64,000 bases of DNA, from positions 1-64,000 of the forward strand of contig JAGCUR010000018.1 in assembly GCA_017962745.1 (NCBI GenBank). The letters run 5' to 3'. Below are positions 1 through 64,000 of the stretch, one piece after another. This DNA comes from Bacilli bacterium (GTDB lineage Bacteria; Bacillota_I; Bacilli_A; ML615J-28; CAG-698). Both the position numbers and the translations under genes were made by a program. The notes under the pieces are model-generated. The model made no database searches. It was given only the letters and a program-made list of their open reading frames with translations, and had not been told where the DNA came from. Position 1 is the first letter of the stretch; each line of letters opens with the position of its first letter.

Positions 1-186
1 CATATGAAAGATGAAATTGAATTGAAAGTTAAAAAAAGTAAAAACTATGAGATGCTTAAAAAACTAATAGATGATTATATAGATTATTATAATAACGATA
101 GATATCAGTTGGGCTTAGCTAAACTTAGTCCATCTGAATATTATAAGTATTGTCTAACAGGAGAATATCCGAATGATTATAAATGA
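1..186 (+). CDS. IS3-family transposase, C-terminal end only (cut by window edge)
   Basis: The first codon of the window (His) is already in frame, so the reading frame continues upstream. The visible part starts H-M-K-D-E and carries the YIDYYNNDRYQ...LSPSEYYKY pattern that closes the DDE integrase core of IS3/IS150 OrfB transposases. The catalytic D,D and most of the fold lie outside the window, so intactness cannot be judged. It ends in TGA. No accessory gene follows; the next gene is a chromosomal LysR regulator on the opposite strand. The family call is firm and the state of the element unknown. Confidence 0.8.
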   Translation, partial: HMKDEIELKVKKSKNYEMLKKLIDDYIDYYNNDRYQLGLAKLSPSEYYKYCLTGEYPNDYK

Positions 187-221
187 AAAAACGCTGGAAT
201 AAATTTTCCCGCGCTTTTATA

Positions 222-258
222 ATTAATTCTTTCCAGGGGGACACATTCCCCCTTCAAC
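222..258 (+). other. Possible right end of the IS element
   Basis: About 50 bases after the transposase stop lies a short G-run/C-run dyad (GGGGGACACATTCCCCC, 236-252). IS3 elements usually end in CA, and GGGGGACA here (236-243) could be that terminus. The other end is outside the window, so the inverted repeat and target duplication cannot be checked. The rest of 187-330 shows nothing else recognisable. Confidence 0.3.
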
Positions 259-330
259 CCCTTTGTCTCTTTTTTTTATTTTGTCCTTGACATAGGGAGT
301 ACTTTATAATATCTAGGTGTTTTAAATAAT

Positions 331-1245
331 CTATTCATTAAATAATTCTGATTGATAATCTTTAATAGTAGTTTTATATATTCTTCTAATCAAGTCTAAG
401 ATTTCTTGATGTTCAAAGTCTTTATTATAAACAATGTTAATTTCACGGTTCATACTTAATTCCTTAACCGGGATAATACGTAACCTCTTATCTTTAGCTT
501 CTTCAAGGCAAGCACTACGGGCTAGGATTGAAACTCCTAGGTTGTGTTGGACTAGTTCTTTGATAGTTGCCACGTTATCAACTTCCACAATCACATTGAA
601 TTCTTCAATTGATCTATTGTTTGATGCTAGGCTTGCTTCAAAGAGCGTTCTAGTACCAGAACCAGGAAGTCTAACGATTAGTTTTTCTCTCTTTAACTCA
701 TCTAGTGTAACCATGTCTTTATTAGCAAATGGGTGATCAGAAGATGTTACTAAGATTAAAGAGTCGTTATCTAGTAATACAGAATGTAAGCCGTTATCCG
801 CAATTCGACCATCAACGATTGCTAAATCAATTTCATAACTCTTTAGTTTCTTTTCTAAACCTTGCAATGTATCAGTAATTACAATGATACGAATCGAAGA
901 TTGTTCTTTAAATAATTTAAAGAATACTGATGTAATAACATTTAATTCTGCTGTTGGAGTTAGGCCAATTGTAATAGTTTGCTTATGTTGTTTAGCATCT
1001 GAAATGGCTCTAGCGATATTTGCATACATCGCTTGCAACCTTAAGCCATATTTAACTAAGATTTCTCCTTCTGGAGTTGGTTTTAGTTCGTGATCAGTAC
1101 GAACAAATATTTTAATATCAAATTCCGATTCTAGTTGTTTGATATGCTGACTAACAGCAGGTTGCGTTAAACATAATTTTTTTGCAGCTTTTGTAAAGCT
1201 ACGAGTTTCATAAACTGTAAGTAATGTTAAGATTTTATTATCCAT
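331..1245 (-). CDS. LysR-family transcriptional regulator
   Basis: 304 residues, the usual length for the family. The N-terminal winged helix-turn-helix (about residues 1-60, with SFTKAAKKLCLTQPAVSQHI) is typical. Residues about 90-295 are the periplasmic-binding-protein-like effector domain. Start ATG is preceded by GGTGAG on the minus strand. It is transcribed away from a pyridoxamine-kinase-like gene with 195 bases between them, the classic arrangement in which a LysR protein controls itself and the divergent neighbour. The effector cannot be read from the sequence. The gene ends in TAG with no clear terminator hairpin between it and the IS remnant. Confidence 0.9.
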   Translation of the reverse strand: MDNKILTLLTVYETRSFTKAAKKLCLTQPAVSQHIKQLESEFDIKIFVRTDHELKPTPEGEILVKYGLRLQAMYANIARAISDAKQHKQTITIGLTPTAELNVITSVFFKLFKEQSSIRIIVITDTLQGLEKKLKSYEIDLAIVDGRIADNGLHSVLLDNDSLILVTSSDHPFANKDMVTLDELKREKLIVRLPGSGTRTLFEASLASNNRSIEEFNVIVEVDNVATIKELVQHNLGVSILARSACLEEAKDKRLRIIPVKELSMNREINIVYNKDFEHQEILDLIRRIYKTTIKDYQSELFNE

Positions 1246-1283
1246 ATGCTCACCTCGAAAATATCAAAAATTATAAGTTATTT

Positions 1284-1360
1284 TTATGATATCATAATAT
1301 CTTCATAAGTAAATATTTGGTAATCGCTTTCATATATTTTTTTAGAAAACTATAAGTTTT
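1284..1360. promoter_or_regulatory. Candidate LysR operator sites in the divergent intergenic region
   Basis: Two dyads stand out between the divergent genes: a perfect 14-bp palindrome TTATGATATCATAA (1284-1297) and AAAACT-ATA-AGTTTT (1346-1360, 6-bp arms). LysR regulators bind AT-rich interrupted dyads in such positions. The second lies about 25 bases upstream of the kinase -35. Assignment to this regulator is inference. Confidence 0.4.
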
Positions 1361-1385
1361 TTGAGCTCTTTCAAGAATTCGTGCC

Positions 1386-1414
1386 TTTACTAAAAAACTA
1401 ATCTATGTTATAAT
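1386..1414 (+). promoter_or_regulatory. Sigma-A-type promoter of the kinase gene
   Basis: TTTACT (-35, 1386-1391), 17-bp spacer, TATAAT (-10, 1409-1414), preceded by TGT, which makes an extended -10 (TGTTATAAT). Confidence 0.75.
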
Positions 1415-1440
1415 CTATTATACTTAAAGAGGTGGACACG

Positions 1441-2277
1441 ATGGAAAATTTAAAACGAGTTGTAGCAATAAACGATATATCATGTGTAGGTAGATGTAGC
1501 TTAACAGTAGCGCTTCCGCTAATTAGTGCTGCTGGTATTGAATGCTCAATTTTACCAACAGCGATTCTATCTACTCATACGGGTGGATTCACTGGTTTCA
1601 CATTTAAAAACTTAAGCGATGAAATGGATAGAATCGTTAACCATTGGCAAAGCTTAAATTTACATGTGGATACACTATATTCAGGATACTTAGGATCAGC
1701 TGACCAAGTTGATAAAGTATTAAATATCTTTAATACATTTAAAGATGCTGCTAGAATTGTCGATCCTGTTATGGCTGATAATGGTAAACTATATTCGGCT
1801 TTTGATTCTGACTTCCCAGGTCATATGGCAAGGCTATGTAAAGGTGCTGATGTCATCTTACCTAATATTACTGAAGCTTGCCTAATGACAGGAATCGAAT
1901 ATATTGATGGAAGCCATTCTAAAGAATATATTGAAAAATTATTAAATGCTTGCTTAAAGCTTGGTGCTAAAAATGTATGCTTAACTGGTGTATCACTTGA
2001 AGATGGTAAACTAGGTGCTGCTACTTTATCTAAAGATGGCAAATTTAGTTATTATGCGCTAGATAAAATTGATGGATACTTCCACGGAACAGGGGACGTA
2101 TTCGGTAGCGCATTTGTTAGTGCTTATACATTAGGTAAATCAATTGAAGAAGCAAGTAAACTTGCTTGCGATATCACGGTTAAAGCAATCAAAGAAACAA
2201 TTAACCGTCCACAAGAATATAAATATGGTGTTAATTTTGAATTGACACTCGCTGACTTATACAAAGCATTACATTAA
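1441..2277 (+). CDS. Pyridoxamine/pyridoxal kinase-like PfkB-family kinase
   Basis: About 278 residues. It opens with the AINDISCVGRCSLTVALP motif shared by PdxY/PdxK-type pyridoxal kinases and has STHTGG and, near the C terminus, the GTGDVFGSAF motif containing the catalytic Asp and anion hole of ribokinase-fold enzymes. Predicted role: phosphorylation of pyridoxal/pyridoxamine in the B6 salvage pathway. An in-frame GTG lies at 1432, but the ribosome site AGAGGTGG sits six bases before ATG 1441, so ATG 1441 is the likelier start. RNase J follows 41 bases downstream with no terminator, so the two may be co-transcribed. Other ribokinase-family substrates (for example hydroxymethylpyrimidine) cannot be excluded. 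Confidence 0.82.
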   Translation: MENLKRVVAINDISCVGRCSLTVALPLISAAGIECSILPTAILSTHTGGFTGFTFKNLSDEMDRIVNHWQSLNLHVDTLYSGYLGSADQVDKVLNIFNTFKDAARIVDPVMADNGKLYSAFDSDFPGHMARLCKGADVILPNITEACLMTGIEYIDGSHSKEYIEKLLNACLKLGAKNVCLTGVSLEDGKLGAATLSKDGKFSYYALDKIDGYFHGTGDVFGSAFVSAYTLGKSIEEASKLACDITVKAIKETINRPQEYKYGVNFELTLADLYKALH

Positions 2278-2318
2278 ACTTACAATAAATACAATAAACT
2301 TTTTTTGGAGATCTAATT

Positions 2319-4019
2319 ATGAGTAAAATAAATTTCTTTGCCCTAGGGGGACTTGGGGAAAACGGTAAGAACCTTTATGTTTTAGAAATACTTAAAGAAG
2401 AAAGTGATGAAGTAAATGACATATTCATCTTCGATGCGGGCTTAAAGTATCCAACTGATGAGTTATTTGGGGTTGATACCTTACTGCCTAATATCACTTA
2501 TATCATCGAACATAAAGATAAAGTCAAAGCGATATTTTTATCTCATGGCCACGAAGAACAAATCGGTGGCGTATTAGAAATCCTAAAAGTAGTAAGCGTT
2601 GGTGTCTTTGGCTCCCACTTCACGATTAGCGTTTTAGAAGACATGATTATTGAAGCGGGTTTAAACTTAGCTGATTACAGGCTGTACCGAATTAATGAAG
2701 AAAAAGAATTAAAGTTTGGGGAAATCAGCGTTAACTTCTATAACGTAGCGCATTCAATCCCAGAAGCCATGCATGTAGCAGTAAGAACAGCTGATGGCCT
2801 AATTGTATATGCCCCTGACTTTACATTTGATGTAAATACTAATTCTAAATACCGCACTAGCATTTCTAAAATCTGCGATTTAGGAAAAGAAGAAGTGCTT
2901 GCAGTTATGGCCGAAAGCATCGGTAGCGCAAATATCAACCGCGTTAATAACGATGTAGTGTTGGATAGAGTAATCAATGATATTCTAAAATCAAGTAATA
3001 GAGTAATCTTTACGGCCTATTCAGAAGAATTATCGCGTATCCAAAAGATTATCGATTTATCGGTAGCCTATGGAAGAAGAGTAGCGATTATTGGTATTAA
3101 AGCGCAAAAGATTGTTAATAAAGGAATTGAAACAGGATACTTACAAATTCCACCGAGCAAGTTAGTTAGCTTAAAATATATTGATCCGCTAAAAGATAAT
3201 TATAATAACGATAAAGATTTAGTCGTTATCGTAACTGGTAATAGGCATAAACCATTCTATATGATTCAAAGAATGTGTCGCCATCAAGACCGCTTAATTG
3301 AAATTGGGGCTGATGACCATATCGTTATTGCATCGCCTACTAGACAAGGTAATGAAATCATCGCTGCTAAGACAGTTGATGAAGTGTATAAGATTGGGGC
3401 TAAATATACTAATATTACAAAAGACATCATGCGATCAAGCCACGCCGATAGCGAAGATTTAAATATGCTATATAGCATATTAAAACCTAAATACATTATT
3501 CCAATTGAAGGCGAAGCCCGCCATTTAATGATTCACAAAAAAATATGTGTCGATCATGGGTTTAACGAAGATAACATCATCATCTTAGAAAACGGCGAAG
3601 TGGTTAGCTTTATTGATGGAGTTAAAGTTAATAACCCTAACCGCATTAAAACTGGTGATGTATTAGTTGATGGTAGCGTAGTTGGTGATATTAGTAAAAA
3701 GGTCTTAAAAGATCGTGAATTAATGGCAGAAGAAGGTTTAGCTTTAATCAATATCGCGATTAATAAAGAAGAAAATATAATTAGATCACTACCTGATGTA
3801 GTCTTAAAAGGGGTAATTCCATCAAATATCCAAAGCGAATTAATCGATAAGATAATTGATGTCGTGATGAACGAATTACAACTACAAATTAGAAGACATA
3901 AGTATGTAGATTATGATTATTTTACGGAAGTATTAGTGGCTTCAGTAGCTCATGAAATAAAATTAATGACAAAGAAGAATCCAAAGGTTATAATTAACTT
4001 TGTAGATTGTATAAAATAG
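2319..4019 (+). CDS. RNase J-family protein with eroded metal-binding site (J2-like)
   Basis: 566 residues, full RNase J length: metallo-beta-lactamase fold, beta-CASP insert (about 200-360) and C-terminal domain. RNase J enzymes are 5'-3' exo/endoribonucleases in mRNA decay. The family's H-x-H-x-D-H motif reads HGHEEQ here (residues about 76-81): Asp has become Glu and the final His has become Gln. The later VHGE histidine motif reads IEGE. HSIP and the Asp of the following D-F-x-F-D stretch remain. Similar losses are known in Firmicute RNase J2, which works as partner of an active J1. I infer a mainly structural or weakly active subunit. GGAG lies upstream of the ATG. Confidence 0.85.
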   Translation: MSKINFFALGGLGENGKNLYVLEILKEESDEVNDIFIFDAGLKYPTDELFGVDTLLPNITYIIEHKDKVKAIFLSHGHEEQIGGVLEILKVVSVGVFGSHFTISVLEDMIIEAGLNLADYRLYRINEEKELKFGEISVNFYNVAHSIPEAMHVAVRTADGLIVYAPDFTFDVNTNSKYRTSISKICDLGKEEVLAVMAESIGSANINRVNNDVVLDRVINDILKSSNRVIFTAYSEELSRIQKIIDLSVAYGRRVAIIGIKAQKIVNKGIETGYLQIPPSKLVSLKYIDPLKDNYNNDKDLVVIVTGNRHKPFYMIQRMCRHQDRLIEIGADDHIVIASPTRQGNEIIAAKTVDEVYKIGAKYTNITKDIMRSSHADSEDLNMLYSILKPKYIIPIEGEARHLMIHKKICVDHGFNEDNIIILENGEVVSFIDGVKVNNPNRIKTGDVLVDGSVVGDISKKVLKDRELMAEEGLALINIAINKEENIIRSLPDVVLKGVIPSNIQSELIDKIIDVVMNELQLQIRRHKYVDYDYFTEVLVASVAHEIKLMTKKNPKVIINFVDCIK

Positions 4020-4039
4020 ACGATTATTCAAGATAGAAT

Positions 4040-4241
4040 AAACTTGAGATTGTAGAGAGAAGTGGGATGGTGAAACACTTCATGGATGGTTTATATCTGC
4101 TCCTTGATAGTTTGGATTAATAATCCACGCGTGCTAGCGTTATTAGCTAATTAAGGTAAACTATTTGTTTATGAAGTAGGATGGTACCACGAGAAAATCG
4201 TTCCTATATAAGAAGGTAATTCTTTTTATATAGGTTTTTTT
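4040..4241 (+). promoter_or_regulatory. T-box riboswitch (tRNA-Ala sensing) in the alaS leader
   Basis: The hallmark antiterminator sequence AAGTAGGATGGTACCACGAG lies at 4174-4193, followed by a terminator. The upstream part contains the AGAGA...GGATGGTGAAAC apical-loop region of Stem I and a candidate specifier loop CTGCTCC, whose GCT (4099-4101) is an alanine codon, matching the downstream gene. Uncharged tRNA-Ala is expected to stabilise the antiterminator and allow alaS transcription. No strong promoter is obvious, so the 5' limit is approximate. Confidence 0.88.
4203..4241 (+). terminator. T-box-controlled terminator
   Basis: Stem CCTATATAA (4203-4211) with TTATATAGG (4226-4234) followed by seven T. 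It is mutually exclusive with the T-box antiterminator just upstream. Confidence 0.85.
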
Positions 4242-4257
4242 AATTTAGGAGGTAAAC

Positions 4258-6954
4258 ATGTTAAACTTAAAGAGTTATGAAATAAGACAAAGATGGTTAG
4301 ATTTCTGGGCAAGCAAAGGACACGAAATCATTGAGAGTGCATCCTTAATCCCTCATAATGATCCAACATTACTTTGGATCAATGCGGGGGTTGCGCCACT
4401 TAAGAAATATTTTGATGGTAGAGAAGTACCAACTAACAAGAGAATGGCTAATGCCCAAAAGTCAATTCGTACTAATGATATTGAAAATGTAGGTAAGACG
4501 GCTAGACACCACACATTTTTTGAAATGTTAGGTAACTTTTCAATCGGCGATTATTTTAGATATGAAGTATTAGGTTGGGCATGTGAAGTGCTATTCGATG
4601 AAAAGTGGTTCGGCCTCGATAAAGATAAAGTATATATGACATATTATCCTGGTGATAAAGAAACATACAATAGATGGATAGAACTTGGGGTTAAACCAGA
4701 TCATCTAGTTCCGTGTGAAGGAAACTTCTGGGAAATTGGTGAAGGACCATGCGGACCAGATACTGAATTATTCTTTGACCGTGGTGAAGAATACGATCCT
4801 AATCATTTAGGGGTAAGAATGATCAAAGATGAAATTGAAAATGATCGTTATATTGAAATATGGAATATCGTATTTAGTCAGTTCAATTCTAAAGTTGGTG
4901 TACCAAGAAGCGAATATAAAGAATTACCAAGTAAGAATATCGATACTGGTATGGGCTTAGAAAGAGTTGCTTGCATTATGCAAGGAGCTAAAACAAATTA
5001 TGAAACTGATTTGTTCATGCCAATAATTGATGCTACTAGCAAAATGACAGGTGTTAAATATGAAGGCCAAATGGCATTCAAAGTAATCGCTGACCATGTT
5101 AGAAGCGTTGTATTTGCTTTATCAGATGGTGCTACATTCTCTAATGAAGGTAGAGGATATGTATTACGTAGGTTGCTTCGTCGTGCCATTAGATATGGCC
5201 GTAGCCTAGGTATGAAAAAACCATTCTTATATGAACTGGTTGATGTATGCGTTAATAATATGAAAGTATTTTATCCATACTTACTTGAAAAAGAAGAATT
5301 AGTTATTAAACAAGTTAAATTAGAAGAAGAAAAGTTTTTAACTACTATTGAAACTGGGGAAAAGAAATTAGCTGAATACATCGCTAAGAACTCGGCATCT
5401 AAAGTAGTTAATAAAGAGGTAGCATTCTTACTATATGATACATTTGGTTTCCCAATTGAATTAACCGAAGAAGCAGCTAGTGAAGCTGGTTTTATCGTTG
5501 ATTTAGAAGGCTTTAGACAGTGTCTAAATGAACAAAGAAGAAAAGCTCGAGAATCAAGAAATGCATCTCAATCAATGAACGTCCAAAATGCGGATATCTT
5601 AGCTTATAAAGATAGTTATAAATTTGTAGGCTATACTGATTTAGATACAAATTCAAAAGTTTGTGCAATCTTTAAAGATGGTAAAAGGGTTGATAGCGCA
5701 AATGGAGATATCATTATTAGTGTAGATGAATCAGGATTTTATGCTTGTAGCGGTGGCCAAAATGGTGATACAGGCTTACTAATTTTAGATGGTAAATCAT
5801 ATGAAGTAACTGATACGATTAAACTAGCCAATGGACAAGCAGGATTAGTTGTAAGTATGGGTGAAGATGATTTAAGAGTTGGTGATAAAGTAAGACTAGA
5901 AGTAGATGAAGAATACAGGTTTAATACTGCTAAGAACCATTCAGCTACGCATTTATTAAATGAAGCATTACGTAAAGTAGTCGGTTCCCACATTTATCAA
6001 CAAGGCTCCGCTGTTGCAAGTGATGCCCTTCATTTTGACTTTAATAATTATGAAGCATTAACTAATGAACAAATTTTAGAAGTTGAAAAACTAGTTAATA
6101 AAGAAATTGGTGCTAGCCTTGCAGTTAACACATACGAACTTCCAATTGAAGAAGCTAAGAAATTAGGTGTTCAAGCTGTATTTGGCGAAAAGTATGGTAA
6201 AGTGGTTAGAGTAGTTGATATGGACTTCTCAAAAGAACTTTGTGGAGGAACGCATGTAGCAAATACTAGTGACATCAATAAGTTTGCGATTTTAGGTGTT
6301 GTGACTAAAGGATCTGGGGTTTACAGATGCGAAGCTACAACTGATACTAATATTATCCCTAAAATGAAAGAAACGGTTGCTAATTTAGAAAATGATATTC
6401 TAAATACAGTTGAAAAGATTAAAGGAATCTTAGCAACTGCTAAAGCAAGCAATATTAGCTTAGATTATAAAGAATTTAAATTGAGTGAAATATTACCAAG
6501 TTATTTAACTATTATAAATAGAAGACGTGAACTTGAAGTTATTAAAGAGATCGCTAAAGACTTAGAAAAAGAATTAAACAAGAAATTAGCTGCTGCTAAT
6601 ATGGTTAGCATGGATGAATTCTTAGATAAGTTTGAAAACATTAACGGCGTTAATGTTCTTATCCAAAAAATTGAAGCATACGATGTAGCTAGCATTAAAG
6701 ATTTAACTGACCGTTTAGCTGATAAAGTAGATAATAGTCTAATCTTATTTGCTTTAGTATCTGATAAGATCGTCTTTATTTGTAAAAGCAAGGTGGCAAG
6801 TCTAAACGCTGGTGCCATTGTTAAGATGGCAGCAGTCGAAGCTGGCGGCAATGGTGGTGGAAGACCTGACTTTGCCCAAGCTGGTGGTAAAGATTTATCT
6901 AAAGTAGATAGTGCTCTAAATATTGTAAAGAATTATTTAAAGGAAAATTGCTAA
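4258..6954 (+). CDS. alaS: Alanyl-tRNA synthetase
   Basis: 898 residues, normal for bacterial AlaRS. It charges tRNA-Ala and edits mischarged Ser/Gly. The catalytic domain shows RTNDIENVGKTARHHTFFEMLGN-type motif 2 and the GMGLERV motif 3. The editing domain has HSATH (about residues 561-565) and the CGGTH zinc motif near 661. The C-Ala domain ends with a GGRPDFAQAGGKD signature. Start ATG follows AGGAGG. The T-box leader regulates it. The stop TAA shares one base with the ruvX start, so they are translationally coupled. Confidence 0.98.
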   Translation: MLNLKSYEIRQRWLDFWASKGHEIIESASLIPHNDPTLLWINAGVAPLKKYFDGREVPTNKRMANAQKSIRTNDIENVGKTARHHTFFEMLGNFSIGDYFRYEVLGWACEVLFDEKWFGLDKDKVYMTYYPGDKETYNRWIELGVKPDHLVPCEGNFWEIGEGPCGPDTELFFDRGEEYDPNHLGVRMIKDEIENDRYIEIWNIVFSQFNSKVGVPRSEYKELPSKNIDTGMGLERVACIMQGAKTNYETDLFMPIIDATSKMTGVKYEGQMAFKVIADHVRSVVFALSDGATFSNEGRGYVLRRLLRRAIRYGRSLGMKKPFLYELVDVCVNNMKVFYPYLLEKEELVIKQVKLEEEKFLTTIETGEKKLAEYIAKNSASKVVNKEVAFLLYDTFGFPIELTEEAASEAGFIVDLEGFRQCLNEQRRKARESRNASQSMNVQNADILAYKDSYKFVGYTDLDTNSKVCAIFKDGKRVDSANGDIIISVDESGFYACSGGQNGDTGLLILDGKSYEVTDTIKLANGQAGLVVSMGEDDLRVGDKVRLEVDEEYRFNTAKNHSATHLLNEALRKVVGSHIYQQGSAVASDALHFDFNNYEALTNEQILEVEKLVNKEIGASLAVNTYELPIEEAKKLGVQAVFGEKYGKVVRVVDMDFSKELCGGTHVANTSDINKFAILGVVTKGSGVYRCEATTDTNIIPKMKETVANLENDILNTVEKIKGILATAKASNISLDYKEFKLSEILPSYLTIINRRRELEVIKEIAKDLEKELNKKLAAANMVSMDEFLDKFENINGVNVLIQKIEAYDVASIKDLTDRLADKVDNSLILFALVSDKIVFICKSKVASLNAGAIVKMAAVEAGGNGGGRPDFAQAGGKDLSKVDSALNIVKNYLKENC

Positions 6955-7367
6955 TGAAAATAATAGGAATTGATCTAGGAAGGCGAACTGTTGGCATTGC
7001 GATTAGCGATGCTTTGGAAATGATAGCAAGCCCCGTTAATACTTATCGTATTAGGGAAAATGATTTACAAGGAGCACTTGAATGTGTTAAAATTGTTATA
7101 GAAGAATATGGGGTTGGTAAGATTGTTTTAGGTTTACCTAAAAACATGAATGGTACCATTGGACCACAAGCACAGTATTGTTTAGAATTTAAAAAGATGT
7201 TAGAAGAAGAAACTAAGTTAGAAGTAATTATGGTTGATGAGAGAATGACATCGATTATGGCTAACAATGCAATGCTTGAAGCTGACCTTAGTAGGAATAA
7301 ACGTAAGCAAAATGTGGATAAGATTGCCGCTTCGATTATTCTTCAATCATATCTTGATAAAAAATAA
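6954..7367 (+). CDS. ruvX: YqgF/RuvX-family Holliday-junction resolvase homologue
   Basis: 137 residues from ATG 6954, which overlaps the alaS stop by one base and has AAAGGAAAA upstream; an in-frame TTG six bases earlier is less likely. It begins IIGIDLGRRTVGIAISD, the first RNase H-fold acidic motif, followed by KIVLGLPKNMNG and VDERMTS, all typical of YqgF. The family is essential in several bacteria and has been linked to pre-16S rRNA processing and Holliday-junction resolution. In Bacillus the order is alaS-ireB(yrzL)-ruvX(yrrK)-yrzB; here ireB is missing. Confidence 0.93.
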   Translation: MKIIGIDLGRRTVGIAISDALEMIASPVNTYRIRENDLQGALECVKIVIEEYGVGKIVLGLPKNMNGTIGPQAQYCLEFKKMLEEETKLEVIMVDERMTSIMANNAMLEADLSRNKRKQNVDKIAASIILQSYLDKK

Positions 7368-7381
7368 TAAAGGAGAAAAAT

Positions 7382-7735
7382 ATGGAAGACAACAAATTAA
7401 CTTACATTGATGAAGCTGGTAATGAAGTGCTTTGCGAAGTATTATTCACATTTGAATCAGAAGAATTCGGAAAGAAATATGTCTTATTCTATGAAGTAGG
7501 CGATATGGAAGATGGCGATGATCAAGTATCGGTTATGGCAGCAAGCTACCAAGAAGGCGAAGATGGATCAATCGGTGAACTATACGCTGTAGAAACTGAT
7601 GAAGAATGGGATTTAATCGAAGAAATGCTTCAAAAGTTTGATGATGAAGAAGGCGGATGCGATTGCGAAGATTGTGATTGTGAAGAATGCGATTGCGATG
7701 AAGATCATTGCGATTGTGGACACCATCATCACTAA
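7382..7735 (+). CDS. DUF1292 (YrzB) protein with Cys/His-rich tail
   Basis: 117 residues. Residues 1-90 match DUF1292: short, very acidic, starting with a TYIDEAGNEV-type strand and ending EEWDLIEEML. The function is unknown, but it regularly follows ruvX in Firmicutes, as here, 15 bases after it and with AAAGGAG as ribosome site. The last 25 residues are unusual: a run of CDCE/CDC repeats followed by HCDCGHHHH, giving nine Cys and five His. This looks like a soft-metal-binding tail; that reading is inference. A strong terminator follows. Confidence 0.88.
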   Translation: MEDNKLTYIDEAGNEVLCEVLFTFESEEFGKKYVLFYEVGDMEDGDDQVSVMAASYQEGEDGSIGELYAVETDEEWDLIEEMLQKFDDEEGGCDCEDCDCEECDCDEDHCDCGHHHH

Positions 7736-7757
7736 TTATCTTAAAGATATCTTAAAA

Positions 7758-7784
7758 CCTCTAGTATACACTAGAGGCTTTTTT
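7758..7784 (+). terminator. Terminator of the alaS operon
   Basis: CCTCTAGT (7758-7765) pairs with ACTAGAGG (7770-7777), followed by CTTTTTT. Confidence 0.9.
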
Positions 7785-7869
7785 GTATAGTATCAATTTT
7801 TTTAATCACAAACGAATAAAAAAGTAGTATAATCTATATAGTATAAATATTAAGTTACTTGGAGGAATT

Positions 7870-9318
7870 ATGAGTACTGGTAATTTTTGGGATTTAAATG
7901 TATGGAGCTTAATTATACTAGTTGGTTACTTACTTGTTAGTATGCTACTTGCTAACTTATTTAAAAAGTCGATTGGATTTCTGCGTAAGTCGTTAATACC
8001 TACATCAGTTTTAGGCGGTATTATTCTATTAGTTATTGCTTCAGTTTATAAATTAATAACTGGGGAAATATTTTTCAATTTAGAAATATTTGGTGGCAAT
8101 GGTGTTGAGACATTAGAAATCTTAACATATCATGGCTTAGGTATTGGTTTTATTGCCCAAACAATGAAACCAGCCGTTAGACGTTTTGATAAAAAGCGTA
8201 ATGGGGAAATACTTGATACTGGCTTAACTACAGTATCTGGATACTTAATTCAAGCTATATTTGGTATCGGTATTACTATTGGCCTATCATTCTTAGTCGC
8301 TAACCTAATTCCAGCTGCGGGAACAATTCTATGTTTCGGTTATGGTCAAGGTACTGGACAAGCACTAAATTATGGTAATATATACGAACAAGATTTTGGC
8401 TTTGTCGGTGGTAGAAACTTCGGCCTAACTGTTGCGGCTTTAGGTTTCTTAAGTGCTAGTATCGGTGGTGTAATCTACCTTAACTATCTTCAAAGAAAAG
8501 GTAAGATTAAAGTAAGCGAAGAAGAAGTAACTAAAGCCATCAATATGGAAGAAGTACAAGGACACGATGAAATACCAATGAATGGTAGTATGGATAAATT
8601 ATCTGTTCAAATAGCTATCGTTTTAGCAGTATATGCTATAAGCTTTGGTATTATGTTTGGCCTAGGTAGCCTAATCCCAGGACTTCGTTCAATCATGTTT
8701 GGTTTTAACTTCTTAATCGGTGTATTAGTCGCTACACTTTTAAAGAATATCTTAAACTTCTTAAAGAAAAAGAAAGTAGTTAAGAAAGAATATGTAAATG
8801 GCTTTTTAATGAACCGTATTAGCGGCTTTGCTTTCGATATGATGATCGTAGCGGGAATCGCTGCTATTCAAATCGATCTAATTGCCCAGTATTGGTACAC
8901 TCTATTAATATTAGGCGTAGTTGGCGCAGTAATAACATTCATTTATGTTAAGTTTGTTTGTAAAAAGTTGTTTGGGGAATATCCTTATGAACAATTCTTT
9001 ATGATGTATGGTATGCTAACAGGTACAGCTAGTACTGGTATGATACTATTAAGAGAAGTAGATGCGGAATACACTACACCTGCTGCTGATAATTTAGTTT
9101 ATCAAAACCTACCAGCTATTGTCTTTGGTTTTCCGATGATGCTTGTTGCTACGCGTGCACCATCAAACGGACTTACATCAGCTTTAATTGCTTTAGGAAT
9201 ATGCGTAGCTTACTTCGTAGTTTTAAATATTATCTTATTTAGAAGACAAATATTTAAAAAGAAAACTAAGGTAGAAGAAGCACCTGCAGAGCAATCACAA
9301 AGTGAAGTTAGTGAATAA
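7870..9318 (+). CDS. GltS-type sodium/glutamate symporter family protein
   Basis: 482 residues with about ten to twelve hydrophobic segments. The start SLIILVGYLLVSMLLANLFKK, the SLIPTSVLGG loop and the FGYGQGTGQA motif resemble the glutamate:Na+ symporter family (ESS), including its Gly-rich re-entrant loops; a second loop reads YGMLTGTASTG. Predicted role: Na+-coupled uptake of glutamate or another anion across the cell membrane. The C-terminal 30 residues are a charged cytosolic tail. GGAGGA precedes ATG. A TATAAT at 7828-7833 with a weak -35 is the likely promoter. It is monocistronic between two terminators. Confidence 0.82.
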   Translation: MSTGNFWDLNVWSLIILVGYLLVSMLLANLFKKSIGFLRKSLIPTSVLGGIILLVIASVYKLITGEIFFNLEIFGGNGVETLEILTYHGLGIGFIAQTMKPAVRRFDKKRNGEILDTGLTTVSGYLIQAIFGIGITIGLSFLVANLIPAAGTILCFGYGQGTGQALNYGNIYEQDFGFVGGRNFGLTVAALGFLSASIGGVIYLNYLQRKGKIKVSEEEVTKAINMEEVQGHDEIPMNGSMDKLSVQIAIVLAVYAISFGIMFGLGSLIPGLRSIMFGFNFLIGVLVATLLKNILNFLKKKKVVKKEYVNGFLMNRISGFAFDMMIVAGIAAIQIDLIAQYWYTLLILGVVGAVITFIYVKFVCKKLFGEYPYEQFFMMYGMLTGTASTGMILLREVDAEYTTPAADNLVYQNLPAIVFGFPMMLVATRAPSNGLTSALIALGICVAYFVVLNIILFRRQIFKKKTKVEEAPAEQSQSEVSE

Positions 9319-9323
9319 ATAAA

Positions 9324-9353
9324 AAAGGAACTCATTGCGAGTTCCTTTATTTT
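9324..9353 (+). terminator. Terminator after the GltS-like gene
   Basis: GGAACTC (9327-9333) pairs with GAGTTCC (9339-9345), then TTTATTTT. Confidence 0.88.
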
Positions 9354-9392
9354 CGCTATTTGCATTGAAAGCGCATTGCACTATAGGGCTAA

Positions 9393-9436
9393 TAAAACGC
9401 AAATTACTTGACAATGGCGTTTTAATAGATTAAAAT
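9393..9436 (+). promoter_or_regulatory. Promoter and dyad operator of the toxin-antitoxin operon
   Basis: TTGACA (9408-9413), 17-bp spacer, TAAAAT (9431-9436). The dyad TAAAACGC (9393-9400) ... GCGTTTTA (9417-9424) brackets the -35. A RelB-type antitoxin bound there would block polymerase, as expected for autoregulation. Confidence 0.75.
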
Positions 9437-9460
9437 TTAGGTGTAAATGGAGGTATTTTT

Positions 9461-9733
9461 ATGAATAATGTATCTAATGTTAGTTTTAGAATTGATTCTG
9501 AGTTGAAAAAGCAAGCAGATACGCTTTTTGCATCTCTTGGATTAAATATGACGACGGCTTTTAACATGTTCCTTCGTCAATCAGTTAGGGAAGGACGCAT
9601 CCCTTTTGAATCAACGATAAATGTTCCAAATAGTGAAACGATTGCAGCTATGATTGAAACATTACAACTTGCTAATGATCCTTCAGTAAAAACATATAAC
9701 GTAGAAGATGCATTGAAGGAATTGAAGTTATGA
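9461..9733 (+). CDS. RelB/DinJ-family antitoxin
   Basis: 90 residues. The N-terminal half (NVSFRIDSELKKQADTLFASLG...NMFLRQSV) is a ribbon-helix-helix DNA-binding domain of the RelB/DinJ family. The C-terminal half is the toxin-wrapping region. It neutralises the toxin encoded next and represses the operon. GGAGG lies upstream of the start. Its TGA stop overlaps the toxin ATG (ATGA), so the two are coupled. Confidence 0.93.
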   Translation: MNNVSNVSFRIDSELKKQADTLFASLGLNMTTAFNMFLRQSVREGRIPFESTINVPNSETIAAMIETLQLANDPSVKTYNVEDALKELKL

Positions 9734-10008
9734 GTAAACAAGTAATCTGGACAACTCAGTTTAAAAAGGATTACAAAAATGCAATGAAAAGAGGTCTTCC
9801 TATAGATGACCTTGACAAGGTGATTAGGATTTTAGCTAGTGATAGTGTGCTTCCTGAAAAGTATAGGGATCACGAACTTAGTGGTGGCTGGAAAGGATTC
9901 CGCGAATGTCATATCCAACCAGGCTGGTTATTGATATATAAAATCACTAATAACAATTTAATTTTATCCTTATCAAGAACGGGATCGCATAGCGATTTGT
10001 TCAACTAG
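9730..10008 (+). CDS. YafQ-family mRNA interferase toxin
   Basis: 92 residues, RelE-fold toxin cutting mRNA on the ribosome. It aligns well with YafQ: H48 (HELSGGWKGFRE), H61 (ECHI), W66, H87 (TGSHSDLF) and F91 occupy the positions of the known active-site residues. The YafQ aspartate in HIEPDW is glycine here (QPGW, residue 65), which may lower activity. It is in an operon with the antitoxin and followed by a bidirectional terminator. Confidence 0.93.
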   Translation: MSKQVIWTTQFKKDYKNAMKRGLPIDDLDKVIRILASDSVLPEKYRDHELSGGWKGFRECHIQPGWLLIYKITNNNLILSLSRTGSHSDLFN

Positions 10009-10038
10009 AAAAAAGTTCCTTTACAGGAACTTTTTTTT
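10009..10038. terminator. Bidirectional terminator between convergent genes
   Basis: AAAAAAGTTCC (10009-10019) pairs with GGAACTTTTTT (10026-10036), with T runs on both strands. It serves the toxin operon and the folate-transporter gene; it overlaps the latter's stop. Confidence 0.88.
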
Positions 10039-10630
10039 ATTCATCTATCTCACTAGGTGCTTCGCTTTCTAAACTTTGACTCGCTTCTTTTTCAAAATGT
10101 TTTTTGTAAAGTGGGCCAACTCTATCTACTAATGGGAATAAGAGCAAGGAATATGGAATAATCATTATTGCCATTACTAATAATCTAGCAGGTAATTCAC
10201 TAGCAATTAACGCATAAGTATAATATGGATCAGCTATTAACCAGCATTCTGTTAACATTGCAAATGTATTTAAGGCAGTAGCAGCAAGACTAGCTACCAC
10301 CACAATAATTAGTGATCTAATGGCTGGATGTAATTTAATAAATAATCTATTCATAAAGAAGCTACTTAAAGTCCAGCCGATTGGGGCTAATGCCCAAAAC
10401 GGACTAGTAACCGTAATTCCATATGGACTTATAAGCTGTAGTACTACACCAGTAATTAAGCCTACCAGCAAGCTTCCTAAAAAGTTAAAGCAGCATCCGG
10501 CAAATAGAAGCGGTATAGCATAAACGGTAACTATTACATTTGTAGTAATAGGAATCTTTAAATAGTTTAAAGCAATACTTAAAGCGGCAAGGACGGCGAT
10601 TAGAGTATATTTAATAATGTTTTTAGTCAT
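10037..10630 (-). CDS. folT: ECF transporter substrate-binding (S) component, probably folate (FolT)
   Basis: 197 residues with five to six hydrophobic helices and a charged C-terminal tail of about 25 residues. The N-terminal helix (TLIAVLAALSIALNYLKIP), the small-residue-rich helix 1 and the SPFWALAPIGW loop fit ECF S components, which capture a vitamin for the shared EcfAA'T module. The substrate is inferred mainly from the leader, a recognisable tetrahydrofolate riboswitch. GGAGG lies 11 bases before ATG. The EcfA/T genes are not in the window, which is normal for group II systems. thyA and folA lie about 39 kb away. Confidence 0.82.
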   Translation of the reverse strand: MTKNIIKYTLIAVLAALSIALNYLKIPITTNVIVTVYAIPLLFAGCCFNFLGSLLVGLITGVVLQLISPYGITVTSPFWALAPIGWTLSSFFMNRLFIKLHPAIRSLIIVVVASLAATALNTFAMLTECWLIADPYYTYALIASELPARLLVMAIMIIPYSLLLFPLVDRVGPLYKKHFEKEASQSLESEAPSEIDE

Positions 10631-10652
10631 AAAAAAAAGAACCTCCTTTTTT

Positions 10653-10756
10653 AGAGATCCCGCCTTAACAGCGGAAACGTTGAAAAACCGCGTATTAAAA
10701 TACTTCGTCTACTTTCTACTCCCAGAAAGTAGCACTTAACGCTTTTCAACTACTCT
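10653..10756 (-). promoter_or_regulatory. Tetrahydrofolate (THF) riboswitch
   Basis: Read on the minus strand the leader begins AGAGTAG, contains the conserved GCGTTAAGTG, then GACGAAG, CGCGG, CAACG and CCGC elements, and closes with CTCT pairing to the first AGAG (P1). This order is the THF (folE/folT) aptamer. The aptamer starts almost at the predicted +1 and ends seven bases before the GGAGG ribosome site, which suggests control of translation start. Confidence 0.9.
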
Positions 10757-10765
10757 GTTAATAAC

Positions 10766-10794
10766 ATTATATTATTCTTGATTAGTTATTTCAA
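10766..10794 (-). promoter_or_regulatory. Promoter of the folate-transporter gene
   Basis: On the minus strand: TTGAAA (10794-10789), 17-bp spacer, TATAAT (10771-10766). Transcription would start at about the first base of the THF aptamer. Confidence 0.85.
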
Positions 10795-10797
10795 TAG

Positions 10798-10822
10798 AAA
10801 AAAGCTTGATTTCTCAAGCTTT
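10798..10822 (-). terminator. Terminator of the psuG-tmcAL-mrp operon
   Basis: AAAGCTTGA (10801-10809) pairs with TCAAGCTTT (10814-10822), with an A-run that reads as T-run on the minus strand. It overlaps the stop of the Mrp-like gene by one base. Confidence 0.85.
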
Positions 10823-11808
10823 TAACGGATTGATATTAATGTGGCTAAGTCTTTAAAGATTTGGCCATTTTCTTCATCTAATTCATATAAGTAACCAGTT
10901 TCAGCTGGTTTAAATGGAATTGAACAAATTAGTTCAATATCTAAGGCATTTGATACTACTTTACCACCATTAGTGTTTAGATATTCATCTTCATCAATGC
11001 TTACTGGAAAACCATTCATGTTTTCAATTACGCCAATGATATTATGGTTTAGTTGTTTTAAACCATTACCAGCTTTAATTACGCTATGAGCAGAAGCAAA
11101 TGATGGGGTAGTTACTAATAATACTTCACTATCAGGTAATAATGATTTCGCATTTACCATAAATTCCGTAGTACTAGATGGCATGTCCACAATCACATAT
11201 TCTAAATCTTTGCTCCAAGCAACTTGGTACAAGAAATTAGAAAACATATTGTTAACAATATCTTTACTCCATAAAACGGCTTCATCAGGCTGATTAAAGA
11301 ATTCCACACTAACTGTTTCAAATCCTTTAATCTTATGAGGAATGATTTTACCATAATCATTAACAGCTAAGCTTTGATTAGGAATCATTAACATGATGTT
11401 AACAGTAGGAGTATAAATATCGCCATCGATCAAACCTACTTTTTTACCTAGCTTTGCTAAGTGGTAAGCGAGGTTAATAGCGATTTGGCTTTTACCAACG
11501 CCACCTTTACCGCTTTCAATTAAAATAAACTTAGCACCTTTACAGCTTATTTCTTTAGTTTGTTCAAATTGAATTTTAACACCACTAAATTCTAAATCAA
11601 TTTTAATAAGTTTAGCGATCGCTTTTCTTAAATATTTAACTTCCTCAGGATTATTAGTATATGTATTAATGATTAATACAACTACATCTTTTTCGTTATC
11701 AATCCCTACATGTTTAATAGCATCCATACTACCTAGCGACTTATTAGCGAAAGGATTAAATAAAGATGCTAATTTTTGTTTAATTTCAATTACATTATAA
11801 TTACTCAT
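10822..11808 (-). CDS. Mrp/NBP35-family P-loop ATPase lacking the CxxC pair
   Basis: About 328 residues from ATG 11808, chosen because AAGGTG lies six bases upstream; two in-frame ATGs further upstream lack a site. Residues about 1-85 resemble a MIP18-type domain. From about 95 comes the deviant Walker A ESGKGGVGKS, then GLIDGDIYTPTVN and VIVDMPSSTTEF, typical of Mrp. Family members carry and transfer Fe-S clusters using a CxxC near the C terminus after the ENM motif. Here ENMNGFP is followed by no cysteine pair. So either it binds no cluster in the usual way or the role has shifted. It overlaps tmcAL by eight bases. Confidence 0.85.
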   Translation of the reverse strand: MSNYNVIEIKQKLASLFNPFANKSLGSMDAIKHVGIDNEKDVVVLIINTYTNNPEEVKYLRKAIAKLIKIDLEFSGVKIQFEQTKEISCKGAKFILIESGKGGVGKSQIAINLAYHLAKLGKKVGLIDGDIYTPTVNIMLMIPNQSLAVNDYGKIIPHKIKGFETVSVEFFNQPDEAVLWSKDIVNNMFSNFLYQVAWSKDLEYVIVDMPSSTTEFMVNAKSLLPDSEVLLVTTPSFASAHSVIKAGNGLKQLNHNIIGVIENMNGFPVSIDEDEYLNTNGGKVVSNALDIELICSIPFKPAETGYLYELDEENGQIFKDLATLISIR

Positions 11809-12955
11809 TTTCATCACCTTGTTTAATTGGAGCATTATATTCTAGTTTATATAAATCTAGCCCACTAATTAAATCATATATTTTACTAGCTCTTAACTCT
11901 GCTTCTAAATATTTAGAAACTGATCCCACTGGGCTAGAAAAGATTATTGCTTTAATATCTTTACTAAGCTTTGATAAATATTCCTTTTTAGTTACATTAA
12001 AAGCAAGTAGCCTTAAATATAATTCTTCGCTAACTTTTTTATTATCTAAGGCAATATTAATTAAGGCTCTCGATACATGATTTAAGCTATATCTTTTAGT
12101 CCTAACTAAACTTGCTAGATCGTTAAACGATTTAGCCTCATTTAAAAATTTACTAATCCTAACTTCAATTCCTTCTTCCACACATAATATATCTTTAAAA
12201 TAAGCTAAATCATGAGTAGCAAATTGATACTTGATTAAAGTAAAGAGCTTATCTAGCATTACATTTTCATCTAAATATTGATAATCTTTATCAACTACTT
12301 GATCTAGATAGTCCTCTTTATCACTAATTGCTTTTCTAATAGCTGTAGCACTGCTAATTAAAGAGCTAGATAATGTTAAATCATTATAATCATTATCAAT
12401 TCTTTTAACTAAATGAATATTGATGTTTGGATAATTCTTTAATGCTTTTAGATAACCGATAGCAAGAATTGTATTGGGTTTTGCTAAGGCATCAATAATA
12501 TCAGCATCACTTGTTTGCCTCATCATCGCTTTTAAGCTACTAGAAGCGTAAGATGAACCTTTGGCTAAGTGTTCTTTTAAATCATTATTGTAAGCATCGC
12601 TATCCATGATGCTTACGATTTTTTGAAGCTTATCTAAGTCATCTAGCTCAACACCGAAAGCAATATCGGTAATTTTTAAGTTAACTAGCTTTTCAATACT
12701 GCCCCTACAAAAAGCATCTGCTGATTGAAGATAATTAAGCGTTGGTAACTCAAAAACGAAGTCTACCCCCAATTTTAGGGCAATTTTAGCCTTTTCCCAC
12801 TTATCGGCAACACTTGCTAGTCCCCTTTGGCAAAATGAAGTCGATAACACGCAAATTGTGTAATCGGGGTTAACTACCTGCTTAGCTTGGTCAATAAAAT
12901 ACTTATGACCATAGTGGGCGGGGTTTAATTCTAATACTAAACCTAAGACTTTCAC
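11801..12955 (-). CDS. tmcAL: tRNA(Met) cytidine acetate ligase
   Basis: 384 residues. The start MKVLGLVLELNPAHYGHKYFI matches TmcAL (YlbM), with the nucleotidyltransferase H-x-G-H at residues 14-17; GVDFVFELPTLNYLQSADAF follows as in the family. The enzyme uses acetate and ATP to make N4-acetylcytidine at the wobble position of elongator tRNA-Met. The GTG start lies one base after the psuG stop with AAGGAT upstream, so it is co-translated. The usual family start has EYNPFHNGH; the change to ELNPAHYGH is conservative in the catalytic histidines. Confidence 0.9.
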   Translation of the reverse strand: MKVLGLVLELNPAHYGHKYFIDQAKQVVNPDYTICVLSTSFCQRGLASVADKWEKAKIALKLGVDFVFELPTLNYLQSADAFCRGSIEKLVNLKITDIAFGVELDDLDKLQKIVSIMDSDAYNNDLKEHLAKGSSYASSSLKAMMRQTSDADIIDALAKPNTILAIGYLKALKNYPNINIHLVKRIDNDYNDLTLSSSLISSATAIRKAISDKEDYLDQVVDKDYQYLDENVMLDKLFTLIKYQFATHDLAYFKDILCVEEGIEVRISKFLNEAKSFNDLASLVRTKRYSLNHVSRALINIALDNKKVSEELYLRLLAFNVTKKEYLSKLSKDIKAIIFSSPVGSVSKYLEAELRASKIYDLISGLDLYKLEYNAPIKQGDENE

Positions 12956-12956
12956 T

Positions 12957-13892
12957 TTATTTATCCTTATTTAAAGCCCTAGCTACCTTAGCCGCAAAGG
13001 CGCAGTTATTTAAAACTAATTTAATGTTTGCTTCTAGACTAGCCCCTTTAGTTAACTCTACAACTTTAGCAAGTAGAAATGGAGTTACTTCTTGGCCTTT
13101 AATACCTAAATCATTCATTTCTGCTAATGCTTTATTAATTACTTCATCAATAACTTCAGCTTTAATTTCATATTCTTTTGGAATTGGGTTATTAATTAAG
13201 ACACCACCATTTAGACCTAACTCCCATTTAACGCTTAACATATGAGCTAAGCTTTCAGCTTCATCATAGCGATGAGCTACATTATAGTTAGAAGTAGAAG
13301 AATAAAATGCTGGTAGTTTATTAGTGCCAACGCCAATTACATCTACACCTTTAGTTTCTAGGTATTCTAGCGTCTTTGGTAAATCTAGGATGGCTTTAGG
13401 GCCAGCACAAATTACAGCTACGTTCGTTTTTGCTAACTCTTCTAGGTCAGCACTAATATCAAATGTGGCCTCAGCCCCTCTATGAACACCACCAATTCCG
13501 CCAGTAGCAAAGATTTTAATGCCAACCATCTCTGATATGATCATAGTAGATGCTACAGTTGTAGCGCCATTTAGTTTATTAGCTACGATATGAGCTATAT
13601 CGCGTCTAGAAACTTTGGCAACTTTTCTTCCTTCTTTTGCAAGGTAATCAACTTCTTCATCAGTTAGACCTACTTTAAGTACGCCATTAATAATGGCAAT
13701 AATAGCAGGAGTAGCTCCATTTTCGCGAACTACACGTTCGCATTCATAAGCAGTTTGCGCATTTTTTGGATATGGCATACCATGCGAAATGATAGTTGAT
13801 TCTAATGCTACAACTGGTTTTCCTTGATCTAGAGCCTCTTTAACTTCTTTTGAAATTGAAACATATTTTTTAATTAATTCTTTATTTAACAT
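12957..13892 (-). CDS. psuG: Pseudouridine-5'-phosphate glycosidase
   Basis: About 311 residues from ATG 13892, which has AAGGAG eight bases upstream; a longer in-frame start at 13910 lacks one. Motifs: VALESTIISHGMPYP, ATPAIIAIINGVLKVGL, KVSRRDI, TTVASTMIISEMVGIKIFATGGIGGVHRG and PAFYSSTS are those of PsuG. It splits pseudouridine 5'-phosphate to uracil and ribose 5-phosphate (or the reverse). The kinase partner PsuK is not adjacent. It is first gene of a three-gene minus-strand operon. An extended -10 lies just upstream. Confidence 0.95.
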   Translation of the reverse strand: MLNKELIKKYVSISKEVKEALDQGKPVVALESTIISHGMPYPKNAQTAYECERVVRENGATPAIIAIINGVLKVGLTDEEVDYLAKEGRKVAKVSRRDIAHIVANKLNGATTVASTMIISEMVGIKIFATGGIGGVHRGAEATFDISADLEELAKTNVAVICAGPKAILDLPKTLEYLETKGVDVIGVGTNKLPAFYSSTSNYNVAHRYDEAESLAHMLSVKWELGLNGGVLINNPIPKEYEIKAEVIDEVINKALAEMNDLGIKGQEVTPFLLAKVVELTKGASLEANIKLVLNNCAFAAKVARALNKDK

Positions 13893-13914
13893 GTTTTTCT
13901 CCTTATACACTTTG

Positions 13915-13923
13915 ATTATAACA
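13915..13923 (-). promoter_or_regulatory. Extended -10 element of psuG
   Basis: Minus strand reads TGTTATAAT 10-18 bases before the ribosome site; no good -35 at 17 bases. Confidence 0.6.
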
Positions 13924-13960
13924 TTTATTATTTTTTAATGCTTTTAAAAAGGTAAAAAAT

Positions 13961-14010
13961 ATTTAGTTTAATTAACGCTACCCATTTAGTTTAATTGACT
14001 TCATTTAATT
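13961..14010. repeat. Direct repeats upstream of the acyl-lipid operon
   Basis: ATTTAGTTTAATT occurs twice (13961-13973 and 13984-13996), 23 bp apart, i.e. about two helical turns. A shortened copy ATTTAATT (14003-14010) touches the -35. The placement suggests a regulator-binding site for the operon; the protein is unknown. Confidence 0.55.
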
Positions 14011-14037
14011 GTAAATGGTTGTTAAAAATGTTATAAT
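14009..14037 (+). promoter_or_regulatory. Promoter of the acyl-lipid operon
   Basis: TTGTAA (14009-14014), 17-bp spacer, TATAAT (14032-14037) with TGT before it (extended -10). Confidence 0.78.
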
Positions 14038-14063
14038 CGTAAAGTAGGAAAAACGAGGTAAAA

Positions 14064-16007
14064 ATGGAAAACCTTATTAAGTATGTAAATTCTAAGAATA
14101 AAGAGTTATTAAATTCTAATTACACATTAGAAAACTTATTTTATATAATCCATAATCAAGAAGACAGAATCTTTGGAGAATATATCGATAACTTTAAAAT
14201 AGTTAGCGTCTCATATAAAGATATGAAAGATTATGCTTTAAAAATGGCTAACTATCTTAAAACTAGTATAAATGATGCTAAAGATTCTTATGTAGGCTTA
14301 TATTTAGAAAACTCGATTAATTTTGTTGCTTGCTTTTGGGGCTTAATTCTAGCTGGCTACAAAGTAGCATTACTTAATTGTAAATTACCAAAAGTAATTA
14401 ACTTAAATGTTATCGAACTACTAAACATTAAAACTATTATTGCTGCAAATGATACTTTTAACGAAGTAAAAACGATTAAAATCGATAATACTAATAAGTT
14501 TATAGCAGAAGTTAATGGCTTGCCTTGTATTGATGGCATCAGCGCTGCTAACGAGATAGCCATTTGTTCAACTGCTACATCACTAAATTATAAAGTTTGC
14601 ATTTATAATGGTACTGATCTAATGCACCAAGTATTAAATGCGAAAAGCATCATTAAAGCGAACAATATGGTTAAAGCCCATTATGAAGCAAGACTTAAGG
14701 TTTTAGCATTCTTACCGTTTTATCATATCTTTGGCTTAATTGCCGCATACTTCTGGTTTTCAATCTTTGGTAGAACTTTTGTATTCTTAAAAGATTATGC
14801 ACCTGATTCTATTTTAAATACGATTAAGCGTCACAAAGTTACCCATGTCTTTGCGGTACCAATTCTTTGGAATACAATTGCAAAAGAGATTAAGAAGGCA
14901 ATAGCAGCAGAGGATGACAAAAAACAAAAACTAGCTGCTAAGTGGCTTTCTCGTTCTATTAGTATCCAAAATATCTTCCCTAAATGGGGACAAAAGATTG
15001 CGCGTAAGATTTTTAAAGAGATTATCGATAAGACCTTAGGTGATAGTATCAAATTCTTAATCACTGGTGGCGGGTATGTAGCAGAAGATACCCTAAAGAT
15101 TATCAATGGTATAGGTTATCCTTTATTTAATGGATATGGATCAACTGAAATTGGTATTACATCTGTAGAGTTGAGGAAAAGACCAAAGTACCGTTTACTT
15201 TCTACAGTCGGTAAACCTTTTAAATCAGTTCAATATAAAATTGAAGATGATACGCTGCTTGTTAAAGGCTTATCCACATGCTCAAAGATTATCACTAAAG
15301 ATAAAGTTACAGATGTAGATAAAGATAGTTGGTATCATACTAATGATATCGCGAAGATGGATAAATGCGGATATTTTTATATCAGTGGTAGATTAGATGA
15401 TGTATATTTAGCCCAAAGTGGGGAAAAATATAACCCAGACTTAATCGAAAAGAAATGTTTACTAACTAAAGTTGCTAACTATTGTATTTTAGAATTAGAT
15501 AAGCAACTTAGCTTAATTATCCAAGTAAAAGAAAATGTTAATGCTTTAGATAAAAAAATCATTAAAGAAGAAGTCGATGGTACCGTTTCTAAACTTAGAG
15601 ATGAGGGCTTTCCAATCAATAAAGTATTTTACACTTGCGATGCTTTAATGAATCAAAATGCGATTAAAGTCTCAAGAACGATTCTTAAGAAAAATATCGA
15701 AGCTGGTTTAATAAAGTTATCGCCATTTGCTAATTTTATTGAAGATGATTTCGACCTAACAGCAGTTAATGAAGAAATTAGAGCAGAAGTCACTAAAGTA
15801 TTTAGTGAAGTGCTAGATAAAGATGTTAAAGATATTGATCCGCATGCTCATTTCATATTTGATTTAGGCGGAACGAGTCTAGATTACATCAGCTTACTCG
15901 TTAAACTAAAATCAATGTTTGATATTGATTTTAGTATGGGGGAAGCTAGTTTATCAAGCGTTAATGATTTTTGTAAATTTATAATAAGAAAAAAGAGTTT
16001 AGAATAA
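14064..16007 (+). CDS. ANL (AMP-binding) enzyme fused to a C-terminal acyl carrier domain
   Basis: 647 residues. Residues about 1-560 are an acyl-CoA/acyl-ACP synthetase-type adenylating fold, with FLPFYHIFGL, the NGYGSTEIG motif and GRLDDVYLAQSGEKYNPDLIE. The phosphate-binding loop (usually SGTTGKPKG) reads STATSLNYK, with its Gly-rich core gone, so adenylation may be impaired. Residues about 575-647 are a carrier domain with DLGGTSLDY, where the Ser should take phosphopantetheine. GAGGT precedes ATG. It opens a seven-gene operon. Possible roles: a self-carrying acyl donor for the acyltransferases behind it, or a non-catalytic partner of the intact ligase. Confidence 0.85.
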   Translation: MENLIKYVNSKNKELLNSNYTLENLFYIIHNQEDRIFGEYIDNFKIVSVSYKDMKDYALKMANYLKTSINDAKDSYVGLYLENSINFVACFWGLILAGYKVALLNCKLPKVINLNVIELLNIKTIIAANDTFNEVKTIKIDNTNKFIAEVNGLPCIDGISAANEIAICSTATSLNYKVCIYNGTDLMHQVLNAKSIIKANNMVKAHYEARLKVLAFLPFYHIFGLIAAYFWFSIFGRTFVFLKDYAPDSILNTIKRHKVTHVFAVPILWNTIAKEIKKAIAAEDDKKQKLAAKWLSRSISIQNIFPKWGQKIARKIFKEIIDKTLGDSIKFLITGGGYVAEDTLKIINGIGYPLFNGYGSTEIGITSVELRKRPKYRLLSTVGKPFKSVQYKIEDDTLLVKGLSTCSKIITKDKVTDVDKDSWYHTNDIAKMDKCGYFYISGRLDDVYLAQSGEKYNPDLIEKKCLLTKVANYCILELDKQLSLIIQVKENVNALDKKIIKEEVDGTVSKLRDEGFPINKVFYTCDALMNQNAIKVSRTILKKNIEAGLIKLSPFANFIEDDFDLTAVNEEIRAEVTKVFSEVLDKDVKDIDPHAHFIFDLGGTSLDYISLLVKLKSMFDIDFSMGEASLSSVNDFCKFIIRKKSLE

Positions 16008-16024
16008 ATAATTAAGAGTTATAT

Positions 16025-16696
16025 ATGAATAGATTATTTTTATTATTTGTGAAAATAACAGGGTGGCCAATTGCTTTATTTTACTATCGTAAAAAAGTAA
16101 TTTGCCTAAATAATGATAAATCTTTAAGAAAGATAAAAGGGGCAGCTTTAATTGTTTCTAATCATACATCGGTTTATGATTTTCCATTAATGATGTTTAC
16201 TTTCCTAAACCGTACTATTAGAACATTAGTAGCTGAGGTAATGTATAAGAAAACCCCACTTTTATCTAAACTATTATTTAAGATTGGGGCTATTAAAGTC
16301 GATCGTAATTCTTATGACTTTGCGTTCCTTGGCAAAATGATTGATTGCTTAAACAAAGGCCAAGTTGGCCTAGTTTACCCCGAAGCTAGAGTTCCTAAAG
16401 AAGAAGAACGAGGCCACTTCTTAGAATTTAAGCCAAGTTATGTTTACATGGCGCTAGAAGCTAATGTGCCAATTATACCTGTTTACACTAACGGAATGTA
16501 TGGTAGACTTAAAAGAAAATATCATGACCGTGCTAAAGTAGTAATTGGTAAACCAATCGATGTAGCAAGTTTATATAAAGATAATCTAGATGAAAAAGAA
16601 AATATCAATAATATTAATATTTACGTTAAACAAAATATAGAAGATTTAAAACATTACTTAGAAGAATATGAAAAAGAAAACAAAAAACGTAAGTAA
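16025..16696 (+). CDS. PlsC-type 1-acyl-glycerophosphate acyltransferase-like protein (first copy)
   Basis: 223 residues. The acyltransferase H-x4-D motif is NHTSVYD (about residues 47-53). The acceptor-binding block, FPEGTR in the family, reads YPEARVP. An N-terminal hydrophobic stretch suggests membrane association. The family moves an acyl group from acyl-ACP or acyl-CoA to a lysolipid or glycerol-phosphate acceptor. It starts 17 bases after the ANL-carrier fusion. Its C terminus overlaps the next acyltransferase by 29 bases. The altered acceptor block suggests a substrate other than lysophosphatidate. Confidence 0.85.
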   Translation: MNRLFLLFVKITGWPIALFYYRKKVICLNNDKSLRKIKGAALIVSNHTSVYDFPLMMFTFLNRTIRTLVAEVMYKKTPLLSKLLFKIGAIKVDRNSYDFAFLGKMIDCLNKGQVGLVYPEARVPKEEERGHFLEFKPSYVYMALEANVPIIPVYTNGMYGRLKRKYHDRAKVVIGKPIDVASLYKDNLDEKENINNINIYVKQNIEDLKHYLEEYEKENKKRK

Positions 16697-17351
16697 GTTC
16701 GTCCAAATCTTTGATCCAAAGATGTGGTTTCACGACTTTGTTAAGTTTACAGGTTTTTTACCTGTCTTAATTGATCTTAGACTTAAACGCGTTTACTTAA
16801 ACAAAAAACCAAAAGGATTATTTAAAGGTAAATACTTAATATCTGCTAACCATGCTTCATTTATTGATCCAATAATCATTATGAATGCTTTTTGGACAAG
16901 ACGTGTTTGCTTTGTGGCAACAAAACAATTCTTCGTGAAGAAGTTTTGGAAAGTAGTATTTAAGGGCTTTGGCTGTATCGAAATCGATAAAGATGCTCCA
17001 ACTTTACAAACTTTTAAAGGTGTTGGGGAAAAACTAGCTAGGGGCCATTTAGTATCGGTATTTCCGGAAGGCCATGTTACTAACGATACCGAAATTCATG
17101 CGCTAAAGTCAGGTATTGTCATGATGGCAATTATGAATGATGCTCCAATTTTACCAATCTATATTGGTAAAAGAGAAAAGAGGATTAGACGTCAAGTAGT
17201 TATTATTGGTGATAAGATTAATCCAAAAGACTATATTGCCGGTCCAATGGCAACAATGGATGAGATTAATAATTTAAGTAATCTATTAAAAGAAAAAGAA
17301 GAAGAATTAAAATCTAAATTTGAAAATGAATATAAGGAGAAGAAAAGATGA
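16668..17351 (+). CDS. PlsC-type acyltransferase (second copy)
   Basis: 227 residues with NHASFID (H-x4-D) and VFPEGHV in place of FPEGTR. It is a close functional sibling of the preceding gene but clearly diverged, so they probably add two different acyl chains or use different acceptors. Its start is inside the end of the previous gene. Its TGA stop overlaps the ATG of the next ligase (ATGA). Predicted inner-leaflet membrane enzyme. Confidence 0.85.
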   Translation: MKKKTKNVSKFVQIFDPKMWFHDFVKFTGFLPVLIDLRLKRVYLNKKPKGLFKGKYLISANHASFIDPIIIMNAFWTRRVCFVATKQFFVKKFWKVVFKGFGCIEIDKDAPTLQTFKGVGEKLARGHLVSVFPEGHVTNDTEIHALKSGIVMMAIMNDAPILPIYIGKREKRIRRQVVIIGDKINPKDYIAGPMATMDEINNLSNLLKEKEEELKSKFENEYKEKKR

Positions 17352-18892
17352 TTTATAGTTTTGATCGAAAAGATTTCGCCAAGTTTACAAGCAATGAAGA
17401 ATTTGCCAAGATTGTAGATTTAAAGACGGTTCCTGAATTACTTAATCACTTAAAAAATAATTATTTAGGATTAAAAGCCATCGGTAAAAGAGATGAAACT
17501 GTAGCAACATATGATGAATTATTAAATGATATTAATAAAGTATGTGCATACTTAAAAGAAAAGGAAGTTAAAAAAGGAACTAACATTGGTATCTTATTTG
17601 ATAATTCATATGAATTTGCTATCTTTGCTTTAGGTGTAATGGCATATGGAGCAGTAGCTGTGCTACTTCCTATGCAATTAGATGAAAAGATCATCTTTGG
17701 TTGCTCTAAAAAATATGTATTAAACGGTTTATTCTATTTAAGTGGATTTAAAGCAAAGACTAGCTTACTTAATCCAAATGAATTGATGCTAGCAGATGAA
17801 TCTATTTTAAATAATTCTTATGATGGTTGCTTCATTGATAATAACGTTAAAGAAAATGATGCTGCTTGCATCATTATGACTGGTGGAACAACTGGTAAAT
17901 CTAAAGGTGCAATCCTTTCTCACACTGCTTTAATGTGTGGAATGATTAATGGTTGTTACGGCCTATCTAACTTCATGCATTTAACATATTATTCAATGAT
18001 GCCTCTAACTCACGTTTTTGGTTTTATTAGAAATTTACTAACTAGTCTATATACTGGTAGCTTAATTTACTTTAACCATGATAGAATGAAGATGTTTGAG
18101 GATATGAAAAAATATGCTCCATCAATTTTAGTAATTGTGCCTGCTTTAGCTGAAATCTTCTTAAATTTAGCTAAAGCATACGGACTTGGCTTTTTAGGTG
18201 GAAATGTAAAACATATTATTTGTGGAGCAGCACCAGTATCTAGTTATTTAGTATTAGGCTTTAATAATTTAGGCGTTAATTTCTGTCCAGGATATGGCCT
18301 AACTGAATTTGCTAATATGGTTAGTGGTAACCCTGATGGAATCAACTATCCAGCTAGCGTTGGTATGTTATTCCCAGATCAAGAAGCTAAAATTGTTGAT
18401 GGCGAGTTACTACTTCGCGGTCGTAATATGTTAATGGGTTATTTCAATGAACCTGAAGAAAATAAAACTGCTTTTGTAGATGGCTGGTTTAAGACTGGGG
18501 ACTTAGCACGTTTTGATGAAAACAATAATTTATACATTATTGGTAGAAGCAAAGATGTAATCATTCTAGCTAATGGGGAAAATGTATCTCCTGCTTATAT
18601 TGAAACTAAAGTTAACGAACTACCTTTTGTTCAAGATAGCTTAGTGACTGAGGATAAAAACGAGTTAGGTGCTCAAATCTTAAAAGTAGAAGTAGTTTTA
18701 AGAGCAGCAGTTGTTAACCAACTTAACAAAACTGGTGAAGAACTTGTTAAATTTGTAACTAGCGAAATCTTAAAACTAAATGATAGCTTGCTAGATTATG
18801 AAAGATTATCTAAAGTAGTTATTAGAGATAAAGATTTCGAAAGAAGTCCAGCTATGAAGATCATTAGACCAAAGAAGGTATACAATGAATAG
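17348..18892 (+). CDS. AMP-dependent acyl-CoA/acyl-ACP synthetase (ANL ligase, intact motifs)
   Basis: 514 residues. The phosphate loop MTGGTTGKSKGA (about residues 178-189) is intact, followed by PGYGLTE, TGDLARFD and the hinge GRSKDVIILANGENVSP. A C-terminal Lys lies in PAMKIIRPKK. It should activate a carboxylic acid with ATP and load it on CoA or, given the neighbours, on the carrier protein encoded immediately downstream. AAGGAGA serves as ribosome site, overlapping the upstream gene's end. It may do the chemistry for the degenerate ANL-carrier fusion at the head of the operon. Confidence 0.88.
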   Translation: MIYSFDRKDFAKFTSNEEFAKIVDLKTVPELLNHLKNNYLGLKAIGKRDETVATYDELLNDINKVCAYLKEKEVKKGTNIGILFDNSYEFAIFALGVMAYGAVAVLLPMQLDEKIIFGCSKKYVLNGLFYLSGFKAKTSLLNPNELMLADESILNNSYDGCFIDNNVKENDAACIIMTGGTTGKSKGAILSHTALMCGMINGCYGLSNFMHLTYYSMMPLTHVFGFIRNLLTSLYTGSLIYFNHDRMKMFEDMKKYAPSILVIVPALAEIFLNLAKAYGLGFLGGNVKHIICGAAPVSSYLVLGFNNLGVNFCPGYGLTEFANMVSGNPDGINYPASVGMLFPDQEAKIVDGELLLRGRNMLMGYFNEPEENKTAFVDGWFKTGDLARFDENNNLYIIGRSKDVIILANGENVSPAYIETKVNELPFVQDSLVTEDKNELGAQILKVEVVLRAAVVNQLNKTGEELVKFVTSEILKLNDSLLDYERLSKVVIRDKDFERSPAMKIIRPKKVYNE

Positions 18893-19127
18893 AAATGATA
18901 TTCTAGAAAAATTAAAAGACATCTTTAAAATAGTCGTAAATAATGGGGTTGATATAGCATCAGTTACAGAAGGTGCTAACATTGGCCTTGATTTAGGAGT
19001 AAACTCAATCGGCTTACTTTATATGGCTATTGCGATTGAAAAAGAATTTGGAGTAGATATGGCCGATGTTGCCCCATCTACATTCAAAACTGTAGCCGAT
19101 GTTATCGACTATATTGAGAAACACTAA
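18885..19127 (+). CDS. Acyl carrier protein
   Basis: 80 residues, acidic, four-helix ACP fold. The phosphopantetheine site reads GVNSIGLL instead of the usual DSL, keeping the modified Ser. It overlaps the ligase end by eight bases. As it sits between an acyl ligase and acyltransferase genes, it is probably dedicated to this pathway rather than the housekeeping fatty-acid ACP. Confidence 0.88.
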   Translation: MNRNDILEKLKDIFKIVVNNGVDIASVTEGANIGLDLGVNSIGLLYMAIAIEKEFGVDMADVAPSTFKTVADVIDYIEKH

Positions 19128-19129
19128 TT

Positions 19130-19552
19130 ATGAAAAAAGGCGAGTGGCAATTAATTGATTTATATCCTGGTGCACATATTAGGGTAAAAGTTGGAAACTT
19201 TTATCACCATGGTATTTATATTGGTGATGGGGAAGTTGTCCAATTTGGCTTACCTTTTGATATGTATACTGATGCAAAAGACGTAAAAGTATTAAGATCA
19301 CCGATTAGTGATTTTTGTAAACCGAATGATTTTATTGAAGTATATGTATATTCAAGAAAAGAATTAAAACAAAAATTTAAAGATGAAGTGATAATCGCTA
19401 ATGCTTTAAGCCATGTTGGTGAAGGTGGTTATAGCATCATTAAAAATAACTGCGAACATTTCGCTAACTTCTGTGTCTTTGGTAAAAAGATATCAGGTCA
19501 AATAGACGGTGCTTATAGGGATGTAGATGAAATGTATAAAAAGGAGAAATAA
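19130..19552 (+). CDS. LRAT-domain (NlpC/P60-superfamily) acyltransferase/hydrolase
   Basis: 140 residues. The YHHGIYIGDGEVVQFG stretch (His 26/27) and NNCEHFANFC (Cys 108) are the LRAT signature, including the NCEHF box with the catalytic Cys that carries the acyl thioester. The second LRAT histidine, usually four to six residues after GDG, is Gln 38 here. Animal LRAT and HRASLS proteins move acyl chains between phospholipids and other acceptors. Bacterial members are poorly studied. Starting two bases after the ACP stop and ending next to an esterase, it is a good candidate for acyl transfer or deacylation in this lipid pathway. Confidence 0.87.
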   Translation: MKKGEWQLIDLYPGAHIRVKVGNFYHHGIYIGDGEVVQFGLPFDMYTDAKDVKVLRSPISDFCKPNDFIEVYVYSRKELKQKFKDEVIIANALSHVGEGGYSIIKNNCEHFANFCVFGKKISGQIDGAYRDVDEMYKKEK

Positions 19553-20293
19553 ATGGCACACATTGACATTAACTTAATAAGTAATACTATGGGTAGATCG
19601 GTTGATTTTACGCTTATTTTACCATCAAGACCATATAATATAGAAAATTACGATGCCAAGACTGATACATATTATCAAGATAAAAAAGATAAATTATATC
19701 CTTTAATAATTTTGCTTCATGGCTATTTAAATGATGAAAAAGCATGGACAAGATATGCTAGAGCAGAACTGTTCGCTGAAGAAAATAAAATAGCTATTTG
19801 CATGGTAAGTGGTGAAAATAAGTTTTATTTTAACCAAGAAGCAAAAACTACCAAAGATAATTTTTACGATTTCATTGAATATGAATTGAAAGATTATTTA
19901 TATGGGACATTTCCAATATCACCAAAAAGAGAAGACAACTATATAGCGGGTTTATCAATGGGTGGATTTGGTGCTATTTATCATGGATTTGCTAATCCAA
20001 AGGCATATAAAGCAATTGGTGCTTTTAGTGCTGCTTATACATCAATGAAAGAAGATGGAATAGATGCGCAAGCAATCGTTCGCAATTGTAAAGACGCACC
20101 ATTTTGCTATGTAGCATGCGGATCAAAAGATTTTTTACTTAATGATAGTAATGATTTAGTAAATGATTTAAAAGATATTAAAGCAGATTACTATTATGAC
20201 TTCGTAGAAGGGTATGGACATGAATGGCGCTTTTGGGATTTAGAACTCGAAAAGTTCATTAAAAGCTTAAAAAGAACTGATCCATATAAATAA
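19553..20293 (+). CDS. Alpha/beta-hydrolase, esterase D / tributyrin-esterase type
   Basis: 246 residues. LIILLHGYLNDEKAW forms the oxyanion region, GLSMGGFGA carries the nucleophilic Ser (about residue 141), and CGSKDFLL (Asp) and GYGHEWRFW (His) complete the triad. The family (COG0627) cleaves short acyl esters. No signal peptide is visible, so it is cytosolic. It begins one base after the LRAT gene and ends the operon at a strong terminator. It may trim or release an acyl product made by the upstream genes. Confidence 0.85.
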   Translation: MAHIDINLISNTMGRSVDFTLILPSRPYNIENYDAKTDTYYQDKKDKLYPLIILLHGYLNDEKAWTRYARAELFAEENKIAICMVSGENKFYFNQEAKTTKDNFYDFIEYELKDYLYGTFPISPKREDNYIAGLSMGGFGAIYHGFANPKAYKAIGAFSAAYTSMKEDGIDAQAIVRNCKDAPFCYVACGSKDFLLNDSNDLVNDLKDIKADYYYDFVEGYGHEWRFWDLELEKFIKSLKRTDPYK

Positions 20294-20313
20294 TATGAAT
20301 AACTAGTAGAAAT

Positions 20314-20342
20314 GAATCGGTCGTTTGACTGATTCTTTTTTT
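20314..20342 (+). terminator. Terminator of the acyl-lipid operon
   Basis: GAATCGGTC (20314-20322) pairs with GACTGATTC (20327-20335), with one G-T pair, then seven T. Confidence 0.9.
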
Positions 20343-20447
20343 GATTTAAAGCAGGATTATATATTTTTTAAAAAAACCGATTATTTAGGGCTAAAAATAT
20401 TGGAAAAACCGAAAATATGTGATAAATTGAATGTATGTTAAACTTTG

Positions 20448-20476
20448 TTGTAGCCAATTTGTGCTCAGTTTATAAT
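20448..20476 (+). promoter_or_regulatory. Promoter of the CotH-like gene
   Basis: TTGTAG (20448-20453), 17-bp spacer, TATAAT (20471-20476). This lies inside the longer open frame and supports the downstream GTG start. Confidence 0.72.
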
Positions 20477-20500
20477 AGATTAAAAGTTAAGGAGGAAGTT

Positions 20501-22141
20501 GTGAAGAAGTTTATTTGTCTTAGTGTTATAATATTACTACTTATATTTATTTTTGCTTGCTCTAATGAACATGGTCATGTTCATGAATTTAACCAACAGT
20601 TAGAGACTGAAGAGTATCTAAAAAGTAAAGGCACATGCACTGATTACGAAGTGTATTATTATTCATGTGCATGTGGTGCTAAAGGAACTGAAACATTTGA
20701 AGGTACTTCTAAAGGTGAACACGATTATGAATATATAACAATTGGTGAAGTTGGTCATGTGGAGTATTATGAATGTAAGCACTGTCATAAAACTAATAAG
20801 TTAGAACTTCCAAAGATTAATATTAATACTAATGGAGAAACAATAACTGATGATTATATTGCTACTAATATTAGTGTTTCAAGGTGTCTAGATGAATATA
20901 AACTAACCGATATTCCCGCTTCTGTTAAAATTAGAGGTAATGGCTCAGCTGAATATAATAAAAAGCCATTCAGGATTAAATTTGACACTAAACAGGGCAT
21001 GTTAGGCTTAAATGATGGCCTTAAAGCTAAAAGCTGGGTATTAATTAATGAATATAATGATAGATCAAGAATGCGTAACTTTGCCGCTTACTTTATCTCT
21101 AATTATTTATTTAATCACGATGGCTATTATTCTACCGATATGAGGTTTGTAGAAGTATATATTAATGATATATACAATGGTATTTATTTACTAGCTGAAC
21201 AGCAGCAAGTAAATAAAGGTAGAATTAACATTAATGAACCCGATAAAGACTATACTGGTACTGATATTGGTTATTTAATTGAACTAGATACATATTATTA
21301 TGAAGAAATAGAATTAGAAACATTTGCCATCGATTATAAATATCCACTTAAATATACTAATGGTAAATCATGTTCACTAAGAAAATTCCAAAACCATTAC
21401 ACGATTAAAAGTGATGTCTATAGTATGGAACAGAATAACTTCATCAAAAATGTAACTGAGAATATCTTCTTTATCTTATATGATACGCTAAATATTACTC
21501 ATGATACTTACTACTATACTTTAGATGATAATTACAACTTAGTTAAAGATCATACTATTACATCACAAAAAGAAGCAGTAGAAAGAGTATTAGATTTAGG
21601 ATCATATATTGATATGTTTATCATTCAAAACATTGCCCAAAATGTAGATATTGGTTGGTCTAGTTTCTATTTAGCATTTGATGCCAGCGCTAAAGGTTCT
21701 AAAAAGTTAATTTTCGAAGCTCCTTGGGATTTTGATTGGGCGATGGGATCATGTTATCCGTTTAAAGAAGGAATGTTTTGCATTGACCAAGATACAAGTG
21801 GAAGAGATACTACCCTTGCTGATTATGTAAATCCATGGATGTTATTATTTGCAAACTGCGACTGGTTCTTAGATTTAGTAAAAGAAAGATGGAACCAGTT
21901 ACAAAAAACTAGTTGCTTTGATGATTTATATCTAGCAATCGATATTTTAACTAATGATTATTCATCATACTTTGCGCAAGAATTTGCTAAATATCCTGAT
22001 TCGCTAACTAAAGTATTAGATAGATCAAAAGCAACTCATGAATATACTGATAATACAACCCACTATACATCTGCTATGTATTTAATGAATTATATTATCC
22101 AGTTTGAACAATACTTTGATTCAATTTGGCTAGATAAATAA
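20501..22141 (+). CDS. CotH-kinase-family lipoprotein
   Basis: About 546 residues from GTG 20501, which has GGAGG five bases upstream; the upstream in-frame ATG at 20435 precedes the promoter. The N terminus KKFICLSVIILLLIFIFAC is a lipoprotein signal with a lipobox Cys. Residues about 20-100 contain spaced Cys/His pairs (CACG, CKHCH) like a zinc ribbon. The rest matches CotH: KIRGNGSAEYNKKPFRIKF, YNDRSRMRN, NGIYLLAEQ and EAPWDFDW. CotH is an atypical protein kinase of spore coats; homologues in non-sporulating gut bacteria are cell-surface proteins of unknown substrate. It is monocistronic. Confidence 0.9.
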   Translation: MKKFICLSVIILLLIFIFACSNEHGHVHEFNQQLETEEYLKSKGTCTDYEVYYYSCACGAKGTETFEGTSKGEHDYEYITIGEVGHVEYYECKHCHKTNKLELPKININTNGETITDDYIATNISVSRCLDEYKLTDIPASVKIRGNGSAEYNKKPFRIKFDTKQGMLGLNDGLKAKSWVLINEYNDRSRMRNFAAYFISNYLFNHDGYYSTDMRFVEVYINDIYNGIYLLAEQQQVNKGRININEPDKDYTGTDIGYLIELDTYYYEEIELETFAIDYKYPLKYTNGKSCSLRKFQNHYTIKSDVYSMEQNNFIKNVTENIFFILYDTLNITHDTYYYTLDDNYNLVKDHTITSQKEAVERVLDLGSYIDMFIIQNIAQNVDIGWSSFYLAFDASAKGSKKLIFEAPWDFDWAMGSCYPFKEGMFCIDQDTSGRDTTLADYVNPWMLLFANCDWFLDLVKERWNQLQKTSCFDDLYLAIDILTNDYSSYFAQEFAKYPDSLTKVLDRSKATHEYTDNTTHYTSAMYLMNYIIQFEQYFDSIWLDK

Positions 22142-22148
22142 AATAATT

Positions 22149-22188
22149 AAGAACTCTAATCTAAAAATGATTAGAGTTCTTTTAAATT
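22149..22188 (+). terminator. Terminator of the CotH-like gene
   Basis: AAGAACTCTAATC (22149-22161) pairs with GATTAGAGTTCTT (22169-22181), then TTAAATTT. Confidence 0.9.
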
Positions 22189-22244
22189 TACATACAAATA
22201 TGCATATATTTTTATTTCTATTAATGGTTAAATAATGCTTCTAG

Positions 22245-22253
22245 TGTTATAAT
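22245..22253 (+). promoter_or_regulatory. Extended -10 promoter of the racemase-like/HD operon
   Basis: TGTTATAAT at 22245-22253, about 20 bases before the AAAGGA region; the -35 at 17 bp (TGGTTA) is poor. Confidence 0.6.
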
Positions 22254-22282
22254 GTTAGTATAATAAAGGATAATGGGTAAAA

Positions 22283-23083
22283 ATGGCTAATAATATTTCC
22301 TCAATTGGTGTTTTAGATATTAATTATTCTTCAATTAGCGTTTTAGATAAACTAGCTAATGATTACCCTAATGAAGTAATTTATTATTTAAATGATTTTA
22401 ATGGCGCTAATTTTGATGAATGGAGCCATAAAGCCATTTTAGAAAAGATTAAAGAAGATACAAATATTTTGTTATCTTACAATCCTAAACTATTAGTAGT
22501 GTTAGGAAATGAATATATTGAATATGCGAAAGAATTCTTTTCGGAATTAGAAGTCCCAGTTATTAATCTAGTAGATATAATTGTGGATATGCTAAACCAA
22601 GAATATGAAAAGAAAAATATCGCATTATTAATTAAATCAACTATTCACCAAGCGAACCTTTTTCAAAGAAATATAAATTATGGTCATTTCTATTTAATTG
22701 ATGATGACGATTTAGAAAAAATCGTCATTAACAATAAAGTAAAGACTGGTATTTCTTTTGATGTTGCTAAGAAGGTGTTAGCTGATCTAGCCCGTAAGAG
22801 CGTTGATGTTATCATCAGTGCTAACTGTAATGTGGGCTTACTTAGTGTAGAAGCAAAAGAAAGTGTTCCTAAATCTAATTTAGTAAATGTTTCTTCACTA
22901 GTTTCAAAAAAGATTGAAGGTTGCCTTGATACGAATGATTCCATTCGTACAAATGGCAAAGGAAAGGTAAATATAATAGCTGATAAAGAATTTGATTTAA
23001 ATATCGCTAAGAATTTACTCGATTGTAAATATTATATTTTACCTAAACATGAAATTGATAATAAGAAGAGAGGTACAAAATGA
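22283..23083 (+). CDS. Glutamate-racemase-fold protein without the catalytic cysteines
   Basis: 266 residues. Its course follows MurI: SSIGVLDINYSSISVLDKL (MurI: IGVIDSGVGGLTV), NPKLLVVLGNEYIEYA (MurI: VIACNTATA), VPVINLVDI, KKNIALLIKSTI and VDVIISANCNVGLL (MurI: LILGCTHYPIL). In this alignment both catalytic Cys and the first Asp/Ser motif are replaced. Racemase activity is therefore unlikely; it may be a ligand-binding or regulatory relative. Its TGA overlaps the start of the membrane HD protein (ATGA), so the two probably act together. Homology is read by eye and is moderate. Confidence 0.65.
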   Translation: MANNISSIGVLDINYSSISVLDKLANDYPNEVIYYLNDFNGANFDEWSHKAILEKIKEDTNILLSYNPKLLVVLGNEYIEYAKEFFSELEVPVINLVDIIVDMLNQEYEKKNIALLIKSTIHQANLFQRNINYGHFYLIDDDDLEKIVINNKVKTGISFDVAKKVLADLARKSVDVIISANCNVGLLSVEAKESVPKSNLVNVSSLVSKKIEGCLDTNDSIRTNGKGKVNIIADKEFDLNIAKNLLDCKYYILPKHEIDNKKRGTK

Positions 23084-24381
23084 GAAAATATTTGCCTTTA
23101 ATTAAAACATGTTTCGTTTTAGCATTAATACTATTGACTTCAATTATCGCAATCGTATTAATTGCTTATACTGGCACATTAAAGAATGATTATGCTGCTG
23201 GTAACGATATTACTAGCGCTTTAGCTGATGTTCAAGGTAGCGCAGCTATGGTTTTAGTATTTTTAGTTATTTTACTTGCATCAACTGCTTTTATTTTAAT
23301 TGATGTATACGTTAAAGAATCTGATCGTAACTATACTACTCAGCTTCAACAGTTAATTGGTTCTATCGACCAACAAACTTCACCTGATAAGATTGAATTT
23401 TATGCTGACCGCTTAATTAAGTTTGTAGCTAAAACTGCTATTAGACAAAAATCATCACTTAAGACAGTTTATGCAGGCTTACATGATATGTATTTAATCA
23501 AAGCGATGAAGTCTGAAGAAGAAATGAAGAAGTTTAAAGACTATATGGCAATCTTAGTTAAAGCATATGCCGAAGGTAATGGTATGACTAGTGCCTATAG
23601 CGGTAATAAGATTCAAAAGATCGCAGAAGCTGCTGCTTTATATGATATTGGTAAACTTGCTATCCCAGGTTACATCTTATATAAAGAAACAGTATTAACA
23701 AAAGAAGAATATGATATCGTTAAAAAGCATGTTAAGTACGGATATGATTTAATTCAAGCAATTAAACCAGATTGTGCTTTAGGTTCATTTGAACAATATG
23801 CAAGAGATATCGTAGGATACCACCATGAAAGATATGATGGTAAAGGTTATCCTTACGGCCTAATCGGTGATAACATTCCATTCTTAGCTAGAGTTGCTAC
23901 TTTAATCATGACATATGAAGCTGTCACTAAAGAGCGTCCATTCAAGAAACCTTTATCTCACGAAGAAGCAGTACTTTTAATTAACAATGAAAAGAATCGT
24001 CAATTTGACCCTAAAGTTGTTAAGGCATTTAATGGTGTTGAACAAGAGTTCAAACGTATTAAAGAAAAGACTAAAGGTGCTGGTATCAACGCAAGACATC
24101 GTCAAATCGTTGACATTGACCTTGTTGAAGACAACAAGTTAACTGAAGAAGAAAAGAAGGTTGAAGTTGTTGCTCCAAAAGAAGAACACATCGATAAGAA
24201 TGCTATCGAAGTTGAAGCTCCTGGCGTAACTAAGAAAGAAGAAGTTAGCGCTGAAGACATCTACAAGCAATATGGTATTGAAGTACCAGTTAAAGAAGAA
24301 AAGCGTATCAAGCTAGAAAAGAAGAATAATGCAAGCGCTGATGACGACTTTATCGAAATGGATGTTAAAGAAGATAAATAG
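23080..24381 (+). CDS. Membrane-anchored HD-GYP-like protein
   Basis: 433 residues. Two transmembrane helices (about 7-30 and 58-78) flank a short external loop. Residues about 130-320 form an HD-GYP-type domain: YDIGKLAIP (about 188), KKHVKYGYDLI, GYHHERYDGKGYPYGL and the final DP.V..F region. HD-GYP enzymes hydrolyse cyclic di-GMP. Here the HD dyad is YD, so one metal ligand is changed while the GYP block is kept; activity is uncertain. The C-terminal 110 residues are charged, Lys/Glu-rich and low complexity. It is translationally coupled to the racemase-like gene. A GGDEF protein lies at 58.1 kb. Confidence 0.8.
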   Translation: MRKYLPLIKTCFVLALILLTSIIAIVLIAYTGTLKNDYAAGNDITSALADVQGSAAMVLVFLVILLASTAFILIDVYVKESDRNYTTQLQQLIGSIDQQTSPDKIEFYADRLIKFVAKTAIRQKSSLKTVYAGLHDMYLIKAMKSEEEMKKFKDYMAILVKAYAEGNGMTSAYSGNKIQKIAEAAALYDIGKLAIPGYILYKETVLTKEEYDIVKKHVKYGYDLIQAIKPDCALGSFEQYARDIVGYHHERYDGKGYPYGLIGDNIPFLARVATLIMTYEAVTKERPFKKPLSHEEAVLLINNEKNRQFDPKVVKAFNGVEQEFKRIKEKTKGAGINARHRQIVDIDLVEDNKLTEEEKKVEVVAPKEEHIDKNAIEVEAPGVTKKEEVSAEDIYKQYGIEVPVKEEKRIKLEKKNNASADDDFIEMDVKEDK

Positions 24382-24387
24382 AAATTT

Positions 24388-24418
24388 AAAAAGGATTTGG
24401 AAATTCCAAATCCTTTTT
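24388..24418. terminator. Bidirectional terminator between convergent operons
   Basis: AAAAAGGATTTGG (24388-24400) pairs with CCAAATCCTTTTT (24406-24418), with T runs on both strands. Confidence 0.92.
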
Positions 24419-24422
24419 ATAT

Positions 24423-25304
24423 TTATCTTTTAGCAGCCTTAAGTGTTTCTGGGCTAGCTTTTTCCATTTGTGCGATCATTTGCTCTACTTTATCAGCGTT
24501 AGAATATGACCAAGTGTATGGTAGGTTTTCAAAATAGTCACCTGTTTTGAATTTCGTTGGGTGATATTTTAGTTCGCCTGTTTGTTTGTAGTTACGATAT
24601 GTATCTATTAATTCATAGAAGTCACAAGTGAACTTCTCTGTATTAACTCTATATACGTTTCTACTATACTCAAATATATCAGCAATATTGTTATTAGCTA
24701 AGAATGTACGAAGTGAAAAGCATGCTACATGGAAGTTATTCATTAGCTTTTTATCATCAAGGGCATCTGGCCAAATATCATCGGCAATTGCCATCCAACC
24801 AATTGATTTACCTTGATTATTAACTAAATATGCTAATAATTCTTTAGCTTTAGATAAGTTAAAGTTAAGAAGTTTGCCATTTACGAAAATATCAAATCCA
24901 CCAAAGCATCTAATAAAGATTTTAGTTTGTGGATCTTGAGGCATTCTTTCGTTAATCTTATCGATTGTTCGCTCTAATCTAACTTTAGATACAGGTTTTA
25001 AGCAATAATCGATAGCATTTAATTCAAATGCTTCAATTGCATATTGGCTATATGCAGTAACAAATACGATTTGAATTTTTGGATATAATTCAATTACTTC
25101 TTGAGCAAGCTCTAGTCCAGTCTTACCAGGCATTTCAATATCCATGAATACAACATCTACATCTTTATTCTCAGATAAGAACTTCATGAATAATGCTTGA
25201 TCGTTGAAAGCACCAACAACTGTAACATCTTGGAATGCTCTTAAATGAAAGGCTAGGTTCTCAACCGCTAATCTTTCATCATCAATTAATACTACATTTA
25301 TCAT
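24423..25304 (-). CDS. Response regulator: receiver plus OmpR/SARP-type DNA-binding domain
   Basis: 293 residues. Receiver domain 1-120 with acidic pocket IDDE, phosphorylation site D55 (VFMDIEMPG), VTAYS and KPVS. After a short linker, residues about 128-225 look like the winged-helix domain of SARP/BTAD regulators (RCFGGFDIFVNGK...KAKELLAYLV..WPD...NNFHVACFSLR...); the last 70 residues are a partial BTAD-like helical tail. SARP regulators bind tandem direct repeats beside promoters. Its kinase is probably the LytS-type protein at 26454-28304. Promoters at 28.4 and 29.3-29.4 kb carry matching 11-bp repeats. Confidence 0.87.
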   Translation of the reverse strand: MINVVLIDDERLAVENLAFHLRAFQDVTVVGAFNDQALFMKFLSENKDVDVVFMDIEMPGKTGLELAQEVIELYPKIQIVFVTAYSQYAIEAFELNAIDYCLKPVSKVRLERTIDKINERMPQDPQTKIFIRCFGGFDIFVNGKLLNFNLSKAKELLAYLVNNQGKSIGWMAIADDIWPDALDDKKLMNNFHVACFSLRTFLANNNIADIFEYSRNVYRVNTEKFTCDFYELIDTYRNYKQTGELKYHPTKFKTGDYFENLPYTWSYSNADKVEQMIAQMEKASPETLKAAKR

Positions 25305-25327
25305 TGATTTTCACTTCCTATATATTA

Positions 25328-25356
25328 ATTATAGTGATTTTAATTTAAAAATACAA
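25328..25356 (-). promoter_or_regulatory. Promoter of the response-regulator gene
   Basis: Minus strand TTGTAT (25356-25351), 17-bp spacer, TATAAT (25333-25328). Confidence 0.78.
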
Positions 25357-25459
25357 GTAAAAATAGTTTTTATGTTTTTCGCATTGCAAAAAATACAAAA
25401 AATAATGTTAAAAAAAGCTAAAAAAATAGCGTTTTTAATAATTATTTTTTTATACTCCT

Positions 25460-25488
25460 TTGACATCTTGAAGTAATAGTGTTATAAT
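25460..25488 (+). promoter_or_regulatory. Strong promoter of the first SipW-type peptidase
   Basis: Consensus TTGACA (25460-25465), 17-bp spacer, TATAAT (25483-25488), with TGT before the -10. It is the best match to sigma-A consensus in the window. It lacks the 11-bp repeats, so it is probably not under the same activator. Confidence 0.92.
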
Positions 25489-25513
25489 CTAAAAAGTAAG
25501 AAGTATATACTCA

Positions 25514-25527
25514 CGGCGTATGCGCCG
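25514..25527 (+). other. Small GC-rich hairpin in the sipW leader
   Basis: CGGCG-TATG-CGCCG, a 5-bp all-GC stem in a very AT-rich leader, placed five bases before the AGAGGA ribosome site. It may affect mRNA stability or ribosome access. No known RNA family is recognised. Confidence 0.4.
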
Positions 25528-25541
25528 GAAAAGAGGAATAA

Positions 25542-26378
25542 ATGAACGCTGAAGAAATCAAAAAAGTTGAAAAGACTAAGAAAATTATAAATACAGTTAT
25601 TACAGTAGTGTTCGCCGTATTCATGGTTCTAATCTTAGTATTTGTAATTGTTCAATTACAAATGAAAAAGAATGTAGAAAACGGATTACCTAATGCATTC
25701 GGTGTTAGTTTCGTTAGAGTAGAGTCTGACTCTATGGCGAGTCAGTACGCTAAAGACTTAAACGAAAAGAATAACACAAATGAATATGGTAAAGGTTTCG
25801 ATAAGGGCGATATCATTGTAGTAAAAGCTTTAAAGAATGCAGAAGCTGTTAAAGCATATGGATTAAAAGTTGGCGATATAATTACTTATCGTGGTACAAT
25901 AGTACAAAATGATACTGTTGTAGCAACATTTATTACCCATAGAATCGTAAGTATTGATGAAACAAATTTAGTTGTATTTACTCAAGGTGATAAGCAAGTT
26001 TCATTAAACGTTGAGGATCAGCCTGCTACTAGAGTATATTTTGATGAAATCGCAGGTGTTTATAAGAGTAACATCAGATTTAAAGGCTTAGCTGATTTCA
26101 TGGATTCTAAATGGGTATTCTTTGTATTCATTATTGTTCCACTACTATTATTCTTAATGTTTGAAATCTTTAGTTTTATTAAAGCATTAAAGAATTATCG
26201 TAGTGAACAAAAACAACTTGAAGCTAGTCCTACTTTAGAAGAGGCTGAAAAGACTTCAGCTGATCTAGAAGCACAGCTTGCTGCTTTGCAAGCTCAACTA
26301 GCTGCTAAGAAGGCTGAAGAAGCTAAAGCAGCTGAAGAGGCTCCTGCAGAAGAAAATAATACGCCTGAAGGTGAATAA
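25542..26378 (+). CDS. SipW-type (ER/archaeal-type) signal peptidase I, first copy
   Basis: 278 residues. One N-terminal membrane helix (about 15-42), catalytic Ser in RVESDSMASQ (about residue 64), then the ER-type His in THRIVS (about 132) where bacterial type enzymes have Lys. A second helix (about 190-215) and an Ala/Glu coiled tail follow. Such Ser-His peptidases, like Bacillus SipW, process TasA-type matrix proteins with YAW/YAF signal ends. It lies between the two genes of a two-component system on the opposite strand, and several likely substrates lie downstream. A 60-residue insertion-like stretch between Ser and His is longer than in the second copy. Confidence 0.92.
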   Translation: MNAEEIKKVEKTKKIINTVITVVFAVFMVLILVFVIVQLQMKKNVENGLPNAFGVSFVRVESDSMASQYAKDLNEKNNTNEYGKGFDKGDIIVVKALKNAEAVKAYGLKVGDIITYRGTIVQNDTVVATFITHRIVSIDETNLVVFTQGDKQVSLNVEDQPATRVYFDEIAGVYKSNIRFKGLADFMDSKWVFFVFIIVPLLLFLMFEIFSFIKALKNYRSEQKQLEASPTLEEAEKTSADLEAQLAALQAQLAAKKAEEAKAAEEAPAEENNTPEGE

Positions 26379-26382
26379 TATG

Positions 26383-26408
26383 AAAGACCAACATCGTTGG
26401 TCTTTTTC
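26383..26408 (+). terminator. Terminator of the first SipW-type gene
   Basis: AAAGACCAAC (26383-26392) pairs with GTTGGTCTTT (26396-26405), continuing into T. Confidence 0.88.
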
Positions 26409-26423
26409 TTATATATAATAAAG

Positions 26424-26449
26424 AAAGCCAAGGATTATTCCTTGGCTTT
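26424..26449 (-). terminator. Terminator of the histidine-kinase gene
   Basis: AAAGCCAAGG (26424-26433) pairs with CCTTGGCTTT (26440-26449); on the minus strand it is followed by a T-rich stretch. It stands back to back with the plus-strand terminator. Confidence 0.85.
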
Positions 26450-26453
26450 AGTT

Positions 26454-28304
26454 TTAATTACTTTTAGTGTTATCGTATGTTAGGCTTTTCTTTGGAATAG
26501 TAATTGTTACTACTGTTCCAACACCGATCTTTGATTCTAGTTTAATTGTTCCATCTAAGTATAGGCTTAATCTATCTTTGATGTTATTAAATCCAACACG
26601 TTTAGAATCTTTTAATGTTTCAATATCAAATCCTAAACCATTGTCTTTAACTCTAATGTAAACGTTCTTTTTATCTTGATAAGTAGATAAGATGATTACA
26701 CCGCCACCAACTTGTTTTGATATGCCATGCTTTACGGCATTTTCAACAAGTGGTTGAACAGATAGTGGTGGGATCTTAATATCTGTTACACCTAAATCAT
26801 AGATGCACTTGATATTATCACCGAATCTAGTTTGCTCGATATTGATATAAGTTTTAATGTGATCAATTTCATCTTCTAGATTGATAAGATTTGGCATCTT
26901 ATTGAATTCTAGTCTATTTCTTAAATAGAATGAGAATTCTTCAACAAGTTCACTCGCTTTTTCTGGGTTAGTATTACATAATGATTGAATTGAGTTTAAT
27001 GTATTATAGATGAAATGTGATTGAATTTGTGAATTCAAGAATGTGAATTCAGTATCTCTAATCTTATCTGTTAATTCTTTAGTTAAACTTGATTGTTCTG
27101 CGTCTTTTTCTCTTAAATATGAGTTAAGTACTGTTAACATGATACAAGCAAGTAAGAATACTGTTGATAAAGAAGAAGTATTATAAGTTGCTATAGGTGA
27201 TAGCAAGAATATTTCATAGAAGTAACATAATATTGTTTCAACTAAGAAGAATGTAATTGTAATTTGTAATGTTGGTTCTTTTGGAGAATTCTTCAAATAT
27301 TGAATAGCTGAATAAATTAAACCCCCAATTGCTACTACACATACAGCAATGAATAAATAATTAACATATTGAACTGGAGTAAATATTCCAGTTGCTACAA
27401 CTACAACATTTGATCCTAAGAAGATATATTCAGTAATTCCAAGTTTCTTTTGACAAATATCAGTTCTAGCTAAAACAGCATAAACTGTTGTACAGCCAAA
27501 GTAACAGAATAGTTTAACTAATTTCTCAATTGTTCCTGGAAGTGGTGGAATTGCTAAGAATGTTGTTTGACCATTAAACAAAATGGCACCGATTGTAGAT
27601 ATATTTAAAAAGGCTAATAATAGGTTTCGCATTATGTTTCTTCTAGAGAAACATAATAATAAGAAATACAAAGTAAGTAATGAACAAATTACAACACCAA
27701 TTAGATAAACTGATTGGAAACTAAATATACTAAAGTGACCAGCAACACCATCTAAATAAAAATCACTTACGAATGCATAATATGCTTCAGAATTATTAGC
27801 AAGTTCTACAACTATTTCTAATTCATCATCTTCGTATGCATATGGTTGATTATAACCATCTAGGATAACTTTATTACCATCTTTAGTTACTAAATAGTTA
27901 TCAGCTCTAACAAGCTGACCATTGAAATAAACTGCATAACCTTTTAGGAATGAATTTGAGCTGCAAGCTAAAATCTTTCCTTTAGGAATACCATTAACTA
28001 CCATTCTATAAGAATAATAGTTAGTAGTAGAACCTTTCTTTAAACTCTTAGTTAAAGAAGAAAGATAATTTTTTTCTAATGTATTGATATCTTTGTTTTC
28101 TGATATGATTAGGGTATCTTTATAAACTTCCCAATCACCAGTGATGATGTATGGGTCATCATCATTAAATTTGATGATTTCACCAACCCCATCTGTGCAT
28201 TTAACTACTTTTGTGTTGATGCTTATTATGTCAGCTACTAGCAATCCAAGCAAGATTACACTGGCTACCACAATAATAATTGTTGTTATGGTTTTTGATC
28301 TCAT
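26454..28304 (-). CDS. LytS/YesM-type membrane sensor histidine kinase
   Basis: 616 residues. An N-terminal helix (about 8-28) leads to an extracellular domain of about 165 residues, followed by seven transmembrane helices (about 195-395), the 7TM-DISM arrangement for sensing an external ligand. Then a short coil and the HisKA_7TM/LytS-type catalytic part: phosphoacceptor His about 425 in NSQIQSHFIYNTLNSI, N-box PLVENAVKHGI, G1 VKDNGLGFD and GFNNIKDRL. It probably phosphorylates the response regulator at 24423-25304, from which it is separated by a plus-strand sipW gene. TTTACA-17-TATAAT lies upstream. Confidence 0.93.
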   Translation of the reverse strand: MRSKTITTIIIVVASVILLGLLVADIISINTKVVKCTDGVGEIIKFNDDDPYIITGDWEVYKDTLIISENKDINTLEKNYLSSLTKSLKKGSTTNYYSYRMVVNGIPKGKILACSSNSFLKGYAVYFNGQLVRADNYLVTKDGNKVILDGYNQPYAYEDDELEIVVELANNSEAYYAFVSDFYLDGVAGHFSIFSFQSVYLIGVVICSLLTLYFLLLCFSRRNIMRNLLLAFLNISTIGAILFNGQTTFLAIPPLPGTIEKLVKLFCYFGCTTVYAVLARTDICQKKLGITEYIFLGSNVVVVATGIFTPVQYVNYLFIAVCVVAIGGLIYSAIQYLKNSPKEPTLQITITFFLVETILCYFYEIFLLSPIATYNTSSLSTVFLLACIMLTVLNSYLREKDAEQSSLTKELTDKIRDTEFTFLNSQIQSHFIYNTLNSIQSLCNTNPEKASELVEEFSFYLRNRLEFNKMPNLINLEDEIDHIKTYINIEQTRFGDNIKCIYDLGVTDIKIPPLSVQPLVENAVKHGISKQVGGGVIILSTYQDKKNVYIRVKDNGLGFDIETLKDSKRVGFNNIKDRLSLYLDGTIKLESKIGVGTVVTITIPKKSLTYDNTKSN

Positions 28305-28338
28305 ATTTTAACCTCTTTTTCTTATTTATACATAATAG

Positions 28339-28367
28339 ATTATACAAGTTTTTGGATATTATGTAAA
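28339..28367 (-). promoter_or_regulatory. Promoter of the histidine-kinase gene
   Basis: Minus strand TTTACA (28367-28362), 17-bp spacer, TATAAT (28344-28339). Confidence 0.78.
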
Positions 28368-28399
28368 TGAATAAAAAGTAAAGTAAATATTTTTAAAAA

Positions 28400-28443
28400 T
28401 TATATCAATATTAATCATTGGTTAATAGTCTATATAGTATAAT
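28400..28443 (+). promoter_or_regulatory. Promoter with 11-bp tandem repeats (site 1)
   Basis: TTAAT cores start at 28411 and 28422, with a degenerate TTATA at 28400, all in 11-bp steps. TATAAT starts at 28438, 16 bases after the start of the last core. There is no proper -35 at 17 bp. The same geometry recurs at two promoters downstream, so this is probably an activator-dependent promoter. Confidence 0.75.
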
Positions 28444-28476
28444 GTTGTTAGAATAAGTAAAAAGGGGTGGTGCATT

Positions 28477-29253
28477 TTGGCATTATATAAGAATCCAAAG
28501 GCAAGAATGGTCGCACGTATCGTAATCTTTTCTACAAGCGCCATTATTGCAATCATGTTACTTCTTTCATATTATGGATTAAATGTAGGTACATTTACTG
28601 TTGTTATTGATAACGAACAACAAACATCAGCCGAAATGTTGTTAAGTGAAACTGCTGATTTCAAGAAGACTTCACAAAGATTAAATGCAGTTCAAGCACT
28701 TGACCTAGATTGTCTAGGAGTAGAAGACTACGAACTAGTTGCAACTAATCCAGAAATAAAGGACGATATTCCTCAAGAAATATTAGCACAATTAGAAGAT
28801 TTAGTTGGTGGTAGTCAAAACCAAGAAGGATATTTCTGTTATACATTCTATGTATTAAATTCGGGCAATACTAATTTTGATTATACGATGGACCTAAACA
28901 TTAACTCTACAAAGAATAATGCGGATGCAGCTATTCGTATAATGTTAGTATGGGATCGCGAATATAATAATGAAAAGAGTGGTATTGAAGATATTCGTAA
29001 GGTGTATGCGAAAGCTCAAGGTAATAAACCTGGACAAACACCAAATGCTTTAGATTATTGTTCTGACGACAGATTTGCAAGTTCTACTAAGATCTTTACA
29101 GAAAGTAGATATTTCTTCACTGTAGGAAGTGTAGACAAAGTATCTATTCTAATGTGGATCCACGGATGGGATGATGATGCAACTGATGAAGTTAAGAGCG
29201 GTAAGATAAGATTAACATTAAGATTAAGAATTACAGATGTTTTGATTAATTAA
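28477..29253 (+). CDS. TasA/camelysin-like membrane-anchored or exported protein
   Basis: 258 residues starting at TTG, with GGGGTGG six bases upstream. One membrane segment (about 14-38) ends in LNVGTF. The mature part has the pattern of TasA-type jelly-roll proteins: FCYTFYVLNSGNTNFDYTMDLNI, then a strand set and a C-terminal VSILMWIHGWD motif also seen in the next gene. It has no clear YAWF signal end, unlike its neighbours, so it may remain membrane-bound as an anchor. It is expressed from its own repeat-bearing promoter and closed by a terminator. Function is inferred from fold pattern and context. Confidence 0.7.
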   Translation: MALYKNPKARMVARIVIFSTSAIIAIMLLLSYYGLNVGTFTVVIDNEQQTSAEMLLSETADFKKTSQRLNAVQALDLDCLGVEDYELVATNPEIKDDIPQEILAQLEDLVGGSQNQEGYFCYTFYVLNSGNTNFDYTMDLNINSTKNNADAAIRIMLVWDREYNNEKSGIEDIRKVYAKAQGNKPGQTPNALDYCSDDRFASSTKIFTESRYFFTVGSVDKVSILMWIHGWDDDATDEVKSGKIRLTLRLRITDVLIN

Positions 29254-29276
29254 TTTAATCAAAACATCCTTTTTTT
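29236..29276 (+). terminator. Terminator of the first TasA-like gene
   Basis: GATGTTTTGATTAA (29236-29249) pairs with TTAATCAAAACATC (29255-29268), followed by CTTTTTTT. The stem includes the end of the coding region. Confidence 0.9.
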
Positions 29277-29285
29277 ATAGGTATA

Positions 29286-29329
29286 TTAATGATTAATTAA
29301 TAGTTGGTTAATGTATTGTGTATTATAAT
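29286..29329 (+). promoter_or_regulatory. Promoter with 11-bp tandem repeats (site 2)
   Basis: TTAAT cores start at 29286, 29297 and 29308, in exact 11-bp steps, with TATAAT at 29324, again 16 bases after the last core. The last unit GGTTAATGTAT is identical to that at site 3. Confidence 0.82.
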
Positions 29330-29383
29330 GTAATTGTAAATAAGTGATACGGATATGGTGTTTACAAAAACCTTAAATATCGG

Positions 29384-29427
29384 TTAATACTGAATTAATA
29401 CTTGGTTAATGTATTGCTTGGTATAAT
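29384..29427 (+). promoter_or_regulatory. Promoter with 11-bp tandem repeats (site 3)
   Basis: TTAAT cores start at 29384, 29395 and 29406, in exact 11-bp steps, with TATAAT at 29422, 16 bases after the last core. It stands 98 bp downstream of site 2, so the following gene has two such promoters in tandem. Confidence 0.82.
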
Positions 29428-29491
29428 GGTAGTGTAAATGAAACTTATTCGAGTTTACAAAGAAATTGACAAAAAAATAAGGAGATAAAAA

Positions 29492-30673
29492 ATGAAAAAT
29501 CTTAAAAAATTAGTTATCGCAAGTTTTATGTTAGTGATTGCATTCGTTGCAGTAGTATCTTCAACATATGCATGGTTTACTCAAGGACAAGATGCTAAAG
29601 TATCTGAAATCTCAATTGGTGTTGTTGATGCAAGCAAGTCTATCTTAATCAGTAAAGATAATAGCTCATGGGTTAGAGAACTTGATCTTGGATTTGATGG
29701 AAAGATCACTCCAGTAACTATGAATGCTACAGCAAGTGGTTCAGATTTCACTAATCCAGTATTCTACCAAATTGTTTGGGATGACGAACTTATTCCTTCA
29801 TATGGTGACGCTGTTGAACTAGTTGAAAATACTGATAGCGATTACGAAAGCTTTGTTCAATGCGAAGCTACAGATGAATTCGATGAAACAGTTATTTATT
29901 ATGTAGAAGATAGTGAAGCTGAGAGTGGCTATTCTGCAATTGAAATCGATGAAGATACATTTGATGCTGCTCCAACTACTTATTATACTAACAACGCTGA
30001 CAAAGCAGGTTACATCAAATTTGATTTATACTTCCAAATCAATGTTGCTAATACAAGCGAATGGGATGGAACAAAGTTACATATGGATTTAACAGGATTA
30101 AAAGCATACGATCTTGATCCAACAACTGGCGAATTAAAGAAATTAAATAATGAACCTATTAATAATGAAGATGCAGTTAGCAGCTTTAGAATGGCTGTTT
30201 TAAGTAATGGAAAACTAGTAAAAATTATTGAAAATCAAGTTGCTGATATTGACAGTGAAGCTGAAGGTGATCAAAACGATGGTAGATATGGTGTTGGTCG
30301 TCAATTCAATATCAACAATGCATGGATGCAAAAAATGTCAAATGCAAGCGAAAATGATGTTCATACATTTGTTGCACCAGATGCTGCTACAAACGCAACT
30401 AAATATGAATTAAAGGCAAAATATAACGAAGATGCTTACAGCTTAACTGCACCACACAATGTTGCTACAGGTGCTGGTAATTATGAATACTTTTTATCAA
30501 TCGAAGGTTCAGATACAGTTGCTGATACAGCATTATTCTGGAAATCTGATGATGGATTAACAAGAACTTATAAACTTACTATTTATGTATGGATGGAAGG
30601 CTGGGATGGCGACAATGTAAATGCTGCTGCAAGTTGTCAATACCGCTTCGGTTTATCCTTTCGTGCAGAGTAA
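29492..30673 (+). CDS. SipW-dependent exported protein, TasA-like
   Basis: 393 residues. Signal peptide about 1-30 ends SSTYAWFTQGQD, the SipW-type cleavage pattern. The mature part starts VSEISIGVVDASKS, continues with long acidic loops (about 120-165, Asp/Glu-rich) and ends with a strand group holding IYVWMEGWDGD and FGLSFRAE, shared with other proteins of the island. Very strong ribosome site (AAGGAG). Two tandem repeat-type promoters precede it, suggesting high and regulated expression, as for a major structural fibre subunit. Assignment as subunit is inference; the export signal is clear. Confidence 0.82.
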   Translation: MKNLKKLVIASFMLVIAFVAVVSSTYAWFTQGQDAKVSEISIGVVDASKSILISKDNSSWVRELDLGFDGKITPVTMNATASGSDFTNPVFYQIVWDDELIPSYGDAVELVENTDSDYESFVQCEATDEFDETVIYYVEDSEAESGYSAIEIDEDTFDAAPTTYYTNNADKAGYIKFDLYFQINVANTSEWDGTKLHMDLTGLKAYDLDPTTGELKKLNNEPINNEDAVSSFRMAVLSNGKLVKIIENQVADIDSEAEGDQNDGRYGVGRQFNINNAWMQKMSNASENDVHTFVAPDAATNATKYELKAKYNEDAYSLTAPHNVATGAGNYEYFLSIEGSDTVADTALFWKSDDGLTRTYKLTIYVWMEGWDGDNVNAAASCQYRFGLSFRAE

Positions 30674-30717
30674 ACCAAATTTATAATAATTAAAAATATT
30701 TAAAATAAACTGCTATT

Positions 30718-30746
30718 AATCTCAACTGCTTAGGCAGTTGAGATTT
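30718..30746 (+). terminator. Terminator after the major TasA-like gene
   Basis: AATCTCAACTGC (30718-30729) pairs perfectly with GCAGTTGAGATT (30734-30745). The T tail is poor, so read-through is possible. Confidence 0.7.
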
Positions 30747-30769
30747 AGTATATTAAAGGAATAAAAGTA

Positions 30770-30798
30770 TTTAAAAATATAGTAATTTATTGTATAAT
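30770..30798 (+). promoter_or_regulatory. Promoter of the AAA+ operon
   Basis: TTTAAA (30770-30775), 17-bp spacer, TATAAT (30793-30798). No 11-bp repeats. Confidence 0.72.
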
Positions 30799-30835
30799 GT
30801 ATATATAGTGAAATACTAAGAAAGGAGCTATTTAT

Positions 30836-32368
30836 ATGGCGGCTTTTGCAAGATATTTTCTTGAATTATTTGCTCAAATATGGAGAGATATCGTAGAGTG
30901 GTTTAAAGGGTTATGGACTACATTATTCGTTAATGTATTCAATAACGTTGTAGTTTATTTCCGTGATATCCTTGGAAACTATAAAAGAGATTTTGGATTC
31001 ATGGGTTGGCTACTATGGGTATTCTCTAGTTTATTAATCATAGCATTAATATCATTTATATTCTTTAGATTATATTTATTAATCAGAAAGTATATAATTG
31101 TTCGTAAAACTGAAATTGAGAAAGATGATTTAAGAGAAGAAATAGCTATTTTAAATGAAAAGGTAGCGCAAGCTATTAGTGAAAAGAATAGTATTTTAGC
31201 ATTAAAGGTTTCACAATATAATGGTACAGCTCCTATCACTCAAGCATACGGCGGAAGTTCAGGAGCACCTGACACTAGTGATGCTAGATTCTCTAAACTT
31301 GCTGCTATTGATGCTAAATATGGCGGAAGTATTCAAGAAATCAATATGACTATTGATGACATGGTAACACTTCCTGAATTAATTCAAAGATTCTTAGACT
31401 ATTCATGCTCAAGATTACACCTTTACTACAAAGCACCTACAATTAGATATTTCTTTGCTTCAATGGCTTGTAGTAAGATCATAATTCTTGAAGGTGTATC
31501 TGGTACTGGTAAAACATCACTACCTTATGCCATGAGTAAGTTCTTTAAGAATAACGCAGAAATCGTATCTGTTCAACCATCTTGGCGTGACAGAGCCGAA
31601 CTTCTTGGTTATTTAAATGAATTCACTAAGAAATTTAATGAAACTGACTTCTTAAAAGCAGTTTATGAAGTATTATATCGTAAAGATATTAACTTCATCG
31701 TACTAGACGAAATGAACTTAGCCAGAATCGAGTACTATTTCGCAGAGTTCTTGTCAATCATGGAAATGCCTGATCCATCTGAATGGAGAATTGACTTAGT
31801 ATCTAACGTACTTGATGATGACCCTAAGATGTTAATCAACGGTAAACTACTAGTTCCTCAAAACGTTTGGTTTATCGGAACAGCCAATAAGGATGACTCA
31901 ACATTCACGATTACCGATAAGGTATATGACCGTGCTATGCCGATCGAGTTCTTAAAGAAAGGTGAAGCATTTGAAGCCCCACCTACTGATCCAATCAATA
32001 TGAGCTATGAATACTTAGATAACTTATTTAGACAAGCTAAAGAAGATTATCCAGTATCACAAGCATTACTAGAAAAGTTTGAAAAGTTAGATGAATATAT
32101 GATTGATCATTTCAAACTAGCATTTGGTAACCGTATCTTAAAACAAATCTATGAATTCATTCCTGTATTTGTAGCATGCGGTGGAACAGATTATGATGCA
32201 CTAGATTATATGCTAGCTCGTAAAGTATTAAGAAAATTTGAAAGTTTGAACTTAGCTTTCTTAAAAGATGAATTAGGAGAGTTGATATTAGAGTTAGCTA
32301 AGAGATTTGGTAAAGGTAAATTACCTGAATCAACAGAGTACATTAAGGCTCTACAAAAGATGGTATAA
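30836..32368 (+). CDS. Membrane-anchored McrB-like AAA+ NTPase
   Basis: 510 residues. Amphipathic N terminus, one membrane helix (about 56-82), a coiled coil (about 90-125), a linker, then an AAA+ domain: Walker A EGVSGTGKTSL (about 220), Walker B FIVLDEMNLARIEYY (about 286) and GTANKDDSTF (about 348), matching the McrB GTPase signature (M)NxxD. McrB proteins are GTP-driven rings that work with a DUF2357/McrC partner, usually in DNA restriction. Here the ring is tethered to the membrane, the partner follows 59 bases downstream, and all neighbours are export genes. A cell-envelope role is therefore plausible but unproven. Confidence 0.87.
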   Translation: MAAFARYFLELFAQIWRDIVEWFKGLWTTLFVNVFNNVVVYFRDILGNYKRDFGFMGWLLWVFSSLLIIALISFIFFRLYLLIRKYIIVRKTEIEKDDLREEIAILNEKVAQAISEKNSILALKVSQYNGTAPITQAYGGSSGAPDTSDARFSKLAAIDAKYGGSIQEINMTIDDMVTLPELIQRFLDYSCSRLHLYYKAPTIRYFFASMACSKIIILEGVSGTGKTSLPYAMSKFFKNNAEIVSVQPSWRDRAELLGYLNEFTKKFNETDFLKAVYEVLYRKDINFIVLDEMNLARIEYYFAEFLSIMEMPDPSEWRIDLVSNVLDDDPKMLINGKLLVPQNVWFIGTANKDDSTFTITDKVYDRAMPIEFLKKGEAFEAPPTDPINMSYEYLDNLFRQAKEDYPVSQALLEKFEKLDEYMIDHFKLAFGNRILKQIYEFIPVFVACGGTDYDALDYMLARKVLRKFESLNLAFLKDELGELILELAKRFGKGKLPESTEYIKALQKMV

Positions 32369-32427
32369 TCTTTTAAATTAGAACTAATTTTTTAATAGAT
32401 ATAAATAAATATGGAGGATCTTGACAT

Positions 32428-35013
32428 ATGGCAGGACAAAAAGTTGATTATGCAAAGAAGTATTTGGAGAAGGTCAACAGTAAGCTCGTTGCTGTAGATG
32501 GCCAAGATCCTTTTTACGAATTTTGTAGTAATGCAATAAACGGTGGAGATAATATTCTCTTCCAAAAATATAGAATGGAAACAAGACTATTTGACTTCGA
32601 CTGGATTAACGCAGTAGAAGATTCTTTGGATAAGATTGATAACATCATTAGAAATCCAAAATCATTCATTAAAGAAGATCAAGAAGTTGTTCCAATTGAA
32701 AAAGCTAAAAGAACAGGCTATGAAGCTGTTAAGCATCTATCAAGCCATTCACAATTTGTGAAAGAAGTTACACCTGATGGTTTTATTAGACCTTCTAAGA
32801 TTTTAACTTCTGAAAGAAACATTGATTATGCAATCTATGAAAATAGATTCGTTAAGACATTACTTTTAAAACTAGTTCCATTCGTAGAAAAAAGATATGA
32901 TGCACTAGTTAAACTAATGAATTCAGATTATTTCAATAAAATGAATTCAAAATCCAAATTTAACTTCAATGGTACTGATGTAGAGTACGAACTAAACATG
33001 AGTATCCATCGTAAGATTAACGATGGTGATAAAGCTGAACATAATGCTTTATTACTAGAACGTGCAAAAATAGTTAGACAAAGGGTTATGGGCTTCTATA
33101 CTTCAGAATTTATGGCTAACTTAGCCAGTGCTCGTGAAGTATTCCCACCAATCCAAAGAACTAATATTTTAATGAAGGAACCTAACTACCATAAATGTTA
33201 CCAACTATGGGCATACATTGCGGAACAAGGTGAATTCAAATATGAAATAGATGTTAAGGAAGCAGAAGTTGACTTCTCTAGAGAATATAAAGAGCAAGTT
33301 AAGCACTTAACATTACTTGCTTATGCTGTTTCTGCCGCAAACGACCCTGCGTTTGCTAATGCAGCCTTTGATAAGAATGTATTTGTTCCAATTAAACCAA
33401 AAGAAATGAAGGTTTTAAAGGATCTTGATGAAGAAGCTAGAGATAATAGCTTAAAGATGGAAACAGATATCATCAATGAATTCTATTATCAAGAAGCAAG
33501 AAAATTATATCGTAAAAACATTGATTCAATGGTTAATGATGGTGAACCATATCATATCGCTCTAAAAGATGTATACATGCAATCTACAAAGATTACCGAT
33601 GCCATCTTTACTAGCTTACTAGAAGTACCAGATGATGTTAAGGATTCACCAGTAGCCTTACTAAGATTCAAGAAACGTAAACTTGAAGCATTCAAAGCCA
33701 TCATTAAGTTCAAAGAACAAGATATGAACAAATGGCGTAAGGCTCAGAACAAATTAGAAAATGATATTATTAAAGATACAGTTAAAGCTAATATCGCTTT
33801 AGGTATTAAAGACAAAGAAACTCTTGAAAAAGAAAGAAAAGCAGCTGAACAAGTATTAGCTAAAGAAAGAGCTAAGGAAGCTGCAAGACTTAAGAAAGAA
33901 GCTGAAAAGCAAAAAGCTAAAGAAGCTATCGAAAAAGCTAAAGCTAAAGAAGCTGCTAAGAAAGCAAAAGAAGCAGAACAAGCAAGACTTGCTAGAGAAG
34001 CTGCTAAACAAGCTCGCGAAGACGAAAGAATTCGTAAAGCTATGGAAAAACAAGAAAGAGAAAGATTAGCAGAAGAAAAGAGATTAGCTAGAGAAGCTGC
34101 AATGGCTGAAAAAGCTAAATTAGCTGAAGAAAAGAGACTTGCTAAGGAAGCTGAAGAAGCTGAAAAAGCAAGAAAAGCTGAAGAAGCTAGAATTGCTAAA
34201 GATTCTATTGAAAGAGAAAAGAACAATAAAGCTGTAGCTGAAGCTAAAGCAGCAGCTATTGCCAAAGAAAAAGCTGAAAAAGAAAAAGCAGAAAAAGAAA
34301 AGAATAAACCTAAAGAAGAAAAGAAAGAAGATTATTATAGCGACTTAGTAGATATGTTCGAATTTGGTGTTGCTCCTGAAAAAGAAGAGGAACAAGAACC
34401 TGAATTTGCAGAACAACCTATTGAAGAACCTGCTTCTGAAGAAGTTCCTGAAGAACAACCTCAAGAAGCTGCTCCTGAAGAACCAGTAGCTGAAGAAGCA
34501 CCAGTTGAAGAAGCACAAGAGGAAGCTCCAGCTGAGGAAACTCCTGAAGAACAACCTCAAGAAGAAGTTCAACCTGAAGAACCTCAAGAAGAATCAGTTG
34601 AAGATGCTCCAGCAAGTGAAGAACCTACTGAAGATCAACCTGAAGAGCCTCAAGAAGAATCAGCTGAAGAGGCTCCAGCAAGTGAAGAACCTACTGAAGA
34701 TCAACCTGAAGAGCCTCAAGAGGAACCAGCTGAAGCTGCTCCAGTAGATGAAGAACCTGAAGCTGAACAAGCTGAAGAAATTCCAGAAGAAGCTCCTGCT
34801 GAGGAAGCATCTGAGGAACAACCTTCTGAGGAAACTCCAGAGGAAGAACCTCAAGAAGAACCTAGTGAAGAACAACCTGAGGAAGAATCAGAAGAACAAA
34901 ATGATGAACCTCAAGAAGATAAAGCTGAAGAAGGTAGTGAAGAAGATAAACCTAGAAGAAGGGGATTATTTGCTAATCTATTCGGTAGAAGAAATAATGG
35001 TAATGAAGAATAA
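32428..35013 (+). CDS. DUF2357-like partner with coiled coil and acidic repeat tail
   Basis: 861 residues. Residues about 1-460 contain the DUF2357 landmark NIDYAIYENRFVKTLLLKL (about 130-148) and helical segments. Residues about 470-640 are an uninterrupted Lys/Ala/Glu coiled coil. Residues about 650-840 are Glu/Pro-rich with 22-residue repeats. The last 20 residues are basic (KPRRRGLFANLFGRR). Many DUF2357 proteins end in a PD-(D/E)xK nuclease; I see no such motif. It is probably the substrate or scaffold arm of the AAA+ protein encoded upstream. Its stop overlaps the second sipW start by one base. Confidence 0.78.
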   Translation: MAGQKVDYAKKYLEKVNSKLVAVDGQDPFYEFCSNAINGGDNILFQKYRMETRLFDFDWINAVEDSLDKIDNIIRNPKSFIKEDQEVVPIEKAKRTGYEAVKHLSSHSQFVKEVTPDGFIRPSKILTSERNIDYAIYENRFVKTLLLKLVPFVEKRYDALVKLMNSDYFNKMNSKSKFNFNGTDVEYELNMSIHRKINDGDKAEHNALLLERAKIVRQRVMGFYTSEFMANLASAREVFPPIQRTNILMKEPNYHKCYQLWAYIAEQGEFKYEIDVKEAEVDFSREYKEQVKHLTLLAYAVSAANDPAFANAAFDKNVFVPIKPKEMKVLKDLDEEARDNSLKMETDIINEFYYQEARKLYRKNIDSMVNDGEPYHIALKDVYMQSTKITDAIFTSLLEVPDDVKDSPVALLRFKKRKLEAFKAIIKFKEQDMNKWRKAQNKLENDIIKDTVKANIALGIKDKETLEKERKAAEQVLAKERAKEAARLKKEAEKQKAKEAIEKAKAKEAAKKAKEAEQARLAREAAKQAREDERIRKAMEKQERERLAEEKRLAREAAMAEKAKLAEEKRLAKEAEEAEKARKAEEARIAKDSIEREKNNKAVAEAKAAAIAKEKAEKEKAEKEKNKPKEEKKEDYYSDLVDMFEFGVAPEKEEEQEPEFAEQPIEEPASEEVPEEQPQEAAPEEPVAEEAPVEEAQEEAPAEETPEEQPQEEVQPEEPQEESVEDAPASEEPTEDQPEEPQEESAEEAPASEEPTEDQPEEPQEEPAEAAPVDEEPEAEQAEEIPEEAPAEEASEEQPSEETPEEEPQEEPSEEQPEEESEEQNDEPQEDKAEEGSEEDKPRRRGLFANLFGRRNNGNEE
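34582..34779 (+). repeat. 66-bp tandem repeats in the acidic tail
   Basis: Units starting at 34582, 34648 and 34714 encode a 22-residue acidic Pro/Glu/Ser period. The first two are nearly identical in DNA; the third diverges. Copy number is likely to vary by slippage. Confidence 0.8.
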
Positions 35014-35675
35014 TGAATAAGGTACGTAATATTGTTGTTGCTATTCCTGCTATTATCTTCGTATTAGCAATTATTCTAATCTTTAAAATATCTTTCTCTT
35101 TACAAAAAGGTGAAGTACCAAAAGTATTTGGCCTAACTTTTATGGAAGTTCAAACTGGAAGTATGGAACCTAATATTCACCAATATGACTTTATTATTAA
35201 TAAAGCCAAGAAGGAATATAAGGTTGGAGATGCTGTATCATTCTATTATGATTTAAACGGTGATGGAAAAGATGAATCAGTAACTCACAGAATTATATCT
35301 TTTAATAATGATGGCACTATCACCTTAAAAGGTGATGCTGCTGTATCAGATACAGATATCCAAGTTATTACTAGTAATCAAATTATTGGTAAAGTAATTT
35401 ACAGAAGTAGTAGAATAGGTAAATTATTTACTACTAATATCTTTAAGAATCGTAACTTCTTGTTTATGTTCTTAATTGGGTCTTTAATTATTTTCATGAT
35501 TTATCAATCATTTAATATCTTTAAGTTATTAAAAGAAGATAAGAAATTAGAAAATGAAGCAGTAGAAGAACCTACTGAAGAAGTAAAAGAAGAACAAAGT
35601 AGTGAAGATATTGAAGCTGAGATTGCAAGGCTTCAAGCTAAGCTTAAAGAAAAAGAAGAGGAAAAGAATGAATAA
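35013..35675 (+). CDS. SipW-type signal peptidase I, second copy
   Basis: 220 residues. N-terminal helix (about 8-30), catalytic Ser in EVQTGSMEPNI (about 51), His in VTHRIIS (about 91), second helix (about 150-172), then an acidic coiled tail. It has the Ser-His dyad of ER-type peptidases. It is shorter than the copy at 25.5 kb and closer to classical SipW. It overlaps the DUF2357-like gene at its start and trmL at its end, so it belongs to the AAA+ operon. Exported substrates follow from 36.3 kb. Confidence 0.92.
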   Translation: MNKVRNIVVAIPAIIFVLAIILIFKISFSLQKGEVPKVFGLTFMEVQTGSMEPNIHQYDFIINKAKKEYKVGDAVSFYYDLNGDGKDESVTHRIISFNNDGTITLKGDAAVSDTDIQVITSNQIIGKVIYRSSRIGKLFTTNIFKNRNFLFMFLIGSLIIFMIYQSFNIFKLLKEDKKLENEAVEEPTEEVKEEQSSEDIEAEIARLQAKLKEKEEEKNE

Positions 35676-36186
35676 CGTAGTATTATACGAACCAGAAATT
35701 CCTCAAAATACTGGTAATATCATGAGAACATGTGTTGCTTCCAACACAACTCTTCATTTGATTGAACCTTTAGGGTTTAGCTTAGATGAAAAAGAAATAA
35801 AAAGAAGTGGAGCCAATTATATTAAAGATTGTAATTACATCATTTATAAGAATTGGGAAGACTTCTGGGAAAAAAATAAAGATAAAGGCAGTTTTTATTT
35901 CTTAACAAGATATGGACATCATACGATGTATGATGTGGATGTTAAGGATATAAATAAAAACTATTACTTTATTTTAGGAAAAGAATCAACTGGCATTCCA
36001 AAAGAGTTATTATTAGAGCATTTAGATGAATGTATTAGACTACCTATGAGTGACAAAGTTAGAGCCCTAAATGTAAGTAATGTTGCTGCCATCATGGTTT
36101 ATGAAGCTTTAAGGCAGCAGGGGTTTGTTGGCTTAGAATTTGAAGAACCGGAAAATTTTAAGGGCAAACACTATTTGGAAAAATAA
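35668..36186 (+). CDS. trmL: tRNA (cytidine(34)-2'-O)-methyltransferase
   Basis: 172 residues from ATG 35668, which has GAGGAAAAG upstream and overlaps the sipW end by eight bases; a longer in-frame start at 35602 would lie deep in sipW. SPOUT-fold signs: VVLYEPEIPQNTGNIMRTC, FILGKESTGIP and RLPMSDKVRALNVSNVAAIMVYEAL, which form the knotted SAM site. It methylates the wobble nucleotide of tRNA-Leu. A housekeeping gene inside this export operon is odd and may simply borrow its transcription. Confidence 0.95.
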   Translation: MNNVVLYEPEIPQNTGNIMRTCVASNTTLHLIEPLGFSLDEKEIKRSGANYIKDCNYIIYKNWEDFWEKNKDKGSFYFLTRYGHHTMYDVDVKDINKNYYFILGKESTGIPKELLLEHLDECIRLPMSDKVRALNVSNVAAIMVYEALRQQGFVGLEFEEPENFKGKHYLEK

Positions 36187-36198
36187 TTATTGTTTGAA

Positions 36199-36229
36199 AA
36201 AGATGTGCTATGCCTAGCACATCTTTATT
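36199..36229 (+). terminator. Terminator after trmL
   Basis: AAAGATGTGCTA (36199-36210) pairs with TAGCACATCTTT (36215-36226), tail TTTATT. Confidence 0.85.
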
Positions 36230-36263
36230 CATTTATTATGTATTTTAGGAAGGAGGGATTGCT

Positions 36264-37085
36264 GTGGGCTTTTTTAGAAAATTTAAGATTTTAATTCCTA
36301 GTTTAATAGCTATGTTTATAACATTAGCTATGGGTGCTACTGTGGCAATCACTTATGCCTGGAGTACAACCAATAGAAATGTTATTGGGGAAGGTGACAC
36401 AGTTAATGTTAACTTACCTCTAATCGTTTTAGCATCAGATAGTTACGAACCATTAGAAGATCAAACTACTATTGCATTTTCTGATTTAGAAGCAAATGGT
36501 TTTGGTGTTAGTATTAACTTTAGTCCGCTAAATGTATTATATCCTGCTACAACTAATGATGGGATTACATTTAGATATGCTACTAATGTAGATACAAATG
36601 GTCAGTCACTACCTGCTACTGATAACATTGATACATATGAGGCCGTTGATGCTTTATATGAAAGATATTTCTTCTTAGAAAAATCGTTTTATTTAGTATC
36701 GGCTTATACTCAAAATGTATCAGTATATTTAAGTTCTGTTGAGTTTTATGCAGGTACAGAAAATAGTAGCTTATATAAATCGATTAGACTTTGTGCTACT
36801 TGCGGAAACACTAAATGTATCATTAGTGATAATGATGGTCAGGCATATCCTGCAAATGGCCCAGAAACGGTTGCAAGTACGGACCCAGCAATTAGAGCAT
36901 CAAACATTGGAAGAAGCACATTTATTGTTAACCTACCAGCAATGCAGAAGGATGAACAAGATAATTATTACTGCACACCAGTATTAGTTACTTTTAGAAT
37001 TTGGATTGAAGGCCAATCACCATATGCAGTTGTTGCCTATTCAGGACATGCATTTGGTGTAAATGTTGATTTTGATATTAGATAA
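36264..37085 (+). CDS. SipW-dependent-type exported protein
   Basis: 273 residues from GTG, with GGAAGGAGG upstream. The signal segment (about 8-33) ends in AITYAWSTTNR. The mature part is rich in Thr/Ser/Tyr, has a CATCGNTKC cysteine cluster near 175, and ends with VTFRIWIEGQSP...FGVNVDFDIR, a variant of the WxEG closing motif of the other island proteins. No sorting signal or second helix. No clear promoter between the terminator and the gene; the three following genes are close enough for one transcript. Function unknown; a minor fibre component is one option. Confidence 0.75.
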   Translation: MGFFRKFKILIPSLIAMFITLAMGATVAITYAWSTTNRNVIGEGDTVNVNLPLIVLASDSYEPLEDQTTIAFSDLEANGFGVSINFSPLNVLYPATTNDGITFRYATNVDTNGQSLPATDNIDTYEAVDALYERYFFLEKSFYLVSAYTQNVSVYLSSVEFYAGTENSSLYKSIRLCATCGNTKCIISDNDGQAYPANGPETVASTDPAIRASNIGRSTFIVNLPAMQKDEQDNYYCTPVLVTFRIWIEGQSPYAVVAYSGHAFGVNVDFDIR

Positions 37086-37123
37086 ATAAAAATATTTATT
37101 AAAATATTTGGAAAGGAGTATGG

Positions 37124-37948
37124 ATGAGAAAAGAAATAATTAGAAATTTTGTTTTCTTGGCTATAACTGGTTTATTTCTTTTAGCTATTTTAGTAATAGT
37201 TGTTATGCCTAAGACTAGAGCTTGGCTATTAGAAAATAAACACGTAGATGTAGATTCTCATCTCATCTATGCGATTAACCAAGGTTATGGTGATGACTTA
37301 GTATCACTAAATAACTTATCAAGAATTTATCAATCAAGTGATGAAACAGTAACTCAAGTTACTTTCATCCCTGGTGAACAAGTTTATTATACATTCGTAT
37401 TTAAAGTAGCTGCTAGCGACTATATCGCTAGTAAAGCTGATTATCATGCAAGCTTAGTTATAAGAGGTGAAGCAAGAGAGACTGCTACTGCAAATTCAGG
37501 AGATTATTTATCGTTTCTCCATGACTGTGCGGTTTTAGAAGATTCTTGTTTATTTGCAGTTTTACACCGTGGTGAAACAGCAAACGGTGAGGATACGATT
37601 ATTTATTATGATATTGTTAAGTATCATAACGAAAATGGTACTTATTCAATTAATGAAGAAGGCGAAATATCTGCTTTTAGCAGTGAAACAACGGGGGCTG
37701 TTTTAAGCAATGATGCAGTTGAATCATTCTGTCCTGATAAAACAACTAGCTCAATTGGAGCTGAGTTTGATGTAACGATTCCAATTGTTCCAATTAGTAA
37801 TGATTTACTTTATCATGAAGCCGGTAATGATTACATATTCTTTATGTTATATGTACAAATTACTTATATTGATACTGGTATTAATCAAAATGAACAAATG
37901 GATTCAACTCTGACTATTAACGGATCAAGTTTACTTTGTAAAAACTAA
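37124..37948 (+). CDS. Exported or membrane-anchored protein of the SipW-type island
   Basis: 274 residues. Hydrophobic segment about 10-30 followed by PKTRAWLLENK, a weakened SipW-type end. The mature part has strand-like segments (QVTFIPGEQVYYTFVFKV, VTIPIVPISND, IFFMLYVQITYIDTG) as in TasA-like jelly rolls. AAGGAG precedes ATG; 38 bases after the previous gene, 27 before the next. I recognise no family beyond the context. Confidence 0.65.
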   Translation: MRKEIIRNFVFLAITGLFLLAILVIVVMPKTRAWLLENKHVDVDSHLIYAINQGYGDDLVSLNNLSRIYQSSDETVTQVTFIPGEQVYYTFVFKVAASDYIASKADYHASLVIRGEARETATANSGDYLSFLHDCAVLEDSCLFAVLHRGETANGEDTIIYYDIVKYHNENGTYSINEEGEISAFSSETTGAVLSNDAVESFCPDKTTSSIGAEFDVTIPIVPISNDLLYHEAGNDYIFFMLYVQITYIDTGINQNEQMDSTLTINGSSLLCKN

Positions 37949-37975
37949 GAATAAGTAATTTGGAAGGAGGAAAAT

Positions 37976-38821
37976 ATGAAAAATAAGAAGATGATAATCT
38001 TAAGCTTTCTTGCACTAATCGTTTTATTTGCATCAATGATTAGTGTCACTTTTGCGTGGTTCTATTTTCCAAGTTCTAAAAACTTGATTATTAATACGGT
38101 ACCAGAACTTGAAATTGATATTGATCTATATCATTTGGAAGCAAATGATGAAAGTGGTTCTTATCTATTTAGAAAAATAAATGCCCAAAATGGAAAACTA
38201 ACAGTTGATTCTAGTTTAGTATTCTTCCACTGGGGAACAGAATTTATTTGCGAATCAAATAAAGAAGATTATTATGCGATCGTAGCAACATATGATTCAA
38301 GTGAATTTAGCGCTCAAGGTAACTTAAAAGCAATGTTAGATGCTACTATTGTATGTAGTTCTGAATCTTACTATGAAGATGAACAAACTGGCGAAATGAT
38401 TAACTTTAGAATTCCAGTTGTGCAAATTGCTTATGCATTTGCGAATTCAAATAGCCTTAACTTAACACAAAGTGTAGCAACAGCTGAAGCAAGAGGTGCT
38501 ACATATACTGATATTAGTATGTTAGGTGAAGATGATCAGGCTAATGCTTCATTTACTGTAACAGGGAATGTGGAACAAGTGTTGAGTGGACTTAATTCAG
38601 CGCAATATGTTCAAAACTATACAAATGAAGAAGAACAAGCAACTTCAAGAATTAAAGTTATTATCTTTATCAAAGTTACAGCTGATGAAGATTATGTAAC
38701 TGAATCATTATTAGATATTGAAAGAAACTTCGGTAGCGATTTAGCAATCGTCGTTAGCAACGAGTTAACTATCAATACAACATTCAGAAGCGTTCCAAAG
38801 AACGCAAATGCGGGAAATTAG
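37976..38821 (+). CDS. SipW-dependent-type exported protein
   Basis: 281 residues. Signal segment ends SVTFAWFYFPSSKN, very close to the TasA/YAWF cleavage pattern. The mature part begins LEIDIDLYHLEAND and contains strands ending in TSRIKVIIFIKVTA and NELTINTTF. GGAAGGAGG precedes ATG. The end overlaps the open frame of the giant protein gene, whose own ribosome site lies at this stop, so the two are coupled. Probably a structural or adaptor protein of the same surface assembly. Confidence 0.75.
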   Translation: MKNKKMIILSFLALIVLFASMISVTFAWFYFPSSKNLIINTVPELEIDIDLYHLEANDESGSYLFRKINAQNGKLTVDSSLVFFHWGTEFICESNKEDYYAIVATYDSSEFSAQGNLKAMLDATIVCSSESYYEDEQTGEMINFRIPVVQIAYAFANSNSLNLTQSVATAEARGATYTDISMLGEDDQANASFTVTGNVEQVLSGLNSAQYVQNYTNEEEQATSRIKVIIFIKVTADEDYVTESLLDIERNFGSDLAIVVSNELTINTTFRSVPKNANAGN

Positions 38822-38831
38822 AGGTGAAGCG

Positions 38832-41800
38832 ATGAAAAAAGTATTTACTCTAATTAAGATTGCTTTAGTAGTATTAGCACTATTCTTTAGTGTTACAATT
38901 GCCACATATGCATATTATGAATATTATGGCAAATATTCTAATGTTATTAATATTACCGGAACAATTAAGCTAGATGCCTTCGATGTATTATATCCAACAT
39001 TAAGAGAAGATGATACATATGGTATCACTCCAGAAAACCCTTATGTAATTGATAATGTAGCGAGACTTCAAAACTTAATTCAATTAAATAACTCCGGTAA
39101 ACTTAAGAAATATAAAGATGATTATTACAAGAAATATGGAATTACAATTGATAAATTCTATTTCTGCTTAGAATTTGATGCTCAACAGATTCCACAAATC
39201 CTTGATTTAGCAAATGAAGGTTTGTTTGAATCAATTGGTAACAATGATTATCCATTTGAAGATGAACTTGCTGGTATCGTATATGGATACGAACTAACTA
39301 GTGGTAATATCGTATACTTAAGTGGTTGCTTACCAAAAGTACAAATTAAGGTTGAAAATGACCTTGTTTATGTAAATGGTTTAGCAGATTCATCACTAAA
39401 TGCAGCTGATTTTACTAATGGTATTTATTTAAAAGCTGAGCGTTTATACGATGCAACAGCATTTAATCCAAATAATCCAGATAGTATTGTATTTGATGCT
39501 AACTCATCAACTACTTATATTAGTATTAAAGATGTAACGCCAATTCATCAAGTTATTGCTAATGAACAAATTACTGTTCCAATCGAACAAATCGATGTTG
39601 GATTTATTAGCAAGATTGCAAGCAATGCTTCAGTGCATGATTTAATCCTTTACAATATTTCAATTAACTGTATTGAAGACGTAGAAGGATCTACACATAA
39701 TTTATTGAAAGAATTATTCGCATTATTAGAAGGTCACCACTTTGCGGATACTGAAAACCATTCAGATGAAAAGCATATCGGTATTTTTGCTGGTCATATC
39801 GATGGTAATGCTAGCGATATTTCTGTTGGTGGTACAAGTACCATCAACATTGATACGCCAGAAGTTAACTATTATTCTAACTATATGACAGTTGGATACA
39901 TTTATGACTTCGCAACTATCGGTGGTGTAACATTTAACACTCTTCAACAAGATAGTTTCTTAGAGGGTGGTAGCGTATCTGGTTGCTTATTTGCTGATGA
40001 CATTTATGCATCTGTTGCGGATGATGCAGAATTTAGTACTGCTGATGGAGCTAAACATTACGCTTTAGTAAATATTTCATCTAATACTACTCATGGCTGG
40101 CCAGGAGTTGCTAATGGACAATTTAGTTATGGCTCATTCATGTTCTTACTATCGGCTAACGATGATACAGTAACTAACATTTGGAATGGCAATAATGCTT
40201 ATAAATTATTAAACGATGAAGGTTATACAATTACTGGATCAGTATTATTCTGTGCTGATGAATATCGTTATTCACCAGATCAACAAGCTGGTGGATCAAT
40301 TATTCCATCATCAGCCAGTGTAAAAGAAATGCTATTCAATGGTATTAGTAGCTTAAAAGCTACTGGATCAGTAATTGATGCTGGTAAATATTTAATCGTA
40401 GCTAAAGTCGCTGATAATTCGCGCGATGGGGGCTATGCATATTACGCAATTAAATTAAAAGCTAGTGATGATGGAACCGGTAACGCAGTCTATACACTTG
40501 ATGCTACAAGTTCAGCTGATGTTACTGAATTCATCCTAGATGATAGTGGTACTGTATCTTTATATCAATCAGCATTATGGAATGTAGATGTAGCATCAAC
40601 TACACCTGTATTTGAAAACTGTAGATATGAAAATATATGGTTAAACCGTGATGAAAATGGTTTAGGATTTGGCGCATATAGCGGTGATGAAAATGATCAT
40701 CTATTCCAATATAGTGCTGCTAATAATCATTTATACTACAACGTAACAACTGGTGAAGTAACTACTCAGTACTATGTTGCTTATGATGATGCAACAGGTG
40801 AATGGGCAATTACTAGCGATGTAGCAGATGCTGCTACGATTGAAATGTATCATGTAGCCGATGGTTACTATGTAAACTTAGTAACTAGCGTTAGTGATAT
40901 TGAGGAAAATGGCGACTATGTAATCGTTGCTCGTAGCGGCTCTACTTCATATTTACTTGGTATTGATAATACTGATGGAATAATTTCAGATAGTTTTGCT
41001 CATGTAGATAAAGAATTTACTACTGCATCATTCCCATCATTAATTACTCTTAGCGAATATGAAGCAATGCGTAATTACGTATGGAACGTTCAATCAGCAT
41101 CAAATGGTGTTGCATCATTTGTAGATAAAGCGAGTCTAACATACTACTTAACTACAAACGATGGTGCTCTAGATTTATCTACTACATCAGCTAACTGGAC
41201 ATATGCACAACTTGCAACTGGAGGAACACTTACTAACAGTAATTTATATTTGAATTATTCACATAATTCAGAATCATTAACTACATGCTTTGGTGTAGGT
41301 TCTAGTTCTTATACAATCTATTTATATAGATTAGAACCAGTCGATGATACTCCTTTATATATTACTTATGAAGGTGCTAAGTATCTTGATGCAGATTCAT
41401 CACCAATTGATGCTGGTACATATGCCATCATTGGTGTTAATGGTAATAATTATTATGCATTAGGGCTAAATAATACAAATAATGTAGTATCAACTGCTAC
41501 TAATGTAAATGGTGCATCAACCTTAACTAATTATTATCATTGGACAGTTGCGGAACAAACATCAACACCGACATTTAGGAATGAGCAATCTACTGGTAGA
41601 TTCTTGAATCATAATGGTACAACTATTAATTCTGCAACAACATCAGCAACTTGGATGTATGACTCACAATATTACCGTGTATATTATAAGAATGGTGATA
41701 CAACATATTACCTAACTACTAATAACGCTGGTACATTTTCACTGCAAACAAGTTTAGGTGTAGCAGGTTATTCTTATGAAGTAAGGTTATACAAATGCGT

Positions 41801-44800
41801 TACAAAGCATCAATTCAGTGGTGTAAGTATAGCAACTGAATTTATTGATGGCAATTATTATTTAGTATCATATGCAGATTTATCAGACACATCTAAATCG
41901 CAATTCTTAGTTGGATATCGTAATGAAGGCGGCTCACAAGTATTAGATAGATATAATTTCTCTGATAAATATACAATTACAGGTACTATTAATAACAACA
42001 GTAATGCAACAATCACTACAACAGCTGATATGATGAATTATGCGTGGTTGAGCATTGAAAATAATAATGGAACTGCGCAACGTCCTGAATATTATTATTA
42101 TTTATATAATGCTGGATACTATAACGAACACGGAAGTAATTTGTATTTAGGCTGTTCATCAACTGGTGGTAGCCGTACACTTATTATTACTGATGTAGCT
42201 GCATATAGAGTAAGTGGTGTTAACTCTGGTATTAGTGTTGATACAACTCACTTAAACAGTCCTGTTTATAGTGGATTAAGAATTGCTATTCGTGGAACAA
42301 GCTATTATTATTTCTTAACATCTAAAAATATTGAAGGTGAATTTGAGTTAATTTCTACTCAAAACACTGCTAATTTTGCGGATAACAGATATAATAGTGA
42401 AGTTTTACCAACTTATATTTATAAAGCAACAGGTGTAACAAATACTCCAGTTTTAGAACTTGTAAGTTCTAATGGTGATTCATTGGATCAAAACATTCAC
42501 TATATGATTACAGCAGAAGATAATAGTGGCGCCGCAACTCAATATTATGCATTAGCTATGGAAGAAGATGATGAAAATAACATCACATTCAAAGGCGAAA
42601 ACGTAACTAGCCAAGTAGAAATGATAATGGGTTATGGCGATGCTGGTTATAAAGGTTCTACAAACGTTCCAAGAAATGCTGACTGGACACAAAAATCAGA
42701 TAGTTATGAATTAAGATTTTATCATACTGCTACATCATCAAATTCTGAACAAAACTACATTAGTAGAAGTGGCGCTAACTTAGTAATGGATCTAAGAGCA
42801 TCTACAGCTGCCATCACTGATGTATCTAAGTTCTATTATGATATCGTAAATAAAGTAATGAGGTTAGATGTTGATTCTACAACATATTACTTAACTTACG
42901 ATTCATCGACAAAACAATTTGGTATTAGCACAAATGATGCCGACAAAGCTACAATTCATCTAATTCGTTACACACCAACTTATAAAGTTGAAGTTGTAAC
43001 AGATTATGCTGATGATGCTTTGAAAGATGGATCGTTCATCATTGCTGGTCATAGTATTAATGGTTACTTTGCTATTGGTACTAATGGTACTGCTATTGAT
43101 TATGGATTCAATATTACTAATTATTTAAACGAAGATTTATCAGAAGAAGATTACAAGAGTATTCTTCAATACATATTTAAACAACTTTACTATGATTATC
43201 ATCCAGATGTTAGTTATGACGCAAATGTAAGCAGTGGTTATGTAGATTTCCAAATCATGACATTACAAAATACTGGTAGTTTTGCCCCAATTGGTCGAAC
43301 TAATGCTAACTATGAAACTTATTCATCTGCTTATACATGGAGATTAACAAAAACAGATGATGGATTATGGAAGTTTGTGAACCATCAAACAATTGGTGAT
43401 ACACCTAATAATAGTTATGGTCTAACATTTAATAATGGTGGAGGATCATCTTCACTAAAATTAAATGACTTAGTTCCACAAATTGATAGTTATATTGGCC
43501 AATATGATATTTCTACATCATTTACTAATGGTTCTAATATTTATGTATGTTCACCAGAAACTGGTGAAAGATACACGCAAGCTATTACTAGCGGTTCTCA
43601 ATACTTATTAGTAGCTGAAGTTAGAGGATTGAAGTTCATCATTGGTAATAACAATGGTAACATCCTTGTTAGTATTTATGATAGTGCAGTTTTAGCTACT
43701 TATAATACTAATCCTAAATATTTATGGACTATTAACGAATATCAAGAAGGATATAGCTTAGTCAATAATGGCTATTATGCATATGCTAATGCTACCGGTA
43801 CAATGCTTGCTAACAATGGTAGCATCGATGGATGCTTCATTATAACAAGTGGTGCTATAGCTTATAGACAATATACATATTATTATGCATATTCTAGTAC
43901 TAATAACACATTAGCAGTATCTCAAGGTGATACATACTGGACTAAGATTTGTAGATACGTAATTGATGGAACAAATTGTAAGTTCTATCCAGTATCTAAT
44001 TCCGAAATTGATACTTATAGAAATAGTTTAGTATTAGTTTCAAAGAATGGTGCTAATTATTACTTATTAAATATTGGTGGTAATAATATTTCTAGAAGTG
44101 TAGCATTAGCCGATGAAACTGATTATTATCAAATCGCATTAGGTAGTATTATCCTAGATGAATATAGAGTAGAAGTGATTGATGGCGCTAATGAATTTGA
44201 ATATAGCGTTAGAGCTGCCAATACATTCTTCATTTATTCTAGTAATACAAATACTCTAACTCTTTCTACAAACAAATCTTATTCAACAAAGATTTGTAGA
44301 TACGTGTTAGAAGGTGGATACTATAAGTTCTATCCTGTAACAAGTAGTGCTGATATTACTACTTATGCAAGTAGTTTAGTATTAGTATCAAAGAATGTTA
44401 GTACTTATAACTTAGTTAATATCGGTAGTCCTACTGTTTCAGCAAGTGCTAACCTTACTAATAGTGGTACAGATTATCAAATAGCTGAAGGCAATATCAT
44501 AATTGATGAATACTTAGTAGAAGTAAATGCAGGTAATGGTACTGATGAATACTCTGTTAGAGCTCAGAATACATTATATGTATATTCTGATTCAGATAAT
44601 ACTTTAGCATTAACATCAAATGCTAGTTATTGGACAAAGCTATATAGCTATGTAACAAGTGGTAATAGTTATAGATTATATCCAGTATCTACTTCTGAAA
44701 TTAATACATATGCAAATACATTAGTATTAGTATCTAGAAATGGTAGTAATTACTATATGCTAGATTTGGGTGGTACAAGCGTTACAAGAAGTGCAACGTT

Positions 44801-47800
44801 AACTGATAGCGGTACATATCTTGAAATATCTACTAGTGATGCTTATATTGAAGATTACCTTGTAAATGTAGCAGCTGGTGCTGGTGGTACTTATACTATA
44901 AGATCACCTAGAAAGTTTAAACCGTCTAGAAATGGCACAGGAAATTCAATGAATCTTCAAAGCGATGAGACTCATTGGACGAAATTATATGCTTGTAGCG
45001 ATGATAATCCAACAGGCAATGTGTCTCATACTATAATACCAATTAGTATTGATGATTATGCTACATATTCTGGAAGAATTATATTAATTAATAGAAATGG
45101 TGATACCTATTACATGGTATATCTATATAATTCTACGCAATTCTCTAGTGCAATAACACCGAATAATGATGGAACGTTTACTACTAGCGGTAATTTAAGA
45201 AACTATATAACTAATATTTCTGCTCAAAATGGATTGTATAGATTCCAAGGTAATAGAAGAAGTTATTACTTAACTATGTCTGCTACAACAGTTGAAACTA
45301 ATAATAGAAATGGCACATATTTACATTATTCAGATAAAAATGGTATTTATTTCAAAGATACAACAAATTATTACTATTTATCTACAACTGCAACAAGTGC
45401 TACAACTACTACAACTAACTCTACAGTATCATATAATGATACAAATGGTATTTATTTTGATAGTCCATATTACTATTTAAGCGTAAATAATACTGCGGCT
45501 GTCACTACAACAACTAATAGTAGCATTACATATTCATTTGATAATGGTATTTACTATAAAAATAATTATTACTACTTAACAACTAGTACAACAGCAGCTG
45601 GTAGAAGTACTACATCTTCATTAGTTAGATCTGAAGATGGTAGAGGTATTCATACTAGAACAACTGCTAATTATAATACTGGTTTAGAATGTGATACATT
45701 CTTCAGCGCTGAAACTGAAGAAGCTAGAGGCGCCATGGTAGTTATATTTGAACACGAAAATGGTGTTTATACGCAATTAGTTGGTGATTTAGTTCAAGGT
45801 AAACAATACATCATTGCTGTTAAAGGTAAAGATAACATTTATAGCTTTATCGGTTATGATGCAACAAATGGTGTATTAAGACTTACAGCAGTCGGTTCTA
45901 TATTAACTGATTTTGAAGATTTAGTTAATGCAAGCCATTTAATCGATGCTTATAGCAGTGGTAATTATGGTGTTAGTCTAAGATTTCATAATGATACTAC
46001 TAAGTATTTATCAATAATTAATGATAACTTTGGTGTAAGTAGTACAGTTAATTATTGGGAATATTATTGGACTGGTGTTTATACTGATGAATCAAGATTA
46101 TATACAGTTTCATCTAGCAATGTTTCTAAGGTATTTACTGTTAGTGGTAACAGAATTATTCCTCAAGTAAGTGGAGCTGAAACATATCTATTTAATTATG
46201 AGGGAACAGGAACTGAAAATGATCCTTATAAGATCACTACAGCAGTTACTGCAGCCTTAGCTAATAGAAATTATGTAATCATTATTTATCAAGATAGTAA
46301 GTATTATGTTGTGGCAAATAACGATGGCGAAATTGTTCCTGTTTCATCGGGATCTGGATTCCCATCTACAATTTCAAGCAACATGATATGGACTTATAAT
46401 ACAGCTGGATACTTCAAACCAATGGGTGAAGCTGGTGCTAAGTATTTAAGAACAGGTAGAAATGGTGCTTTAACTCTACTAGATAATTACACTAATTCTT
46501 CATGGAGTTATACATATTCTGCTTCATCTTCCGCATCATTTGCTTCAAGAGCATCAAGTGCTGCTAACACTACTCCAGTATACTTATTTAAAGTATCAAT
46601 GAATGACTCACTAGATGCAATTTCAGATACTTATACTACTCTAAAAGGTAAGTCAATTGTTAATGCATCACTAAGTGTACTTTCATCATCTAACTACATC
46701 ATTACTGCTACATATAATGGTAAAGTATATGCTTTAGGTATGAAGAATCTTCAAGAATCAATGGCCTTAGACATTACGGAAACATTCAATGAAGCAATTA
46801 GTGGTGGTTATATTAGAATATTCTCGCCATCTGTTTGGGAACAAATGGGTACTGATTATAATCTAATATTCAATAGTTTAGGATTTAGTGGTGAACAAGT
46901 TAACTTGTTAAGCGGATCTAGAGCAAATGTGTTTGAAGGTTCACCTACAGTAGTACAATTTGAAGATACTCCAGATGATACAGAACCTTATGTATGGACA
47001 CTTTATACATATGGTGATAATGATTATGTTTTAGGTAATTATGATAGTGGTTATTTAGATACATCATTTATTTACTTTGATACAGAAGAATTAATGTTTA
47101 AAGTAACCCAAAATGAAGCAACTGCTAAAGCAGGTGGAAGCAAAGTATCTATTTATCAATTAGGTTCGGAAGTAAGAGGCAGCGATGCCATTGAATTCCA
47201 AACATTCATGATTAAACTAAAAGAAGATAATGTTACTATTGAATCATATCCATTAAATGAAATCGAAGCCAAAGATATTACTAAATATAGTGAACAAACA
47301 CTAAATGGTACTATCGGTGGTGTTATTGATGGAGAATACATGATAGCTGCTAAAGCAAATGGCAGATATTATGCATTAACTCTTGATTATAGTGGTAACT
47401 TACAAGCAAGTGATATTTCACTATTATTCAGTGGTAACTTCTCTACAGATGAACAAGGAAAATATTGTATTTCGATTAACACTAGATACTTATGGAAACA
47501 AACTGGTACAGTTGCGTATGATCAAGCAACTGGAGTTGTTAGTAACTTATCATTTACTAACTACAACACAAATACAGCCCTTGACCTAGATGGTACAACT
47601 CTATCTTATGGCAATGGTCAGTTATATTCCGCATCTAAACATCTTAACTTTAGTGTTGCTGGTGGCTTTACATTAGGTGCTGGAAACTCAAACGCAGAAA
47701 TCATCATCTATTCTGTTGGTGCAGGATCAGTAGTCATTGGTGATGATAGCAATGAATTATCATATGCATATTATTCAAGTGCTTTAAACACTAATGCCCT

Positions 47801-49010
47801 AGATTTCTCTGACTTTACATTCCAAAAAGTATTGATTCCAAACTTACAAAAATATGCTAAGGATGCAACTGGTAGCCTAACCGTTACTGAGGGTTGGAAT
47901 TTAACTGCAACTACTTACTTAGAAGAAGTTAATTCTTCAGTATACTTCTCAAATGGTATTAATTATTCTTCAAATGTATCCACATTTGCGAACGAATTTA
48001 TTAATATTGAATATGTATACGATGTAACTGATGATGAGACGCAAGAAGTAACAAGTTATACTGTAGACTATTATGCTCCTAAGGGTGTAGCTTCATTTGT
48101 AATTTCTGAGGCAACACTTGATATGCCAACATTTGTTAATGTTATTGTATCAACACAACTTGATGGTGATTTTAATAGTGAAGCATTAAGATATTTAGCA
48201 GTTTGGAAAGCAGCTGATTTAGTAGATAATGAATTAGTACCACTAGAGACATCTGAAGGCGGCGCTAGTGATTATGCAGCTACTTTAATCAGTAAGTTCT
48301 ATAAACCTGATAATGCTATTCCACTTCCTAACCATACAGGTAGTGTAGCAAGTGGTGCAAGTTATGTTAAGGTTCAAGAAGATGAAGATACGACAGCCGT
48401 TTACAACTTGTCACAAGATGCAAATTGGAACCACCTTGTTGCTCATACATTCTGTATTACTAGTCCTGGTGTTTACTACATCGGATCAACTTACGGAACA
48501 ATTTCATTCTCTTACATTTCAATCGGTAACATGTTAGCGGCTGAAGAAGGAGAAGTAAATGAAGAAGCACTAGGCGATGGATTCTCAATTGACTTTGTAT
48601 GGGGCTCTATCCCATCTACAAGTGCTAATGCATCATTTAATGATGATAGCGGTGTAAGTGATTTAACTTATGTTAGTCGCGTAACTCAAAATGATGAATC
48701 TAAGACTTGGGTACATAGTAATATTTATCCGAAATTTGTTAATGGTACAGCCGGATTATATGATGAAGCAAAACCTGAAGATTATAATCCAACTGATTAT
48801 TTAACAATTACAGTTAATAGAGATTACACAATTGATGGAAATATTGAATACTCTACAGTTCATATTAACGCAGTAACTAACCTTGCTATTCATAATGAAG
48901 GTAATGGTATAGTTTACTCAAATATTAACAATACTCACCAAAGAGTAAAACGTAAAGTAGAATTCCATGTTAGTTGTGTTGATGGAGAGGTAGAACCTAA
49001 CGGCGATTAA
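38832..49010 (+). CDS. Giant (3,392-residue) repetitive exported protein
   Basis: Start ATG 38832, with GAGGTG six bases upstream, is preferred over ATG 38808. Signal segment ends TIATYAYYEYYG. Residues about 45-500 begin NPYVIDNVARLQNLIQLNNSG, as in other Firmicute surface proteins. From about residue 500 to 2,950 at least ten modules of 140-190 residues share a core G-x-Y-x-(I/V)-x-A...YYA(L/I)G, then a W-x-V strand and YYLTT; this periodicity resembles beta-trefoil lectins. Two tandem-repeat blocks lie in the middle. Composition is very rich in Tyr, Thr, Ser, Asn. No LPxTG, C-terminal helix or cysteine pattern, so attachment must be non-covalent or through the fibre proteins. Confidence 0.82.
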   Translation: MKKVFTLIKIALVVLALFFSVTIATYAYYEYYGKYSNVINITGTIKLDAFDVLYPTLREDDTYGITPENPYVIDNVARLQNLIQLNNSGKLKKYKDDYYKKYGITIDKFYFCLEFDAQQIPQILDLANEGLFESIGNNDYPFEDELAGIVYGYELTSGNIVYLSGCLPKVQIKVENDLVYVNGLADSSLNAADFTNGIYLKAERLYDATAFNPNNPDSIVFDANSSTTYISIKDVTPIHQVIANEQITVPIEQIDVGFISKIASNASVHDLILYNISINCIEDVEGSTHNLLKELFALLEGHHFADTENHSDEKHIGIFAGHIDGNASDISVGGTSTINIDTPEVNYYSNYMTVGYIYDFATIGGVTFNTLQQDSFLEGGSVSGCLFADDIYASVADDAEFSTADGAKHYALVNISSNTTHGWPGVANGQFSYGSFMFLLSANDDTVTNIWNGNNAYKLLNDEGYTITGSVLFCADEYRYSPDQQAGGSIIPSSASVKEMLFNGISSLKATGSVIDAGKYLIVAKVADNSRDGGYAYYAIKLKASDDGTGNAVYTLDATSSADVTEFILDDSGTVSLYQSALWNVDVASTTPVFENCRYENIWLNRDENGLGFGAYSGDENDHLFQYSAANNHLYYNVTTGEVTTQYYVAYDDATGEWAITSDVADAATIEMYHVADGYYVNLVTSVSDIEENGDYVIVARSGSTSYLLGIDNTDGIISDSFAHVDKEFTTASFPSLITLSEYEAMRNYVWNVQSASNGVASFVDKASLTYYLTTNDGALDLSTTSANWTYAQLATGGTLTNSNLYLNYSHNSESLTTCFGVGSSSYTIYLYRLEPVDDTPLYITYEGAKYLDADSSPIDAGTYAIIGVNGNNYYALGLNNTNNVVSTATNVNGASTLTNYYHWTVAEQTSTPTFRNEQSTGRFLNHNGTTINSATTSATWMYDSQYYRVYYKNGDTTYYLTTNNAGTFSLQTSLGVAGYSYEVRLYKCVTKHQFSGVSIATEFIDGNYYLVSYADLSDTSKSQFLVGYRNEGGSQVLDRYNFSDKYTITGTINNNSNATITTTADMMNYAWLSIENNNGTAQRPEYYYYLYNAGYYNEHGSNLYLGCSSTGGSRTLIITDVAAYRVSGVNSGISVDTTHLNSPVYSGLRIAIRGTSYYYFLTSKNIEGEFELISTQNTANFADNRYNSEVLPTYIYKATGVTNTPVLELVSSNGDSLDQNIHYMITAEDNSGAATQYYALAMEEDDENNITFKGENVTSQVEMIMGYGDAGYKGSTNVPRNADWTQKSDSYELRFYHTATSSNSEQNYISRSGANLVMDLRASTAAITDVSKFYYDIVNKVMRLDVDSTTYYLTYDSSTKQFGISTNDADKATIHLIRYTPTYKVEVVTDYADDALKDGSFIIAGHSINGYFAIGTNGTAIDYGFNITNYLNEDLSEEDYKSILQYIFKQLYYDYHPDVSYDANVSSGYVDFQIMTLQNTGSFAPIGRTNANYETYSSAYTWRLTKTDDGLWKFVNHQTIGDTPNNSYGLTFNNGGGSSSLKLNDLVPQIDSYIGQYDISTSFTNGSNIYVCSPETGERYTQAITSGSQYLLVAEVRGLKFIIGNNNGNILVSIYDSAVLATYNTNPKYLWTINEYQEGYSLVNNGYYAYANATGTMLANNGSIDGCFIITSGAIAYRQYTYYYAYSSTNNTLAVSQGDTYWTKICRYVIDGTNCKFYPVSNSEIDTYRNSLVLVSKNGANYYLLNIGGNNISRSVALADETDYYQIALGSIILDEYRVEVIDGANEFEYSVRAANTFFIYSSNTNTLTLSTNKSYSTKICRYVLEGGYYKFYPVTSSADITTYASSLVLVSKNVSTYNLVNIGSPTVSASANLTNSGTDYQIAEGNIIIDEYLVEVNAGNGTDEYSVRAQNTLYVYSDSDNTLALTSNASYWTKLYSYVTSGNSYRLYPVSTSEINTYANTLVLVSRNGSNYYMLDLGGTSVTRSATLTDSGTYLEISTSDAYIEDYLVNVAAGAGGTYTIRSPRKFKPSRNGTGNSMNLQSDETHWTKLYACSDDNPTGNVSHTIIPISIDDYATYSGRIILINRNGDTYYMVYLYNSTQFSSAITPNNDGTFTTSGNLRNYITNISAQNGLYRFQGNRRSYYLTMSATTVETNNRNGTYLHYSDKNGIYFKDTTNYYYLSTTATSATTTTTNSTVSYNDTNGIYFDSPYYYLSVNNTAAVTTTTNSSITYSFDNGIYYKNNYYYLTTSTTAAGRSTTSSLVRSEDGRGIHTRTTANYNTGLECDTFFSAETEEARGAMVVIFEHENGVYTQLVGDLVQGKQYIIAVKGKDNIYSFIGYDATNGVLRLTAVGSILTDFEDLVNASHLIDAYSSGNYGVSLRFHNDTTKYLSIINDNFGVSSTVNYWEYYWTGVYTDESRLYTVSSSNVSKVFTVSGNRIIPQVSGAETYLFNYEGTGTENDPYKITTAVTAALANRNYVIIIYQDSKYYVVANNDGEIVPVSSGSGFPSTISSNMIWTYNTAGYFKPMGEAGAKYLRTGRNGALTLLDNYTNSSWSYTYSASSSASFASRASSAANTTPVYLFKVSMNDSLDAISDTYTTLKGKSIVNASLSVLSSSNYIITATYNGKVYALGMKNLQESMALDITETFNEAISGGYIRIFSPSVWEQMGTDYNLIFNSLGFSGEQVNLLSGSRANVFEGSPTVVQFEDTPDDTEPYVWTLYTYGDNDYVLGNYDSGYLDTSFIYFDTEELMFKVTQNEATAKAGGSKVSIYQLGSEVRGSDAIEFQTFMIKLKEDNVTIESYPLNEIEAKDITKYSEQTLNGTIGGVIDGEYMIAAKANGRYYALTLDYSGNLQASDISLLFSGNFSTDEQGKYCISINTRYLWKQTGTVAYDQATGVVSNLSFTNYNTNTALDLDGTTLSYGNGQLYSASKHLNFSVAGGFTLGAGNSNAEIIIYSVGAGSVVIGDDSNELSYAYYSSALNTNALDFSDFTFQKVLIPNLQKYAKDATGSLTVTEGWNLTATTYLEEVNSSVYFSNGINYSSNVSTFANEFINIEYVYDVTDDETQEVTSYTVDYYAPKGVASFVISEATLDMPTFVNVIVSTQLDGDFNSEALRYLAVWKAADLVDNELVPLETSEGGASDYAATLISKFYKPDNAIPLPNHTGSVASGASYVKVQEDEDTTAVYNLSQDANWNHLVAHTFCITSPGVYYIGSTYGTISFSYISIGNMLAAEEGEVNEEALGDGFSIDFVWGSIPSTSANASFNDDSGVSDLTYVSRVTQNDESKTWVHSNIYPKFVNGTAGLYDEAKPEDYNPTDYLTITVNRDYTIDGNIEYSTVHINAVTNLAIHNEGNGIVYSNINNTHQRVKRKVEFHVSCVDGEVEPNGD
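43861..45220 (+). repeat. Four ~115-residue tandem repeats in the giant protein
   Basis: Units begin near 43861, 44206, 44557 and 44893. Each has a YxYS...NTL.L....YWTK opening, then a FYPVS...TY strand, LVLVS+NG..YYLLNIGG and IDEY.VEV. The first three are close; the fourth has drifted. Confidence 0.8.
45225..45640 (+). repeat. Four short NGIY...YYYL repeats in the giant protein
   Basis: Units start near 45225, 45337, 45444 and 45541 (97-112 bp). Each reads NGIY, a short stretch, then YYYL(S/T) and a Thr/Ser-rich run. Confidence 0.78.
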
Positions 49011-49022
49011 TCTCCTCAATTT

Positions 49023-49069
49023 AAAAAGCCCATTTAGTTAGTTTTAACTAGCATAAAATGGGCTTTTTT
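49023..49069 (+). terminator. Terminator of the giant-protein operon
   Basis: AAAGCCCATTT (49025-49035) pairs with AAATGGGCTTT (49056-49066), with an inner stem and a T run. Confidence 0.9.
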
Positions 49070-49139
49070 ATTTGAATATAAGAAAAGAATAACAAAATAA
49101 TAAATTTATTAAAATAAATAACAAAAAGAACTCGTTATA

Positions 49140-49148
49140 TGTTATAAT
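49140..49148 (+). promoter_or_regulatory. Extended -10 promoter of thyA
   Basis: TGTTATAAT at 49140-49148; -35 not convincing. Confidence 0.6.
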
Positions 49149-49182
49149 CTATTAAAGTAATATTATTATTTTGGAGGAAAAA

Positions 49183-50064
49183 ATGCGTCAATATTTAGAT
49201 TTTATTAAACACATTTTAGAAAACGGCGATCGTAAAGAAGATAGAACAGGAACTGGTACCATCTCTACATTTGGTTATCAAATGCGTTTTGATTTAAATG
49301 AAGGCTTTCCACTACTTACTACTAAGAAAGTTCATTTAAAATCAATCATTCACGAACTGTTATGGTTTATAAGTGGCGATACAAACATTAAGTATTTAGT
49401 TGATAACGATGTTAAGATTTGGAATGATTGGCCTTATGCAGCATACACTAAGCTTCCTGAATATCAAGGCGAAACGATGGAAGAATTCGTCCAAAAGATT
49501 AAAGATGATGAAGAGTTTGCTAAGAAGTATGGCAATTTAGGTCCAGTATATGGTTATGAATGGCGTCATTTTGAAGGAGCTCATGGGGAAGTTAAAGACC
49601 AACTTGCTTGGGTTATTAACGAAATTAAAACTAATCCAGATTCAAGAAGATTAATCGTTAATAGTTGGCAAGCAGCTTATATTGAAAAGATGGCTTTACC
49701 TCCATGCCATACAATGTATCAATTCTATGTTAGGGATGGTAAACTTTCTTGCCAACTTTACCAAAGAAGTGCTGATGCCTTTTTAGGTGTACCATTCAAT
49801 ATTGCTTCATACGCACTACTAACGATGATGGTAGCCCAAGTTTGTGGACTTGGACTTGGTGAATTTGTGCATACAATTGGGGATGCTCATATTTATCTAA
49901 ACCATTTAGAACAAATCAATAGACAATTAGAACGTACTCCAAGAAGCTTACCTAAGATGATCATTAATCCAAGTGTTAAAAATATTGATGATTTCAAGTT
50001 TGAAGATTTTGAACTTGTTGATTATAATCCTTATAAAGGAATTAAGGCACCGGTGGCAGTATGA
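49183..50064 (+). CDS. thyA: Thymidylate synthase
   Basis: 293 residues from ATG 49183 (GGAGG upstream; an in-frame TTG at 49171 lies within that site). Landmarks: [20 protein letters not shown], the catalytic Cys in [13 protein letters not shown] and [16 protein letters not shown]. It makes dTMP from dUMP with methylene-THF, leaving dihydrofolate for the DHFR encoded next. Its TGA overlaps the folA ATG. Confidence 0.98.
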
Positions 50065-50522
50065 TTAATATAATTGTAGCGATTGGCAAAAACGGCTTAA
50101 TCGGTAACGGTAATGCCTTACCTTGGCATTACAGTAGCGATTTACAATATTTTAAGAAGATGACTTCAGGTCACACTGTCTTTATGGGACAAAACACTTA
50201 CCTATCAATTGGTAAGCCACTTCCTAATAGAGAAAATGTAGTTATTTGTGCACCTGATTTTAAGGCACCTGAGGGTGTTGTATTAATTCATAGTTTAGAT
50301 GAATTCTTTAAATTATATAAAGATAAAGATGTATTCGTAATGGGCGGAAGACAACTATACGCATCAATGTTAGAGTATGCAGATCGATTATACATTACCC
50401 ATGTAAATGCAGATCACGAAGGAAATATATTCTTCCCTGAAATTGATTATTCAAAATATCATAAAATCTCTTCAAAAGTAGATGGCGTCTTAGAATTTGC
50501 GGTTTACGAGAGGAACAAATAA
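50061..50522 (+). CDS. folA: Dihydrofolate reductase
   Basis: 153 residues. Starts [21 protein letters not shown] with the Met20-type loop and the conserved [21 protein letters not shown] and [14 protein letters not shown] follow. It reduces dihydrofolate to THF. Coupled to thyA by a four-base overlap and to the acyltransferase gene by one base. Together with the THF-riboswitch gene it indicates salvage of folate. Confidence 0.97.
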
Positions 50523-51442
50523 TGTTATTCGCGGTATTCTTTGGATTCGCCGCTATATATAGTTTCTTATATATATATTTCGGCCAATATCAAGCATTAG
50601 GTAAAGTATACTGGTGGAGTTTACCAATTGTCTATATTGTATGCTTGATAATTGCTGTCTTGTTATTCTTCTTAATGGCTTTTATTGTGAGCTTATTCTC
50701 AAGACCTGATAAAGACTTAGCAAGACCTAGGACTTTCCAACGCCGTGTAACCAATTGGGCTTGCCAATTTGTTTTACAGCTTTGTAGAGTAGATATCGTG
50801 TTAAAGCATCCAGAGATGCTTCCTCAAGATAAGAAGTATTTGTTAGTTTGTAACCATCAATCAAATATTGACCCATTTGCAATTCTTTGGGCATTTAGAA
50901 AACAACATATTACTTTCATTATGAAAAACCAAGTAATGAAAGTGCCAGTGGCTGGTACTTGGCTATATAGTGCGGGTTACCTTCCACTTAATAGAAGTTC
51001 GAACCGTGAAGCGGTAGAAACTATAAATCTAGCTGCAAAAAGAATTGAGGAAAACAAGCATATCATTGCCATCTTCCCTGAAGGTACCAGAAGTAAAGGC
51101 CCTGATATGGGATCATTCCATCCGGGATCCTTAAAGATTGCCCAAAAGGCACAATGCCCAATTGTTGTATGTTGCTTAGATAATGCATATAAACTAAAAT
51201 ATAGTCATATTTTCAAGCGTACTAAGGTATTAGTAGAAGTTGTAAAGGTAATTGAACCAGCTGATTATGAAGGTATGAAGACGATTGAAATGGCTGATAT
51301 ATGTAGAGACGCGATTAAGGAAGTTATGGAACATCGCCGCGAGCAATATGAATGGTTAAAGAAAATGACAACTGAAGATTTTGAAGATGCAAGGAAAGTT
51401 GGACATTTTAGAACCAAAGATATTAAACAAAAAGATAAATAA
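50522..51442 (+). CDS. plsC: 1-acyl-sn-glycerol-3-phosphate acyltransferase (PlsC)
   Basis: 306 residues. Two N-terminal membrane helices (about 1-22 and 33-60) then the acyltransferase core with NHQSNIDPF (H-x4-D) and a canonical FPEGTRSKG. It acylates lysophosphatidate to phosphatidate. With both motif blocks intact it is the likely housekeeping enzyme, in contrast to the two divergent copies at 16-17.4 kb. Third gene of the thyA-folA operon. Confidence 0.93.
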   Translation: MLFAVFFGFAAIYSFLYIYFGQYQALGKVYWWSLPIVYIVCLIIAVLLFFLMAFIVSLFSRPDKDLARPRTFQRRVTNWACQFVLQLCRVDIVLKHPEMLPQDKKYLLVCNHQSNIDPFAILWAFRKQHITFIMKNQVMKVPVAGTWLYSAGYLPLNRSSNREAVETINLAAKRIEENKHIIAIFPEGTRSKGPDMGSFHPGSLKIAQKAQCPIVVCCLDNAYKLKYSHIFKRTKVLVEVVKVIEPADYEGMKTIEMADICRDAIKEVMEHRREQYEWLKKMTTEDFEDARKVGHFRTKDIKQKDK

Positions 51443-51444
51443 AA

Positions 51445-51476
51445 AAAGTGTCACCTTTTTGGTGACATTTTTAATT
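51445..51476 (+). terminator. Terminator of the thyA operon
   Basis: TGTCACC (51449-51455) pairs with GGTGACA (51461-51467), then TTTTTAATTT. Confidence 0.88.
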
Positions 51477-51492
51477 TATTTGTATAAACATA

Positions 51493-51521
51493 TTGGAAAA
51501 TTGCCTCATTTGGGTTAAAAT
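51493..51521 (+). promoter_or_regulatory. Promoter of the nucleoside phosphorylase gene
   Basis: TTGGAA (51493-51498), 17-bp spacer, TAAAAT (51516-51521). Confidence 0.72.
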
Positions 51522-51556
51522 TTAATAGTAAGAAAAACGTATTAAGGAGTTATAAA

Positions 51557-52858
51557 ATGAGAGTTGTAGATATTATCTTAAAGAAAAGATATGGTGGTAC
51601 ATTAACTAAAGAAGAAATCCATGAAGTAATTGATGGATATGTAAAAGGTAATGTCCCTGATTATCAAGTTAGTGCCTTACTGATGGCAATTTGTTTCCAA
51701 GGGTTGAATGATGAAGAAAAGGTCAATTTAACGATGGAAATGCTTCATAGTGGGGAACAAGTAGATTTAAGTAGCATTGATGGCATATGCGTTGACAAAC
51801 ATTCTACTGGTGGTGTTGGTGATAAAACTAGCCTTGCCATCGGCCCAATCCTTGCCGCATGTGGCCTAAAGATTGCCAAGATGAGCGGTAGAGGCCTAGG
51901 CCATACCGGGGGAACTCTAGATAAGTTAGAATCAATCCCGGGATGTAGTATTAATGTAAGTAGTGAAGACTTCTTTAAACAAGTCAAAGAAGTTGGGGTA
52001 GCCATCATTGGCCAAACTAAAAACATTACCCCAGCTGATAAGAAGTTATATGCCCTTCGTGATGTAACCGGGACTGTTGATAGCATTGGCTTAATCGCAT
52101 CTTCAATTATGTCTAAGAAATTAGCAAGTGGGGCACACTTCATCTTAATCGATGTAAAGGTCGGCGATGGAGCCTTTATGAAAGATGAAGACCAAGCTAG
52201 ACAGTTATCAAAGACAATGGTTAAGATTGGTAATAGCTTAGGCAGAAAAACCGTATGCGTCTTAACTAACATGAATGAGCCTTTAGGAAATGCCGTTGGC
52301 AATAGCTTAGAAGTAATTGAAGCGATCGAAACGCTTAAAGGTAGAGGACCTAAAGACTTTACTAATTTAGTATATGATTTATGTTCTAAATTATTATTGA
52401 TGACAGGTGTTTGTAAAGCTGATAAAGATGCAAGAATTTTAATTAAAGAAAAAATTGAAAACGGCGAAGCCTTAGAAAAGCTAAGACAAATGATTAAATA
52501 TCAAGGCGGAAACCCTGATGTCGTAGACGATTATTCATTATTTAAGAAAGCTAAAGAAGTTGTCCCTGTATTAAGCGAAAAGGCCGGCTACATTAAATTT
52601 GAAGAAGCATTACAAATTGGTGTAGGCGCTATGATGCTTGGTGCTGGTAGAGAAAACAAAGAAGATGATGTAGATCATAGTGTTGGTATCGTAATGAATA
52701 AAAAGGTTGGCGACTATGTAAAGAAAGGCGAACCTTTAGCATACTTACATACTAATGGCAAAGGCACTAAAGAAGCATATGATAAAGTGTTAAATGCTTT
52801 TGAAATTGTGGATGAAGTTGTAGAAGAAAACAAACTTATTTTAGGTGTTATAGAATAA
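51557..52858 (+). CDS. pdp: Pyrimidine-nucleoside phosphorylase
   Basis: 433 residues, the Firmicute Pdp size. It has the signature SGRGLGHTGGTLDKLESIPG (about 116-135), the phosphate loop DKHSTGGVGDKTS and a C-terminal alpha/beta domain. It cleaves uridine and thymidine with phosphate to base and (deoxy)ribose-1-phosphate. AAGGAG precedes ATG. No other deo genes are adjacent. Confidence 0.96.
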   Translation: MRVVDIILKKRYGGTLTKEEIHEVIDGYVKGNVPDYQVSALLMAICFQGLNDEEKVNLTMEMLHSGEQVDLSSIDGICVDKHSTGGVGDKTSLAIGPILAACGLKIAKMSGRGLGHTGGTLDKLESIPGCSINVSSEDFFKQVKEVGVAIIGQTKNITPADKKLYALRDVTGTVDSIGLIASSIMSKKLASGAHFILIDVKVGDGAFMKDEDQARQLSKTMVKIGNSLGRKTVCVLTNMNEPLGNAVGNSLEVIEAIETLKGRGPKDFTNLVYDLCSKLLLMTGVCKADKDARILIKEKIENGEALEKLRQMIKYQGGNPDVVDDYSLFKKAKEVVPVLSEKAGYIKFEEALQIGVGAMMLGAGRENKEDDVDHSVGIVMNKKVGDYVKKGEPLAYLHTNGKGTKEAYDKVLNAFEIVDEVVEENKLILGVIE

Positions 52859-52862
52859 ATGA

Positions 52863-52886
52863 AAAGGAAAGCATATGCTTTCCTTT
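52863..52886 (+). terminator. Terminator of pdp
   Basis: AAAGGAAAGC (52863-52872) pairs with GCTTTCCTTT (52877-52886); short T tail. Confidence 0.75.
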
Positions 52887-52922
52887 ATAGCACTATATAT
52901 AATAAGAAAGAGAGGTGAAACT

Positions 52923-53762
52923 ATGAAATATTTTGTAGCTAGTGATATTCATGGATTCTTTAATGAATTTAAAGCAGCATTAGATGAAGCAGGCTATGAT
53001 GTTAATAATCTTAATCATCACTTGATAATATGCGGAGACATATTTGATAGGGGCTTGCAGGCCAATGAAGTTTATAATTTTTTAAGAAGTATACCAAAAG
53101 ATAGAAGAACATATATTAGAGGTAACCATGAATATTTATTAAGAGATTTAACAAAAAAGTACTCACCAGAATATCATGATTTTACCAATGGTACAGTTGA
53201 TACATTATTTCAATTATCTAATATTGGTGATGACTTTAGGAAATCACAAAATAGTCTTAAAGTAAAAGAAGTGTTAGATTGGTTTGATAGCGATGAATGG
53301 ATTAATTATCTAGAAATAGATAAATACATCTTTGTTCATAGTTTTATACCATTATATAAACACAATAAAATGCTTCATTACTATTTTGCTGATCCATTTA
53401 TTGATTTAATGTATATCGATAAATGGCGAACAATCAAGTCGGAAGAAATGATAGAAGGGTCTACTTGGGGATGCCCATGGAAAAACTACTTAGCAGGTTT
53501 GTTTGAAGCTGAGGCACAAAAAGGAAAAATACTTGTTTGCGGACACTGGCACACTAATGATTTCTATTTGCACCTTGGTGGTAAAATTTATGAAAATTTT
53601 GAGTGCTACGATATTTTTAGAGGTAAAAATATAATAGCCCTAGATGCTTGTACAGCTAGGACTAGAAAAGTAAATGCTATGATTATAAATGAAGACTTCG
53701 AACCATACTATATTAAAGATAAAGAAGAAGTGAAATTAGAAATATTTGTAGATTCATTATAA
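52923..53762 (+). CDS. Calcineurin-like metallophosphatase (PPP type)
   Basis: 279 residues from ATG 52923, with GAGGTG upstream; the longer open frame begins inside the preceding terminator. Metal-site motifs are complete: SDIHGFF, CGDIFDRG, RGNHEYLL, FVHSF and VCGHWHT. The order GDIFDRG...GNHE is that of PPP-family Ser/Thr phosphatases and ApaH-like enzymes. Cytosolic. TATAAT at 52898-52903 probably serves as its -10. Substrate not predictable: phosphoprotein or dinucleoside polyphosphate are both possible. Confidence 0.88.
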   Translation: MKYFVASDIHGFFNEFKAALDEAGYDVNNLNHHLIICGDIFDRGLQANEVYNFLRSIPKDRRTYIRGNHEYLLRDLTKKYSPEYHDFTNGTVDTLFQLSNIGDDFRKSQNSLKVKEVLDWFDSDEWINYLEIDKYIFVHSFIPLYKHNKMLHYYFADPFIDLMYIDKWRTIKSEEMIEGSTWGCPWKNYLAGLFEAEAQKGKILVCGHWHTNDFYLHLGGKIYENFECYDIFRGKNIIALDACTARTRKVNAMIINEDFEPYYIKDKEEVKLEIFVDSL

Positions 53763-53763
53763 A

Positions 53764-53790
53764 AGGCTCATCAATGATGAGCCTCTTTTT
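53764..53790. terminator. Terminator between convergent phosphatase genes
   Basis: AGGCTCATC (53764-53772) pairs with GATGAGCCT (53776-53784), then CTTTTT. Confidence 0.9.
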
Positions 53791-53792
53791 AA

Positions 53793-56099
53793 CTATTCAT
53801 TTTTTTGATAAATAGCATATACTACTAAGTTACTTGTTACATTAGTGATTGGTTTTGTCCAACCGATGAATGTGTAGCCTTCTTTGGTAGGAGCTTGAGG
53901 AGCTTGTGCATCTTCACCATAAATTACTTTAACTGAAGATAAGTCAGCGCCTAAATCATCTTTAAATGTAACTGTGTATTTTTCAGTACATGTTTTTTCA
54001 ATCTTACCTGATTGATATAACATGATGATTGTAGCATCAGCGAAGTTAACTTTACCATCTTTATTTAAATCACCGAATTGTTTTTCTTGATCAGATAAAG
54101 CTGCTCCGTTGAATATTGAATCAAAGATCTTATCACAATCTGTTTCATTAACGGCACCATCATAATTGATATCACCAAATAATTTATATGAAGCATTTTG
54201 TGCATAGATTAATTCATTATTTGTAGTGTAAGCTTTTAGAGTATAAACTGTATCAAGTGGCATCTTAGAATCTAAAGCAAGTGAAGTAGTTGTAGCTGTA
54301 CCTAAAGATGTATCACCAGCAAATACTTCATATTTAGCGATTAGGTTAGTAGTATTAGCTTCCCAGCTTAATACTGTCTTACCATCTTTAACGCCTACTG
54401 TGAAGTTACCGATTGTACCGTAAGGAGCATAAGTAGAACCATATACTTTGAAATCTTTATTTGAACCATCTAAGAATTCAATATGTAAATCAAGTTCAAA
54501 TACTTTATTATCTTCTAAATTGCCTAAGTCGATGTAAGAAGATTCGAATTCATTGCCAGTAAATAATGTTTCACCATTTAATTTTACTTGTAAGTTCTTC
54601 ATATAACCAACACGGTTGAAATCAAATACTAATACTTCTGAATCGCTACCATTATTGCCTAGTATTTCAAAACTGCTAGCTAAGATTTCATCTTGAACTT
54701 TTTGCTTTTCAAGAATACCATCAGGTAGGGCACGTTTTGGATAAATTTCAAATGAATCTTTTTCTTTATAAGTTGTATCAATTAATGTGTATGTCATCTT
54801 TTCAGGAGTAACAATGAAATAGCCAAGACCACTATTATCAGCTAGACCGTAATCACCAGTCTTGCTACCAATTCTAACTGCCATCCAGTCTTTATTTTGT
54901 TCTTCTTCGATATAACGACATCTATCACCAATTTGTGGGCAAGTCATATAAACTGTACCAGTTTCATCTACTTGTCTATTCTTAAGAGGTTTACTTCTTA
55001 AATATACATGAGAGTCACCGCTTAATGCTAAGTCAACGCCAACTTCATCAAATGCTTTCCACCAGTTTGCAAATCCAGATCCAGAGTAGTGAGTTTCACT
55101 AGCAGTTTCACCATCAAAGAATGGATAATGCTCGAAAACTACTAACCATTGGAACTGACCTTCCATTTTAGTAACTGTATCTTTTAACCATTGCTCTTGT
55201 TCATCGTGTGTATATTTTGATGCGATTGAGTCAATTGCTACAAATAGGCAACTATTATAAATGAAATAATAACATGATTTGTAACCTAAACTTACATATG
55301 ATTCAATACCATTGTCTGGCATATTTCTACTTGCTTCCCAAGACATTGGGTATCTAGTCATTACTGAAGAACTGCTACCGCTTGATGCGTTATATGTAGA
55401 CCAACGTTCATAATAATCATGATTTCCTACGCTGTCTGCCCAAACGAAATTAGTAAATGCATAATCATCATTCCATTCAAGTTGATCATCGTACATAGAT
55501 CCGTATGCAACTGTATCACCAGTTGATACGATTAAATTAACATCGCCAGCGCCTTTTGTCTCAACTTGGTTAACTGATTGCTTTAACATATTGTTTGTGA
55601 ATGTAGTTCTCTTTGACCAACTTTCATGAGTTAGATGGTCATCACCCATCCAAATAAAGTTGAATGAGCCAGTAGAACTAGCAGTAGTAGCATTATGAAC
55701 TTCGCTTGATGCGCTACCATCAATGGTTGTTGCTTTATATAAATATGTAGTTCCAGATACTAAATTATCAATTTCAACTTCATAAGTGTATACAGGTATT
55801 TCTACCGGTGTATCAGAACTAATATTTGTGAATGCTTCTTTATTAAGCTTACCAGCTACTGGGATTTTTCTAGCATTGGCAAATCTTGTATCATTTCCAC
55901 TTGTAAAATAGAAGTAGCAACTTGCTTCGCTTGAACGCCAAGCAAATCTTAATTCTGTAGAACAATCTTCACCAGGGTTACAAACTAAACAGTCAATCTT
56001 TCCAACTCCACTTTGTTTAGCTTGTGCGATTGAACCTAATGAGAAAAATAGCAATAATGCTAAAACGAATGTGCCTAAAGCAAAAAACAATTTTTTCAT
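53793..56099 (-). CDS. Secreted purple-acid-phosphatase-like protein with dockerin and InlB-type repeat
   Basis: 768 residues. Signal peptide with AQA cleavage end (about 27). An Fn3-like N-terminal domain (to about 145) precedes the metallophosphatase: WMGDDHL, VSTGDTVAYG, VGNHDYY, VFEHYPFF and LSGDSHVYL. After a linker and a beta-sandwich comes a dockerin-like pair of calcium loops, GDINYDGAVNETD and GDLNKDGKVNFADA (about 635-695). The last 60 residues match a Listeria-Bacteroides (InlB B) repeat with EGYTFIGWTKPI. It is an ordinary Sec substrate, not SipW-type. The dockerin would need a cohesin elsewhere in the genome. Confidence 0.9.
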   Translation of the reverse strand: MKKLFFALGTFVLALLLFFSLGSIAQAKQSGVGKIDCLVCNPGEDCSTELRFAWRSSEASCYFYFTSGNDTRFANARKIPVAGKLNKEAFTNISSDTPVEIPVYTYEVEIDNLVSGTTYLYKATTIDGSASSEVHNATTASSTGSFNFIWMGDDHLTHESWSKRTTFTNNMLKQSVNQVETKGAGDVNLIVSTGDTVAYGSMYDDQLEWNDDYAFTNFVWADSVGNHDYYERWSTYNASSGSSSSVMTRYPMSWEASRNMPDNGIESYVSLGYKSCYYFIYNSCLFVAIDSIASKYTHDEQEQWLKDTVTKMEGQFQWLVVFEHYPFFDGETASETHYSGSGFANWWKAFDEVGVDLALSGDSHVYLRSKPLKNRQVDETGTVYMTCPQIGDRCRYIEEEQNKDWMAVRIGSKTGDYGLADNSGLGYFIVTPEKMTYTLIDTTYKEKDSFEIYPKRALPDGILEKQKVQDEILASSFEILGNNGSDSEVLVFDFNRVGYMKNLQVKLNGETLFTGNEFESSYIDLGNLEDNKVFELDLHIEFLDGSNKDFKVYGSTYAPYGTIGNFTVGVKDGKTVLSWEANTTNLIAKYEVFAGDTSLGTATTTSLALDSKMPLDTVYTLKAYTTNNELIYAQNASYKLFGDINYDGAVNETDCDKIFDSIFNGAALSDQEKQFGDLNKDGKVNFADATIIMLYQSGKIEKTCTEKYTVTFKDDLGADLSSVKVIYGEDAQAPQAPTKEGYTFIGWTKPITNVTSNLVVYAIYQKNE

Positions 56100-56130
56100 T
56101 TATCAATTCTCCTTAATTATAATCATATTC

Positions 56131-56139
56131 ATTATAACA
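56131..56139 (-). promoter_or_regulatory. Promoter of the secreted phosphatase gene
   Basis: Minus strand TGTTATAAT (extended -10, 56139-56131) with TTGAAA (56158-56153) 16 bp upstream. The -35 is inside the terminator stem of the preceding gene. Confidence 0.75.
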
Positions 56140-56140
56140 T

Positions 56141-56176
56141 AAAAAACATCCATTTCAAATTATTAAAATGGATGTT
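56141..56176 (-). terminator. Terminator of the alpha-galactosidase gene
   Basis: Minus strand AACATCCATTT pairs with AAATGGATGTT (plus coordinates 56166-56176 with 56145-56155), followed by six T on the minus strand. It overlaps the next promoter. Confidence 0.85.
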
Positions 56177-56224
56177 CAAAAAATGATTTATAATAACTTC
56201 ATTAATTATTTTTATAAGACTATT

Positions 56225-57736
56225 TTATAAGTCTTTAAGCATATTTAAAATAGCATTTTCTTCTGGTGTGTATAAAGAAATATCATCAGAAGTGAATAAG
56301 ACACTACCATATTTGATGTTAGCATCAAATAATAAATGCTTTTGTTCACTAGTTAGGCTAACATCTTCACTATTTCTTAAGACAAATACATCAGGATCAT
56401 TATAGAATACTCTACCATCTAAATGATGTCTATAAGTAGTATTTTCAATAGCGTGTAGAGTAGAAGGACGCTCATTATTAGTGAAGCGCATGAACCATTT
56501 ATCGTTCCAAGATAAGGTTACATCACAACCTATACGCATGTAATCAACCTTGCCGAAAGCAGCACCAAGCGGCAATCCGCAGCCTAAAATTAAACTATCT
56601 TTTAATACTTCACGCAAGAAATCCATCGCTTCATTCATGACTTGACCACGTGATTTTAACTCTCTTTTAGCAAGGCAAGCTGCATATAAGAAGTCGAGTT
56701 TGAATAATTTAAAGCCCATTTCTTGGTAATGTTTGAATACTTTTGTTAAGTATTCACGGACATTTTTGTTATAAATATCAAGACAGTAGAAGCCACTCCA
56801 GTTGCCACCAGCTCTTAAAGGTCTACCTTTCTTATCTAGACAGAACCAATCTTTATGAATTTTATAAATATCAGAAGTGGATTCTGCCACAAAAGGAGCT
56901 AACCAAATGCCTGCTGTCATCTTATTTTTATTAATTCTGGCTGCTATTTTTTCTAATCCATTAGGAAATTTTCTCTTGTCAACTTTGAGCCAATCACCAA
57001 TAGCTTGTTGATATCCATCATCAATTTGGAAGACATTGAAGTCAATTTTTGATTCTTCGAACCCTCTTAAGTCATTTAGAATCTTAGCTTCATCGATATC
57101 TTGATAATGACGGTACCAACTAGTATAACCTTTTAGTAATTTGCCTTCAGCTTTTGCATCATGTTTTTTACCGAAGAAGTGGTTAAAAACGAATTCTTCA
57201 TCGCCTTCATACATTTCAATATTAGCTAATTCGTAATCACCAAAGATATTCACATTATCAATATCTTTCTCAAAAATGATTTTTCCTTCTTTTGGTTGCA
57301 GCCTAAAAATACTAAAACCAGTAGTTTCGTTTTTACTACCAATTAAATAAATGGAATCGTCACTGTTGATTAAGTAAGTATATAGATGTGAATATAACCT
57401 TGAATACTTTACAAAGTTATAATCACCATAATTCTTAACCCCATAATGTTTATCCGCAAGTAGGCCGATTAAGCCAACTTTACCAACATGTTGATCTAAA
57501 CTATATAGTTTAGAATTAGACCATGATTGCCAACCATTTAAAAATACTTTCTTAACACCATAAAATGGCTTATCAATCTCTACTTTAAAACTTTTAATGA
57601 TGATTGGTAATCTATTGATTAAATTAATCAATAAATGATTATCATCACGTTTAACTAAAAAACTAACTCGAGCATCTCCTGGTTCGTTTACAATATAGTC
57701 TTTTCCCGAATAAGAATATTTTAATTCAAGTTTCAT
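56225..57736 (-). CDS. Alpha-galactosidase-like glycoside hydrolase (GH36 type)
   Basis: 503 residues. N-terminal beta domain with LNGWQSWSNSK, then the barrel: FQIDDGYQQAIGDWL, AGIWLAPFVAE, FKLDFLYA (nucleophile Asp) and RIGCDVTLSW (acid/base Asp). These positions match clan GH-D alpha-galactosidases. No signal peptide, so it acts inside the cell on imported galactosides. It is shorter than typical GH36 enzymes (about 700), with a reduced N-terminal domain. AAGGAG precedes ATG. No sugar transporter is adjacent. Confidence 0.88.
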   Translation of the reverse strand: MKLELKYSYSGKDYIVNEPGDARVSFLVKRDDNHLLINLINRLPIIIKSFKVEIDKPFYGVKKVFLNGWQSWSNSKLYSLDQHVGKVGLIGLLADKHYGVKNYGDYNFVKYSRLYSHLYTYLINSDDSIYLIGSKNETTGFSIFRLQPKEGKIIFEKDIDNVNIFGDYELANIEMYEGDEEFVFNHFFGKKHDAKAEGKLLKGYTSWYRHYQDIDEAKILNDLRGFEESKIDFNVFQIDDGYQQAIGDWLKVDKRKFPNGLEKIAARINKNKMTAGIWLAPFVAESTSDIYKIHKDWFCLDKKGRPLRAGGNWSGFYCLDIYNKNVREYLTKVFKHYQEMGFKLFKLDFLYAACLAKRELKSRGQVMNEAMDFLREVLKDSLILGCGLPLGAAFGKVDYMRIGCDVTLSWNDKWFMRFTNNERPSTLHAIENTTYRHHLDGRVFYNDPDVFVLRNSEDVSLTSEQKHLLFDANIKYGSVLFTSDDISLYTPEENAILNMLKDL

Positions 57737-57861
57737 ATTTTACTCCTTATTTCATCTAATTATATTTTACAAAAATATAATAATCTAAGCAATTAACATT
57801 AAAAAATATATTACAAAGTATTTTATAATGTGCTAAAATGTTTATGAAAGGTGGTAGATTT

Positions 57862-58083
57862 ATGGCAAAGGCTTCAAAAGATTATTTTGGATTAAATTGG
57901 ATCGTTAGTTTAATTCTTTGTATCATCCCTGTTACTTCATGGGTATTTGGTTTTGTAACTAGATTTAAAGAAGGTCACTGGGTATGTGCATTAGTTCGTT
58001 TAATTTTCGGATGGAACATCATTTGGATTTTAGACATTATCTTTATGATTTTCTCTCATAGAATTTTCAGATTATTTAAATAA
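57862..58083 (+). CDS. Small two-helix membrane protein
   Basis: 73 residues from ATG 57862, which has AAAGGTGG seven bases upstream; an in-frame ATG at 57838 lacks a site. Two hydrophobic segments (NWIVSLILCIIPVTSWVFGF and FGWNIIWILDIIFMIF) flank a short basic loop RFKEGHW. The size and shape recall Pmp3/YqaE-like small membrane proteins, but I cannot assign it. TATAAT at 57824-57829 is the likely -10. Confidence 0.65.
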   Translation: MAKASKDYFGLNWIVSLILCIIPVTSWVFGFVTRFKEGHWVCALVRLIFGWNIIWILDIIFMIFSHRIFRLFK

Positions 58084-58086
58084 TAA

Positions 58087-58122
58087 TAAAAAAACTATCT
58101 ATTTCAAAATAGATAGTTTTTT
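58087..58122. terminator. Bidirectional terminator
   Basis: AAAACTATCTATTT (58091-58104) pairs with AAATAGATAGTTTT (58107-58120), with A/T runs on both sides. It serves the small membrane gene and the convergent GGDEF gene. Confidence 0.9.
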
Positions 58123-59275
58123 ATTTTATTGGAGAAACAAGTGGGCGTTTCTCTTTATTATCATAAAGTAATTCATCAGCTTCTTTTAAGCATACTTCAA
58201 TTGACATTTTCTTATCAACACATTTAACATACCCAGCAGTAATGGAAATGATATATGGTTTTTCAGCACATTTGGCTTGAACAGATTCATTAATCTTTAC
58301 AACGATATCATTAACATCATAATCACTAGATTGTGGTTTAATTGCCATGATGAATTCATCACCACCATATCTTGCTGCAAAACCACGAATCTTACCGATT
58401 TCTTCTTTAATAGTAGTAGCTAAAGTGATGATGGCTTGGTCACCTTCAAGGTGTCCAAAAGTATCATTAATCATCTTGAAGTTGTTGATGTCACAAATAT
58501 AGACATATAGAGGTGCTTCCTCAGATACATTATCAAGTTGAACAGCTAAGTATTCCATCGCTTTACGTCTATTGTTCATTTGTGTTAAGGCATCCGTATT
58601 GATACTTGACTGTTGCAAAGTAGTAAATATTACTAGAAGCACTACGAAAATTGCAACTGGGATAACCGTAAAGCCTTCGATCAAGTTATCAATAAATACC
58701 CATGCCATTAAAAGAACAGTAGTGATAATCATTGTAATTGAATTACGTCTTGCTTGTGGCGATTTGCTCTTGTGCGTTTCAATAGCAGAACGGACAATGA
58801 TTATACCGAAGTAGAAGAGTGCACAAATTGGTAATGAAATATAACCAAGTTCTGGATTAATATTTAGAGAATCAGTAACAGTGAATACAATATTAGTCCA
58901 AATTGAAGTGATTATCAATAATACAACTGTGAGGTATGGAAGAGTTGCAAACACTTTATATAATGTTTTTGTCTCTTCTAGATACCCAAAGTGGATGGCA
59001 AGGAATCGATAAAAACAAAATGCATTAGATAATACGGCAATTAGCGACAAGGCACAGATTAGTTTAAATAACCATAATGGCAAATTAATAACATCATATT
59101 CTTGCATTGTCCAAATGGTATTTATGGCAATGTATAATCCATAAACAATGATGAATGTTTTGAAAGCAGTATCTTCCCTTTTGGTCATTAAATCTGGTGT
59201 AGTTATAATGAATAGATATGCTCCTAAAGCTAGTAATATGGCATTATAAATAAAATATACATTTAAAATGGGCAT
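58121..59275 (-). CDS. Membrane diguanylate cyclase (GGDEF)
   Basis: 384 residues. Seven or so transmembrane helices (about 5-225), then a GGDEF domain with DALTQMNNRR, DINNFKMINDTFGH and an intact RYGGDEF (about 304). It should make cyclic di-GMP. The RxxD inhibitory site expected five residues before GGDEF is absent (RGFA), so feedback inhibition is unlikely. The start is one base after the coaD stop. With the HD-GYP-like protein at 23 kb it suggests a c-di-GMP circuit. Confidence 0.92.
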   Translation of the reverse strand: MPILNVYFIYNAILLALGAYLFIITTPDLMTKREDTAFKTFIIVYGLYIAINTIWTMQEYDVINLPLWLFKLICALSLIAVLSNAFCFYRFLAIHFGYLEETKTLYKVFATLPYLTVVLLIITSIWTNIVFTVTDSLNINPELGYISLPICALFYFGIIIVRSAIETHKSKSPQARRNSITMIITTVLLMAWVFIDNLIEGFTVIPVAIFVVLLVIFTTLQQSSINTDALTQMNNRRKAMEYLAVQLDNVSEEAPLYVYICDINNFKMINDTFGHLEGDQAIITLATTIKEEIGKIRGFAARYGGDEFIMAIKPQSSDYDVNDIVVKINESVQAKCAEKPYIISITAGYVKCVDKKMSIEVCLKEADELLYDNKEKRPLVSPIK

Positions 59276-59276
59276 T

Positions 59277-59762
59277 TTACTTTACCTTCCTTATCTTCTT
59301 AGTAACGAACTTCAATATGTCTTTTGGTAAATATTTAGAAACATCTTCACCTTTACTTATTAATTCTTTAATTAGAGTTGAAGAAATGATACTAACTTCA
59401 CTAGATGCTTTTAGAATAATAGTCTCTACATTGGGATTATATTCTTTATTCTTCCTAGCTTGATCTTCTTCATATGCTAGATCATCTGCGTTGCGATATC
59501 CTTTAATGATTAAGTTAGCGCCAACTTTTTGGGCGTAATCGGCAGTCATTCCTAAATTAACATCGGCTATGCAGTTAGGAATATCTTTGATTACTTTTTT
59601 AATCATTTTAAGACGTTCTTCAATAGTGAATGTACATACTTTATCAGGATTAACCCCAATAAGCACATATACTTTATCAGCTAACATGCTAGCACGTCTT
59701 ATAATATCGATATGGCCATTTTGGATTGGATCGAATGATCCAGGACATATTGCTATATTCAT
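59277..59762 (-). CDS. coaD: Phosphopantetheine adenylyltransferase
   Basis: 161 residues. CPGSFDPIQNGHIDII contains the nucleotidyltransferase motif, KGYRNADDLAYE the substrate Arg, and SIISSTLIKEL the C-terminal ATP-binding ISSS(x)KE variant. It forms dephospho-CoA. It is first gene of a two-gene operon with the GGDEF gene. Confidence 0.95.
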   Translation of the reverse strand: MNIAICPGSFDPIQNGHIDIIRRASMLADKVYVLIGVNPDKVCTFTIEERLKMIKKVIKDIPNCIADVNLGMTADYAQKVGANLIIKGYRNADDLAYEEDQARKNKEYNPNVETIILKASSEVSIISSTLIKELISKGEDVSKYLPKDILKFVTKKIRKVK

Positions 59763-59780
59763 AATATTACCTCTTATTAG

Positions 59781-59808
59781 ATTATACCAAAAAATTAATA
59801 ATTATCAA
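59781..59808 (-). promoter_or_regulatory. Promoter of coaD
   Basis: Minus strand TTGATA (59808-59803), 16-bp spacer, TATAAT (59786-59781), preceded by TGG (extended -10). Confidence 0.78.
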
Positions 59809-59907
59809 ACTGGTAAAAAGCAATTAAAATAAAAAAACTAAATCGTTTACATATATGGTATTTTTAAGAAAAATAAGTTATAATCTTATTTATAAGGAGG
59901 ACTACGC

Positions 59908-61653
59908 ATGAAGGCTAAAGATATTATCAAAAAAGTCATCAAAGAAAAGTGGAAACTAATTCTATTCCTTGCTATTTTTACGGTATTGTTTATAGCTACT
60001 CGTGTAGCCAGTCCATTCGTTATTAAATACATGATTGACGAAAAGGTACAATTACCGATCAATGAGCAAGAAGCTAATAACTTAGTTTTACCAAGTTTAG
60101 TTCTTGTTGGGTTAAGCGTTCTTGGATTTGTATTTAATAGTTTTAGATGTTCATTTACTGCTCGTATCGGTAGTGAAATAACTTTAGGCTTAAAAACTGA
60201 AGCTTATTCAACAGTTTTAAGAGCAGACCTATTAGAAATAAATAAGTTAGATACTGCAGAAACATTTAAAGCAGTAGAAGATAGTACTAGAAGAATTGGT
60301 CACGTATTCTTCGGTGACAACTTGATTACATTCTGCACTAACGCATTAATCTTCTTAGGATTATTAATAACTCTATTTATTCTTAATGCTACAATGGGAG
60401 CTATTGCTTTAGCAGGATCACTTATTTTCTTTGTAGTACAAAAGATTATTAATTATATGCATTTACGTCAAGCATATAAACATGAAAAGATGCGCGAACA
60501 ACAAGATGCAGCTGTTGGGGAAAACATTAAGTCAATTAAACAACTTAAAGTTAGAAACTCTTTGGCTGTGGAAGAAGAAGCATATAAAGGGCTTGCCCAA
60601 AAGTTAGAAAAGAGTGCTAGATTAGAAACTAATCTTGGCAGTCAAGAAAACTTCTTAATTACTGAATTTATCGTTAACTTAACATTCGTTGCTGCTTTTG
60701 GAATTATGGGAGCAATCGTAGCTACTACTGATGTAGGCATTGGCTCAATGCTAGGCTATATTTATTTAATCCCAACATTTTATAGCGTGCTTCATAATTT
60801 ACTTAAAGTTTCACCACTTCCTTCAATTGCATCATCTGCCTTTGAGGAAATCAATGGTGTCTTAAGTATTAGACAAGAAAATAGAGTAGTAACTGTTAAA
60901 GAATTAAGTGAAATTTATAGTTTACAATTCGATGATGTAAGCTTCGAATACTCTAACGATAGCGAATTCAAACTAGAACATATTAGTTTTGAGGTTCGTA
61001 AAGGTGAATCTCTTGGTATTTTGGGTTTAACTAATAGTGGTAAATCAACAATTGTAGATTTAACAACGAAGATTATTAGACCAAAATCAGGTAAAGTATT
61101 AGTAAATAACTGTGACATTAATAAAGTTGATACATATTATTTAAGAGATCAAATAGCAACAGTTGCTCAAGATGCAAAACTTTATAAAGGTACAATTGAG
61201 CATAATGTTATTTATCCAATGGAAATGGATGAGTATCGCTACAATGATGCTTTAAATAAATGTCGTTTAAAACCACTTGTTAATGGTCTTCCTAAACATG
61301 ATCAAACAATCATTGAGGAAGGAACAGATATTTTGTCACCAATTGAAAGACAAAAAATCCTTTTAGCAAATGCTTTTTATAAAGATGCTAAGATATATTT
61401 ATTCGATGATGCCACAAGCAAATTTGATGCGACAAGTGAAAAAGAAATGATGGATGAAATCTTAAAACTTAAGAATAAGATTACAGTAGTCGTATCTAAT
61501 CGTATTAATTGCTTAGTTAAATGCTCAAAGATTTTAATTCTAAACGGTGGCAAGATTGTAGAGTATGGTGAAACTGCTGCTTTAGTAAATGATACAAAGA
61601 GTGCATTTTCTAAGATGGTAAAAGAAGCAAAGACTTCTAAAAGAATAGGTTAA
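59908..61653 (+). CDS. ABC exporter half-transporter with degenerate ATPase motifs
   Basis: 581 residues: six membrane helices (about 15-310) then the nucleotide-binding domain. Walker A is GLTNSGKST, largely intact. The signature LSGGQ reads LSPIE, Walker B ends FDDATS with Asp in place of the catalytic Glu, and the switch His is Asn (VVVSNRI). It therefore probably hydrolyses ATP poorly and may work as one half of an asymmetric pair, most simply with a downstream half-transporter. AAGGAGG precedes ATG; TATAAT at 59879-59884 is the likely -10. Confidence 0.87.
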   Translation: MKAKDIIKKVIKEKWKLILFLAIFTVLFIATRVASPFVIKYMIDEKVQLPINEQEANNLVLPSLVLVGLSVLGFVFNSFRCSFTARIGSEITLGLKTEAYSTVLRADLLEINKLDTAETFKAVEDSTRRIGHVFFGDNLITFCTNALIFLGLLITLFILNATMGAIALAGSLIFFVVQKIINYMHLRQAYKHEKMREQQDAAVGENIKSIKQLKVRNSLAVEEEAYKGLAQKLEKSARLETNLGSQENFLITEFIVNLTFVAAFGIMGAIVATTDVGIGSMLGYIYLIPTFYSVLHNLLKVSPLPSIASSAFEEINGVLSIRQENRVVTVKELSEIYSLQFDDVSFEYSNDSEFKLEHISFEVRKGESLGILGLTNSGKSTIVDLTTKIIRPKSGKVLVNNCDINKVDTYYLRDQIATVAQDAKLYKGTIEHNVIYPMEMDEYRYNDALNKCRLKPLVNGLPKHDQTIIEEGTDILSPIERQKILLANAFYKDAKIYLFDDATSKFDATSEKEMMDEILKLKNKITVVVSNRINCLVKCSKILILNGGKIVEYGETAALVNDTKSAFSKMVKEAKTSKRIG

Positions 61654-61669
61654 TATACTGATGAAAGGT

Positions 61670-61704
61670 AAGCAAGATTAAGTCATTGACTTACTCTTGC
61701 TTTT
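61670..61704 (+). terminator. Hairpin between the first and second ABC genes
   Basis: AAGCAAGA (61670-61677) pairs with TCTTGCTT (61695-61702), with inner TAAGTCA/TGACTTA, then TTTT. It ends ten bases before the next start codon. It may act as a partial terminator or processing site. Confidence 0.65.
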
Positions 61705-61713
61705 ATTAAGCAT

Positions 61714-63483
61714 ATGAGAATTTTTAGATATTTAAAGAAATATTGGTTCTTTGCCTTGCTTGCTCCTTTATTTATGGTTGGGGAAGTATTGATGGATATG
61801 TACCAACCAAGGCTAATGAGTGAAATAGTAGATAGTGGCCTAAAACAAGATACAATTGATCTTATTGTAAACATCGGCTTACTGATGTTAGGACTTGTAG
61901 CAATTGGCGGAATTAGTGGAGTATTAAGTGGTGTATTTGCCAATAAGTGCGCATTTAATTATGGCAATGATTTAAGAAAAGATGTTTTTAATCATATTGA
62001 ATCATTAAGTTTTGAACAAGTTGATGATTTCTCGACAGGATCATTAGTTACTAGGGTTACTAACGATATTACTCAAGTTAGTAATGTAGTAGCGATGGCG
62101 ATTAGAATGATTATTAGAACATTGATGCAATTTATCATGGGATCAATATTCTTACTAGCTATTGATATTAGATTTGGTTACATCTTATTAGTAACTTTGC
62201 CTGTATTATTAGTAATCATTATCGTCTTCATTATTAAAGTAAGTCCTTACTTTAAAAAGATGCAAGAAAGAGTCGATGATGTTAATGCCGTTGTACAAGA
62301 AAATATTACTGGTGCTAGAGTAGTTAAAGCATATACAGCAGAAGAAAAAGAAAATAAAAGATTTGGTAAAGCTAACGATAATTTATATAACGTTAACTGG
62401 ATAGTAATTAAAAGATTATCACTAATTAGTCCTGTATTAAGTGTTATCTTAATTTCAGGAATGATTGCAATCATTTATTTAGGTGGAGCTGATATTTCTA
62501 GCAGAGTAATTGATGTCAGCGGTCAAATTGGAATCGTTAGTGGACTAGGTGTTGGCGATATAATCGCTGCTGTTAACTACTTAAATGTATTAGTTAATGG
62601 ATTCGTAATGTTAGCTTTAATGTTCCAGATGTTTGTAAGAGGTAAAGCTAGTATTGATAGATTAAATGCAGTACTTGATACTAATCCAGTAGTTAAGCAA
62701 GGTAGTGAAACTTTTGAAGAAGAATCATTAAAAGGAACAATTGAATTTAGAGATGTAAGCTTTGCATATCCTGGTGAAACTGATGAAATGATTTTAAATC
62801 ATATCAATCTAAAAATTAACCAAGGAGAAAAGATTGGTATCCTTGGCGCTACGGGCTGCGGAAAGAGTACACTTGTCAACTTAATTGCAAGATTCTATGA
62901 TGTCAATGAAGGTGAAGTATTAGTCGATAACCATAATGTTAAGGATTATACTTTTAATGCCTTAAGAGGAAAAGTTGCTATGTGCTTACAAAAGAGCGAA
63001 CTTTACTCTAAGACAATCAAAGAAAACATCTGCTGGGGTAAGAAAGATGCAAGCGATGAAGAAGTAATTGAGGCTGCTAAGATTGCGCAAGCTCATGACT
63101 TTATCAGCAGTTTCCCTGAAGGCTATGATACAAAAGTAGCTGAAAAAGGTGCTAGCTTATCAGGTGGTCAAAAACAAAGAATTTCAATTGCGCGTGCAAT
63201 TGTCAAGAAGCCTGAAATTGTTGTGTTTGACGACTCTACAAGTGCTCTAGATTTAGAAACTGAAGCCAAACTTTACAAAGCAATCGAAGCTAACTTAAAA
63301 GATATGACAGTTATTACGATTGCCCAAAGGGTTGCTAGTGTTAAAAACTGCGATAAGATTATTGTTTTAAATGAAGGTGAAATAGCTTCAATTGGTAACC
63401 ATCAAGAATTGATGGCAACAAGTCCAATTTATCAAGACATTTATAATTCACAACTAAAGAGAGGAGATGAGATCAATGGCTAA
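61714..63483 (+). CDS. ABC exporter half-transporter (intact motifs)
   Basis: 589 residues. Six membrane helices (about 12-320), then Walker A GATGCGKST (about 380), signature LSGGQKQR and Walker B IVVFDDSTSALD (Asp instead of the usual catalytic Glu, as in some Firmicute heterodimers), with Gln in the switch loop (TIAQRV). No recognisable ribosome site precedes the ATG, which follows a hairpin closely. The gene overlaps the next half-transporter by eight bases, so the two probably form a heterodimeric drug/peptide/lipid exporter. Confidence 0.92.
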   Translation: MRIFRYLKKYWFFALLAPLFMVGEVLMDMYQPRLMSEIVDSGLKQDTIDLIVNIGLLMLGLVAIGGISGVLSGVFANKCAFNYGNDLRKDVFNHIESLSFEQVDDFSTGSLVTRVTNDITQVSNVVAMAIRMIIRTLMQFIMGSIFLLAIDIRFGYILLVTLPVLLVIIIVFIIKVSPYFKKMQERVDDVNAVVQENITGARVVKAYTAEEKENKRFGKANDNLYNVNWIVIKRLSLISPVLSVILISGMIAIIYLGGADISSRVIDVSGQIGIVSGLGVGDIIAAVNYLNVLVNGFVMLALMFQMFVRGKASIDRLNAVLDTNPVVKQGSETFEEESLKGTIEFRDVSFAYPGETDEMILNHINLKINQGEKIGILGATGCGKSTLVNLIARFYDVNEGEVLVDNHNVKDYTFNALRGKVAMCLQKSELYSKTIKENICWGKKDASDEEVIEAAKIAQAHDFISSFPEGYDTKVAEKGASLSGGQKQRISIARAIVKKPEIVVFDDSTSALDLETEAKLYKAIEANLKDMTVITIAQRVASVKNCDKIIVLNEGEIASIGNHQELMATSPIYQDIYNSQLKRGDEING

Positions 63484-64000
63484 CGAAGAAAAGTCAAAGA
63501 ATCAGGCCCCTCAAAGACCAATGGGTGGAGGTAGACATGGCTACCGCCCAGTAGAAAAACCAAAAGATTTTAAAGGGACAATTAAAAAAATTTCTAAATA
63601 CATTGGTTATTCTAAAGGATTATTTATCGCCTTATTTATTATTGTAGTTATCGTAACTGTATTATCATTACTTGCTCCAATCGTGCAAAAGAATGTCTTC
63701 AATGATTTATGGAGCATTGAAGAGATTGGTGTTGCTGGTTTTGAAAATGCAATTTACTGGATTATTGTACTTGCTATTGTATATGGTGCTAACTGTATTG
63801 TAGCTCTATTTAGAAACTTAGTAAGTGGTAAGTTATCACAAAGAACTGTTCACAAACTTCGTAGCGACCTATTCGCTAAGTTTGTAAAACTACCAATTAA
63901 GTTTATTGATAACCATTCACATGGTGACTTAATGAGTAGAATGACAAATGACGTAGATAGTATATCTAATGCTATTAGCCAAGTATTAGCATCTTTAATT
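63476..64000 (+). CDS. ABC exporter half-transporter, N-terminal part (runs off the window)
   Basis: About 175 residues visible. Starts MANEEKSKNQAPQRP with a hydrophilic Gly/Arg/Pro-rich leader of about 40 residues, then two membrane helices (ALFIIVVIVTVLSLLAPIV and AIYWIIVLAIVYGANCIVAL) and the HSHGDLMSRMTNDVDSI coupling-helix motif. It is typical of the longer partner in heterodimeric exporters. ATG 63476 has GAGGAG upstream and overlaps the previous gene. The nucleotide-binding domain lies outside the window. Confidence 0.92.
   Translation, partial: MANEEKSKNQAPQRPMGGGRHGYRPVEKPKDFKGTIKKISKYIGYSKGLFIALFIIVVIVTVLSLLAPIVQKNVFNDLWSIEEIGVAGFENAIYWIIVLAIVYGANCIVALFRNLVSGKLSQRTVHKLRSDLFAKFVKLPIKFIDNHSHGDLMSRMTNDVDSISNAISQVLASLI

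Follow-up and report, generated by a model that had tools for sequence, protein, structure and literature searches.

The window, that is, the whole 64,000-nucleotide stretch of DNA analysed here, contains a kinase-regulator gene pair, two genes for SipW-like signal peptidases and an operon for secreted proteins whose first two genes are preceded by promoters carrying repeat arrays. The genes considered are the following:

23080-24381, + strand, HD-GYP-like protein (PF13487, 1.2e-28), downstream of the array site at 22221; the first histidine of the HD motif reads Y
24423-25304, - strand, response regulator, the proposed binder of the arrays, with receiver (PF00072, 7e-20), OmpR/SARP-like winged helix and short C-terminal BTAD remnant
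25542-26378, + strand, first SipW-like signal peptidase (NF046067, 1.6e-12, below cut-off), with a TTGACA-N17-TATAAT promoter and no array
26454-28304, - strand, LytS-type sensor histidine kinase (PF06580, 1.6e-22; PF02518, 8.6e-10), divergent from array promoter 1, with its own -10 and a TTTACA -35
28477-29253, + strand, first target gene, encoding a secreted protein with a membrane anchor; begins with TTG, 33 nt past the first -10; homologues in 16 of 43 genomes
29492-30673, + strand, second target gene, with N-terminal anchor and STYAW; TasA/CalY-like by context, without family-model match
30836-32368, + strand, McrB-type AAA+ ATPase carrying a membrane segment at its N terminus (PF07728 at cut-off), conserved in the operon
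32428-35013, + strand, large charged/coiled protein, likewise a conserved member of the operon
35013-35675, + strand, second SipW-like signal peptidase (NF046067, 8.6e-14; TIGR02228, 1.8e-13; both below cut-off)

The order of the operon genes (secreted proteins, AAA+ ATPase, charged protein, SipW-like peptidase) is the same in genomes G010 and G018, and the gene of the ATPase has conserved neighbours in G010, G018, G019, G023, G026 and G042. The ATPase and the charged protein (30836-35013) sit between the secreted proteins and SipW in lineages with arrays and in lineages with riboswitches alike. As regards the HD-GYP-like protein, its HD motif reads YD, and the same substitution is found in the G018 relative (L052).

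With regard to a signal peptide of SipW type, direct reading showed an N-terminal anchor and a YAW motif; the model TIGR04088 reached 0.064 in one relative, below its cut-off. The target proteins gave no significant TasA match in Pfam, NCBIfam, the PDB sequence search or the AF2/Foldseek comparison, where the predicted model was of low confidence and the TasA fibre 8aur ranked fifth with an E value of 0.05. Because no significant family or fold match was obtained, the name is kept only as a comparison.

The array promoters of the window, together with one probable further array, are these:

22221-22253, + strand, probable further array, TTAAT-N6-ATAAT-N11-TATAAT with one mismatch; precedes a racemase-like/HD-GYP-like gene pair
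28400-28443, + strand, array promoter 1, units at 28400 (degenerate), 28411 and 28422, -10 TATAAT at 28438-28443; exact genome match; orthologous site in G021
29286-29329, + strand, array promoter 2, units at 29286, 29297 and 29308, -10 at 29324-29329; orthologous site in G021
29373-29427, + strand, array promoter 3, units at 29373 (TTAAA), 29384, 29395 and 29406, -10 at 29422-29427; orthologous site in G021

Direct reading confirmed the layout given in an earlier note on this DNA: TTAAT cores at 28411/28422, 29286/29297/29308 and 29384/29395/29406, a core-to-core step of exactly 11 bp in all three arrays, and a TATAAT (28438, 29324, 29422) that in every case begins 16 nt past the first base of the last core. 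That note had also called the arrays identical, which is too strong, as they share core and geometry and differ in unit number (2, 3 and 4) and in spacer bases; it had missed the fourth unit of array 3, TTAAA at 29373. The unit at 28400 in array 1 is a degenerate TTATA. The note's statement that none of the three has a good -35 holds, since at 16-18 bp only 1-2 of six bases match TTGACA. The corresponding matches in the neighbouring promoters are 6/6 for sipW at 25542 (TTGACA) and 5/6 for the kinase (TTTACA), both of them ordinary promoters with a gap of 17 bp between -35 and -10. The 22221 site is identical at 32 of 33 bases in the sister species G021 despite a diverged upstream flank, and so it is probably part of the array regulon.

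Arrays were then sought by pattern search in the complete 1.54-Mb genome. The pattern TTAAT-N6-TTAAT-N11-TATAAT gave six exact matches, and the reversed-pattern control gave none. When the spacings were varied (TTAAT-N{1-16}-TTAAT-N{4-20}-TATAAT, 272 combinations), 38 matches were obtained in total, six of which fell on the geometry (6,11); the next best combination had three and the mean elsewhere was 0.12, the excess having a P of about 1e-6 after correction. Three exact cores in 11-bp succession are found at four of the six exact promoters and once elsewhere, within a stretch very rich in AT. The six sites are spread over three contigs (C8, which is the window contig, C7 and C15), half of them off the window contig. 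All six lie 33-162 bp upstream of genes for N-terminally membrane-anchored secreted proteins, in which the anchor is mostly followed by a motif of (S/T)(Y/F)AW type; these targets are putative SipW substrates, TasA/CalY-like by context only. A genome scan of this geometry had been proposed beforehand, with arrays scattered away from promoters as the outcome that would count against binding by the nearby regulator; run with two cores, it returned six sites, every one at a promoter position and before one kind of gene. As far as sequence can tell, the arrays mark a coherent regulon.

The comparison was extended to 43 genomes of the order and, for the regulator, to 395 sampled genomes of the class. 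A regulator orthologue is present in five of the 43 genomes, which form one clade, and the search across the 395 class genomes (E 1e-60) found no orthologue beyond these five. With a looser array pattern (TTAA-N7-TTAA-N12-TATAAT), the five regulator-positive genomes have 6, 7, 4, 4 and 5 sites (reversed control 0, 2, 0, 0 and 1), and the other 38 genomes 0-3, close to control. About 23 of the 26 sites in the regulator-positive genomes, including one that qualifies only by being outermost in a tandem set, precede genes for anchored secreted proteins, and three do not; the sites examined in regulator-negative genomes have unrelated genes downstream, none of the anchored secreted kind.

Within the genus the sites are orthologous, and in two other genera there are three-, two- and five-fold tandem arrays of the same geometry. 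G017 and G018 carry TTAAT-N6-TTAAG arrays, three and two in tandem respectively, upstream of the orthologue of the gene at 28477, and in G010 (L084:930-1223) five tandem array promoters lie within 300 bp, three of them with TATACT as -10. Alignment of 28 arrays, orthologues included and hence not independent rows, gives a unit of TTAATRGT plus three bases; counted from the first base of TATAAT, the bases outside the search pattern include T at -20 in 28/28, A at -28 in 79% and A/G at -17 in all. The -35 is poor in all 28. In the sister species G021 an extra anchored-protein gene has its own array (L048:3687-4593), where the window has none.

The claim that the nearby regulator binds the arrays gains indirect support from these data, inasmuch as the regulator occurs in exactly the five of 43 genomes that have an array excess and the arrays mark a coherent regulon; the binding itself stays a prediction. 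Since the five genomes are one clade, the co-occurrence amounts to few independent events and is weak as a count. Stronger evidence comes from unlinked genes of the same kind sharing arrays within each genome and from a geometry that is kept across genera.

Of the genomes that lack the regulator, 11 have the first target gene as well. In the seven leaders inspected there was no array, and in none of the 11 did a match to the looser pattern fall at this gene. Directly upstream of the gene, nine of the 11 have c-di-GMP-I riboswitches (RF01051), one to three each, which in these nine relatives score 56-66 bits against a gathering cut-off of 35; none was found at these operons in the five regulator-positive genomes. 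Several of the riboswitch leaders carry a TTGACA/TATAAT-type promoter, and a GGDEF-EAL protein is encoded just upstream of the riboswitch operon at the three loci checked. Fisher tests (arrays 5/5 vs 0/11, P 2e-4; riboswitches 0/5 vs 9/11, P 0.005) are not taken as main evidence because the five genomes form one clade. In the protein tree, array and riboswitch operons split cleanly with a single change (support 100/99). Judged from these leaders, one operon is wired in two ways, by array promoters or by a c-di-GMP-I riboswitch. Arrays control the operon in a single family, riboswitches in both families of the order, a distribution suggesting that the arrays may have come later. None of the literature matches listed connects c-di-GMP riboswitches with sipW/tasA. 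The riboswitches at L177-L183, L186 and L187 include tandem pairs or triplets in G011, G019, G026 and G041.

As for the regulator itself, the AF2 model (pLDDT 90) shows a receiver, a winged helix in which the beta-alpha-beta order is as expected, and finally a short tail of helix. The receiver residues D8/D9, D55, T83 and K103 are invariant in the five orthologues, and a kinase (PF06580 and PF02518) is encoded nearby, as for a two-component response regulator. The earlier description as a receiver plus an OmpR/SARP-like domain stands for the receiver and agrees with the SARP-type relatives; for the second domain, the regulator alone was below the Trans_reg_C cut-off in Pfam (weak score, 0.21) and had no PF03704 (BTAD) match. 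Its relatives at about 30% identity combine REC, Trans_reg_C and BTAD, that is, they are of SARP type. Its own BTAD is about 70 residues long and aligns to the start of the relatives' BTAD, a complete one having about 146. A joint profile of the C-terminal domain and its relatives retrieved EmbR (4.4e-15) and AfsR (1.6e-8) as best natural regulators, a signal partly due to the relatives' BTAD, which is mostly missing in the window regulator; the best fold matches of the model are OmpR/PhoB regulators. By its relatives, the regulator is a descendant of the REC-SARP lineage, yet, for want of a complete BTAD, it is not a canonical SARP. Given the REC-SARP-BTAD relatives and the EmbR/AfsR profile, it should act as an activator of SARP or PhoB class. 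The neighbourhoods of distant REC-SARP-BTAD regulators (Paenibacillus, Tepidibacter and others) contained no such operon.

Several known systems can be compared with this one. PhoB/OmpR-class regulators use an 11-bp direct-repeat geometry upstream of the -10, and receiver, winged helix and repeats are common to both; unlike that class, the window regulator is below the Pfam Trans_reg_C cut-off, has closest relatives with BTAD and is paired with a kinase of LytS type (PF06580), a type that usually goes with LytTR regulators. The resemblance to SARP promoters that the earlier note had seen in the 11-bp step just upstream of the -10 is borne out by published geometry, in which direct repeats at 11 or 22 bp overlap the -35 and the 3' repeat lies 8 bp from the -10 (PMC10936776). 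The gap from repeat to TATAAT in the arrays depends on register, being 8 bp with the 8-bp unit TTAATRGT and 11 bp with the 5-bp core. In Streptomyces coelicolor a dimer of the SARP AfsR sits on two 11-bp repeats overlapping the -35 and touches sigma region 4 and core polymerase (PMC10936776). Both systems have tandem 11-bp repeats over the -35 position, a poor -35, a strong -10 and a winged helix, besides the AfsR/EmbR profile similarity. On the other hand, the winged helix of the window regulator serves a two-component receiver as its output domain, about 70 residues of the BTAD are left, the core (TTAAT) is rich in AT and the targets are secreted surface proteins instead of antibiotic genes.

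The same logic has a precedent in BsaS/BsaR of Clostridium perfringens, a two-component system whose genes accompany the sipW-bsaA matrix-protein operon and without which that operon is not transcribed; BsaR in purified form binds to the promoter of sipW (PMC7395162). There, however, kinase and regulator are inside the operon and the sipW promoter is the target, whereas here one sipW has an ordinary promoter; neither a repeat array nor a receiver-SARP architecture is described in the text of PMC7395162 on BsaRS. The TasA/CalY-SipW fibres of Bacillus likewise combine a SipW-like peptidase with several membrane-anchored secreted proteins in each genome; they differ in that the present targets have no family-model match and that conserved AAA+ and coiled proteins belong to the operon. 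As to c-di-GMP-I (GEMM-I) control, it precedes the same operon in the sister lineages and is missing from it in the regulator-positive genomes.

From the arrays, the regulon, the co-occurrence and the riboswitch alternative, all of which were read from the sequence, we infer binding, phosphorylation dependence, activation and fibre function. It is likely, in our estimation, that the adjacent kinase-regulator pair uses the arrays as its activator sites and that the phosphorylated regulator takes the place of the -35 and activates putative fibre operons. A cell-surface signal would lead the kinase to phosphorylate Asp55 of the receiver. Regulator protomers, as a dimer or higher oligomer, would then bind the tandem 11-bp units (TTAATRGT plus three bases) side by side on one face of the helix, with the last unit, which starts 16 nt before TATAAT, occupying the -35 place, and the bound protein would bring sigma-A RNA polymerase to these promoters, which lack a -35. 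The regulon would be a group of operons whose secreted, membrane-anchored products are processed by SipW and are most likely surface or matrix fibres; the kinase and one of the signal peptidases have ordinary promoters. Speculatively, extra units or tandem promoters may increase the output.

Other explanations differ in how far they depart from this one. Ordinary OmpR/PhoB-type action through the winged helix alone, with no role for the BTAD, is a variant compatible with it and is a tentative possibility, in line with the OmpR/PhoB fold matches, the reduced BTAD and the fact that PhoB boxes, too, are 11-bp direct repeats near the -10; EmbR and AfsR, however, outscore any OmpR-type chain in the profile, partly through the relatives' BTAD, and those relatives do carry that domain. 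It is rather improbable that the arrays are genuine activator sites read by another clade-specific DNA-binding protein while the adjacent pair controls something else. Regulator and arrays share one clade, in which other clade genes would co-occur equally, and three of the six exact sites are on other contigs; nevertheless, in G000, G021 and G017 the largest array cluster lies next to the pair, and 11-bp direct repeats upstream of the -10 are the known mode of the regulator's family (PMC10936776).

Sites for a repressor or a nucleoid protein, or phased bending of AT-rich DNA, are quite unlikely: helically phased TTAA-rich units could attract other AT-preferring proteins, but activation agrees with the poor -35 in 28/28 arrays and with a strong -10 always 16 nt away, TpA steps differ from A-tracts and other spacings are not enriched. 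An origin of the arrays by chance or as a local duplication artefact has a negligible probability, even though the genome is AT-rich and arrays 2 and 3 are near each other, for it is already contradicted by the empty control, the six sites on three contigs and the conservation in other genera with different flanks; chance or AT-richness as the source was ruled out by the spacing scan and the reversed controls.

Returning to activation by the adjacent pair, opinion is evenly balanced on a further step: that a compact, clade-confined REC-SARP regulator took over the fibre regulon, swapping a riboswitch for two-component promoter control, with the tandem promoters as a possible dial of strength. 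The arrays would offer a testable cis-regulatory code for a putative surface-fibre regulon in an uncultured Bacilli lineage, and would widen the reach of SARP-like promoter geometry to SipW-type secretion under a two-component system. The operon would be a natural experiment, having changed between riboswitch control by c-di-GMP and activation by a two-component system, and SARP-like activation without a full BTAD, if true, would help to show which SARP parts are needed for polymerase contact.

Some further features of the window were recorded. A putative surface protein of 3400 residues with an N-terminal anchor is encoded at 38808-49010, and upstream of it are three anchored proteins (36264-38821) with no array in this genome. 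Near the locus there is a CotH kinase family protein (20435-22141; PF08757, 1.1e-27), and a THF riboswitch (RF01831, 73 bits) lies at 10667-10759 on the - strand.
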